Assembly (NCBI GenBank): GCA_947172415.1
Contig: OX359189.1
Location: 4,292,501 to 4,356,500, forward strand
DNA: 64,000 bases
Direction of reading: 5' to 3'
Source: Chondrosia reniformis
Taxonomy: Eukaryota > Porifera > Demospongiae > Chondrillida > Chondrillidae
Under the pieces are notes generated by a model. It was not told the origin of the DNA, did no database searches, and saw nothing but the letters and a program-made list of their open reading frames with translations. Below are positions 1 to 64,000 of this stretch, piece after piece. Numbering within the stretch: position 1 is the stretch's first letter; each line of letters begins with the position of its first letter. A program made the translations under genes and the position numbers.

Positions 1-3000
1 AACATACAACTTGTACATGCAACTAGTACATACAACTATTTACTAGTACGTACAACTAGTACATACAACTAGTACATATAACTACTACATACAGCTAGTA
101 CATAAAACTAATACATGTTACTAATAGATACAAAAATTACACACAACTAGTACAACTATTCCATATACCAACAAACAAATATTCCATACAGCTAGAACTT
201 AAAACTAGTAAATACAGATTGTTACTAATTCATACACCTAGTACATACAACTAGTACATACAACTAGTACATACAATTAGTTCTTACAACTATTACATAT
301 TACTAGTAAATACATCTAGTTCATAAAACTTTATACCACTAGTACATAAAATTAGTACATACAATTAGTAAATACAAGTAGTACATTCAACTAGTTACTT
401 CTACAACAACTAGTACCAACAACAATTGCACACAATTAGTAAATACAATTAATACATATAACTAGTGCATACAACAAGTATATACAACTAGTATCTAGTA
501 CATAAAACTAGTATATAAAGCTAGTACATAAAACTAGTACATACAGCTAGAACTTACATCTAGTTACTAGTAAATACAACTAGTTCTAGTTACTAGTACA
601 TAAAACTATTAAACAACAATAGTACATATAACTAGTACATGCAACAACTTACTAGTACATACAACGAGTACATACAATTAGTACATACATATAGTACACA
701 CAGCTAGTACTTACATCTAGTTACTAGTACATACAACTAGTATATACAACTAGTACATATAAATAGTACATACAACAATTACACATAACTAGTACCTATA
801 TAAAATTAGTCCATATAACTATAAACAAACAACTTGTATATACAACCAGTACATTCACCTAGTACATACAACTGGGACATATAACTAGTGCGTGCAACAA
901 CTCATTAGTAGATACAACTAGTAAATACAATTAGTACATACAAATAGTTTATATAACAAGTGCATACAACAATTACACAAACCTACTACATACAACTAGA
1001 ACATATCTCAACTTACAACTAGTACATACAACTAGTACATACAACTATTACACAAAAATAGTACACACAACTAGTACATATAACTAGTACATGCAACTAC
1101 TTATATACTAGTAAATACAATTAAAACTTACAACTAGTAACTACAACTACTAAATATAACTAGTACATACAACAATTACACACAACTAGTACATACAACT
1201 AGTACATACAACTAGTGCATACAATTAGTACATATAACTGGTGCAGGCAACTACTTATTAGTAAAAACAACTAGTAGAGACAATTAGTACATACAACTAC
1301 TACATACAGTTAGTACATACAATGAGCACATATAACTAGTACATACAGCTAGTACATACATCTAGTTACTAGTACATACAACTAGTACACACAGCTAGTA
1401 CATACATCTAGTTACTGGTACATACAACTAGTACATACAACTAATACATACAACTGGTACATATAACTAGTACATGCAACTACTTACTAGTACATAACAA
1501 CTAGTACATGCAACTAGTACATACAACTAGTACATATAACTACTACATACAACTACTTACTAGTACATACAACTATTATATACAATGAGCACATCTAACT
1601 AGTACAAACAGCTAGTACATACATCTAGTTACTAGTACATACAACTAGTACATACAATTAGTACATTCAACTAGTTACTACTACAACAACTAGTACCAAC
1701 AACAATTGCACACAATTAGTAAATACAATTAATACATATAACTAGTGCATACAACAAGTATATACAACTAGTATCTAGTACATAAAACTAGTATATAAAG
1801 CCAGTACATAAAACTAGTACATACAGCTAGAACTTACATCTAGTTACTAGTAAATACAACTAGTATATACAACTAGTACATATAAATAGTACATACAACA
1901 ATTACACATAACTAGTACCTATATAAAATTAGTCCATATAACTATAAACAAACAACTTGTATATACAACCAGTACATTCACCTAGTACATACCACTGGGA
2001 CATATAACAAGTACGTGCAACAACTCACTAGTAGATACAACTAGTACATAAAATTAGTACATACAAATAGTTTATATAACAAGTGCATACAACAATTACA
2101 CAAACCTACTACATACAACTAGAACATATCTCAACTTACAACTAGTACATACAACTAGTACATACAACTATTACACAAAAAAAGTACACACAACTAGTAC
2201 ATATAACTAGTACATGCGACTATTTACTAGTAAATACAATTAAAACTTACAACTAGTAACTACAACTGGTACATATAACTAGTACATGCAACTACTTACT
2301 AGTACATAACAACTAGTACATGCAACTAGTACATACAACTAGTACATGCAACTAGTACATACAACTAGTACATATAACTAGTACAGGCAACTACTTACTA
2401 GTACATACAACTAATATATACAATGAGCACATATAACTAGTACATATAGCTAGTACATACATCTAATTACTAGTACATACAACTAGTACATACAGCTAGT
2501 ACATACATCTAGTTACTGGTACATACAACTAGTACATACAACTAGTACATAACAACTAGTACATGCAACTAGTACATACAACTAGTACATATAACCAGTA
2601 CATGCAACTACAAACTAGAATATCTATACAACTAGTACATACGACTAGTACATTTAACTAGTAACTCCAACTAGTAAATATAACTAGTACATATACAAAT
2701 TTTTCACAACTAGTAAATACAACTAGTACATATAACTAGAACATGCAACTACTTACTAGTACATACAACTAATATATACAATGAGCACATATAACTAGTA
2801 CATACAGCTAGTACATACATCTAGTTACTAGTACAAACAACTAGTACATACAACTATAACATTCAACTAGTACAGACAACTTGTACGTACAACTAGTAAA
2901 TATAACCAGTGCTAGTATGTACAACTAGTACATACAACTAGTGCCTACAGTTAGTATATATTACCTTTACTTGTACATTCCACTAGTTAATCCTACTAGT

Positions 3001-6000
3001 ACACACAACTATTATATACAACTAGTATATAACTAGTACATACAACTGGTACATACAACTATTATATACAATTAGTACATGCAACTCTTACATTTGACTA
3101 GTACATATAAGTAGTACCTACAAATATTTAATATAACTAGTACTTGTACATTCACTAATACCTACTTAATATCTGGTATTACTAGTACTAGAAACCTACA
3201 ACTAGTACATACAACAAGTATATACACCTAGTATATAACTAGTCCATACAGGTGTTACATACAACTAGTCTATACAAATAGAACATACAACTACTACATA
3301 CAACTAGTACATACAACTAGTACATACAATTAGTACCTACAACTATAACATTCAATAAGTCCATGAAACTAGTACCTACAACTAGTAAATATAACTAGTG
3401 CTAGTACATACAACTAGCACCTACCTAGTACCTAGTATAACTAGTACTATAACCTACAAGTAGTACATATACTAGTATATACAAATAGTACACACAACTA
3501 GACCATATAAATAGTACATACCATATTATATATAACTAGTACATACCACTAGTTCATACAACTAGCACATACAACTGGTACCTATGACTATAACATACAC
3601 ATTTACCTAGTACATATATATAGTCTATACAACTAGTACATTAAACTAGAACTCCCACTATGACGATTAATTATTTCACACAATTAGTACATACATCTAG
3701 TACATACAACTAGTCCATACAATTAGTGCTACAACCAGTTCAAACAACTAGTAAATATAACTTTTAAATATAACTAATATATATAACTTGTACTAGAACA
3801 TACAACTAGTACACACAACTAGTTACTAGTACGTAAAACTAGTACATACAACTAGAACATATAACTAGTACATGCGGCTTGTACATACAACTAGTACATG
3901 CAACTAGTCTATATAACTACTTACAAATAGTCCATACAGCTAGTACTTCCAACTAGTAAATACAGATTATTACTAAATCATACACCTGGTACATACAACT
4001 TGTATATACATCTAGTTCCTATAACTAGTGCATGCAATTAATTACTACTTCACAAAACTACTACATACAATTATTACATATACCTAGTACATACATCTAG
4101 TACATACAACTAGTGCATACAAGTAGTACATTCAACTAGTACATACATCTACTTACTAATACATACAACTAGTACATGCCACGAGTACATAAAACTATTA
4201 AGTACAACTAGTAAATATGAAAAGTACACACAACTAGTACATTCAAGTACTTAATATAACTACATGCAACTAGTTCAAACAACTAGAACATACAACTAGT
4301 ATATACTGATAGTTACTAGAACACAAAACTAGTACATACAACTTCTACATACAACTAGGGAATAAAACTAGTACATACAACTAGTACATACAATAAGTAC
4401 ATACAACTAGTACATATAACTAGTACATACACCTATTACATACAACTAGTATATATAACTTGTACCTAAAACACTTACACACAACTAGTTCATACAACTA
4501 GTAAAAACAGATTGTTAATAGTACATACAATTAGTACATACAACTAGTACATAAAGCTAGTAGATACAACTAGTACATATAACTAGTACATACAACTACT
4601 AACTAGAACATATATACAACTAATGCATGTAACTAGTACATACAACAAGTATATACATAAAACTAGTACATACAACTAATCCATACAACTAGTACATTCA
4701 ACTAGCTGCTAGTACATACAACTACTACATAAAACTAATGCATATAACTAGTAGATACAGCTACTTGCTAGTTCAAACAACTAGGGCATACAACTAGTAC
4801 ATTCAAGTAGCTACTGGTGCATACAACTAGTTCATAAAACTAGTACATATAACTAGTAGTTACAACTACTTACTAGTACATACAACTTCAACATTCAACT
4901 AGTACATATAACTAGTAAATTCAACTATTGCAAACAACTAGTATTTACAACTAGTATATTCAACAAGTACATACAATTGGAACCTACAATTAGTACATAC
5001 AACCCGTTTATACAACTTTATAGTTCTTACAACTAGTATTACTACTAGGACATAGAACTAGTACATATAACCAGTACATATAACTTGTTCGTACAAGTAG
5101 TACATACAACTAGTTACTTCTACATACAACTAGTACATACAACTAGAAAATACAACTAGTACCTAAAACTAGTACATACAGCTAGTACATACAACTAGTA
5201 CATATAACTAGTACATACAACTAGTACATATAACGAGTAACTAGAACATGCAACTAGTACATTCAACTAGGACATACAACTAGTAGCTAGGACATACAGC
5301 TAGTACATATAACTAGTGCACACACCTATTTCACACAAGGAGTACATAAAAGTTATACATAGAACTAGTACATACAATTAGTACATACAACTAGTTACTA
5401 GGACATCCAACTAGGACATACAACTAGTACAAACAACCAGTACTTATAACTAGTACAAACAGCTAGTACATACAACGAGTACAAATAACTAGTGCATAAA
5501 ACAATTTCACACAACTAGTACATAGAACTAGTAAATATAAGTACATACAATTAGTATTTACAACTAGTACATAAACACAGATTGTTACAAGTACATACAC
5601 CTTGTACATACAACTAGTTCATAAAACTATAACATACAAATAGTACATACACCTAGTACATATAAGTACATTCAACTAGTATATATAACTAGTACATACA
5701 ATTAGTAAACACAGATTGTTACTAGTACATACAACTAGTACATATAATTAGTACATGCAACTACCAACTAGAACATCTATACAACTAGTATATACGACTA
5801 GTACATTTTACAAGTAACTAAAGCTAGTAAATATAACTGGTACATCCAACTACTTACTAGTACATACAACTAATACATACAATTAGAACAAAAACTACTA
5901 TATATACCTATTAGTTACAACAATTACACAGAACCAGGACTTACAACTAGTACATATAACTACATACAACTAGTTCTAACAACTAATACATAAACTAGTA

Positions 6001-6676
6001 AAAACAAGTATTTCGAGTTTAAAAACTCGTGGGGCTGCCGCCCCCCGAATTAACTCAAACTACTTGGCCGCATCATTGGGATTTAATATATATATTTGTA
6101 ATACTAACGATTGAGGACGCTTAAGTGTCCTGAACTTTTTAAATAATGATGGAAAAGCTTCGTTAACTAAAGTTTCCTGAATGCCGCCATTTGCAATATC
6201 GATGTATTGCCAACAACTAGTACATTCAGATAGTACATAAAACTAGTACATACAACTATTTACTAGTAGACACAACAATTACACACAACTAGTACACAAC
6301 TAGTCCATATACTTACAAACAAATATTCCATACAGCTAGTATTTACAACTAGTAAATACAGAAAGTTACTAATTCATACACCTAGTACACACAAGTAGTA
6401 CATACAACTGGTACATATAACTAGTGCATGCAACTAATTACTAGTACATACAAACACCACAAACAATCAGCTCTTACAACTAGTACATACAACTAGTACC
6501 TCCAACTAGTTCTTATAACTAGTGCATACAACTACTTACTAGAACACATATACAACAAGTACATACAACTAGTACATAAAAGTAGTACATACAACTAGTA
6601 ATTGCAACTAATAAATATAACTAGTACGTACAACAATTACACGCAACTAGAACATGGAACTAGTAAATAGAACTAG
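1..6676 (+). repeat. Satellite higher-order unit 1 (6,676 bp)
   Basis: Tandem 13-bp minisatellite with consensus near ACTAGTACATACA. Variants such as ACATATA, AAATACAGATTGTTACT and CAACAATTACACA recur as longer-range markers. The block is the first of two consecutive copies: the text at 1 restarts at 6677, and I found almost no differences on reading the two side by side. There is also nested duplication inside the unit: 381 to about 1080 is recapitulated, with a deletion, at about 1661-2190. The ACTAGT cores put TAG stops in the array and 13 bp is not a multiple of 3, so it is not coding. No gene is visible apart from the island at 6005-6211. Confidence 0.93.
6005..6211 (+). other. Structured non-satellite island, copy 1
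   Basis: A 207-bp GC-richer island in the satellite. It opens with two adjacent hairpins: arms CGAGTTT/AAACTCG with a 2-base loop, then GGGGC/GCCCC with a 4-base loop. A third hairpin follows in AGGACGCTTAAGTGTCCT (one G.T pair). The same island recurs at 12681-12887 and, longer and more diverged, at 56000-56380. I see no ORF and recognise no known RNA family. It may be a short non-autonomous transposable element or part of a structured RNA gene. It ends sharply after GTATTGCC, where the 13-bp satellite resumes. Confidence 0.7.
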
Positions 6677-9600
6677 AACATACAACTTGTACATGCAACT
6701 AGTACATACAACTATTTACTAGTACGTACAACTAGTACATACAACTAGTACATATAACTACTACATACAGCTAGTACATAAAACTAATACATGTTACTAA
6801 TAGATACAAAAATTACACACAACTAGTACAACTATTCCATATACCAACAAACAAATATTCCATACAGCTAGAACTTAAAACTAGTAAATACAGATTGTTA
6901 CTAATTCATACACCTAGTACATACAACTAGTACATACAACTAGTACATACAATTAGTTCTTACAACTATTACATATTACTAGTAAATACATCTAGTTCAT
7001 AAAACTTTATACCACTAGTACATAAAATTAGTACATACAATTAGTAAATACAAGTAGTACATTCAACTAGTTACTTCTACAACAACTAGTACCAACAACA
7101 ATTGCACACAATTAGTAAATACAATTAATACATATAACTAGTGCATACAACAAGTATATACAACTAGTATCTAGTACATAAAACTAGTATATAAAGCTAG
7201 TACATAAAACTAGTACATACAGCTAGAACTTACATCTAGTTACTAGTAAATACAACTAGTTCTAGTTACTAGTACATAAAACTATTAAACAACAATAGTA
7301 CATATAACTAGTACATGCAACAACTTACTAGTACATACAACGAGTACATACAATTAGTACATACATATAGTACACACAGCTAGTACTTACATCTAGTTAC
7401 TAGTACATACAACTAGTATATACAACTAGTACATATAAATAGTACATACAACAATTACACATAACTAGTACCTATATAAAATTAGTCCATATAACTATAA
7501 ACAAACAACTTGTATATACAACCAGTACATTCACCTAGTACATACAACTGGGACATATAACTAGTGCGTGCAACAACTCATTAGTAGATACAACTAGTAA
7601 ATACAATTAGTACATACAAATAGTTTATATAACAAGTGCATACAACAATTACACAAACCTACTACATACAACTAGAACATATCTCAACTTACAACTAGTA
7701 CATACAACTAGTACATACAACTATTACACAAAAATAGTACACACAACTAGTACATATAACTAGTACATGCAACTACTTATATACTAGTAAATACAATTAA
7801 AACTTACAACTAGTAACTACAACTACTAAATATAACTAGTACATACAACAATTACACACAACTAGTACATACAACTAGTACATACAACTAGTGCATACAA
7901 TTAGTACATATAACTGGTGCAGGCAACTACTTATTAGTAAAAACAACTAGTAGAGACAATTAGTACATACAACTACTACATACAGTTAGTACATACAATG
8001 AGCACATATAACTAGTACATACAGCTAGTACATACATCTAGTTACTAGTACATACAACTAGTACACACAGCTAGTACATACATCTAGTTACTGGTACATA
8101 CAACTAGTACATACAACTAATACATACAACTGGTACATATAACTAGTACATGCAACTACTTACTAGTACATAACAACTAGTACATGCAACTAGTACATAC
8201 AACTAGTACATATAACTACTACATACAACTACTTACTAGTACATACAACTATTATATACAATGAGCACATCTAACTAGTACAAACAGCTAGTACATACAT
8301 CTAGTTACTAGTACATACAACTAGTACATACAATTAGTACATTCAACTAGTTACTACTACAACAACTAGTACCAACAACAATTGCACACAATTAGTAAAT
8401 ACAATTAATACATATAACTAGTGCATACAACAAGTATATACAACTAGTATCTAGTACATAAAACTAGTATATAAAGCCAGTACATAAAACTAGTACATAC
8501 AGCTAGAACTTACATCTAGTTACTAGTAAATACAACTAGTATATACAACTAGTACATATAAATAGTACATACAACAATTACACATAACTAGTACCTATAT
8601 AAAATTAGTCCATATAACTATAAACAAACAACTTGTATATACAACCAGTACATTCACCTAGTACATACCACTGGGACATATAACAAGTACGTGCAACAAC
8701 TCACTAGTAGATACAACTAGTACATAAAATTAGTACATACAAATAGTTTATATAACAAGTGCATACAACAATTACACAAACCTACTACATACAACTAGAA
8801 CATATCTCAACTTACAACTAGTACATACAACTAGTACATACAACTATTACACAAAAAAAGTACACACAACTAGTACATATAACTAGTACATGCGACTATT
8901 TACTAGTAAATACAATTAAAACTTACAACTAGTAACTACAACTGGTACATATAACTAGTACATGCAACTACTTACTAGTACATAACAACTAGTACATGCA
9001 ACTAGTACATACAACTAGTACATGCAACTAGTACATACAACTAGTACATATAACTAGTACAGGCAACTACTTACTAGTACATACAACTAATATATACAAT
9101 GAGCACATATAACTAGTACATATAGCTAGTACATACATCTAATTACTAGTACATACAACTAGTACATACAGCTAGTACATACATCTAGTTACTGGTACAT
9201 ACAACTAGTACATACAACTAGTACATAACAACTAGTACATGCAACTAGTACATACAACTAGTACATATAACCAGTACATGCAACTACAAACTAGAATATC
9301 TATACAACTAGTACATACGACTAGTACATTTAACTAGTAACTCCAACTAGTAAATATAACTAGTACATATACAAATTTTTCACAACTAGTAAATACAACT
9401 AGTACATATAACTAGAACATGCAACTACTTACTAGTACATACAACTAATATATACAATGAGCACATATAACTAGTACATACAGCTAGTACATACATCTAG
9501 TTACTAGTACAAACAACTAGTACATACAACTATAACATTCAACTAGTACAGACAACTTGTACGTACAACTAGTAAATATAACCAGTGCTAGTATGTACAA

Positions 9601-12600
9601 CTAGTACATACAACTAGTGCCTACAGTTAGTATATATTACCTTTACTTGTACATTCCACTAGTTAATCCTACTAGTACACACAACTATTATATACAACTA
9701 GTATATAACTAGTACATACAACTGGTACATACAACTATTATATACAATTAGTACATGCAACTCTTACATTTGACTAGTACATATAAGTAGTACCTACAAA
9801 TATTTAATATAACTAGTACTTGTACATTCACTAATACCTACTTAATATCTGGTATTACTAGTACTAGAAACCTACAACTAGTACATACAACAAGTATATA
9901 CACCTAGTATATAACTAGTCCATACAGGTGTTACATACAACTAGTCTATACAAATAGAACATACAACTACTACATACAACTAGTACATACAACTAGTACA
10001 TACAATTAGTACCTACAACTATAACATTCAATAAGTCCATGAAACTAGTACCTACAACTAGTAAATATAACTAGTGCTAGTACATACAACTAGCACCTAC
10101 CTAGTACCTAGTATAACTAGTACTATAACCTACAAGTAGTACATATACTAGTATATACAAATAGTACACACAACTAGACCATATAAATAGTACATACCAT
10201 ATTATATATAACTAGTACATACCACTAGTTCATACAACTAGCACATACAACTGGTACCTATGACTATAACATACACATTTACCTAGTACATATATATAGT
10301 CTATACAACTAGTACATTAAACTAGAACTCCCACTATGACGATTAATTATTTCACACAATTAGTACATACATCTAGTACATACAACTAGTCCATACAATT
10401 AGTGCTACAACCAGTTCAAACAACTAGTAAATATAACTTTTAAATATAACTAATATATATAACTTGTACTAGAACATACAACTAGTACACACAACTAGTT
10501 ACTAGTACGTAAAACTAGTACATACAACTAGAACATATAACTAGTACATGCGGCTTGTACATACAACTAGTACATGCAACTAGTCTATATAACTACTTAC
10601 AAATAGTCCATACAGCTAGTACTTCCAACTAGTAAATACAGATTATTACTAAATCATACACCTGGTACATACAACTTGTATATACATCTAGTTCCTATAA
10701 CTAGTGCATGCAATTAATTACTACTTCACAAAACTACTACATACAATTATTACATATACCTAGTACATACATCTAGTACATACAACTAGTGCATACAAGT
10801 AGTACATTCAACTAGTACATACATCTACTTACTAATACATACAACTAGTACATGCCACGAGTACATAAAACTATTAAGTACAACTAGTAAATATGAAAAG
10901 TACACACAACTAGTACATTCAAGTACTTAATATAACTACATGCAACTAGTTCAAACAACTAGAACATACAACTAGTATATACTGATAGTTACTAGAACAC
11001 AAAACTAGTACATACAACTTCTACATACAACTAGGGAATAAAACTAGTACATACAACTAGTACATACAATAAGTACATACAACTAGTACATATAACTAGT
11101 ACATACACCTATTACATACAACTAGTATATATAACTTGTACCTAAAACACTTACACACAACTAGTTCATACAACTAGTAAAAACAGATTGTTAATAGTAC
11201 ATACAATTAGTACATACAACTAGTACATAAAGCTAGTAGATACAACTAGTACATATAACTAGTACATACAACTACTAACTAGAACATATATACAACTAAT
11301 GCATGTAACTAGTACATACAACAAGTATATACATAAAACTAGTACATACAACTAATCCATACAACTAGTACATTCAACTAGCTGCTAGTACATACAACTA
11401 CTACATAAAACTAATGCATATAACTAGTAGATACAGCTACTTGCTAGTTCAAACAACTAGGGCATACAACTAGTACATTCAAGTAGCTACTGGTGCATAC
11501 AACTAGTTCATAAAACTAGTACATATAACTAGTAGTTACAACTACTTACTAGTACATACAACTTCAACATTCAACTAGTACATATAACTAGTAAATTCAA
11601 CTATTGCAAACAACTAGTATTTACAACTAGTATATTCAACAAGTACATACAATTGGAACCTACAATTAGTACATACAACCCGTTTATACAACTTTATAGT
11701 TCTTACAACTAGTATTACTACTAGGACATAGAACTAGTACATATAACCAGTACATATAACTTGTTCGTACAAGTAGTACATACAACTAGTTACTTCTACA
11801 TACAACTAGTACATACAACTAGAAAATACAACTAGTACCTAAAACTAGTACATACAGCTAGTACATACAACTAGTACATATAACTAGTACATACAACTAG
11901 TACATATAACGAGTAACTAGAACATGCAACTAGTACATTCAACTAGGACATACAACTAGTAGCTAGGACATACAGCTAGTACATATAACTAGTGCACACA
12001 CCTATTTCACACAAGGAGTACATAAAAGTTATACATAGAACTAGTACATACAATTAGTACATACAACTAGTTACTAGGACATCCAACTAGGACATACAAC
12101 TAGTACAAACAACCAGTACTTATAACTAGTACAAACAGCTAGTACATACAACGAGTACAAATAACTAGTGCATAAAACAATTTCACACAACTAGTACATA
12201 GAACTAGTAAATATAAGTACATACAATTAGTATTTACAACTAGTACATAAACACAGATTGTTACAAGTACATACACCTTGTACATACAACTAGTTCATAA
12301 AACTATAACATACAAATAGTACATACACCTAGTACATATAAGTACATTCAACTAGTATATATAACTAGTACATACAATTAGTAAACACAGATTGTTACTA
12401 GTACATACAACTAGTACATATAATTAGTACATGCAACTACCAACTAGAACATCTATACAACTAGTATATACGACTAGTACATTTTACAAGTAACTAAAGC
12501 TAGTAAATATAACTGGTACATCCAACTACTTACTAGTACATACAACTAATACATACAATTAGAACAAAAACTACTATATATACCTATTAGTTACAACAAT

Positions 12601-13260
12601 TACACAGAACCAGGACTTACAACTAGTACATATAACTACATACAACTAGTTCTAACAACTAATACATAAACTAGTAAAAACAAGTATTTCGAGTTTAAAA
12701 ACTCGTGGGGCTGCCGCCCCCCGAATTAACTCAAACTACTTGGCCGCATCATTGGGATTTAATATATATATTTGTAATACTAACGATTGAGGACGCTTAA
12801 GTGTCCTGAACTTTTTAAATAATGATGGAAAAGCTTCGTTAACTAAAGCTTCCTGAATGCCGCCATTTGCAATATCGATGTATTGCCAACAACTAGTACA
12901 TTCAGATAGTACATAAAACTAGTACATACAACTATTTACTAGTAGACACAACAATTACACACAACTAGTACACAACTAGTCCATATACTTACAAACAAAT
13001 ATTCCATACAGCTAGTATTTACAACTAGTAAATACAGAAAGTTACTAATTCATACACCTAGTACACACAAGTAGTACATACAACTGGTACATATAACTAG
13101 TGCATGCAACTAATTACTAGTACATACAAACACCACAAACAATCAGCTCTTACAACTAGTACATACAACTAGTACCTCCAACTAGTTCTTATAACTAGTG
13201 CATACAACTACTTACTAGAACACATATACAACAAGTACATACAACTAGTACATAAAAGTA
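6677..13260 (+). repeat. Satellite higher-order unit 2
   Basis: Second copy of the 6,676-bp unit, in direct tandem with the first. The fixed offset is shown by the island hairpin at 6011 and 12687. The only difference I noticed in the island is T at 6173 against C at 12849. The copy ends at about 13260, 92 bp short of a full unit, at an 11-bp microhomology (AAGTAGTACAT) where sequence equivalent to unit position 381 begins. Such near-identity over more than 6 kb means a very recent duplication, efficient homogenisation, or an assembly duplication. Confidence 0.92.
12681..12887 (+). other. Structured non-satellite island, copy 2
   Basis: Same island as at 6005-6211, carried along in the second higher-order unit. 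It differs at 12849, which is C here and in the third, distant copy, so the T in copy 1 is probably the newer state. All three hairpins are preserved. Confidence 0.7.
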
Positions 13261-15799
13261 GTACATTCAACTAGTTACTTCTACAACAACTAGTACCAAC
13301 AACAATTGCACACAATTAGTAAATACAATTAATACATATAACTAGTGCATACAACAAGTATATACAACTAGTATCTAGTACATAAAACTAGTATATAAAG
13401 CTAGTACATAAAACTAGTACATACAGCTAGAACGTACATCTAGTTACTAGTAAATACAACTAGTTCTAGTTACTAGTACATAAAACTATTAAACAACAAT
13501 AGTACATATAACTAGTACATGCAACAACTTACTAGTACATACAACGAGTACATACAATTCGTACATACATATAGTACACACAGCTAGTACTTACATCTAG
13601 TTACTAGTACATACAACTAGTATATACAACTAGTACATATAAATAGTACATACAACAATTACACATAACTAGTACCTATATAAAATTAGTCCATATAACT
13701 ATAAACAAACAACTTGTATATACAACCAGTACATTCACCTAGTACATACAACTGGGACATATAACTAGTGCGTGCAACAACTCATTAGTAGATACAACTA
13801 GTAAATACAATTAGTACATACAAATAGTTTATATAACAAGTGCATACAACAATTACACAAACCTACTACATACAACTAGAACATATCTCAACTTACAACT
13901 AGTACATACAACTAGTACATACAACTATTACACAAAAATAGTACACACAACTAGTACATATAACTAGTACATGCAACTACTTATATACTAGTAAATACAA
14001 TTAAAACTTACAACTAGTAACTACAACTACTAAATATAACTAGTACATACAACAATTACACACAACTAGTACATACAACTAGTACATACAACTAGTGCAT
14101 ACAATTAGTACATATAACTGGTGCAGGCAACTACTTATTAGTAAAAACAACTAGTAGAGACAATTAGTACATACAACTACTACATACAGTTAGTACATAC
14201 AATGAGCACATATAACTAGTACATACAGCTAGTACATACATCTAGTTACTAGTACATACAACTAGTACACACAGCTAGTACATACATCTAGTTACTGGTA
14301 CATACAACTAGTACATACAACTAATACATACAACTGGTACATATAACTAGTACATGCAACTACTTACTAGTACATAACAACTAGTACATGCAACTAGTAC
14401 ATACAACTAGTACATATAACTACTACATACAACTACTTACTAGTACATACAACTATTATATACAATGAGCACATCTAACTAGTACAAACAGCTAGTACAT
14501 ACATCTAGTTACTAGTACATACAACTAGTACATACAATTAGTACATTCAACTAGTTACTACTACAACAACTAGTACCAACAACAATTGCACACAATTAGT
14601 AAATACAATTAATACATATAACTAGTGCATACAACAAGTATATACAACTAGTATCTAGTACATAAAACTAGTATATAAAGCCAGTACATAAAACTAGTAC
14701 ATACAGCTAGAACTTACATCTAGTTACTAATAAATACAACTAGTACATACAACTAGTACATATAAATAGTACATACAACAATTACACATAACTAGTACCT
14801 ATATAAAATTAGTCCTTATAACTATAAACAAACAACTTGTATATACAACCAGTACATTCACCTAGTACATACAACTGGGACATATAACAAGTACGTGCAA
14901 CAACTCACTAGTAGATACAACTAGTACATAAAATTAGTACATACAAATAGTTTATATAACAAGTGCATACAACAATTACACAAACCTACTACATACAACT
15001 AGAACATATCTCAACTTACAACTAGTACATACAACTAGTACATACAACTATTACACAAAAATAGTACACACAACTAGTACATATAACTAGTACATGCGAC
15101 TATTTACTAGTAAATACAATTAAAACTTACAACTAGTAACTACAACTACTAAATATAACTAGTACATACAACAATTACACAAGTAGTACATACAACTAGT
15201 ACATACTACTAGTGCATACAATTAGTACATATAACTGGTGCAGACAATTACTAATTACTAAAAACAACTAGTAGAGACAATTAGTACATACCACTAGTAC
15301 ATACAGTTAGTACATACATCTAGTTACTAGTACATACAACTAGTACATACAACTGGTACATATAACTAGTACATGCAACTACTTACTAGTACATAACAAC
15401 TAGTACATGCAACTAGTACATACAACTAGTACATGCAACTAGTACATACAACTAGTACATATAACTAGTACATGCAACTACTTACTAGTACATACAACTA
15501 ATATATACAATGAGCACATATAACTAGTACATACAGCTAGTACATACATCTAGTTACTAGTACATACAACTAGTACATACAGCTAGTACATACACCTAGT
15601 TACTGGTACATACAACTAGTACATACAACTAGTACATACAACTGGTACATATAACTAGTACATGCAACTACTTACTAGTACATACCACTAGTACATAAAA
15701 TAATTATATAAAACTAGTACATATAACTAGTACATAACACAATTACATACAATTTGTACATACAACTAGTAAACACAGATTGTTACTAGTACATACAAC
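13261..15799 (+). repeat. Satellite higher-order unit 3 (partial)
   Basis: Starts at the equivalent of unit position 381, then follows the unit with scattered differences (for example G at 13435 in a GAACGTACATC stretch and a changed base near 13559). It drifts further after about 14740 and is cut off by the LINE-A insertion at 15800. It is more diverged than units 1 and 2 are from each other, so the array was not homogenised evenly. No gene is seen. Confidence 0.85.
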
Positions 15800-15800
15800 A

Positions 15801-16240
15801 AGGATAGGTTTGGTGTTGTTGAAGAATGAGCGCCATCAGTGGTCCTGTTAAATGTTGCGAACTGTCAAACACCAAGTTTGCGGACTTGGTGGGGTTGGGA
15901 ATACCAAGGCCACCCAGTCTAGTGAAGGCACTTCTACTTGTGAGAGCTGGTAAGCATTTGTAGCACATGGCATTCTCAAGAGGCTGAAAGAGGTCATGAT
16001 GTTGGGGATCATTCTCGACAAGTACGTCCACTTACTGGAGAGGCCATGTGTCATAGCAGCGTATGCTGCATGCGGCTGGCTTCTGGCAAGAGCTGCCAAC
16101 CGCTCCACTTCTCTTACCCACTCCTGAACCTTGCCCGTCACATATGTCTCCACAAAGGTCTGAGACCGCAGTGCAGCCCCTAGATGTTTCTGCCCTTCTC
16201 TGGTAATCTGCACATCAAGTGCCTTGAAACAGTTCAGCAG
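15801..16240 (-). pseudogene. LINE-A thumb/linker fragment
   Basis: Broken minus-strand reading frames matching the region after the reverse transcriptase of LINE-A, including the stretches GQKHLGAALRSQTFVETYV and HAAYAAMTHGLSSKWTYLSR, which recur in the second copy at 58933-59676. A 36-bp deletion near 15918 removes the segment between the motif SLGIPNPTKSA and the preceding helix, and single-base changes shift the frame near 16215. I infer a nucleic-acid-binding linker from its position between polymerase and endonuclease; no catalytic motif is visible. It is not functional. Confidence 0.7.
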
Positions 16241-16917
16241 CCCGGGCTGTATGTTCCTCCTTGACAAAGAGCCATGACTTTGAGGCATTCGCATGATAAC
16301 CGAAGTCTGGTCAAATCTCCTCCTTTATCCCACCAATGTTTAAGCTGATGGAGTTGGCCACCGGCAGAGGCATCATCAGCGAACCAAACTTGTTTTACCT
16401 GACTCAACTTGTCCAGTTTGTGGATGAGAGGTATAGTGGCAATGGCACACATTGCTATTGCCAAGGGATCACCCTGAGTCGTACCCTCTCTGGAGTAAAT
16501 AACTTCTCCGTCAACAAAGAGCTGGGCATCAGCACGGTATGTATTCACTTTTGCAAGGGCAATTGACGGGCAGAGACGCAAGACGTTCTGAAGGGTAACT
16601 TGTCTGTTCAGGGAGTTGAAGGCGTTCATTGCATCTACCAGCAGTACTGCTCCGATGTTGGCATCTTGGACTTGTGGGCCTGCAGCAGCCAACACTGCTT
16701 TGGCAATAATCCTTCTGACCACTTCACCCATCCCTACTGGTCTAATCCCAGGACATTTGTCTAGGGCCACTAGTCTACAGGCAGTGAAGGCATCCAGGCC
16801 GGTGGGATCCACAAATTGCTGGCAGATGTGACGTACTACCATAGTCACTGCTTCACGCAGGTCCACCGACTCCTTTCTAATTGATGACAGAAGGCGCCTC
16901 CCACCCGCAGCATCCAT
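16234..16917 (-). pseudogene. LINE-A reverse transcriptase fragment
   Basis: Translated minus strand shows ordered reverse transcriptase motifs: GMDAAGGRRLLSS, then a CPGIRPVGMGEVVRRI fingers block, then VLLVDAMNAFNSLNRQ (first catalytic Asp), TTQGDPLAIAM (motif B) and QVWFADDASAGG, whose FADD box carries the remaining catalytic Asp pair. The frame shifts after about 16310, just past the FADD box, and the same apparent shift is present in the second copy. Family knowledge: this order is that of non-LTR retrotransposon polymerases. Clade placement is tentative, because the endonuclease that helps assign it is missing here; the second copy suggests the group with restriction-like endonucleases (R2/NeSL/R4 grade). 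Confidence 0.8.
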
Positions 16918-16964
16918 TCCTGATGGCCCTGCAGCCCCATTTGTTCTTAGGGCAATATGATGTA

Positions 16965-17812
16965 TTAGAAGGCCATTAATCTGTTCATATAGGATAGGAT
17001 GGGGAGTCTCTTGGTGGAATATTCTTCATTTATAACTACAGACATCTTGAGGGATTGGGCTTCCGGATGCTTTTCCATCAATACCTTCCAAAAAGTCCTA
17101 CTTTCACCAGCACCACCTGGGACACAACTGTCTAGGCTCAGTCTCCCTCCTCTGCTGTGATCTCTCAGAAGTCGAATGGCCACTCGAATATTGCTCATGA
17201 ACATGAGGTTGGCAAAGGAACCTGTGCTTCGGACTTTTCTCTGGAGAGGGAGTTGGTTCTGGATAGTGCACCCTTCATGAAGGGCATCAATATCTCCATG
17301 TTTCCATGATGTCACTCTGCACTCTAGGCATATAGAATGCTCCTTTGTTTTGGCAGATCTATGTGGCTTCTGAAGTAGTAAGGCGGTCATTGTCATCACA
17401 CACTTAAGGGCAATTTGTTCCAGCGGAGAATTCTGGGTATAGGCATGGTATAGGTGACCCATTTCTGAAACGAAAGCTTTACCCACCTCACCCGAGGGAA
17501 CCTTAAAAAGGTTTCCACGCCAATGGACAGTTTATGCGTAGGCATGATTTATCACTTCTGTTAATGCGGCTCCATCTACCTCACCCCATTTGAAGTTTGG
17601 CTCCTGGACTGCTGTAAATGATGGCAGGATGTTCGATGAGTCCTGGATATCCTCAACATATTCAAGGTTCTGGCCATCCAGGGTTGCTCCTGGGGTATCC
17701 TGGGTATCTGGTACGGCCAATATACTGACAGGAACAGAGTCGGTTGGGTTGTGTTCTTCTTGAACAGCCGTACTGTCTGATCCATCACCATTTGCACCTT
17801 GATGGACGTCAA
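16965..17812 (-). pseudogene. LINE-A N-terminal region fragments
   Basis: Two minus-strand blocks in different frames, 17486-16965 and 17812-17532, that precede the reverse transcriptase. The first contains conserved-looking stretches such as GKAFVSEMGHLYHAY and a CLEC pair followed by His and Cys, which may be a decayed zinc-binding module. The second is acidic and Gln/Asp-rich with no recognised domain. The matching DNA is present in the second LINE-A at 60700-60940 and 63745-64000. Function unknown; DNA or RNA binding would be usual for this position in such elements, but that is inference. Confidence 0.55.
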
Positions 17813-18010
17813 TGTTGCAGCAACGTCCTCTTCTTATTGGGAGACAATCAGAGCAGCAATTCCTTGATCAAGGAAAGGAACAATTTAGACATCTGCCGCT
17901 ACCATTGCACCGGCAGCAGATTGGTATTCTTCTCGAAATCTCAGTGCGATTCTCAATCAATCACTCAATCAAAACACGAGGTGTCGCCATATATTTTTCA
18001 CATATTATGC

Positions 18011-19031
18011 ATGCAACTAGTATATACAACTAGTAAATACAGATTCTCACTAGTACATACACCTAGTACATACAACTAGTACATACAACCAGTCTATATA
18101 ACTAGTTTATGCAACTACTTTCTAATACATACAACTAGTGCATGCAACTAGTAAATACAACAAGTACATACAACTAGTACATACAACCAGAGCATACAAC
18201 TAGTACATACATCTGGTACAACAACTAGGGCATAGAATTAGTACATATAACCAGTACGTATAACTAATCCTTATAATTACTACACATAACTAGTACATAC
18301 AACTATAACATATAACTAGTACATACATATATAACTAGTACATATATATAGTACATAAAACTAGAACATACTACTAGTACACACAACTGATATATACATA
18401 AAACTAGTATATATACATAAAATTGTTACATGAAAAACTAGTGCATACAATTAGTACATACAATTAGAACATGCAACCACTACTTACAATTGAGTACATA
18501 CAACTACAACCTCCACCTAGGGAATATAAGAAGATCTAGTACATACAACTAGAACATACAACTAGTATTGTGTACTTACAACTAGTACATACAACTATGT
18601 AATACATTCAAATAGTACTTTCCATTAGTACATACAACTAGTACAAACAATTTTTATATACAATTAGTACATAAAATTAGTAAATACCACAAATACATAC
18701 TACTAGTATAAACAACTAGTACATACAACTAGCGAACGCTATTAGTACATACAACTAGCACTACAACTAGGGAATAAAACTAGTACATATAACCCGTACA
18801 TATAACTAGTCCATATAACTGGTAAATAACTAGTACATACAACTAGTTCATACGACTAGTACATAGATCTAGTACATATAACCAGTACATATAACTAGTC
18901 CATTTAACTAGTACACATAACTAGTACATACAACTATTACATACAACTAGTACATACGACTGATTCATACAACTAGTACATACAACATGTACATAGAACT
19001 TGTACATAGAACTAGTACATATACTTTAGAA
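18011..19031 (+). repeat. 13-bp satellite block
   Basis: ACTAGTACATACA-type array in the same orientation as 1-15799, with many variants (ATATATAGTACATAAAACTAG, AATTGAGTACATAC). No gene or other element is seen. Confidence 0.9.
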
Positions 19032-19292
19032 ACAAAGCCTTAATGGAGAACCTTGTTACTTCTTGCCTTAGTTCACTAAGGCAAGGAGTATCTGGCTTGG
19101 ACAACCCTCAGTCAGTTATGTTTTCCTTTCTTTGGGTTTTTAGCCAGAAGCCTCGGCTTTGCCTCCTTCCGGCAGCAGCAGACAGATGCACGTCGGGCCA
19201 AAGTTGACCGTCATAATAGGAGGGAGTACCTCCATACACAAATCCACCACTGCTTTCCAGAGGTCGACAGGCAAGGACTGGGACAGGACTAC

Positions 19293-19952
19293 TTATCGTC
19301 CAGGCCCCAATCCCTCAACAGATAGATGTCGCCTCAATATCCTTACAGCCGAGCAGAGAACAGTTCTCTGCATCGCTCTCATCACTTCTACTACACCTCT
19401 TGACAGCTTTGGAATTCCCCTTAGGTCTTCCAGGAGCGTGTCCACTGTCCCCAAAGCACCAATTATCATCGGGACCACCTTAATTCGGTAGCCCCTAAAT
19501 TGTTTCCTCATATCAGCCACCAGCTTCTGGTACTTTTGGAACTTCTCTTGCCATCTTCCATTAATATTGCTGTCAGTAGGAACTGACATCTCAATACTGA
19601 AGATGACCTTACATAGCCGATCCTCAACCACTAAGTCTGGCCTTCTTTCTGTCATTTCTTCTTCTGTAGGGATACTAGGATCCCACAAGATTTTGACAGC
19701 CCTATTCTCATAGACTGGTTTTGCTTCTAGTTTGTACCAGGGCTCTTCCTGCTTGAATCCATATTTTTTCAACAGTCTCAACAACACTATCAGTATTGCC
19801 CGGTCATGTCTCTCTTTGTAGAGAGAAAATCCCTTGGGCTCACACATGTTTAGTATGTGTTTGACCATTTCCATAGCCTTGCCACATTCTCTGCACATTT
19901 GGAGGCTAGAATTCTTCAGAATCCTATTTTGGTTCCACCTAGTATGCAGCAC
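19293..19952 (-). pseudogene. R4-like CCHC knuckle and restriction-like endonuclease
   Basis: A 219-codon open minus-strand frame. Near its N-terminus is CRECGKAMEMVKHILNMC, a C-x2-C-x8-H-x4-C knuckle. It is followed, about 85 residues on, by ERRPDLVVEDRLCKVIFSIE, the R..PD...E arrangement of the restriction-like (PD-(D/E)XK) endonuclease that nicks the target in R2/R4/NeSL-type LINEs. The C-terminal part has KFQKYQKLVADMRKQFRGY. The knuckle-plus-endonuclease order is characteristic of this LINE group. The catalytic Asp of PD is kept here, unlike in the longer copy. The rest of the protein is missing, so it is a relic. Confidence 0.8.
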
Positions 19953-20057
19953 ATCATCTTGGGCTCCGAGAATCAGAGCCTCAGTTTGAGGTCTGAGTCT
20001 CCCCTCAGAAAGCTACACATAAGACTCCCTATTTGTGACTTGTCTGTGGTATGAGCC

Positions 20058-20264
20058 TTAGTGAGACGTTTCGGCTAGGTTACTTTTTAACCTTTCAGTC
20101 TGAGCCTCCCGAAGCTCACATGCCACTCTCCTCCATTCTTGTACACTATTTTGTGATGGATCTGTCTTCAGCCACATTTCCGGTTCTAGTTCTATTCCGT
20201 GGCTTCTCAGTATCAATCTGGCTTTTTTAAGACAGTCCTCCTCTGCTTTGAGCACTCCAGCCAC
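20058..20264 (-). pseudogene. R4-like linker fragment
   Basis: Short minus-strand frame upstream of the CCHC knuckle, containing EPEMWLKTDPSQNS, which is also present at 52161-52421 in the longer copy. It is the region between polymerase and endonuclease and ends at the 5' truncation point. No catalytic motif. Confidence 0.65.
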
Positions 20265-20273
20265 TTTTGGTGT

Positions 20274-23200
20274 TGGTACATATAACTAGTAAATACAACT
20301 AGTCCATACAACCAGTACATACAACTAGTACATACAAGTAGCACATATGCAACCAGTGCATGTATATGGACTGGTTGCATATGTACATATACATATAACT
20401 AGTACAAGTAGTACAAACAACTACTAACTACAACTAGTACAAATAAGTAGTCCATAAAACAATTACACACAACTAGTACATAAAAGTAGTACATACAAGT
20501 AGTACATACAACTAGTCCGTAAAACTAGTAACTACAACTGGTAAATAGAACTAATAAAAACAACTAGTTCGTACAACTAGTACATACAACTACTACATAT
20601 AACTAGTACATTCAACTAGTTACTAGTACAAACAACTAGTACATGCAAAGCGAACATATAACTAGTACATAGAACTGGTATATGGAACTAGTATATTCAA
20701 CTAGAACATACAACTAGTAAATACAACTAGTACATACAACTAATAACTACTACTAGTAAATATAATAAGTACATACAACCATTTCACACATCTAATACAT
20801 AGTACATATATCTGCATACAACTAGTACATACAACTAGTATATCTAACTAGTACATACAACTAGATACTAGCCCATACTACTAGTTACTAGCACATACAA
20901 CTAGTCCCTACAACTAGTACATACAACTAGTCACTTCAATTCCTAAATATAACTGGTATATATATTTAGTACATATAACTACATACATCTAGTACATACA
21001 GTTGGTATATACAAGTAGTAAATACAGATTGTTACTAGTACATTCAAATAGTACATTAAACTACTATATACAAATAGTAAATATAACTATGGCATACAAC
21101 TAGTTAATAGCATATACAACTAGTACACACAACTAGTATATACAAATAGTACTTTCAACTAATACGAACAACTATTACTATAACTAGTACAAAGAACTAA
21201 TACATACGACTATTTCATACAACTGGTTACTACTACAGTCATCCGCTATGCACATCTAGTACATACAATGACTTACTAGTACATACAACTAGTACATACA
21301 AGTAGTACATACAACTAGTACATACAACTAGTACATACGACTAGTTCATGCGACTAGTCCATACAACTGGTACATAGAACTAATACATAGAACTTGTACA
21401 TATAACTAGTAAATACAACTAGTCCATGTAACCAGTAAATACAACTAGTACATACAAGTAGTACATACAACTAGTACATATAACTAGCTCATACAACTAG
21501 TTACTAGTACATACAACTTGTACATACAACTAGTATATACAACTAGTACATAGATCTATTACCTAGAACTAGTATATACAACTAGTACATACAACTAGTA
21601 CATACAACAAGTATATACAACTAGTACATAGATCTATCACCTAGAACTAGTATATACAACTAGTACATAGATCTATTACCTAGAACTAGTATATACAACT
21701 AGTACATACAACTAGTAAATACAGATTGTTTCTAGTACATACAACTAGTACATACAACTAGTAAATACCACTAGTACATATAACTAGTACATACAACTAG
21801 TACATACAACTAGTACATATAACTAGTACAAATACTAGTTATTAGGACATACAACTAGGACTTCAACTGGTACATACAACTAGTAAATATAAATAGTACA
21901 TACAACAATTACGCACAACTAGAACATACAAGTAGAACGTATACCTATATACCACTAGTACATACTTCTAGTGCCTACAATTAGTACATACAGATAGTTA
22001 CTAATACATAGAACTAGTACATAGAACTAGTACATAGAACCAGTAGGTACAACTAGTACATAATAACTAGTACATACAACTAGTACATATAACTAAGACA
22101 TACAGATAGTTTCTTGTACATACAACTAGTACTAACACTAAGGCATAGAGCTAGTACATATACCCAGCACATATGACCAGTACATATAACTAGTACAAAT
22201 AACTAATACATCCAACTGGTGTATGCAACCAGTACATATACATATAACTATTACTTATATATAGTACATAAAACTAGAACATACTACTAGTACATAGAAC
22301 TAGTTTATACATGCAACTAATATATATAACAAGTACATAAAACTATTACATACGATCAGAACATACAACTAGCACAAAACTAGTACCTAAAATTACTACA
22401 AATAATTACAACATGCAACCACTACTTACAATTGAGTAAATACAACTAGAACCTCCAACTAGTAAATACAACAAATGCTAGTACATACAACTAGAACATG
22501 CAACTATTAGTGTGTACTTACAACTAGTACATACAACTGCATTGTACATTTAAATAGTACATTCAATGAGTACAAACAACTAGTACATGCAACTAGTACA
22601 TACGACTAGTACATACGACTAGTAGATACAACTAGAACTACAACTAGTCTATAGACCTAGTACATATAACGAGTACATATAACTAGTACATACAATTATT
22701 ATATTTAACCAATACATATACATATAACTAGTTCATATAAATAGTACATAAACTAGAACAACTACCAGTACATACAACTAGTACACACAACTAGTCCTAC
22801 AACTAGGACATAAAACTAGTACATACAACTAGGACATACAGATAGTTACTAATAAAAGCAACTAGTACATACAATTGTTACAACTAGTAACTACAACTAG
22901 TACAAATAACTAGAACATACAACTATTACACACAATTAGTACATACAATTAGTACATATAATTATTACATAAAATTAGTATATACAACTAGTTTCTAGTA
23001 CATAAAAAAGGTACATACAACTAGCATATACAACTAGTATATACAACTAGTACAAATAAGTATACATAGAACAATTGCACACAACTAGTACATACAAGTA
23101 GTACATACAACTAGTATATACAACTAGTAACTACAACGGGTAAATACAACTAGTACATACAACTAGGATATACAAGTATTAAATGCAGAGTGTTACTAGT

Positions 23201-25310
23201 ACATACAACTAGTTTGTACAACTAGTACATACAACTACTACATATAACTAGTACATTCAACTAGTTACTAGTACATACAACTAGTACATGCAACTAGAAG
23301 ATATAACTAGTACATAGGACTAATATATACAACTAGTATATACAACTAGTATATCTAACTAGTACATACAACTAGTACATACAACTAGTCCCTACAACTA
23401 GTAACTACAATTAGTAAATATAACTAGAATATATATTTAGTACATATAACTACATAAAACTAGTTCATACAACTAGTATATACAAGTAGTAAATACAGTT
23501 TGTTACTAGTACATTCAACTGGTACATAAAGCTATTATATACAAATAGTACATATAACTACTGCATACAACTAGTTACTACTACATCCAACTAGTACATA
23601 CAACTAGAATATACAAAGAGTGCATTCAATTAGTACGTACAACTATTACTCTAACTAGTACATACAACTAGTACATATAACATGTACATACAACTAGTAC
23701 TTACAAGTAGTATATACAACTAGTTACTAGTAAATTCAACTTTTACATACAAGTATAATAAACAATTAGTACATACAACTAGTACATACAGCTAGTACAT
23801 ACAATGAGTACATATAACTAGTACATACAACTAGTTACTACTACACACAAATAGAACATACAACTACTCCATACAACTAGTACTAACAACTAGTACAATA
23901 AGTATTACATAGAACTAGTTCATATGCCAGTACATATAACTTGTATATACAACTAGTACATACAACTAATACATACAACTAGGGCATACAAATAGTACAC
24001 ACAGATGGCTAATAGTACATACAAATAGTACATACAACTAGTACATGCAACTAATACATCTAACTAGTACATACAACTAGTACATTCAAGTAGCAAATAC
24101 AGATTGTTACTACTACATACAACTACTTCATACACCTAGTAAATACCACTAGTACATATAACTAGTCCATTCAACTAGTTACTAGTACATACAACTAATA
24201 CATGCAACTAGAAACTACAACTAGTACATAGAAATAGTGCATAGAAATGGTATATACAACTAGTGTATACAACTAGTAAATACCACTAGTACATATAACT
24301 AGTCCATTCAACTAGTTAGTAGTACATGCAACTACTATCTACACCTAGGACATGCAACTAACTAGTAATTACAACTAGTACATAAAACTAGTATATCTAA
24401 CTAGTACATACAACTAGTTACTATTATAAACAACTAGTAGATACAACTAGTATATCTAACTAGTACATACAACTAGGTACTAGTACATACAACTAGTACA
24501 TACAACAACTAGCTCTTACAACTAGTACATATAACTAGTACATACAATTAATACATACAACTAGTTACTAGTACATACAACTAGTACATACAACTAGTAA
24601 CTACAACTAGTAAATATAAGTAGTACATAGAATTGGTACATATAACTAGTATATATAACTTGCTCTTACAACTTGTACATACAAGAATTAAATACAGATT
24701 GTTACTAGTAGTACATACAGCTAGTATATCTAACTATTATATACAACTAGTTACTAGTTCATACAACTAGTACATACGACTAGTTCCTACAACTAGTACA
24801 CACAACGAGTACTTACAACTAACACATACAACTGGTTACTAGTATATACATACAACTACTAAATGCAACTAGTGCATACAACTAGTTCTATAAGTAGTAT
24901 TTAGAACTAGTACATATAACCAGTACAAATACCTTGCAAAGACAACTTGTACATACAAATAGTACATACAATTAGTAAATACAGATTGTTACTAGTAGTA
25001 CATACAATTAGAGAATACAGCTAGTACATAGAACTAGTACACATACAACTAGGACATAAAATTAGTACATAAAACTAGTACATATACTTAGTACACACAA
25101 CAATTACACACAACTACTACATACAACTAGTACATATAACTACATACAACTAGTATATTCAACTAGTAAATTCAGATTGTTACTAATACATACAATTAAT
25201 ACATACAACTAGTACATTAGTGCATATATATAACTAGCACATACAACTACTAACTAGAACATATATACAACTAGTACATACAACTAGTACATAAACCTAG
25301 TACATAGATC
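20274..25310 (+). repeat. 13-bp satellite block with local amplifications
   Basis: Satellite in the same orientation. Longer markers recur (AAATACAGATTGTTACTAG, TTCAAACAACTAG, AACTAGAACATATATACAAC). A GATCTATTACCTAGAACTAG variant occurs at 21553, 21631 and 21670; its spacings of 78 and 39 bp are exact multiples of 13, which confirms the base period. No gene is visible in these 5 kb. Confidence 0.9.
20343..20384. repeat. Perfect 15-bp inverted repeat
   Basis: Arms 20343-20357 (ACATATGCAACCAGT) and 20370-20384 are exact reverse complements, separated by 12 bp. It stands out because the surrounding array is purely direct-repeat. It could form a cruciform or mark a small inversion breakpoint. 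Confidence 0.85.
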
Positions 25311-25440
25311 TAGAATGGAATCTTCTAAATGCGCCGAATTTATCTTTGTAAAGGTTTATCTTGCGACTTTGGGAGTGTCTAGAAACAAAGTTTTGTGGAC
25401 TTTTTCTTTCTGCAAATGAATCTTTACAAAGATACATAGA
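25311..25440. other. Small fold-back island
   Basis: Non-satellite stretch. ATCTTTGTAAAG at 25342-25353 is the reverse complement of 25422-25433, giving 12-bp terminal arms around a 68-bp centre. The size and structure fit a miniature inverted-repeat element or its remnant. It has no coding capacity of its own. Confidence 0.55.
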
Positions 25441-25914
25441 TCTAGTACATATAACTACTACATATATCTATACATTAGTACATAAATCTAGTACAAAGAA
25501 CTTGTACATACGACCAGTAACTACAACTAGTATATGTAGGCTTATTAAGCAGGGTTACAAATACTTTAAGCTAAAATCAACCTTTAAAACCTTCCTATCC
25601 CGGCAGCCTCTAGTTAGAATCAAGTATAAGCAAAAAGTAGCTAGTATGCTTAAGGACTGTCTTGTGTTACCCCATATTGTGTTACCCCACCTCCAAAGAA
25701 ATGTTACTACTAGAAGACCTAAGGGTAGACTTACGTAATATGTCCTACTTGTGTCTATAGTTATGCTGAGTCTGTTTTACCTGTACAAGCAAGATTACTA
25801 ATAGATTTATAATTAATTCATAAAAGTTAATTGGACCTACATTCCTTTCATAAAATTAAATTTCATCATGTGTCTTAGTTAACACCTTATTTAACTTTTG
25901 GCGCCAAAATAGTG

Positions 25915-25923
25915 TATATAAGG
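25915..25923 (+). promoter_or_regulatory. TATA box in the pseudo-LTR
   Basis: TATATAAGG, the only clear core-promoter motif here, lies about 70 bp upstream of the hammerhead. The same box is at 29416-29424 and 42956-42964. In the left repeat it would drive transcription into the ORF 400 bp downstream. Promoter activity is inferred from sequence. Confidence 0.6.
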
Positions 25924-25987
25924 CCCCTAGATTTAGCATAGTGAGCCAAGGATTCACAGAAGATCAAGATAAAGAAAAAGACAAAGA

Positions 25988-26046
25988 CTCCCAGGATCAC
26001 TGATGAAGGGTGGAATTCCCAGAAACGGCTGTCTGACCCAGTGGAG
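25988..26046 (+). ncRNA. Hammerhead ribozyme, type I, copy 1
   Basis: Conserved core CTGATGA at 26000-26006 and GAAA at 26022-26025, separated by stem II (GGG/CCC closing a 7-base loop, with an A-A pair at its base). Stem III is minimal: C26026 and A26025 pair with G31 and U32 of GTC at 26031-26033 around a GGCT loop, so cleavage would follow C26033. Stem I is open-ended: GGATCA (25994-25999) pairs with TGACCC (26034-26039) with one mismatch, then an internal loop, then CTCC (25988-25991) with GGAG (26043-26046). Hammerheads with a tiny stem III are known from pseudo-LTRs of Penelope-like elements. The A-A at the base of stem II is non-canonical, so cleavage needs testing. Confidence 0.8.
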
Positions 26047-26317
26047 AAGAAGATGAAAGAAGGGAAAAGAAGGAAGAAAAGACTACTGTATCTTCATCTA
26101 AAGCTCTCTTTAGGTTTAGTTCCCCTATAGGCTCTTTTTACAGAATAGGCATATAGCATGTAGGAAAATGGTATCTTAGATTTTTCATGTGTTTACTTAG
26201 CCTCATGTTAGTCCTTGGTGGCTGTTGAGCCATTGTTGCCTTTAAATAGTCCCGGCTACATGTAATAGGTTAAGTCTTTGTGGACTAGCTTGTCTAGTCC
26301 TTGACCCATTTCCAATC

Positions 26318-29239
26318 ATGACAAGTACAAAGTATAGAGATAGGATACCGGCTGGGAGGTCGCCCGGGTTAACAAGCTCCCCGTCATTAGGTAAAGGTAG
26401 GGTGCCTGGTGATGAAAAGTTAGCTAACTCTCCCCCATCTGTAGGTAGAGGGGTGCCTACTGGTGGGCAAGCTAGCCCCTCACTAGTTAAGAAGTGTAGT
26501 AATAAGCGGTGTAAAACATGTCCCTCTTTAGTTACTGGCCCTACTTTTAAGAGTTCAGTTACTGGCAGGACCTATCAAGTCCGTAGCCCTTGTGGTCCCC
26601 TAGGATGCCAGAGTAGGAATGTTGTGTATCTTATTACTTGTAAACAATGTGATGTACAGTATGTAGGAGAAACCTCTCAGATGCTTAGGAGTAGAATGAA
26701 CAACCATAGGACTAGTACCAAAGGTTTTAAGCCACTGTATCTTTACAATCACTTTAATTCTGATAACCATAGTTTTGATGATGCCTTGATTATGCCCATA
26801 GAACAGATACCTGAGACACCTAATTCTACTAGCCTCAGACTACTGAGAGAAGCGTTCTGGTACAAGGAACTCTGCTCTATTTACCCATATGGACTTAACG
26901 ATAACATTAAAGGCGTTGGCAATATTTCGAAACTTAAAAAAGAAATCATCGTATGGAACCTTTTTAATCGCTTATCTCATAAAAGACGGCATCGGCGCTC
27001 CAATCTAAAATCGACAGGCAGTAGTAATAACGCTGCCTACGACCCTAAATGGCTCAAAGAACGACTACCACTTTACAAGAACGTTGGCTTTCTAGCCAAA
27101 CTTAAACGCGATACTTTTGCATTACCAGCTCGACACCTTCATCGTTTGTTAAACTCGGTACAATGTCTCATCGATACCCCAGAAACACCTTTTCCGCTTA
27201 GACTTATGCTAATGATTAAAGACGTTATTAAAGCACGCGCTTCAGCCAGCCTTCCCAAACACCCAACGAAAACGACAAGTCCAGAAGGGTTTCTTAAAAT
27301 CGTGTTTCATAATAAAGGTGTAGAAAAAATAGGCCTCTCAGGTATCTTAAACCAAAAGTTAGTGTTAGAAACTGTCCCACCCTTTATACAAAACAAAGAG
27401 CCCCCATGTGTAGTATATAAGTATACCCAACCAATAGGACCTCAAATCTTTAACTTTTCACAAGCCTCCAAGTCAGATGTTTTTAGAAAACCAGAACCAT
27501 GTGAGTGTCACAAGTCCCCCTTCATTTACAAGCCCCTAGGCCATGTTTTAACAGGTGATCTACGTATTGTTAGTAACCCAAAACTTAGAAAACTTCTTAA
27601 GAAAGGACCAAAATTTAGAGAACCTAATAACTTTAATTGGGTAACTGCTTTAAAAATGTGTAAGGAAGGTCTTAGAAAATATAAGATTACCTGGGCCCGT
27701 AGAGAAAATGTATCTACTTCTGTATTTAGTGAGTGGGAAAATGCTGTACTTAAGAAAATTAATGATAGGATCTCTAAGCTGTCTAAATCGTATACCAAAT
27801 CCTCAGTAGCCAAGAAGACCCTTACTTGCCCTAAAATTAAGAAATTCTTAGCAGACCTACATGATAAGTATGTTATAGCCCCTGCCGATAAGGCCTCTAA
27901 TAATATAATTTTTATATGTAAGTCCTACTATAGACAAATTATTAATGAAGAACTAGGCAGTACCTCCACTTATGCTAAATGTGCAGTAGAACCCCAACAG
28001 TTAATTAGGAAACACATAGATTTCTTAAAACTAGAGAACTTAGAACCTAAACCAGACTGGTGTAACCTTCCCTCTTTTTACTGGATGCCTAAGCTACATA
28101 AGAACCCTTACAGCTACAGATTCATAGCCGCCTCTCACAAATGTACTACCAAACCCCTTTCTAGATTTCTAAATTCGGCGCTCAGACTAATTCTCAAACA
28201 TTTTAGAGAATACTGCCTAGGTATATATAGGAATACTGGTGTTAATGCCTTTTGGATTGTAGAAAACTCACTAGAAGTCTTAGATAGTCTTAGGTCTATA
28301 CCCACTAGAAAAGCCCAGCTAGCTAGTTTTGATTTTTCTACATTATATACAGCGATCCCCCATAATCTACTAAAAGATAAGATTACTAACCTAATTCATA
28401 GTGCCTATACCTGTAGAAAGTCCCAATATATAGAAGTCTGTCAGGATAAAGCCTTTTGGTCTAACAATGTCTCCAATAAAGCAGTCACAGCTGTTCATTT
28501 AGTAGAGCTCTTTAATTACCTTATTGACAACATTTATGTATGTGTAGACGGTTCTGTATTTAAGCAATGTGTAGGTATCCCTATGGGTACTGACTGTGCC
28601 CCTGTAGTTGCTAATCTTTTTCTGTTTGCCTATGAGTATGAGTTTATGAAAGGACTACTTAAGGATAACATCACCCTAGCTATTAAATTTTCCAATACTT
28701 ATAGGTATATTGATGACCTTTTATGTATTAACAACAAGGATTTTGAACTGTCAATTAGTGATATTTACCCCAAAGAACTTATTCTTAAAAAGACAAATAC
28801 CAGCCCTAAAAAATCCCCCTTTTTAGACTTAGATATAACCATTACTAACAATCAATTTATCACTAAAGTATATGATAAGCGAGAGGACTTTAACTTTGAT
28901 ATAGTAAATTTCCCCCATTTAGATAGTAATATTCCTAATACCCCAGCCTATGGTGTCTTTATTTCACAACTAATTAGGTATTCTAGAATATGTAGTGACT
29001 TCTCCAGTTTTCAGGCTAAAAGTTTGCAGTTATGCAGTAGGCTTATTAAGCAGGGTTACAAATACTTTAAGCTAAAATCAACCTTTAAAACCTTCCTATC
29101 CCGGCAGCCTCTAGTTAGAATCAAGTATAAGCAAAAAGTAGCTAGTATGCTTAAGGACTGTCTTGTGTTACCCCATATTGTGTTACCCCACCTCCAAAGA
29201 AATGTTACTACTAGAAGACCTAAGGGTAGACTTACGTAA
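26318..29239 (+). CDS. GIY-YIG endonuclease / reverse transcriptase of the Penelope-like element
   Basis: 973 residues, unbroken. An N-terminal basic, Pro/Ser-rich tail is followed by a cysteine cluster (C60, C65, C68, then C92, C97). The GIY-YIG nuclease at about 100-195 has VYLITC near 103-108, QYVGET at 114-119, R126, H130 and an EAFW segment at 178-181. A basic linker (about 200-330) and a Cys-rich ECHKS region near 396-400 precede the reverse transcriptase, about 515-850: PADKASNN (522-529), FYWMPKLHKNP (587-597), FDFSTLYTAIP with catalytic D672, GIPMGTDCAPVVAN and YRYIDD with D799-D800. The product should copy its RNA at a nicked target. The chosen start is the first ATG of the open frame after the left pseudo-LTR. 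The last 66 or so codons lie in the right pseudo-LTR. Codons for about 195-330 are unusually CpG-rich compared with the rest. Confidence 0.93.
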   Translation: MTSTKYRDRIPAGRSPGLTSSPSLGKGRVPGDEKLANSPPSVGRGVPTGGQASPSLVKKCSNKRCKTCPSLVTGPTFKSSVTGRTYQVRSPCGPLGCQSRNVVYLITCKQCDVQYVGETSQMLRSRMNNHRTSTKGFKPLYLYNHFNSDNHSFDDALIMPIEQIPETPNSTSLRLLREAFWYKELCSIYPYGLNDNIKGVGNISKLKKEIIVWNLFNRLSHKRRHRRSNLKSTGSSNNAAYDPKWLKERLPLYKNVGFLAKLKRDTFALPARHLHRLLNSVQCLIDTPETPFPLRLMLMIKDVIKARASASLPKHPTKTTSPEGFLKIVFHNKGVEKIGLSGILNQKLVLETVPPFIQNKEPPCVVYKYTQPIGPQIFNFSQASKSDVFRKPEPCECHKSPFIYKPLGHVLTGDLRIVSNPKLRKLLKKGPKFREPNNFNWVTALKMCKEGLRKYKITWARRENVSTSVFSEWENAVLKKINDRISKLSKSYTKSSVAKKTLTCPKIKKFLADLHDKYVIAPADKASNNIIFICKSYYRQIINEELGSTSTYAKCAVEPQQLIRKHIDFLKLENLEPKPDWCNLPSFYWMPKLHKNPYSYRFIAASHKCTTKPLSRFLNSALRLILKHFREYCLGIYRNTGVNAFWIVENSLEVLDSLRSIPTRKAQLASFDFSTLYTAIPHNLLKDKITNLIHSAYTCRKSQYIEVCQDKAFWSNNVSNKAVTAVHLVELFNYLIDNIYVCVDGSVFKQCVGIPMGTDCAPVVANLFLFAYEYEFMKGLLKDNITLAIKFSNTYRYIDDLLCINNKDFELSISDIYPKELILKKTNTSPKKSPFLDLDITITNNQFITKVYDKREDFNFDIVNFPHLDSNIPNTPAYGVFISQLIRYSRICSDFSSFQAKSLQLCSRLIKQGYKYFKLKSTFKTFLSRQPLVRIKYKQKVASMLKDCLVLPHIVLPHLQRNVTTRRPKGRLT

Positions 29240-29691
29240 TATGTCCTACTTGTGTCTATAGTTATGCTGAGTCTGTTTTACCTGTACAAGCAAGATTACT
29301 AATAGATTTATAATTAATTCATAAAAGTTAATTGGACCTACATTCCTTTCATAAAATTAAATTTCATCATGTGTCTTAGTTAACACCTTATTTAACTTTT
29401 GGCGCCAAAATAGTGTATATAAGGCCCCTAGATTTAGCATAGTGAGCCAAGGATTCACAGAAGATCAAGATAAAGAAAAAGACAAAGACTCCCAGGATCA
29501 CTGATGAAGGGTGGAATTCCCAGAAACGGCTGTCTGACCCAGTGGAGAAGAAGATGAAAGAAGGGAAAAGAAGGAAGAAAAGACTACTGTATCTTCATCT
29601 AAAGCTCTCTTTAGGTTTAGTTCCCCTATAGGCTCTTTTTACAGAATAGGCATATAGCATGTAGGAAAATGGTATCTTAGATTTTTCATGT
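29037..29691 (+). repeat. Right pseudo-LTR of the Penelope-like element
   Basis: Direct repeat of 25536-26190. It contains the ORF tail and stop (29237-29239), TATA box 29416-29424 and the second hammerhead. It ends in TTTTTCATGT, after which satellite AACTAGTAC resumes. The truncated copy at 42572-43231 ends at exactly the same base and is followed by the same satellite bases. Confidence 0.92.
29489..29547 (+). ncRNA. Hammerhead ribozyme, type I, copy 2
   Basis: Identical to the copy at 25988-26046. Core CTGATGA is at 29501-29507 and the predicted cleavage follows 29534. With a ribozyme in each repeat, a read-through transcript would be cut at both ends into a unit-length RNA of about 3.5 kb; this is inference from known element biology. 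Confidence 0.8.
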
Positions 29692-30825
29692 AACTAGTAC
29701 ATACAGAAATTCACACCACTAGTATATACAAGTAGTACATATAACTACAAACAACTAGTTAATACAACTAGTACATGCAAGTACTTACTAGTACATACAA
29801 CTAGTACATACAACTAGTACATATAACTAGTACATGGCCACCACTAAATACAGATTGATACTAGAATATACAATTAGTACGTACAATAATACAAAGAGTT
29901 AGTAAATACAGATTGTTACTAGTACTTTCATCTAGTACATACAATTAGTACATACACCTAGTACATACAACTAGTACATACAACTAGTACATATAACTAG
30001 TACATGCAATTACTTACTAGTACATAGAACTAATACTTATAACTAGTCCATACAACATTTACACAAAACTAGTACATACAACTAGTAAATATAACTGCTT
30101 ACAACTAGTATATACAACTAATAAATACAGATAGTTGCTAGTACATACATTTAGTTTATACAATTACTTCATACAACTAGTACGTATAACTAACACATGT
30201 AACTAGAAAATACAGATTGTTACTAGTACATACAATTAGTGCATACAACTAGTAACTACAACTAGTAAATATAATTAGTACATACACAAATTTAGCACAA
30301 CTAGTACAAACAGGTAGTACATAAAACTACATAAAACTAGTTCACACAACTAGTACATATAACTAGTAAGCACAATTAGTACATACAGCTAGTACATATA
30401 ACTAGTACATACAACTACTAAATAGAACTTATAAAGAACTAGTACTTTCAACTAGTACATAAAACAAGTACACAGAACTAGTACATAGAACTAGTTCATT
30501 TATCTAGTTACTAGCACGTACAACTAGTACATACAACTAGTACATACAACTAATACATACAACTAGTAACTACAACTAGTATATATAACTAGTACATACA
30601 CAAATTTCGCACAACTAGTGCACACATGTAGTACATATAACTACATACAGCTAGTTCAAACAATTAGTTCATACAACTAGTAACTAGTACATACACAAAT
30701 TTCGCACAACTAGTACAAACAAGTAGTACATAAAACTACATAAAACTAGTTCAAGCAACTAGTACATAGAACTAGTAAATACAATTAGTACATACAGCTA
30801 GTACATAAACTAGTAAATATAACTA
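29692..30825 (+). repeat. 13-bp satellite block
   Basis: Satellite in the usual orientation. A short variant with ACACAAATTTCGCACAACTAG repeats at about 30600 and 30690. No gene is seen. Confidence 0.9.
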
Positions 30826-31927
30826 CGCTAGTGGAACATGTCCATACTTCCAGAAAGTTATTTTAATTAATTATTCTATTTTACTTTAGAAACATCGTAT
30901 TTTACTTTAGAAACATCGTATCACTAAACAAGTTATATAGAATTGAAGCGCTATTCTTTCTTAATATCTTGGCTACAAAAGCGTCACGATTGCAGGCCTA
31001 AAGGAGAACGTAAGCGGCCGTAAGTGATAGGTGCCAAATCCCCAAAATGTTTTATTAGATAGTGGAAAATACGAATATAGAATAAATGGTGACACCAATC
31101 TATGAAGGATAATGATATCTAAGGATGGTATGTATACTCCTTTTAAATTCCCTTTAGTTTTTGAATTATAATTGAAAACCTATTTTCGTACCTTTATCAG
31201 GCGCCTCTAGTACTTAATATCTCAGTTAAACAAGGGAATATTCCAGGAGTATATATACAACTTTTAGGCTGTTACTTACTGAAGAGATTGATGTTAAAAA
31301 ATGGTTAGATATACAATTCTCCACTGTCTAATAATTGGTTCGTTTTCCATTTGTCTCTTCTCCTTCGAGTAATGGTATTGTCACGTGATTGTCAGCCAAA
31401 ATTAGTAGTATAGCTGAGCCATCATAAAATGACGTCTTATGACGTTTAACAGGCACCCAAATATTTGGTACAACATTAGACTTCCGAAGTTTAAATGTCA
31501 AGTAAGGCATCTCGGTAGCGATACAGTTTCTTTGATTGGAGTTTTTTGCTGTTGTAAGAGGTAAATGGAAAAAGTAAGCATAATGCATGTCTACTAATAT
31601 CTACGTAATTATCAATGGCGAAAATGTATGAGCAATTAACGAAGTATAATCAAAAGAAAATAGAACGTTTCGGTCACGTAGGCCTTTTTTGGCCTTCCTC
31701 CGTCGTTGGCCTTCCTCCACTCTACTATATAATTTGCTCATAAGTTTTCACAATTGATAATTTAACATGGTAACGACTAGTGATGGCTCGTGACGTTTCA
31801 GTGGCTGGTGCTTCGGTTCATGCGCAGGTCACATGCTAGAGACACTTCCGCCTAGAATGTGACACCTCTGAAAGCACTAATAAGACGATTTACAAAATGG
31901 GAAATTTGTGGACATGTTACACATGCG
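30826..31927 (+). mobile_element. 1.1-kb terminal-inverted-repeat element, copy 1
   Basis: Bounded by inverted ends CGCTAGTGGAACATGTCCA and the complement of a CGCATGTGTAACATGTCCA end (16 of 19 match). The flanks rebuild the satellite word AACTAGTACAT if a 2-bp TA was duplicated. It carries a 21-22 bp tandem duplication around TTTACTTTAGAAACATCGTA (about 30876-30919) and GGCCTTCCTCC repeats near 31690-31730. A minus-strand frame at 31588-31328 shares a block (RNCIATEMPYLT) with the other copy but has no recognised domain. It is probably a non-autonomous DNA transposon; the superfamily is not determined. Confidence 0.7.
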
Positions 31928-32322
31928 TAGTACATACAATTACTTACTAGTACATACAACTAGTTCATACAACTACTTACTAGTACATACAACTAGTACA
32001 TAAAATTATTTCATACAACTAGTACATATAACTAGTACATACAACAATTACACACACCTAGTACATAAAACTAGTGCATATAACTACATACAACTAGTAC
32101 ATACTAGTACATACAATTAGTAAATACATATTGTTACTATTACTTACACCTATTCCATACAACTAGTACATACATCTAGTACGTACATACATCTAGTACA
32201 AATAACTAGTACATACAACTATAACATACAACTAGTGCATAGAACTAGTATATACAGCTAGTACATAAAATTAGCACATATAACTACTACATACAACTAC
32301 TTACTAGTACATACAACTAGTA
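31928..32322 (+). repeat. 13-bp satellite block
   Basis: Short satellite stretch between the inverted-repeat element and the Jockey/CR1-type LINE. Nothing else is seen. Confidence 0.88.
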
Positions 32323-32323
32323 C

Positions 32324-32777
32324 TTGGCGAAACCTAACACTAAACTTTTGTATGGCTTCCTAGTTTCCCACTCCTTAATTCAACCTATCTCCCAGCCTAC
32401 AAGAATCTCTGAATCTTCCAATTCTTTCATTGACCTCTTCCTTACCACGCCCGATGTCCCAATCTCCAAATCAATGGTACTTGACTGTGTTATCTCCAAT
32501 CATCTTCCTATCCTTCTAGATCTTGCCCTTCCTGTCACTAAACCTGCTCGATGTTCAATCATTTAAGCATTTCTCTGAAGCTGATTTTGTTGATGATCTC
32601 TGGTCTGTCCTATGGTGCATTGCTGAGTTATTTGATGATGTTGACGACAAAATGAGTGTTTTCAACACACTCTTCCAAGAGGTCCTTGAAGTCCATACCC
32701 CAATCAAGTCTGTTCGAGTAAAGAAGAATACCGCTCCGTGGATCTCTAAACCCATCCGAGATGACATGGACAAGTGA
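32324..32777 (+). pseudogene. AP endonuclease C-terminal fragment of the LINE
   Basis: Two overlapping plus-strand frames. The first contains SFIDLFLTTPD and VISNHLPILLDLAL, matching the end of the AP-like endonuclease of Jockey/CR1-type LINEs (the usual SDH is SNH here). The second continues into the linker with FQEVLEVHTPIKSVRVKKN and APWISKPIRDDMDK, a block that usually precedes the reverse transcriptase. A stop follows at 32774, probably a decayed CGA codon, and a frameshift lies near 32530. The catalytic N-terminal half of the nuclease is absent. Confidence 0.72.
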
Positions 32778-33495
32778 AACAGACTCCTCAAACTCCATCG
32801 TCGGAATCCATCTGAAAACAAAGTGCATGCTGATCCACTCCTCACGGAAGAAGGTTGATGGTAACTTGGAGCTTAGTGTTGAAGGTCAACCCATTGAACT
32901 GGTTCGGGTATTCAAGTTTCTTGGTGTGCTCCTAAATGATGCTTTGACCTGGAGTGATCACATTGCCCACATCTGTGCTAAAGCTTCACGTAGCTTGAAC
33001 TTGCTTCGGCGTCTCTCATGGTTTCTTCCTAAATGTCTTCTTTTCCTATACTTCAAGTCCTACGTCCTTCTGACACTCGACTATTGTGATGTTGTATGGT
33101 CCTGCTGTACCTTTGAAGAAGCTAAACGCCTAGAAACTCGTTTCAACTTTGGTTGTCGTCACATTCTTCATAAGCCTCGCCTCTACTCTGCCTCCTCGGC
33201 CAGACAGGAAATAGGTTTAACCTCTTTAAACGACAGAAGAAAACTCCACATGTGTACAATGTACAAGTGCTTAAACTCCTTATCTCCACCATACCTGTCA
33301 CGTCTTCTCCACACTCCATCAACCCACCAAACCACACTTGCATCCTCTACAAAACAGCTCAATCTCCCTATGACACGTTCCAGCTTTGGACAAAAAGCTT
33401 TCAGCTTTGCTGGTGCTTCAACATGGCGATCCCTCCCAGACAGCATTCGAACGTGTAATGACTACTCCCTATTCTGTCAACTGTGCAGTGGATGA
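32778..33495 (+). pseudogene. Post-catalytic reverse transcriptase C-terminus of the LINE
   Basis: Plus-strand frame with VFKFLGVLLNDALTWSDHI, LRRLSWFLPKCLLFLYFKS and LDYCDVVW, the thumb and C-terminal segment of Jockey/CR1-type polymerases, followed by the usual tail with IGLTSLNDRRKLHM. The catalytic Asp-bearing motifs that should precede it are missing through the deletion near 32825. Not functional. Confidence 0.78.
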
Positions 33496-33681
33496 ACATA
33501 TTTCTATTTTGTTTGAATATCTCACATGAATTTATTATTTCTTTACTTGAATCATATGACTGACAATCCTTTATATATATATTATTTAATTTTCTTTTTT
33601 CTGAATTTTGTGGGTGCCTTCAGAATAGCCTTTGGCTAGTGGCTTTCCCAATTTAATAAGATTACAAAACCAAACTAAACC

Positions 33682-36600
33682 AAGTACATACAACTACTTA
33701 CTAGGACATACAACTAGTACATAAAATTATTACATACAATAAGTACATATAACTAGTACATTCAACAATTACACACAACTAGTACATAAAACTAATACAT
33801 ATAACTACATACAACTAGTACATACAATTAATAAATACAGATTGTTACTAGTACATACACCTAGTACATACAACCAGCACAAACAATTAGTAAATAAAAC
33901 TAGTACATGCAAACTAAATACAGATTGATACTAGAACATATACCTAGTTGAAAGAGCTATTAAATACATATTGTAACTAGTACCTACAACTAGTAACAAC
34001 AACTAGTAAATACAATTAGTACAATTAACTAGTACATACAACTAGTACATACAACTATTACATACAACTAGTACACAGAACTAGTACATATATCTAGTCA
34101 CTAGAACATACAAGTAGTACATATAAATACATACAACTAGTTCAAACAACTGGTACATAAAACTAGTAAATACAACTAGTACTTAGAGCTAGTACATACA
34201 ACTAGTACATATAACTAGTACATACAACTACTAACTAGAACATATATACAACTTTTACATTCAACAAGTATATATAACTAGTACATACAACTAGTACAAA
34301 CAACTATTACATGCTACTAGAATATATAAGTAGTACATATAACTAGTACATATATCTAGTTACTAGTACATACAACTAGTATATAAAACTAGAAACTTCA
34401 ACTAGTATATATAACTAGTACATAAAAAATTACTCACAACTAGAACAAATCAGGAGTCCATATAACTACATACAACTTTACATACAATTAGTACATATAA
34501 ATAGTTCATAAAACAATTGCACACAACTAGTACATAAAACAAGTACATATAACAACATGCAACTAGTACATACAATTAGTAAATACAGATTGTTACTAGT
34601 ACATACACCTAGTACATACAACAAATATATACAATTAGTATGTATAGCTAGTACCATCCAACTATTAAATACAGTTTGTTACTAGTACATACAATTATTA
34701 TATACAACTAGTACATACAACTGGTACATCCAGCCAGTATATACAACTAGTACATACCACTAGTACATACAACTATTTCATACAACTAGTACATAACACT
34801 AGTAACTGCAAGTAGTATATGAAACTAGTACATACAAAAATTACATCCAACTAGTACAAACCACTAGTACATATAACTATATACAAGTAGTTCAAACAAT
34901 TACTACTTACGACTAGTACATACAACTAGAACATACAACTACTTACTAGTACATACAACTAGTACATATAATTATTACCTACAAATAGTACATATAACTA
35001 GTACATACAAATAGTACATACAACATTTACACGCTACTAGTACATACAACTAGTACATATAACTACATACAAATAGTACAAACAACTAGTACATACTACT
35101 TATACATGCAACTTCTAAATACAGATTGATACTAGAACATGTAACTAATACAAAGAGCTAGTAAATACATATTGTTACTAGTACTTACACCTAGTGCATA
35201 CACCTAGTACCTACAACTAGTGCATTCAACTAGTACATACAACAAGTACATATAAATAGTACATGTAACTGCTACATACAACTATTACATACAACTAGTA
35301 ACTACAACTAGTATATATAACTAGTACATACAAAAATTACACACAACTAGTACAAACCAGTAGTGCATATAACTACATACAACTATTTCAAACAACTACT
35401 GCTTACGACTAGTACATACAACTACTACATACACCTAGTATATAAAATTAGTACATACAACTAATACATACCACTAGTACATACAACTACTTACTAGTAC
35501 ATACAACTACTTACTAGTACACACAACTACTACATACAACTAGTACATATAATTAGTACATGTAACTAGTACATATAACTAGTACATACAACAATTACCT
35601 ACAATTAGTACAAACAACTAGTATATATAACTACACACAACTAATATATACAATTTGCAAATACAATTTGTTACTAGTGTATACACCTAGTACCTACAAC
35701 TTGTACAAACAACTAGTACATATAACTAGTACATGCAACTACTAAATACAGTTTTACACTAGAACATACAACTAGTACAAAGAGCTTATAAATACATATT
35801 GTTACTAGTAGTTACACCTAGTACTTACCAATAGTACATACAATTGCTTACTAGTACATACAACTTGTACATACAATTAGTACATACCACTTTTACAAAT
35901 AACTACAGTTTGTTACTAGTGCATACAATTAGGACCTACAACTAGAACATTCAGCTGGTACATACAACTAGTACATATAACTAGTACATAAAACTACTAA
36001 CTAGAACATATATACAACTTGTAAATACAACTAGTACATACAACAAGTCCAAACAACTATTTCATACATCTAATACATACACCTATTACATAAAACCAGT
36101 ACATAACTAGTACATACAAGTAGTACATGTAACTACACACAACTAATTGAAACAACTAGTACATAAAACTAGTACATACAAATAGTACATACAGCTAGTG
36201 CATAAAACTAGTAAATACAACTAGTACATACAAATAGGACATATAACTAGTACATATAACAATTACACACAACTAGTCCATTCTACTAGTACATATATAT
36301 AACTACATACAACTAGTTCCTAGTACTAGTACCTACAACTAGTTAATCCTGATTGTTACAAGAACTTACACCTAGTAAATACAACGAATACATGCAACTC
36401 TATACTTACTAGTACATACAACTAATACATACACTTAGTACATACAACGAGTAAATACAACTAGTAGTAACAAAAATTACACACAACTAGTATATACAAC
36501 TAGTACATATAACTACATACAACTGGTACATACAATTAGTACATTCAACTAGTAAATTCAGATTGTTACTAGAACATACACCTAGTACATGCAACTTTAT

Positions 36601-38862
36601 ACTTACTAGCACATACAACTAATGCATACACTTAGTACATACAACGAGTAAATACAACTAGTAGTTACAAAAATTACACACAATTAGTACATACAACTAG
36701 TACATATAACTACATACAACAAATACATACAATTAGTACATACAACTAGTACATATAACTTGTGGTTACAACAATTACACACAACTAGTACGTACAAATG
36801 GTACTTATACCTACATACAACTAGTACATACAATTAGCACATTCAACTAGTAAATTCAGATTGTTACTAGTATATACACCTAGTACATACATCTAGTACA
36901 TACAACTAGTAACTATAACTAGTAAATATATCTAATACATACAAAAATTACAGACAACTAGTACATACAAGTAGTACATATAACTACATACAACTAGTTC
37001 AAACAACTAGTACATAAAACTAGTACATACAACTAGTACATAGAGCTAGGACATAAAACTAGTAAATACAACTAGTACATACAACTAGGACATATAACTA
37101 GTACATATAACAATTACACTCAACTAGTCCATTCTGCTAGTACATATAACTACATACAACTAGTTCATAGTTCTAGTACATACAACTAGTTAATACTGAT
37201 TGTTACAAGAACATACACCTAGTAAATACAACAAGTACATGCAACTATATACTTACTAGTACACACAACTAATACATACACTTAGTACATACAACGAGTA
37301 AATACAACTAGTAGTTACCACAATTACAGACAACTAGTACATACAACTAGTACATAGAACTACATACAACTAGTACATACAATGAGTACATCAAACTAGA
37401 ACATATAACTAGTACATATAATACCATACAACTAGGACATACAACTAGTACATACAACTATTACTTATAACTAGTACATGCAACTACTTCCTAGTACATA
37501 CAACTAGTACATACAACTAGTACCTGCAATTAAAAAATACATCTAGATACTAGTACATACAACTAGTACAAACAACTAGTATATAAAACTAGTAACTACA
37601 ACTAGAAAATATAACTAGTACATACAAACATTACACACAACTAGTACATACAATTAATACTACAACTAAGTCATAGAACTAGTACATATAACCAGTATAT
37701 ATAACTAGTACATACATATAGTACATACAAATAGTACATACAAGAAGAACATACAACCAGTTACTATTACATAGAACTAGTACATAAAAATAGTAACTAC
37801 AACTAGTAAGTATAATTAGTAGATACAAAAATTACATACAAGTAATATTTACAACTAGTTCATACAACTAGCAATTACAACTAGTTACTAGTACCTGCTA
37901 CTAGTACATACAACTAGTACATACAACTAGTACACACAACAATTACATTGCTAGTACATTCACCTAGTACATACAACTAGTACATACAACTAGTACACAC
38001 AACTAGTACATATTGCTAGTACATTCACCTAGTACATACAATAGTACATATAACTAGTACATGCAACTATTTACTAGTTACAATTAGTACAAACAGCTAG
38101 GACATATAACAAGTACATACAACAATTACTTAGAACTAGAACATACAACTAGTACATACAATTAGTACATATATCTAGTTACCATTACCTTCAACTAGTA
38201 CATAAAACTACTAACTACAACTAGTAAATTTAACTAATATAAAAAATTACAGACAACTAGTACATACAAGTAGTATCTATAACTACAAACAACTAGTACA
38301 TACAGCTACTACATACAAATAGTAACTATTACTAGTACATACATCTAGTATATAAAACTAGTACATAAAAGTAATACATAGAATTAGTACATACAACTAG
38401 TACATACAACTAGTACATAGAATTAGCACATACAGCCAGTACATACAACTAGTACATATAACTAGTAGATACAATAATTATATACACACAACTAGTACCT
38501 ACAACTAGAACATACAACTTCTGACTAGTACATACCACTAGTACATATAATTAGTACATACAACTAGTACATATAACCAGTACCTACATCAATTACACAC
38601 AAATAGTACATACAACTAGTACATAAAACTGCATGAAACTAGTACTTACAATTAGTAAATACAGATTGTTACTAGTACATTCACCTAGTACATACAGCAA
38701 GTACATACAATTAGTACATATACCTAGTATATGCAACTATTAAATACAGATTGTTACTAGTACATACAATTAGTACACACAACTAGTACACACAGCTAGT
38801 ACATACAACTAGAACATATCTCGAGCACATACAACTACTAACTAGATCATAGATACATCTAG
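33682..38862 (+). repeat. 13-bp satellite block with 0.2-0.35 kb higher-order units
   Basis: Satellite in the same orientation. The marker GATTGTTACTAG and a companion CATGCAACTNTATACTTACTAG (about 36385, 36589, 37230; again near 49872) show longer units of roughly 200-350 bp. No gene, RNA or other element is recognised in 5.2 kb. Confidence 0.9.
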
Positions 38863-39970
38863 CGCATGTGTAACATGTCTACAAATTTCCAATTTTTGTA
38901 AATTGCCATATTAGCGCTTTCAGAGGTGTCACATCCCAGGCAGATGTGTCTCTAGCATGTGACCTGCGCGTGAAGCGGAGCACCAGCCACTGAAATGTCA
39001 CGAGTCATCACTAGTCATTACCATGTTAAATTATCAATTGTGAAAACTTATGAGCAATTTATATAGTATAGTGGAGGAAGGCCAGCGACAAAGGAAGGCC
39101 AATAAATGCCTACGTGACCGAAACGTTCTATTTTCTTTTGATTATACTTCGTTAATTGTTCATACATTTTCGCCATTGATAATTACATATATATTAGTAG
39201 ACATGCAATATGCTTACCGTTTCCACTTACCTCTTACAACAACAAAAAACTCCGATCAAAGAAACTGTATCGCTACCGAGATGCCTTACTTGACATATAA
39301 ACTTCGGAAGTCTAATGTTTGTACCAAATATTTGGGTGCATATGCAATGTCATAAGACGTCATTGTATGATGGCTAAGCTATACTACTAATTTTGGCTCA
39401 CAATCACATGACAATACCATTACTCGAAGGAGAAGAGACAAATTGAAAACGAACCGATTATTAGACAGTGGAGAATTGTATATCTAACCATTTTTTGACA
39501 TCAATCTCTTCAGTAAGTAACAGCCTAAACGTTGTATGTATACTCCTGGAATATTCCCTTGATTAACTGAGATATTAAGTACTAGAGGCGCCTGATAAAG
39601 GTACGAAAATAGGTTTTCAATTATAATTCAAAAACTAAAGGGAATTTAAAAGGAGTATACATACCATCCTTAGATATCATTATCCTTCATAGATTGGTGT
39701 CACCATTTATTCTATATTCGTATTTTCAACTATCTAATAAAACATTTTTGGGGATTTGGCACCTATCACTTACGGCCGCTTATGTTCTCCTTTAAGCCTG
39801 CAATCGTGACGCTCTTGTAGCCAAAATATTAAGACAGAATAGCGCTTCAATTCTATATAATTTGTTTAGTGATATGATGTTTCTAAAGTAAAATAGAATA
39901 ATTTTAAAAAGAGTGTTAGTTAGCGACTTTTATCAAAAATTTCCGGAAGTGTGGACATGTTCCACTAGCG
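38863..39970 (-). mobile_element. 1.1-kb terminal-inverted-repeat element, copy 2 (inverted)
   Basis: Reverse-oriented copy of the element at 30826-31927, with clear similarity along the full length, ending in TCCACTAGCG. The flanks CATCT-AG and AG-TACATTC rebuild a satellite word with a 2-bp AG duplication. It lacks the short tandem duplication of copy 1 and has about 30 extra bases near 39910. The plus-strand frame 39050-39355 overlaps the shared block seen in copy 1 but differs at both ends, so coding is doubtful. Confidence 0.7.
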
Positions 39971-42571
39971 AGTACATTCAGCTAGTACATACAACAAGTA
40001 TATATAACTAGTACATATAAATAGTACATAAAACTAGTAACTACAACTAAAACATACATCTAGATACTAGTACATACAAATAGTACAAACAACTAGTACA
40101 TAAAACTAGTAACTACAACTAGTAAATATAACTAGTAGATACAAAATTACAAACAACTAGTAAATACAACAAGTACATATAACTATAACATGGAATTATT
40201 AAACACAGATTGTTACTAGTACATACAAATAGTACATACAACTAGTACATACAACTAGTACATACAGCTAGTACATACAACTAGTATATTCAACTAGTAC
40301 ATACAACTAGTACAAACAACTAGTACATGCAACTACTAAACACAGTTTGATACAAGAACATACAACTAGTACAAAGAGCTAGTAAATACAGATTGTTACT
40401 AGTACTTACACCTACTACATACAACTAGTACAAACAACTAGTACATGCAACTAGTGAATACAGATTGTTACTAGTACATACAATTAGTACATACAACTAG
40501 TACAAACAGCTAGTACATACAACTAGTACATATAACTAGTACATATAACTAGTACATACAACTAATACATAAAACTAGTACATAGAATTACTACATATAT
40601 ATAGGTACTAGTACACACAACTAGTACATGCAGCTAGTACATACAACTAGTACATATAACTAGTACATACAACTACTTACTAGAACATATATACATCTAG
40701 TACATTCAACTAGAACCTACATCAAGTACATAAAACTAGTACTTAGAACTGGAACATACAACTATTACATACAACTAGTACATAGAACTAGGACATACAA
40801 CTAGTATATACAACTAGTAACTACAACTAGTATATATAACTAGTATTTTCAAAACGTACACACAACTATTACAAACTAGTAGGAGATATAGGGACATACA
40901 ACTAGTTCAAACAACTACTACCTACGACTAGTACATTCAATTAGTACATAAAATTAGTACAATCAACTGGTGCATACAACTAGTACATACAACTACTTAC
41001 TAGTACATACAACTACTTATTAATACATATAATCAATACATACAACTAGTAGATATAACTAGTACATACAACTAGTACATACAACTAGTTCAAACAACTA
41101 GTACATATAACTAATACATGCAACTACTAAATACAGTTTTATACTAGAATATACCACTAGTACAAAGAGCTAATAAATACAGCTTTTTACTAGTACATAC
41201 ACCTACTACATACAACTAGTAAATACAACTAGTACATACAACTAGTACATGCAACTAGTGAATACAGATTGTTACTAGTATATACAATTAGAACATAAAA
41301 CTAGTACATACAGCTAGTACATACAACTAGGACATATAACTAGTACATACAACAACTAACTAGAACATATATACAACTAGTAAATAAAACAAGTACATAT
41401 AAATAGTACATACAACTGGTACACACAAGTAGAACATACAACAAGTACATAGAACTAGTACATAGAACTAGCACATATATCTTGTTCTAGTACATACAAC
41501 TAGAACACACAACTTGTGCGTACAACTAGTAACTACAACTAGTAACTACAACTAGTAAATATAACTAGTACATACACAAATTTCACACAACTACTACATA
41601 TATGTAGTACATATAACCCCATACAACTAGTTCAAACAACTAGTACATACAATTAGAACATACAACTAGTACATATAACTAGTACATACGACTACTAAAT
41701 ACAGATTGATACTAGAACATATAACTAGTACATAGAGTTAGTAAATACATATTGTTTCGGGTACTTAAACCTAGTACATACAACTAGTACATAAAACTAG
41801 TACATATATTTAGTTACTAGTACATACAACTAGTACATACAGCTAGAACATACAACTAGTACATATAACTAGTACATACAACTAGTACATACAACTATTA
41901 CATACAACTAGTACATAGAACTGGTACATAGAAGTAGTACATATATTTAGTTACTAGTGCATACAACCAGTACATACAACTAGTACATACAACTAGTCAC
42001 TACAACTACTCACTAGTACATACAACTAGTACATACAACTACTTACTAGAACATACAGCTATTACATGCAATTAGTACACACAACTAATACATATAACTA
42101 GTACATACAACAGTTACACACAACTAGTAAAAACAACTAGTACATATAACTACATGCAACTAGTAGATTCAATTAACCAAAACAGATTGTTACTAGTACA
42201 TACAACTAGTACATATAACTAGAACATGCAACTACTAAATACAGATTGATACTAGAACATACAATTAGTACAAAGAGCTAGTAAATACATATTGTTACTA
42301 GTACACACACCTAGTTCATACAACCGGTACATACAATTATTACATATAACTAGTACATGCAACTACTTACTTGTACATACAACTAGTACAAACAATTAGT
42401 ACATCCAACTTTTACATATAACTAGTTCACCCAACAATTAGACACAACTAGTACATCCAACTCGTGTATATAATAACATACAACTATTACACACAACTAA
42501 TAAATACAGTTTGTTACTAGTACATACATTTACTACATACAATTACTACATACAACTAGCACATGCATACG
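39971..42571 (+). repeat. 13-bp satellite block
   Basis: Satellite in the usual orientation, with recurring AATACAGATTGATACTAGAACATAC and ACAAAGAGCTAGTAAATAC markers. Nothing else is seen. Confidence 0.9.
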
Positions 42572-43231
42572 ATGCAGTAGGCTGATTAAGCAGGGTTACA
42601 AATACTTTAAGCTAAAGTCAACCTTTAAAACCTTCCTATCCCGGCAGCCTCTAGTTAGAATCAAGTATAAGCAAAAAGTAGCTAGTATGCTTAAGGACTG
42701 TCTTGTGTTACCCCATATTGTGTTACCCCACCTCCAAAGAAATGTTACTACTAGAAGACCTAAGGGTAGACTTACGTAATATGTCCTACTTGTGTCTATA
42801 GTTATGCTGAGTCTGTTATACCTGTACAAGCAAGATTACTAATAGATTTATAATTAATTCATAAAAGTTAATTGGACCTACATTCCTTTCATAAAATTAA
42901 ATTTCATCATGTGTCTTAGTTAACACCTTATTTAACTTTTGGCGCCAAAATACTGTATATAAGGCCCCTAGATTTAGCATAGTGAGCCAAGGATTCACAG
43001 AATATCAAGATAAAGAAAAAGACAAAGACTCCCAGGATCACTGATGAAGGGTGGAATTCCCAGAAACGGCTGTCTGACCCAGTGGAGAAGAAGATGAAAG
43101 AAGGGAAAAGAAGGAAGAAAAGACTACTGTATCTTCATCTAAAGCTCTCTTTAGGTTTAGTTCCCCTATAGGCTCTTTTTACAGAATAGGCATATAGCAT
43201 GTAGGAAAATGGTATCTTAGATTTTTCATGT
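42572..43231 (+). mobile_element. 5'-truncated Penelope-like copy (solo pseudo-LTR)
   Basis: 660-bp copy of the 3' end of the element at 25536-29691, starting 5 bp upstream of the pseudo-LTR boundary (ATGCAGTAG). I see about five substitutions relative to it (for example C at 42953 before the TATA box and G in GGCTGATTAAG). It keeps the end of the coding frame, the stop, TATA box and hammerhead. It could be a 5'-truncated insertion or the remnant of recombination between repeats. Confidence 0.9.
43029..43087 (+). ncRNA. Hammerhead ribozyme, type I, copy 3
   Basis: Core CTGATGA at 43041-43047, GAAA at 43063-43066, with all stems as in the other two copies. No change is seen within the ribozyme although the surrounding copy has diverged, which fits selection or simply the low number of changes. 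Confidence 0.78.
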
Positions 43232-44347
43232 AACTAGTACATGCAATTAGTGAATACAACTAGTACATGCAGCTAGTACTTACAACTAGTACATATAACT
43301 AGTACATACAACTACTAACTAGAACCTATAAACAACTAGTACATTCAACAAGGACATATAACTATTACATATACCTAGTACATACAACTAGTATATACAA
43401 CTAGTACATAGAACTAGTACATAGAACTAGTACATTTATCTAGTTCCTAGTACATACAACTAGTACATACAACTAGTAACTACAAATAGTAAATACAACT
43501 CGTACATACAGCTAGTACATAAAACTATCACATAGAACTAGTACAAACAACTAATACATACAACTATTTACCAGTACATACAACTAGTATATAGAACTAG
43601 TACATATAACTACATACAACTAGTACATACATCTAGTACATATAACTACATACAACTAGTTCATAGGACTAGTACACAAAACTAGTTAATACTGATAGTT
43701 ACTAGAACATACACCTAGTAAATACAACAAGTACAAAAAACTAGTACAAATAACTAATAAATGCAACTACTAATTACAGATTGATATTAGAACATACAAC
43801 TAGTACAAAGATGTAGTAAATACAGAATGTTACTAGTACTTACACCTAGTACATACAGCTAGAACATACAACCAGTACATATAACTAGTACATGCAACTA
43901 TTTAATAGTACATACAACTAGTACATACTAATAGTACATACAACGTTTACATATAACTAGTTCATACAACAATTAGACATAATTAGTACATACAACTAGT
44001 ATATATAACTACATACAGCTAGCACATACAACTAGTACAAACAACTAGTAAACACAGATTGTTACCAGACTATACACCTAGTACATACAACTAATACATG
44101 CAACTACTTCGTAAATACAGATTGTTACTAGTACATACATTTAGTACATGCGACTAATACCTACAGCTAGTACATACAACTAGTACATATAACTAGTACA
44201 TAAAACTACTAACTAGAACATATATACATCTAGTACATTCAACCAGTACATACAACAAGTACAAATAACTAGTACATAAAACTAGTATATACAACTATTA
44301 CATACAACTAGTCCATAGTACTAGCACATATAACTAGTTCTTATATC
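43232..44347 (+). repeat. 13-bp satellite block
   Basis: Satellite in the usual orientation between the truncated Penelope-like copy and the first SINE. Nothing else is seen. Confidence 0.9.
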
Positions 44348-44697
44348 TGATTTTTCATAAATTTACCCAGCTCTCCTGTGGTTGATGGTGGCCAGCGACC
44401 CATTGGTTAAGATGACCCCTCCCACTGGAAATGGGCTGGGTCTTGATTATCAGCTTGTCTGATGAAGTGAATCACCACTAATTAAGAATGTACACTGATT
44501 ATTTGTTGTAGTTAGTTTAAGAGGGAGAACATGGGAGAGGCATTGCTGTGGCAGTTGTAGCTCAGTGGCAGAGCAACTGGTGGTCATAACCAGCTGTCCT
44601 GGGTTCAATCCCAGCAATTGCTTCTTTCGTGTTTTTCCCTCTTTATGATGTTTCATTGATTATTACTTGTGGTTTGATTATCACATCGATTATTCAT
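44348..44697 (+). mobile_element. tRNA-derived SINE unit, copy 1
   Basis: About 350 bp made of a body (from TTTTTCATAAATTTACCC), then a tRNA-like segment at 44551-44621, then a tail (TTCTTTCGTGTTTTTCCCTC onwards). The same three parts occur at 47683-48174. Putting the tRNA-like part after the body is unusual for a single SINE and is explained if the family propagates as a tandem unit, with this copy cut at a different point. A minus-strand frame across it is a shadow. Confidence 0.75.
44551..44621 (+). repeat. tRNA-like head of the SINE, copy 1
   Basis: A 71-nt cloverleaf-like segment. Acceptor arms GCAGTTG/CAATTGC pair, A box TAGCTCAGTGG is at 44558-44568, B box GGTTCAATCC at 44602-44611, and the D stem is GCTC/GAGC. 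The anticodon arm does not fold as a normal 7-base loop around CAT, and the T loop is one base short. It is therefore read as a polymerase III promoter inherited from a tRNA rather than a working tRNA. Confidence 0.75.
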
Positions 44698-47682
44698 ATA
44701 ACTAGTACATACAACTACTAACTAGAACATATATACATCTAGTACATTCAGCCAGTACATACAACAAGTACAAATAACTAGTACATAAAACTAGTACATA
44801 CAACTAGCACATACAACTAGTATATACAACTAGTGATTACAACTAGTATATATAACTAGTAAATACAAAAATTACACACAACTAGTACACACAACCAGTA
44901 CATACAACTAGTACATACAACTACTTACTAGTACATACAACTAGTAAATACAATTAGTACATACAACTAGTACATACAACTAGTACATAGAACTAGTACA
45001 TATATCTAGTTACTAGTAAATACAACTAGTACATACAGCTAGTACACACAACTAGTAGATATAACTAGTACATACAACTACTAACTAGAACATATATACA
45101 TCTAGTACATTCAACTAGAACAAACAAGTACATATAACTAGTACATACAACTAGTACATACAATTATTACATACAACTAGTACATAGAACTATAGTACAT
45201 AGAAGTAGTACATATATCTAGTTACTAGTGCATACAACCAGTACATACAACTAGTACATACAACTAGTAACTACAACTAGTAAATATAACTAGTACATAC
45301 AAAAATTACACACAACTATTACAAACCAGTCGTACATATAACCACATACAACTAGTTCAAACAACTACTGCTTACGACTAGTACATATAACTAGTACACA
45401 CAACTAGTACATACAACTACTCACTAGTACATACAACTAGTACATACAACTACTTACTAGAATATACAACTATTAATATAATTAGTACACACAACCAATA
45501 CATATAATTAGTACATACAACAATTACACACAACTAATACATATAACTAGTACATACAACAATTACACACAACTAGTACATATTACTACATACAATTAGT
45601 TCATAGGACTAGTACATACAACTAGTTAATACTGATTGTTACTAGAACATACACCTAGTAAATTCAACAAGTACAAAAAACTAATACAAATAACTAGTAC
45701 ATGCAACTACTTACTAGTACATTCAACTAGTACATACAATTATTACATACAACTAGTATAGATAACTAGTTCATACAACAATTACACACTACTAGTACAT
45801 ACAACTAGTACAAATAATTACATTCGATTAGTACATACAATTAGTAAATACAGATTGTTACTATTACATACATCTTGTACATACAACTAGTTCAAACAAC
45901 TAGAACAAATAACTAGTACATGCAACTGCTGAATACAGATTGATACTAGAATATACAACTAGTACAAGGAGCTAGTAAATAAATATTGTTACGAGTACTT
46001 ACACCTAGAACATACAGCTAGTACATACAATTAGTACATATAACTACTACATGCAACTACTTAATAGTACATACAACTAGTGCATACAATTAGTACATAC
46101 AACTAGGACATATAACTAGTGCATGCACAAATTTCACACAACTAATACAAACATGTAGTAAATATAACTACAGACAACCAGTTCTAATAACTAGTACATA
46201 AAACTACTACATGCAACTAGTACATACATCTAGTTACGAGAATATACAACTAGTAGATACAACTATTACATACATTTAGTAACTACAATTAGTAAATATA
46301 ACTAGTATATACATACAAACATTATACACAACTTTTACATACGAGTAGTCCATATAACTGCATACAACTAGTTCAAACAACTACTACTTACAACTAGTAT
46401 ATACAACTACTACATACAGCTAGTACATAAAATTAGTACATAGAACTAGTACATAAAACTAGCACATGCAACAACTTACTAGGTCATACTATTAGTAAAT
46501 ACAATTAGTACTTACAACTAGTAAATATACCTTGTTCATACAACTATTACACACAACTAGTACATACAACTCGTACATATAACTACATACACTAGTCTAT
46601 ACAATTAGTAAATACAGATTGTTACTAGTACATTCACCTAGTGCATACAACTCGTACATATAACTACATGCAACTAGTCTATACAATTAGTAAATACAGA
46701 TTGTTACAAGTACATACACCTAGTATATACAACTAGTACATAGAACTAGTACATAGAACTAGTACTTTCAACTAGTACCTGCAACTACTTAAGAGTATTT
46801 ACAACTAGTGCATACAATTAGGACATACAATTGTACATATAACTAGTACATAGAAGAATTACGCACAACTAGTACATACAACTATTACATTCAACTAGTC
46901 CATACAACAAGTACATACAACTAGTACATACAAGTAATACATACAACTAGTTACTACTACATAAAACTAGTACATACAACTAGTACATACAACTAGTAAC
47001 TACAACCAGTAAATAAAATAGTTCATACAACAATTACACACAATTAGTATATACAATTAGTACATACAACCAGTATATACAACAAGTATCTAGTACATAA
47101 AACTAGTACATTCAACTGGTACATACATCTTTTTACGAGTGCATACAACTAGTAGATACAACTAGTAAATACAATTAGTAACTACAACTAGTAAATATAA
47201 CTAGTACATACAAACATTACACAAAACTTGTACATATGAGTAGTACATATAACTACATACAACTAGTTCAAACAGCTACTACTTACGACTAGTAGATACA
47301 GCTAGTACATACAGGTGGTACATAAAATTAGTACATAGAACTAGTACATATAATGAGTACATATAACAATTACACACAACTGGTTCATACAACTAGTACA
47401 TATAACTACATACAACTAATACATACAACTACTCAATACAGATTGTTACTAGTACATGCAACTAGTGCATACAACTAGTACACATAACTAGTACATGCAA
47501 CTACTAAATACCCATTGTTACTAGTACTTACACCTAGTACATACAACTAGTACATGCAACTAGTAGATATAACTAGTACATGCAATTACTGACTAGCACA
47601 TAGAACCTGTAAATACAATTAGTACAAAGAACTAGTACTTATAACTAGTACATGCAGCAATTACACACAACTAGTACATACT
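44698..47682 (+). repeat. 13-bp satellite block
   Basis: Satellite in the usual orientation. No other feature was recognised in 3 kb. Confidence 0.9.
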
Positions 47683-47688
47683 GCTGTG

Positions 47689-47760
47689 GCAGTTGTAGCT
47701 CAGTGGCAGAGCAACTGGTGGTCATAACCAGCTGCCCTGGGTTCGATTCCCAGCTATTGC
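47689..47760 (+). repeat. tRNA-like head of the SINE, copy 2
   Basis: 72 nt with A box TAGCTCAGTGG and B box GGTTCGATTCC. Its T arm is perfect (CTGGG, 7-base loop, CCCAG), making it the best preserved of the three heads. The acceptor arm has one T-T mismatch and the anticodon arm is again irregular. Confidence 0.75.
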
Positions 47761-48026
47761 TTCTTTCGTGTTTTTCCCTCTTTATAATGTTTGATTGATT
47801 ATTACTTGTGGTGTGATTATCACATCGATTTTTCATAGATTTACCCAGCTCTCTTCTGGTTGATGGTGGCCAGCGACCCATGGGTTAGATGGTCCCTCGC
47901 ACTGGAAATGGGCTGGGCTTTGATTATCAGCTTCTACGGATGAAGAGAATCACCACTGATTAAGAATGTACACCAATTATTACTTGTAGTCAGCTTAAGA
48001 GGGAGAGCATGGGGGGCATTGCTGTG

Positions 48027-48098
48027 GCAGTTGTAGCTCAGTGGCAGAGCAACTGGTGGTCATAACCAGCTGTCCTTGGTTCAATTCCCAGCAATTGT
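48027..48098 (+). repeat. tRNA-like head of the SINE, copy 3
   Basis: Second head of the dimer. The A box is intact; the B box is GGTTCAATTCC. The acceptor end is CAATTGT, giving a G.T pair at the first position. Confidence 0.72.
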
Positions 48099-48174
48099 TT
48101 CTTTTGTGTTTTTCCCTCCTTATGATGTTTGATTTATAATTACTTGTGGTTTGATTATCACATCAATTATTCAT

Positions 48175-48650
48175 ACAACTAGTACATATAACTACATACA
48201 ACTAGAACATACAACTAGTAAATACAGATTGTTACTAGGACGTACAACTAGTACATACATCTAGTACATACAGTTAGTACCATCATCTACAACATATAAC
48301 TAGTACATACAACTGCTAACTAGAACATATATACAACTAGGACATACAACTAGTGCATTCAGCAAGTACATATAACTAGTACATAAAACTAGTACATACA
48401 ACAAGTACATACAACTGGTACATAAAACTAGTACATACAATTAGTAACTACAACTAGTAAATATTAATAGTACATACAAAAATTACACAAAACTAGTACT
48501 TACCCGTAGTACATATAACTACATACAACTAGTTCAAACAACTACTACTTACGACTAGTATATAAAACTAGTAAATACAGCTATTTCATAAATCTAGTGC
48601 ATAGAACTAGTACATAGAACTAGTACATACAGCTATTACATACAACCAGT
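48175..48650 (+). repeat. 13-bp satellite block
   Basis: Satellite in the usual orientation between the SINE dimer and the direct-repeat unit. Nothing else is seen. Confidence 0.88.
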
Positions 48651-49277
48651 AACTAAGAGAACAATAAAAATTTTCTACAAAAATAGTGAAGATGTAAGGA
48701 TGGCACAAAATGCATAGAAACAAGAAAAGGATGTTACACAGTGAAGAAGTAGCTATATATGCATAAATCATGCAACACCTTAGCTTGTAGGATTCATGCA
48801 TAGCTAATGCTTCATGCTTCAATGCTAATGCGTTTTCTTCTTCTTCATCTTCTTCTTCATTTTCTTCGCCCGCGGTAACTAAAAAACGAAATAAGTCTTT
48901 GGACTACTTCTTGATCGAAATTACTCTAATATTTCCGAGCTGTATTCTTTTGTAGAAGCGAGAGCGATAACGCTATTATTGAGTATGACAGTTTTCATGG
49001 TTCAAGAGTCAAGACCTCAATAAATTCGCCATTTTAATGACGTCATAATCAGTTGAAGACCAAAGTGGTTTAAATTACAACGATTTCCTCACTTATGCTC
49101 CATAAAAAGTACAGAAACTAGAGAACAATAAACATTTTCTAAAAAAGAGTAAAGATGTAGGGATGGCACAAAAAGCATAGAAAGAAGGAAGGGATGTTAC
49201 ACAGTTAAGCATTAGCTATGCATGAATACTACAAACAAGGGTGTTGTATGATTCGTGCATATATAGCTAATGCTTCA
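48651..49277. other. Unit bounded by about 160-bp direct repeats
   Basis: Non-satellite DNA. The left arm 48651-48814 and right arm 49115-49277 are diverged direct repeats, both starting with ACTA(A)GAGAACAAT, sharing GATGGCACAAAA and GGATGTTACACAGT, and ending GCTAATGCTTCA. The 300-bp centre has a TTCTTCTTCATC microsatellite (about 48835-48868), ATGACGTCAT at 49037-49046 and no ORF. This resembles a small non-autonomous element with terminal direct repeats (TRIM-like) or a partly deleted tandem dimer; the ends are not TG...CA. I do not recognise the family. Confidence 0.6.
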
Positions 49278-51102
49278 CTGTGTTGTTACTAGTATATAAA
49301 CCTAGTACATACAACTAGTACATACAACTAGTACATATTACTAGTACATACAGCTACTAAGTAGAACATATATACAACTGGTACATACAGCTAGTACATA
49401 CAACAAGTACAAATAACAAATACATACAACTAGTTCATAAAACTAGTACATTCATTTAGTACATAGAACTATTATATACAACTAGTACATATATCTAGGT
49501 ACTAGTACATACACTTAGTATCTACAACTAGTAAATATAACATGTACATACACAACTTTAACAAAACTAGTACATAAATGTATTATATATAACTACATAC
49601 AACTAGTTCAAACAACAAGTACATACAACTAGTAAATACAACTAGTACATACAACTAGTACATAAAACTAGTACATAAAACTAGTACATACAACTAGTAC
49701 ATACAACTAGTTCCTAGTACACACAACAAGTAAATACAACTAGTACATAAAACAATTACACACAACTAGTACATTCAACTAGTACATATAACTACATAAA
49801 ACTAGGATATACAACTAGTACATACAATTAGTAAATAAAGATTGTTAGTAGAACATACGCCTAGTAAATACAACGAGTACATGCAACTATATACTTACTA
49901 GTACCTACAACTAATACATACTCTTAGTCCATACACCTATTACATATAGCTATTAGTTACAACAATTACACAAATAGTACGTACAACTATATAATGCATA
50001 TAACTAGTCCATACAATTGGTACATATAACTAGTACACACAACAATTACACACAACTAGTACATACAACAAGTACATACAAAAAATACACACAACTAATA
50101 CATACACCTAGTCCATATAACTATATGCAACTAGTACATACAACTAGTAAATCCAGATTGTTACTACTACATACAAAAAGTACATACAACTAGAACATAT
50201 AACTAGTAGTTACAACATTTACACACAACTTGTACTTACAACGAGTACATATAACTACATACAACTAGTCCATACAACTATTACATACAACTAGTCCATA
50301 CAACTATTACATACAACTAGTGAAAACCGATTCTTAGTATTACATACACCTAGGACATACAACTAGTACATACAACGAGTACATATAACTAGTATATGCA
50401 AATACTCACTAGTACATACTGTCAGTACATACAATTAGTGCATACAACTAGTAAATACAGCTAGTAAATAAAGCTAGTACATATAACTAATACATACAAC
50501 TAATAACTAGAACATATATACAACTAGTACATACAACTAGTTTATACAGCACGTTTATATAACTAGTACATACAACTAGTATATACACCTCGTACACACA
50601 ACTAGTACATAGAAGTAGTACATACAACCAGTAGATATATCTAGCTACTAGTACATACAACTAGTACATACAACTATTACATTCAACTAGTACATAGGAC
50701 TAGTATATACAACTGGTACATATAACTGGTATATACAGCTAGTATATACAACTAGTACATATAGCAAGTACATACATCAATTTAACACGACTAGTACAAA
50801 AAACTAACACATAGAACTAGTACATACAATTATTACATACAACTAGTACATACAACAATTACATAACTAGTGCATACAACTAGTCAATTTAACTACAAAA
50901 CATTAGTACATACAACTATATTGTACATATGACTAGTACATAAAACAAGTACATATAACTAGTACATACAACTACTAACTAGAACATATATACAACTAGT
51001 ATATAAATACAACTAGTACATACAACAAGTACATATAACTAGTACATACAACTAGTACATTCACCTAGTACATACAACTAGTAAATAGAACTAGTACGTA
51101 CA
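49278..51102 (+). repeat. 13-bp satellite block
   Basis: Satellite in the usual orientation. It shares the CATGCAACTATATACTTACTAG marker with 36-37 kb. No gene is seen. Confidence 0.9.
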
Positions 51103-51360
51103 AAAGCCTTAACAGAGTACCTTGTTACTTCTTGCCTTAGTTTACTAAGGCAAGGAGTATCTGGCTTGGACAACCCTCAGTCAGTTACGTCTTCCCTTCT
51201 TGGGTTTTTAGCCAGAAGCCTCGGCTTTGCCTCCTTCCGGCAGCAGCAGACAGGTGCACGTCGGGCCAAAGTTGACCGTCATAATAGGAGGGAGTACCTC
51301 CATACACCAATCCACCACTGCTTTCCAGAGGTCGACATGCAAGGACTGGGACAGGACTAC

Positions 51361-51855
51361 TTATCGTCCAGGCCCCAATCCCTCAACAGATAGATGTCGC
51401 CTCAATATCCTCACAGCCGAACAGAGAACAGTTCTCTGCATCGCTCTCATCACTTCTACTGCACTTTTTGACAGCTTAGGAATTCCCCTAAGGTCTTCCA
51501 GGAGCGTCTCCACTGTCCCCAAAGCACCAATTATCATCGGGACTACCTTAATTCGGTAGCCCCTAAATTGTTTCCTCATATCAGCCGCCAGCTTCTGGTA
51601 CTTTTGGAACTTCTCTTGCCATCTTCCATTAATGTTGCTGTCAGTAGGAACTGACATTTCAATAATATAGATGAACTTACATAGCCGATCCTCAACCACT
51701 AAGGCTGGCCTTCTTTCTGTCATCTCTTTATCTGTTGGGATGCTAGGATCCCACAAGATTTTGACAGACCTATTCTCATAGACTGGTTTTGCTTCTAGTT
51801 TGTACCAGGGCTCTTCCTGCTTGAATCCATATTCTTTCAACAATCTCCACAACAC
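51361..51855 (-). pseudogene. R4-like restriction-like endonuclease domain, catalytic Asp lost
   Basis: Frame with TERRPALVVEDRLC, FIYIIEMSVPTDSN and KFQKYQKLAADMRKQFRGY. The corresponding segment of copy 1 reads RRPDLVVED, so the catalytic Asp of the PD motif has become Ala through GAC to GCC. The nuclease would normally nick the target DNA to prime reverse transcription; this copy should be inactive in that step even apart from the frameshifts. Confidence 0.8.
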
Positions 51856-51897
51856 TATCAGTATTGCCCGGTCATGTCTCTCTTTGTAGAGAGAAAA

Positions 51898-52086
51898 TCA
51901 CTTGGGCTCACACATGTTTAGTATGTGTCTGACCGTTTCCATAGCCTTGCCACATTCTCCGCACATTAGGAGGCTAGAATTCCTCAGAATCCTATTTCGG
52001 TACCACCCAGTGTGCAGCACATCACCTTTGGCTCCGAGAATCAGAGCCCCAGTTTGAGGTCTTAGTCTCCCCTCAGAAAGCCACAC
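51898..52086 (-). pseudogene. R4-like CCHC knuckle fragment
   Basis: Contains CGECGKAMETVRHILNMC (C-x2-C-x8-H-x4-C), the zinc knuckle immediately upstream of the endonuclease in this LINE group. A stop just after EPK separates it from the endonuclease frame; copy 1 reads through here, so the stop is a decay event. Confidence 0.78.
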
Positions 52087-52160
52087 ATAAGACTCCCTAT
52101 GTGACTTGTCTAAGGTATGAGCCCTGGTGAGACCTTTCGGCTAGGTTACTTTTTAATCTT

Positions 52161-52421
52161 TCAGTCTGAGCCTCCCGGAGCTAACGTGCCACTCTCCTCC
52201 ATTCTCTTCTCACTATTTTGTGAGGGATCTGTCTTTAGCCACATTTCCGGTTCTAGTTCTAGTCCGTTGCTTCCAAGTATCAATCTGGCTTCTTTCAAGA
52301 CAGTCCTCCTCTGCTTTGAGCACTCCAGCCAATTTTGGTGTTTAACCACAACAGCTGTGAGTGGATCATTGGCAGTATGGAGGTATCTTGCCAGATTCAC
52401 AACAGCCCTGTCGTGATCCAA
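52161..52421 (-). pseudogene. R4-like post-polymerase linker fragment
   Basis: Contains LARYLHTANDPLTAVVVKHQ and LEPEMWLKTDPSQNS. The latter is also in copy 1 at 20058-20264. It lies between the polymerase thumb and the CCHC knuckle. No catalytic motif. Confidence 0.65.
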
Positions 52422-52745
52422 AGGAAAACTACAGAGCCTCTACCACCTTGAGAGCGAGGCAAGTTCACTCTCTCAATGGCAGAGTTATAGTGATGACACT
52501 GGTACTTTCTCATGATCTTTCTCACCATTCGGTCCAGTTTTGGAAGCTCACCTTGTGTCCACCGCAAAACTGGGTTAGAGTTATCTCAATAGAGAGGCAC
52601 ACAACATGTTAGAGGCTTCTGCAGCATTCTTGCCATTGAGGTGAGAGCCCCACACTTTGTGGAGTCTCCTCCTCAATTCATTGATCAAGCAAGCTTTGGC
52701 TTTGCTGTCATCTACCTCAAACAGTTGTTCTAGCCCTAGGTACTT

Positions 52746-53100
52746 CTAAGTAGTACCTTTTTCAAGGCTCCTTATGGATTCTTCACTGCGTTCAGGGTTG
52801 TCTGGGCCAGCCAGAACTTTCCCTTTTCGCATGTGAGCTGTTCCACACTTTCTCACTCCAAACCTCATGCCAATGGCATTTGAGGTTTTCTCCACACATT
52901 CCATGGCTTTCCTGAGTGTATCAGGCCCTCCAGCATATATCTTAAGGTCATCCATGTACAACAAGTGTGACATGGTGTTCCTTTCCCCATTATGCCAGAG
53001 GGTATATCCCTTGATTCTGTTAACAACTTGGGATATGTGAGCTATGGCCAGACAAAAGAGGAGTGGCGATAAGGAGCCTCCTTGGAAGAGTCCCTGTTAT
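52746..53100 (-). pseudogene. R4-like reverse transcriptase palm, YMDD part
   Basis: The minus strand from about 53100 downward reads LFQGGSLSPLLFCLA (motif B) and then SHLLYMDDLKIYAGG (motif C with the catalytic Asp pair), followed by GMRFGVRKCGTAHM. The frame is shifted relative to the upstream palm fragment at about 53100. YMDDLK with SHLL before it is typical of R4-type polymerases. Confidence 0.8.
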
Positions 53101-53374
53101 ATTTAACAGGGGTGCTCCTAACCACCTTCCCCGCTGTCCTCAACTCAAGCACAGGAGCCCAGTGTTTGGAGAAGAGCTCTATAGACCTCCGGATCCAACC
53201 TGGGCACTTGATGGTTTTTAGCACCTTCATCACCCACTTGTGAGGGACTCTGTCATATGCCTTCTCATAATCGATCCATGCCACACTAAGTGGCTTGCCC
53301 ATAATTTTGGCATCTATACCGATTGATTGATCCAGCAATAGACAGTCCACACAGCCCCACCTCCATTTCCTCAT
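53042..53374 (-). pseudogene. R4-like reverse transcriptase palm, motif A part
   Basis: Contains GCVDCLLLDQSIGIDAKI and LSVAWIDYEKAYDRVPH, motif A with the first catalytic Asp, then a region ending in VVRSTPV where the frame is lost. Together with the YMDD fragment it would make a complete palm but for a single-base shift near 53100. Confidence 0.8.
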
Positions 53375-53945
53375 GGCTCAACGAGCCATAGGCAAAAGAT
53401 CATTAGTGTAGGTGTAAGTGAGTAATTCCAACGCAATGAATGCCTTACAGCCTTGTACATTGTGTTGAGACACGCAATAGGTCGGTAGTTGGCCGCACTT
53501 TTCAGGTCACCTTTTTGGGGATGAGTAGAGTGCGACCCCTTGTAAGCCAGTGTGGGACTGACAGATCTCCGCTCACCACCCTCTGTAGTACATCTACCAA
53601 GGCAGACTGTGCAGAGGGGAGTGCTTTCCATCAACAAGTGTGGATGCCATCCAGCCCAGGGGCTGACCCGCTTTTTGCCTTTTTCAAGGCTTTCCTCAGT
53701 TTTGTCTCATCAATGCTATCGGGACCTTCAGAGGAGGTTCCATCCACCCTCTTTTTGGTTTCCTTTAGCCATTCTTTCACCCCTGGGTCGTCTTTGTTGA
53801 CCTTACCAACAGTACCTACAATCTTTGTCCAAAAGTCTCTTACTACCTCAATTGAGGGAGCTTCATTGGAGGTTGGAACATTACCATTCATCCGGAACTT
53901 TTTTGGGTATACCAAAGGTGGTTTTGTTTCTGGAATTTCCTGCAT
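53371..53945 (-). pseudogene. R4-like reverse transcriptase fingers
   Basis: Two adjoining frames. The block 53945-53631 ends with KAKSGSAPGLDGIHTC, the entry motif of the fingers. The block 53637-53371 contains KGDLKSAANYRPIACLNTMY, the next conserved fingers motif. A frameshift separates them near 53635. Upstream lies an acidic stretch with DDPGVKEWLKETKKR of unknown role. Confidence 0.78.
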
Positions 53946-54120
53946 TCAGCCGATCTTCACTCTTGTAGGGTCCAGACCCTGAGTTTCCTCAGTGTCTGTT
54001 CCTGGGCTCTGATCAGCACATTCAGGTTTAATTAATGGAACTCCTTCCTAAGCTTTCTTCGGAATACTTTCTAGCATTTGGTCATAGGATTATTACTCTG
54101 TTGAAGCGCTCTTTCCACAT

Positions 54121-54772
54121 CTAACCAGGCAAGCAGTCTTCTAAACCTAAGCCTTTGGCCTTCCTGTCACTTTTGTGACCTCCCTGTCTCTTACTACTCT
54201 TTTCATTTTCTGATTTCCTTCCCATTGCATGGCTGCGATTCATTGGTTGTTTTTCCCCGCACAGCCATAGCAACAGTGTAGACCAGGCAGTTAAGGTGCC
54301 AGGCCGATCTAGGGCCTTCCTGCCACTCTTTCTCCACCCAATCATTGGCCTCCTGAAGCAGTGCCGCATCAATATGGTTGAACCGCACCGCCCCACAGGG
54401 TTTTCTATCAGCAAAATCTCCAGGTTTCTTTCGGAGACAGGCATCTTTTGCTTTACCTAAAAGTTGCATCAGATGATCATTGCCACTTGTCCTGGGACTG
54501 GGATGATCAGGTGTGGGAGTTTCAACAGGGCCTGTAAACAGCTCACCATTTTGTCCAGTCCCAGCCTGAACTTGGTGAGGCTCTTCCTGTCCCTGGGCTC
54601 TCACACCTTCCTCCACAGTCTCAGTTGGGGTGGCTACACTACAAGAGTCAGGTTCCTCAAGGTTTAGTCGCGAGAGACCTTGACCTCTTCGGATTCTACT
54701 AACTCTCGTAGTTAGTGCTACCTTTGTGGTTTGGCATTTTAACATTCCAAGCCTGGTATAACCGCTCGGCAT
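54121..54772 (-). pseudogene. R4-like central linker fragment
   Basis: Frames with PTETVEEGVRAQGQEEPHQV and RFNHIDAALLQEANDWVEKE. Gln/Glu/Pro-rich, with no recognised fold. Its place between DNA-binding repeats and polymerase suggests a spacer. It is overlapped by alternative frames, so a frameshift is likely near 54200-54450. Confidence 0.5.
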
Positions 54773-55346
54773 ACCCCTTTTCCATGGGCTTACTTTGTCG
54801 GTAGAGCTCCATGAGGATATTATCCCTCTGAAGGTTCCAGATCACCCCTTGGATCCTTCTCCTTCTAGAGGCACCTTGCGGTGCATCATTAACCAAATCT
54901 AAATCATGGCTACCAGTTACTTGCAGTACTCTGTCTCCCACCAAGTTCCTTTTGGCTTGGAAGGCAAGGGTTCGACCTGTCTGAGGCAAATGTGGGTATT
55001 TGCTCAGCCATTCCCGCTCTAAACGCTTCTGATAGCCACCTCTTTTGAGTTCAGATCGCTCATAGCAATCAATTAGTGCCCTAACCATTTCCTCGGTCCA
55101 GAGGGCTGGTTGGCCCGTCATGGGGACCGAAGAAAGGCTATTCCATTCAGGTACATCTACCTGTGAGGCATCAGTGGAATCACCTATTCTGGTTGACCCA
55201 GGGGTTTCTTCACCACTGGTGCACCTAGGCCACAGCCTGTCTTTGAAAATTATCATTCTCGTGACGCAACGTAACCCAGTGAAACTGTCAGATGGGGGGT
55301 TAGCCCATGCTGACAGGGAGGCTGATTTAGCCACAGGATGCCACAT
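54699..55346 (-). pseudogene. R4-like N-terminal DNA-binding region
   Basis: Contains PALWTEEMVRALIDCYERSE with GGYQKRLEREWLSKYPHL, then a similar second block WNLQRDNILMELYRQSKPME with GYAERLYQAWNVKMP. The repeated Trp-x-Glu/Arg helix pattern resembles tandem Myb-like or related helical repeats, often present at the N-terminus of LINEs with restriction-like endonucleases, where they bind the target. The Myb assignment is tentative. The frame is open for 215 codons. Confidence 0.6.
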
Positions 55347-55463
55347 GAGGGGCTAAGCACCCTGCTCCATCGGGGGATTGAACTGGACAATACCCATCCT
55401 CTTGTCAGCTCGGAACCGCAGCTTCCAATTCCCACGACCCTCCAATTCCCACGACTAACTAAC

Positions 55464-55999
55464 GACAAACAAGTACGTACAACCAGTAAATATATCTAGT
55501 TACTTGTACATACAACTTCTACATACAACTAGTACATACAACTAGTATATACACCTCGTACACACAACTAGTACATAGAAGTAGTACATACAACCAGTAG
55601 ATATATCTAGCTACTAGTACATACAACTAGTACATACAACTATTACATTCAACTAGTACATAGAGCTAGTATATACAACTGGTACATACAACTAGTATAT
55701 AAAGCTAGTACATATAACAAGTACATACATCAATTTAACACGACTAGTACAAAAAACTAACTCATAGAACTAGTACATACAATTATTACATACAACTAGT
55801 ACATACAACAATTACACAAAACTAGTGCATACAACTAGTCAATTTAACTACATAAAATTAGTACATACAACTAGTACATATGCCTACTACATAAAACAAG
55901 TATATACATATAACTAGTACATACAGTTACTAACTAGAACATATATACAACTAGTAAATACAACTAGTACATACAGTTAATACATAAAACTAGTACAAA
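55464..55999 (+). repeat. 13-bp satellite block
   Basis: Satellite in the usual orientation. Its first 400 bp closely repeat the stretch at about 50570-50960 just before the R4-like insertion (shared TATACACCTCGTACACACAA and CATCAATTTAACACGACTAG), so these are two copies of one higher-order unit on either side of the element. Confidence 0.88.
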
Positions 56000-56380
56000 C
56001 AAGTATTTTGAGTTTAAAAACTCGTAGGGCTGCCGCACCCCAAATTAACCCGAACTACTTGGCTGCATCGTTGGGATTTAATATATTTATTCGTAATACT
56101 AACGATTGGGGACCTTTAAGTGTCCGGAACTTTATAAATAACGATGAAAAAAACTTCGTTAACTAAAGCTTCCTGGACGCCGCCATTTGCAAAAACGATG
56201 TATTGACGTATAAATTAAGTGTTACAGTAGTTACGTATTAACTCGTATTATAAATATATCGACGTATAAAATAAGTGTTATAATAGTTGCGTATCAACTC
56301 GTATTATATATATATCTTTCCGTAACATGAAGCCATACAACATAATCGGCAAATGAAAACAATATAAGGGGCTGCCTCTG
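56000..56380 (+). other. Structured non-satellite island, copy 3 (longer)
   Basis: Diverged copy of the islands at 6005 and 12681, extended by about 170 bp. The first hairpin is weakened (TTGAGTTT against AAACTCG) and the second is reduced to GGGC/GC. The extra part contains a 56-bp tandem pair and ends with ATAAGGGGCTGCCTCTG. This copy is probably closer to the full element, with the two others truncated after GTATTG. Function unknown. Confidence 0.65.
56205..56316 (+). repeat. 56-bp tandem pair
   Basis: Two head-to-tail units, 56205-56260 and 56261-56316, both starting GACGTATAAA and carrying AACTCGTATTATA. They are unrelated to the 13-bp satellite. Confidence 0.8.
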
Positions 56381-58308
56381 ACTAATACAAACAACTAGTA
56401 CATACAACTACTTACTAGTACCTACAACTAGTAAAAACAACTACTACATATACCTAGAACATATAACAATTACACACAACTAGTACATATAACTATTCAC
56501 ATACAACTAGTACATACAACAATTACACACAACTAGTACATACAGCCAGTACCTACAACTAGTACATATAATTAGTACATACAACAATTACGCACAACTA
56601 GTACATACAACTAGTACATACAACTACTCACTAATACCTACAACTAGTAAAAACAACTACTACATATAATTAGTATATACAACAATTACGCACAACTGGT
56701 ACATACAACTAGTACAAATAACTAAATACAACTAGCACATTCAACTAGTACATACACCAAGTGTGTACAACTAGTACATACAACAGTTACACACACCTAG
56801 TACATACAGCTAGTTCATATAACTAGTACATACAACAATTACGCACAATTTGTACATTCAACAAGTACATATAACTAAATGCAACTAGTACATACAACTA
56901 GTACATGCAATTAGTAAATAAAGACTGTTACTAGTACAAACATTTAGTACATTCAACTAGTACATACAACGAGTACATGCAACTACTTACTAGTACATAC
57001 AACTAGTACACACAATTAGTACTTACAACTGGCATGTATAACTAGTACATACAACTAGTTTCTACTACATAAAACTAGTACATACATCTGGGAACTACAA
57101 TTAGTAAATATAACTAGTACATACAACAATTACACACAATTAGTACATACAATTAGTACATATTACTAGTTCATACAACTAGTATATACAACTAATGTCT
57201 GGTACATACAACTAGTACATACAATTAGTACTTACAACTAGTACAATCAGCTAGTACATAAATCTACTTATTTGTACATAAAACTTGTACATACAACTAG
57301 TACATGCAACTACTTACTAGTACATACAACTAGTATATACAATTAGTGCAAAAAACTAGTACATATAACCAGTACATACAACTACTGACTAGTACACTCA
57401 ACCAGTACATACAATTTGTGCATTCAACTAGTACATATAACTAGAACATACAACAATTACACACGCCTAGTCCATAAAATTAGTACATACAACTAGTACA
57501 TACAACTAGTACATATACCTAGTACATATAACTAGTACATACAACTAGTACATACAATTAGTGCCTACAACTAGTACATATAACTAGTACATACAGCTAG
57601 TACATACAACTAGTTACTAGTATATACAACTAGTACCTACAAGTAGCACATATAACCAGCAAGAACATGCAAGAAGTTAACAGTATATACAACTAGTACC
57701 TACAATTAGTACATACAACTAGTACCTACAAATAGTACATACAACTAGTACATATAACTAGACAATACAAAAAATACACAACTAGTATATACAACTAGTA
57801 CAAAGAAGTAGTACATACAACTACTTACTATTACATACAACTATTACAACAACTAGTAACTGCTACTAGTATATATAACTAGTACATACAACTAGTATGC
57901 ACATCTAGTCACTAGGTCATTCAACTAGTACATAAAACTAAAACTAGAAAATATATACAGCTAGTACATAGCACTAGTACATTCAACATGTACATACAAC
58001 TAGTACATACAACTAGTACATGCAACTAGTACATACAACTAGTACAAACATCTAGTTACTGGTGCATACAACTGGTAAATAAAACTAGTACATGTAACTA
58101 TTACATACAATAACTAACTAGAACATATATATAACTAGTACTTGCAACTAGTACATACAACAAGTACATAAACCTAGTACATTTAACCAGTCCATACAAC
58201 TAGTACTCACAGGTAGTACACACAACTAGTGCATATAATAGTACATACTACAATTACACAAAACTAGTACATCCACCTAGTACATATAACTAGTACATAC
58301 AACTAGTA
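56381..58308 (+). repeat. 13-bp satellite block (last)
   Basis: Satellite in the usual orientation, with frequent AACAATTACACACAACTAG and AACAATTACGCACAAC markers. It ends at the AATTTTTAATTTTTAATTT tail of LINE-A; no satellite is seen after this point. Confidence 0.9.
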
Positions 58309-58432
58309 ATTTTTAATTTTTAATTTATTAAATGATTTAGAAAAAACTGAATTACAGCAAGTATTATAAACAATAATGAAATGATGACATGGTAAATAAC
58401 TTGAAATACGTTTGTCAATAGTACAGATTGTT

Positions 58433-58800
58433 TTATATGTGTCTGTTTTTAACTTGCATCCAGATCATGGTCTTTGAATATAACTGTGCCTGCTTGTCTG
58501 TCAGGAAGGATGCTAATCTCTTGTATGTGACTGTTGTTGCTGTGCCCATCCCACCCCTGGCAGAGAAGACTAGTAGGGTGAATGAGCCATGTTCCACTTC
58601 GAGGATCCTCCTTTCATAGCAGCGCCTCTTCTCTCTTTCATGTCTCCTGTATACTGACTCCATGGTGGACTTAAAGGTATTTGGTGCGTAAGGGTTGAAG
58701 ACCCTTATGTCAAAAATTGCACCCTGGTGCTTGTCCCCCCAGAAGCCCTGTGCACGCACGTCCAGTCTCGCCCCATCCTCGGTGTTCGCAGTTCTGTGCT
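58433..58800 (-). pseudogene. LINE-A restriction-like endonuclease domain
   Basis: The minus strand from about 58780 reads GARLDVRAQGFWGDKHQGA followed by FDIRVFNPYA, a D...D-x-R pattern like the PD-(D/E)XK core. Then come YRRHEREKRRCYERRILEVE and TATTVTYKRLASFLTDK. I infer a restriction-like endonuclease from this pattern and from its place after the CCHC knuckle. The link to the knuckle frame is broken near 58800. Confidence 0.6.
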
Positions 58801-58810
58801 GGAATTGTTC

Positions 58811-58996
58811 TCATAAAAGTGTTTGGAGATCCGGTTCCCCAGCAACATTGTGGCAGACCTCTGCAAGGAGGTTAGCAGTGATGTCTCTCACGTCGTTATG
58901 CCTGAGTGAAGGAAATCCACCATGTGCACAGCTCAAAGCATGCTCCACCATGAAATGCTTCCCACAGACACAATTACCTGGTGGGTCAGTTTCCAT
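58811..58996 (-). pseudogene. LINE-A CCHC knuckle
   Basis: Contains GNCVCGKHFMVEHALSC and SLRHNDVRDITANLLAEVCH: a C-x-C-x6-H-x3-C cluster and a downstream helix, in the same relative position as the R4-like knuckle. The spacing is shorter than the usual C-x2-C, so it is a variant knuckle or a decayed one. Confidence 0.62.
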
Positions 58997-59676
58997 CCAT
59001 AGCGTAGGCTAAGTGCATCCTGGAATGTACCTTTGTGTAGGTTGAACCCATGTTCAGTTAGGGGTAGCACTCCTAGCCAGCTAGATGCACCCTTCTCACG
59101 GCCACAATCCATAGACTTCTGCAGATCAGTGGAAAGGTTCTTGCGCAGTAAGGCGGCCTCAGCATTCTGTTTTCGGCATTGCTGAGCCTTGACTTTTTTG
59201 TCCTTGGTTTGCTCAATCTCTACCCTTGAAGGATAGGTTTGGTGTTGTTGAAGAATGTGCGCCGTCAGTGATCCTGTTATCTGTTGCGAACTGTCAAACA
59301 TGAAGTTTGCGGACTTGGTGGGGTTGGGAATACCAAGGCTACCCAGTCTATTGGGAAGTGCTAACAGGTCTCTCTCTTGTTCCGTGAAGGCACTTCTACC
59401 TGTGAGAGCTGGTAAGCATTTGTAGCGAATGGCATTCTCAAGAGGCTGAATGAGGTCACTGATGTTGGGGATCGTTCTGGACAAGTGTGTCCACTTACTG
59501 GAGAGGCCATGTGTCATAGCAGCGTATGCTGCATGCGGCTGGCTTCTGGTAATAACTGCCAACCGCTCCACTTCTCTTACCCACTCCTGAACCTTGCCCG
59601 TCACATATGTCTCCACAAAGGTCTGAGACCCCAGTGCAGCCCCTAGATGTCTCTGCCCTTCTCTGGTAATCTGCAC
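58933..59676 (-). pseudogene. LINE-A thumb/linker
   Basis: 247-codon open frame with QITREGQRHLGAALGSQTFV, LGSLGIPNPTKSANFMF and a Lys/Gln-rich coiled-coil-like stretch EQTKDKKVKAQQCRKQN. It corresponds to the part of LINE-A partly preserved in copy 1 at 15801-16240 and reaches further. No catalytic residue; presumed RNA/DNA-binding segment between polymerase and endonuclease. Confidence 0.68.
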
Positions 59677-59865
59677 ATCAGTACCTTGAAACAGTTCAGC
59701 AGCCCGGGCTGTATGTTCCTCCTTGACAAAGAGCCATGACTTTGAGGCATTCGCATGATAACCGAAGTCTGGTCAAATCTCCTCCTTTATCCCACCAATG
59801 TTTAAGCTGATGGAGTTGGCCACTGGCAGAGGCATCATCAGCGAACCAGTCTTGCTTTGCCTGAC

Positions 59866-60663
59866 TCAACTTGTCCAGTTTGTGGATGAGAGTATAGTGG
59901 CAATGACATACATTGCTATTGCCAGGGGATCACCCTGAGTCATACCCTCTCTGGAGTAAATAACTTCTCCGTCAACAAACAGCTGGGCATCAGCACGGTA
60001 TATATTCACTTTTGCAAGGGCAATTGATGGGCAAAGACGCAAGATGTTCTGAAGGGCAACTTGTCTGTTCAGGGAGTTGAAGGCGTTCATTGCATCTACC
60101 AGCAGTACTGCCTCGATGTTGGCATCTTGGACTTTTGGGGCTGCAGCAGCCAACACTGCTTTGCTGATAATCCTTCTGACCACTTCACCCATCCCTACTG
60201 GTCTAATCCCAGGACATTTGTCTAGGGCCACTTGTCTACAGGCAGTGAAGGCATCCAGGCCGGTGGGATCCACAAATTGCTGGCAGATGTGACGTACTAC
60301 CATAGCCATTGCTTCATGCAGGTCCGCCGACTCCTTTCTAATTGATGACAGAAGGCGCCTCCCACCAGCAGCATCCATTCCTGATGGCCCTGCAGCCCCG
60401 TTTATTCTTAGGGCAATATGATGTATTAGAGGGCCATTGATCTGTTCATATAGGATAGGATGGGGAGTCTTGGTGGAATATTCTTCATTTATAACTACAG
60501 ACATCTTGAGGGTTTGTGCTTCCGGATGCTTTTCCATCAATACCTCCCAAACAGTCCTACTTTCACCAGCACCACCTGGGACACAACTGTCTAGGCTCAG
60601 TCTCCCTCCTTTGCTGTGATCGCTCAGAAGTTGAATGGCCGCTCGAACATTGCCCATGAACAT
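59866..60663 (-). pseudogene. LINE-A reverse transcriptase
   Basis: 265-codon frame with GPSGMDAAGGRRLLSSIRK, CPGIRPVGMGEVVRRIISK, VLLVDAMNAFNSLNRQ (motif A Asp) and MTQGDPLAIAMYVIAT (motif B). The frame is lost just after, near 59892, through a one-base deletion relative to copy 1. The DNA beyond still encodes WFADDASA in another frame, so the catalytic Asp pair persists. This is otherwise the better of the two polymerase copies. Confidence 0.82.
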
Positions 60664-60939
60664 GAGATTGGCAAAGGAACGTGCTACCTGGGCGTTGAAA
60701 CTTTCTCTGGAGAGGGAGTTGGTTCTGGAAGAAGGGCATCAATATCTCCCTGTTTCCGCGATGTCAGCCTGCGCTATAGGCCTATAGGATGCTCCTTTGT
60801 TTTGGCAGATCTATGTGGCTTCTGAAGTAGTAAGGCAGTCATTGTCATCACACACTTAAGGGCAATTTGTTCCAGCGGAGAATTCTGGGTATAGGCATGG
60901 TATAGGTGACCAATTTCTGAAACGAAAGCTTTACCCACC

Positions 60940-60943
60940 TTAA
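60940..60943. repeat. TTAA target-site duplication, left
   Basis: TTAA directly before the CCCTTT end of the piggyBac. It matches TTAA at 63745-63748; the empty site in LINE-A copy 1 reads TCAC, consistent with a diverged single TTAA. Confidence 0.88.
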
Positions 60944-60953
60944 CCCTTTAATG

Positions 60954-61022
60954 ACCGTTGACGATATACATCGTCATGATAATTATATGCACGCAATAAC
61001 CGTTGACGATATACATCGTCAT
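60954..61022. repeat. Subterminal palindromic direct repeats of piggyBac
   Basis: Two 24-bp direct copies, 60954-60977 and 60999-61022, 45 bp apart. Each contains the inverted repeat TGACGAT-ATAC-ATCGTCA. Paired subterminal sites are likely transposase-binding sites, by analogy with other piggyBac elements. Confidence 0.8.
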
Positions 61023-61242
61023 AGATAGACGGCAGGCTTTCCCGGCGAATTATTAGTATATGCGCCACCAAAGCAAACTCTAGCAGGTGCTAAGTGGTTG
61101 TCAGACAGTTGCACTTTACGATTAGTGCACACAGGTGACAGGAACCTTCCCTCCGTGGCGAAAAAAGCCTTCGAATTAGCCGCATACCTACCGTGTAAGT
61201 TGTAAAGTATTACAACACTAATAGTATAATTAATTATAATAA

Positions 61243-63101
61243 ATGCACAAAAATAGAATGGCTACAAGAGCTGTTTACACACAAGAAGAGGTGGCAGAAT
61301 TGCTAGATGATGACCAGGACCTTGAGGAAATATTCTTCCCTGGAAGTGATGAGGAACTTACCTACCAGAGTGACACCAGTGATGAAGAACCTAATGAGGA
61401 AGCAAAGTACAGCAGAAGAATTCCATATGCACATACATTACACAGGATACACTTAGCTTCCTTTCCACATAGCTGCAATCAAGAGTTCGAGTCTGAGAGT
61501 GATTCTGAAGAGGAAGAGGAAGAGAAGTAATAATATATATAAAATAGCATTACACACAATTTATTAACTAATTAATAATAATTATCTACAGTTATGAATC
61601 AATCAGATGGACTTCCCAGCTAAAGAAGGTGACACTAAAACCATTTACAGAACAGCCAGGACCAAAGGAGGCACTTCCTTCTTCTCCACTGGGCGTATTT
61701 CAGTTATTTTTTACGACTTCCCTACTGGAACTGATTGTAAAGCAAACCAATCAGTATGCCTTAGAGTGCATGGGAAATGAAAGGTTTGAGGTATGGACAA
61801 AAATAACGGTAGAAGAGCTTTGCGCTTACTTGGGATTTATGATACTTATGGGCCTAGTAGACCTACCAGCTCTGTATGATTACTGGCAGAAGGATGGAAT
61901 ATTTAATTACATACCAATTAGCAGAAGAATTTCGAGGAAACGTTTCACTGACATCCATCGCTATTTACATTTTGTGGACAACAGCATTCTTCCATTGCCA
62001 ACTGACCCCAATTATGATAAACTAGGTAAAATCAGGCCAATATTGAATTCAATTGCAGACATGTTTCGCAGAATTTACTGCCCCCATAAGAATGTTAGTG
62101 TCGATGAAGCCATGATCCCTTTCAAGGGCAGATCCACACTCAAGCAGTATATGCCCTTGAAACCGATCAAAAGAGGCATTAAGGTTTGGTCAATGGCTGA
62201 TGCTGAAAATGGATTTTTGTGTGAATTTGATGTCTACACTGGAAAGAAGGCTGGAAATGTACAGAAAGGATTAGGTGCAAACGTTGTTACCACCCTCACT
62301 GAGCATATTTCAAATACATTCCGAAATGTGTACTTTGATAATTTCTTTACTAGCGCGTCCCTTCTGATTGACCTTCTAAAAATGGGACTTTACGGATGTG
62401 GTACCGTTCGATCGCAAAGGAAAGGTTTCCCAGATGAACTGAAGATAGTGGCAAGCAAAGGCTTCCGTGAGAGAGGCGATAGCAAAACAATGCAGTACAA
62501 ACGTCTTACCACTACAGTTTGGCAAGACAATAAGCCTGTGTGCATTATGGCCACAAACTCCGACCCTACTGTGGGAGAAAATGTGAAGAGAAAAATGAGA
62601 GACGGTACGAGTTCACAATTTCCATGCCCTTCGTCTGTGGTTCAATATAACAAGTTCATGGGTGGTGTTGACTACAATGATCAACTACGGGGCTATTACC
62701 ATGTTCGCCTTAAAAGTAAAAAATTCTACAAGTATATTTTTTGGTATATACTTGATGTAACTATCACTAACAGTTTCATACTCACTAATCATTACACTGA
62801 TTGCAAAATACAAGACATGAAAACGTACCGTACTCAACTAGCTAAGGCCCTAATTGGGACTTACTGCTCAAGGAAGAGGATTGGCAGACCTCAACTCACA
62901 CCTTCCAAGAAGTTTAGTCCTGCACATTTCCCTATCAAGCAAGAACATTACAGAAGATGTCATTACTGCTATTATCACAATAATAAGAGGAGACATGACA
63001 CAGCATGGTTTTGTAAAGACTGCCAGCTTTATCTATGCCACACAGGCAAAGAGGATGACTGCTTTCTGAAGTACCACAGATGCTGTGTACCCTGTGAATA
63101 G
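61243..63101 (+). CDS. piggyBac transposase (two exons)
   Basis: Exon 1, 61243-61526, encodes an acidic N-terminal region (many Glu/Asp, DSEEEEEE at its end). Exon 2, 61592-63101, encodes the rest. Removing the intron keeps the frame and gives a 597-residue protein, close to the roughly 594 of piggyBac. The splice yields IRWTSQLKKVTLKPF leading into the conserved GP...FQLFFTTSLLELIV block. The DDD catalytic set fits: D266 in VSVDEAMIPFKG, D344 in VYFDNFF, D455 (with D458) in GGVDYNDQ. The C-terminus has a Cys/His-rich zinc module (CHYC, CKDC, LCHTGKEDDC). It should excise and insert DNA at TTAA. Met6 is an alternative start. The unspliced second frame lacks an ATG at its beginning, which supports splicing. 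Confidence 0.92.
61527..61591 (+). other. Predicted 65-bp intron in the transposase gene
   Basis: Donor AA/GTAATAAT, AT-rich interior, acceptor TTATCTACAG/TT. Reading without removal hits a stop at 61528-61530. Removal joins the two frames exactly (codon split after its second base). Confidence 0.8.
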
Positions 63102-63410
63102 CTTCTGAACGCCTATATATCTACTATAGTACTTAGTTGTTCTACCTATTTTTCAGTTACCTTGTAATAACCATCCATCAATATAGCACACATCATAAAG
63201 CAATTTCTCATGCATAAGGTATCTGCTTCAATCAAAAAGGTTCAGAGCTGTGAATACAGTATTCACGGATATTGTGTGTGCAATTCTAGAGCTGATCAGA
63301 TTAGAAATTGAACACTAAAACGCGAAGAATACATTCCCTCAATAATGTTGCCTGTTGAAGTGCAACATGCGTACTGAAATCATATTTATACGGTGAGATA
63401 AACGGGCTCA

Positions 63411-63490
63411 AGTGAAGAGAACTGACCAGGCTCTGAACGTGACCGCGTAGGGTTAAGGTTAGGGTTAGCGCCTGGTCCATTCTCTTCACT
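63411..63490. repeat. Imperfect 20-bp inverted repeat in the piggyBac 3' region
   Basis: Arms 63411-63430 and 63471-63490 match as reverse complements at 18 of 20 positions around a 40-bp loop that includes a short telomere-like GGGTTAAGGTTAGGGTTAG. A second small palindrome, GTGAATAC-A-GTATTCAC, is at 63250-63266. They may be binding sites or transcript 3' structures. Confidence 0.75.
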
Positions 63491-63744
63491 CGATACGATT
63501 AACGAACATAGACACAAACAAACTTACTAGTGGGCGATTTGTGGCTTTACATTTGGCTCACAGTCCTCTTAAACGTTTGGGTAAAACTCTAGCGACAATG
63601 AAGAAGGCTAAACTTGACGAGAATTCACTTCCTCAGTCATAAAATCAACCTTACCTTACACGTGGCACTTACATCACGTGGACTTCGAAAAAAGTCGGTC
63701 ATAAGGCATACGGCCGCCCACGCAATAAGTTGGCGCGGAAAGGG

Positions 63745-64000
63745 TTAATTGAGGGAACCTTAAATGGTGGTCCACACCAATGGACAGTCTCTGTGTAGGC
63801 ATGATTTATCACTTCTGTTCATGTGGCTCCATCTACCTCACCCCATTTGAAGTTTGGCTCCTGGACTGCTGTAAATGATGGCAGGACGTTCGATGAGTCC
63901 TGGATATCCTCAATATATTCAAGGTTCTGGCCATCCAGGGTTGCTCCTGGGGTATCCTGGGTATCTGGTACGGCCAATATACTGACAGGAACAGAGTCGG
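63745..64000 (-). mobile_element. LINE-A copy 2, 5' part (runs off the window)
   Basis: Begins with the right TTAA and continues LINE-A sequence matching 17490-17745 of copy 1, ending at the window edge inside the N-terminal region. It encodes the counterpart of the EDIQDSSNI and PDTQDTPGATLDGQN stretches. The true 5' end is outside the window. Confidence 0.85.

Follow-up and report, generated by a model that had tools for sequence, protein, structure and literature searches.

A Naiad-type Penelope-like element in the window

The window (the whole 64-kb stretch of DNA that was analysed) carries a Penelope-like element of 4156 bp on the forward strand, at positions 25536 to 29691, which consists of a 3501-bp unit with a 655-bp partial copy ahead of it. 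The 5' pseudo-LTR (copy A, 25536 to 26190, forward strand) has zero mismatches relative to the 3' pseudo-LTR (copy B, 29037 to 29691, forward strand), which overlaps the 3' end of the open reading frame (ORF) and has the terminus ..GATTTTTCAT at 29689, with an ambiguity of up to 2 nt. A separate, 5'-truncated copy (copy C, 42572 to 43231, forward strand) has five mismatches to copy B.

The 997-aa ORF (26246 to 29239, forward strand, stop to stop, first Met at 26318) encodes an N-terminal GIY-YIG domain, a CxC motif (PCECH) and a C-terminal half that resembles a reverse transcriptase (RT) and contains YIDD. Pfam family PF01541 (GIY-YIG) matched residues 104–137 of the N-terminal piece with 23.2 bits, above the cut-off of 22.6, and the whole ORF with 21.9 bits, slightly below it. 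The RT-like half, YIDD and the CxC motif were assigned by eye; the RT half gave no Pfam match, and no RT was found for it among PDB sequences at E ≤ 1. Because the GIY-YIG endonuclease stands N-terminal of this RT-like part within one ORF, the element has the Naiad layout, with the RT half recognized by eye as described.

Across the genome, at least 50 protein matches to the ORF were found, some of them pieces of one copy. Nine matches span the whole query with 99–100% identity and no stop; the family is therefore young, and the Naiad-type element is recently active. Copies of the element have pseudo-LTRs made of partial tandem units, a fixed 3' end and a variable 5' end. Among the 29 distinct flanks listed, they end in ..GATTTTTCAT followed by varied DNA, often a 13-bp AACTAGTACATAC-like repeat; a degenerate form of this repeat occupies long stretches of the window at about 20000 to 48000 and contains element copies. 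A fixed pseudo-LTR 5' end at 25536 was dropped as an artefact of the query's own edge, the real 5' ends being variable. A search for relatives of the element in viral contigs found none.

Several other features lie in the window. An inverted repeat (30885 to 31897 and 38894 to 39908) has arms of ~1 kb in three blocks, 93–96% complementary and about 7 kb apart, and a 509-aa open frame at 61572 to 63101 (forward strand) matches PF13843 (DDE_Tnp_1_7) with 272.6 bits and encodes a transposase. tRNA-like units at 44349 to 44698 and 47682 to 48175 match RF00005 with 44–50 bits (three genes, two of them 338 bp apart); they share GATTTTTCATA and the following letters with the Naiad sequence at 26179 (61% over 61 nt), and they are perhaps short elements that borrow the Naiad enzyme.

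A hammerhead-like motif in both pseudo-LTRs

An identical 59-nt motif occurs three times on the forward strand, at 25988 to 26046, 29489 to 29547 and 43029 to 43087, with CTGATGA at 26000, 29501 and 43041 and predicted cleavage at C26033|T26034, C29534|T29535 and C43074|T43075. The first-pass annotation had placed a hammerhead-like motif at these positions, within Penelope-like pseudo-LTRs, and had named 26034, 29535 and 43075 as the first bases after the cut; the placements are borne out, as the 655-bp direct repeats carry motifs 1 and 2, and the bases were named correctly. We scanned both strands of the window with a descriptor comprising the core, a stem II with a mismatch tolerated solely at its base, a stem III of A-U plus at least one pair, and a stem I of at least three pairs; the scan returned the same three places and no others. 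Applied to 300 random 64-kb windows from a first-order Markov model, it found 3 places. The resulting 0.01 per random window is optimistic because the descriptor was fitted post hoc, with the motif already known (version one had missed the motif through its loop rule).

Based on the elements that define a type I hammerhead, the core CUGANGA ... GAAA is present together with A15.1-U16.1 and a cleavable H17, whereas the closing pair of stem II, G10.1-C11.1, is replaced in the window copies by A.A. Searching with the Rfam hammerhead covariance models, which the first-pass annotation had proposed as a check and whose silence it had counted as half of the case against its reading, gave zero matches in the window at E ≤ 1 and none in a 301-base stretch at E ≤ 10. 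The probable cause of this silence is the A.A at the stem II base together with a weak stem I, whose arms in the window are GGATCA and TGACCC. Energy folding favors an alternative structure at −13.3 kcal/mol over the drawn hammerhead monomer at −3.7 kcal/mol; the minimum free energy fold of the motif is not a hammerhead, and its energy is no better than that of shuffles. Stem III would form only a weak hairpin. Its octamer, ACGGCUGU in the window and the palindrome ACAGCUGU in older copies, has predicted self-duplex energies of −9.7 and −11.1 kcal/mol, respectively.

Older copies of the motif across the genome

The pattern CTGANGA-N15-GAAACAGCTGTC has 650 matches in the 117-Mb genome and the reversed-pattern control has 0; the matches are copies of related elements and hence are not independent. 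Among the 100 of the 650 matches listed (contigs C1 and C2), position 10.1 is A in 100 and position 11.1 is A in 96. A pattern with A forced on both sides of the stem II base, and with the young family's second base excluded, yielded 96 versus 7. We aligned the window motif with 11 older sites (66–101 nt) hand-picked from the pattern lists; all 11 align with it, and those with longer flanks match beyond the motif too. The stem II base is A.A in 10 of these 12 rows, and A.G and A-U in the remaining two. The A.A at the stem II base, which the first-pass annotation had called unusual, does depart from the G10.1-C11.1 pair, and it is a trait of the family.

One older copy (L072) has a full 6-bp stem I, GGGCCA/TGGCCC, which arises through differences on both sides; despite this complete stem I, an Rfam hammerhead search of its 96 nt gave no match. 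Over the 12 rows, 85.6% of cells are paired, compared with 16–54% in slid versions. Covariation in the 12 rows is not above that of shuffles, and many older copies look decayed; within the young family, where covariation was also attempted, the sequences are near-invariant. Substitutions affect 20 of 3776 motif cells (0.53%), compared with 0.83% and 0.80% in the flanks; these are raw rates, to which we give no weight.

Separately, the hammerhead model RF00163 has 65 matches in the genome, 51 of them above the cut-off, and some occur as pairs about 354 bp apart. We considered these matches as part of the Naiad element and rejected that assignment: in a coordinate comparison they do not lie beside GIY-YIG matches, and they look like animal retrozymes. 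Eight such loci (L001–L008) have the stem III octamer ACAGCUGU in common with older copies of the Naiad motif, but they have a canonical 4-bp stem II with a G-C base, and beyond the core they show no clear similarity to the element. In addition, CTGATGAAGG..CCGAAACG-like strings, which we take to resemble the minimal hammerhead of Penelope-like elements, occur in the flanks of several loci (L022:443, L037, L038:422, L061:802, L065); L022 alone scores in Rfam, below threshold (HH9, 20.8 bits).

Copies that begin at the predicted cleavage site

Copying of a cut RNA should give some insertions whose first base is the one just past the cut. We therefore searched the whole genome for the post-cut segment preceded by two bases of which neither is native (native: TC). 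This search identified 49 copies that begin exactly at the predicted cleavage site, 2 of which are the full-length copy L016 itself, and the reversed pattern gave 0. The same search at control sites gave 3 at −1, 7 at +1 and 8 at +6. Six rows with a preceding GT are probably not junctions, as the one that was read (L082) is a point deletion; without them, the site has 43 rows and the three controls together have 18, for which a binomial test gives p of about 1e-13 on the assumption that rows are independent; even 30 versus 18 would yield p of 4e-8. The 49 sites have eight distinct preceding dinucleotides and are spread over 14 of 15 contigs. So many broken copies starting exactly at the predicted cut suggest that the cut occurs in living cells.

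In the older TGGCCC subfamily, for which the search was run at the site alone, 55 copies start at the site; these rows are clustered, with seven in one 440-bp array and ten rows with CA inside a single megabase of C2. An A precedes the site in 32 of the 43 non-GT rows, mostly as CA, and CA also dominates the preceding bases in the 55-row set; an added base, a target preference and subfamily membership are options for this A.

Upstream letters were read for 6 of the 49 matches (L080–L085). Three (L080, L081 and L084) are preceded by unrelated DNA, with 30 nt that resemble neither the element nor each other. The others consist of a tandem duplication that starts at the cleavage site (L083), a deletion that leaves the cleavage site directly next to the outer 5' arm of stem I (L085), and the one-base deletion L082, in which the motif is otherwise intact. 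In L016, both pseudo-LTRs contain a duplication of 32 bp whose first base is exactly the one corresponding to 29535 (u29535), with no microhomology.

In the window element, the segment from the cleavage site to the 3' terminus spans 155 bp (29535 to 29689, forward strand), and insertions with the same two ends occur elsewhere in the genome. The L081 insertion (end read as L087) reaches ATTTTTCAT and then other DNA 152 bp after the site, and the L084 insertion (end read as L088) does so 155 bp after the site, the native distance being 155; each of these mini-insertions was read at its two ends. An unrelated 5' flank with the usual 3' terminus 152 or 155 bp on is what the insertion of a 3' cleavage product would leave. 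For the L080 insertion (end read as L086), the 3' terminus was absent at the expected place. The first-pass annotation had proposed that two ribozymes could release a unit-length RNA; the footprint seen is instead that of a short 3' product of about 155 nt. Among 136 GIY-YIG matches (150 of 501 candidates scored), none lies at the expected distance downstream of any of the 49 sites save the L016 5' repeat, by comparison of coordinates.

Longer copies give a different picture of 5' ends. In sampled loci, the 5' ends of alignments are scattered over 52 distinct positions, of which one, the L016 junction, is at 29535; these loci were chosen by ORF or motif region, and short copies thus fall outside the sample. 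Several full copies, including L009, L010, L011 and L013, retain sequence upstream of the 5' motif, so their templates were uncut at that motif.

It is improbable, in our judgment, that the 5' ends at T26034 are RT stops at RNA structure or a transcription start, with the hammerhead a relic that does not cut. Rfam and energy models see no hammerhead, 5' ends can be fixed by other means, and simple run-off at a cut would not predict the A that precedes 32 of the 43 non-GT rows, all of which would suit this reading; the excess nevertheless falls on the exact base that the core predicts, while the neighboring positions have just 3 and 7. A polymerase that ran into stem I should halt at the outer, 3' side of the stem, and a TATA-like box at 25915 to 25921 would put a start near 25945, not at 26034.

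We also regard it as improbable that the 49 matches are mainly a few insertions multiplied by DNA duplication, such that the count overstates the independent events. Several patterns favor duplication: pairs with the same dinucleotide lie 10–50 kb apart (e.g., C1:8230863/8240931 and C5:1381923/1431684), a tandem array occurs at C7:5308376-5308455, two rows are the two L016 repeats, and the TGGCCC set has seven rows in C2:756960-757400 and ten same-strand CA rows in C2:2.5–3.5 Mb. Set against these are the eight different dinucleotides ahead of the site, the spread over 14 of the 15 contigs, the mutual unlikeness over 30 nt of the three true flanks that were read, and the one base shared by insertions, separate duplications (L016, L083) and a deletion (L085). 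Chance resemblance with no role in cleavage would suit a descriptor fitted post hoc and a poor fold energy, but it is highly improbable given 650 versus 0 genome matches (related copies, non-independent) and the footprint.

Proposed mechanism

We consider it likely, based on genomic sequence, that the motif in these Naiad-type pseudo-LTRs works as a non-canonical type I hammerhead, probably dimer-assisted, and cuts the element RNA in vivo. The abundance of the motif in the genome, the 5'-end footprint and the mini-insertions outweigh the missing Rfam match and the poor fold. The first-pass reading of a hammerhead in Penelope-like pseudo-LTRs is thus supported and gains a cleavage-site footprint, with two amendments: the layout is Naiad-type, and the product is short rather than unit-length.

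Under this hammerhead reading, the element RNA would be cut, presumably by its own catalysis, after C26033 or C29534. A cut in the 3' pseudo-LTR would detach from the ORF a terminal piece of ~155 nt that runs up to the position at which reverse transcription begins. This position is probably marked by the fixed 3' terminus, which lies 155 nt past the cut. Because the cut template keeps the start point but loses the ORF, the enzyme would then copy the short piece only and produce insertions of ~155 bp that begin at the cleavage site. A polymerase that reaches the cut end may switch template, which would give duplications or deletions starting at the site. Full-length copies with sequence upstream of the first motif would derive from RNA uncut there.

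The short stem III probably makes cleavage best between two motif copies. A dimer is possible because the stem III octamer pairs with itself, and two motifs in one RNA could in this way form a dimeric ribozyme. At the stem II base, the A.A may continue the series of purine-purine pairs that belong to the core; it is compatible with activity because the axolotl ribozyme with U.U in the same place is active.

Relation to known systems

Hammerheads in Penelope-like elements (PLEs) are already known. Minimal type I hammerheads are said to have been found in canonical Penelope-like elements and in Terminons, by Cervera and de la Pena in 2014 and by Lunse in 2017. Those hammerheads reportedly resemble the present motif in type I topology, pseudo-LTR location, a short or missing stem III and likely use as dimers; the present motif differs from them in its N-terminal GIY-YIG host, its stem III tetraloop and its A.A stem II base. 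Naiad elements have an N-terminal GIY-YIG domain, a CxC linker, an RT behind it, pseudo-LTRs and insertion in microsatellite-like repeats, all as in the present element, whose CxC motif and RT-like half were recognized by eye. Craig et al. in 2021 reportedly described Naiads as being without canonical hammerheads, whereas the present element has a non-canonical one.

The axolotl ribozyme HHR_Amex2 (PMC7229834) is similar in its mismatch at the stem II base and its 2-bp stem III with a tetraloop; the mismatch is U.U there and A.A here, and HHR_Amex2 lies in a retrozyme of ~350 bp, not in a PLE. The same paper gives weak cleavage of HHR_Amex2 alone and much better cleavage as a dimer, and dimeric ribozymes of this type are described for newt and axolotl in PMC6155905 and PMC7229834. 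For a lizard PLE, PMC11167929 describes a hammerhead that cuts only with protein present, cleavage that is dispensable for insertion in vitro, an absence of RNA reads ending at the site, and reverse transcription that begins within the RNA near the pseudo-LTR/ORF junction. The role of the PLE hammerhead is termed unknown in a passage of one review (PMC7761336).

Three points appear new as far as the literature searched extends (Cervera 2014, Lunse 2017 and Craig 2021 lie outside it): a hammerhead in an element with an N-terminal GIY-YIG domain, an A.A variant that curated models fail to detect, and copies in the genome whose 5' ends coincide with a cleavage site. The footprint at the predicted base would be natural evidence for ribozyme cleavage of retroelement RNA ahead of its copying, in a branch that is not known to carry canonical hammerheads, and the footprint test can be applied to any genome. 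More broadly, we give roughly even chances to the proposal that Naiads carry a hidden class of hammerheads with A.A in stem II, missed by curated models, that cut RNA in the germ line. Such a ribozyme would sever the RT start from the coding RNA and seed ~155-bp mini-insertions, and it may thereby act as a built-in brake on the element or supply it with non-autonomous copies.
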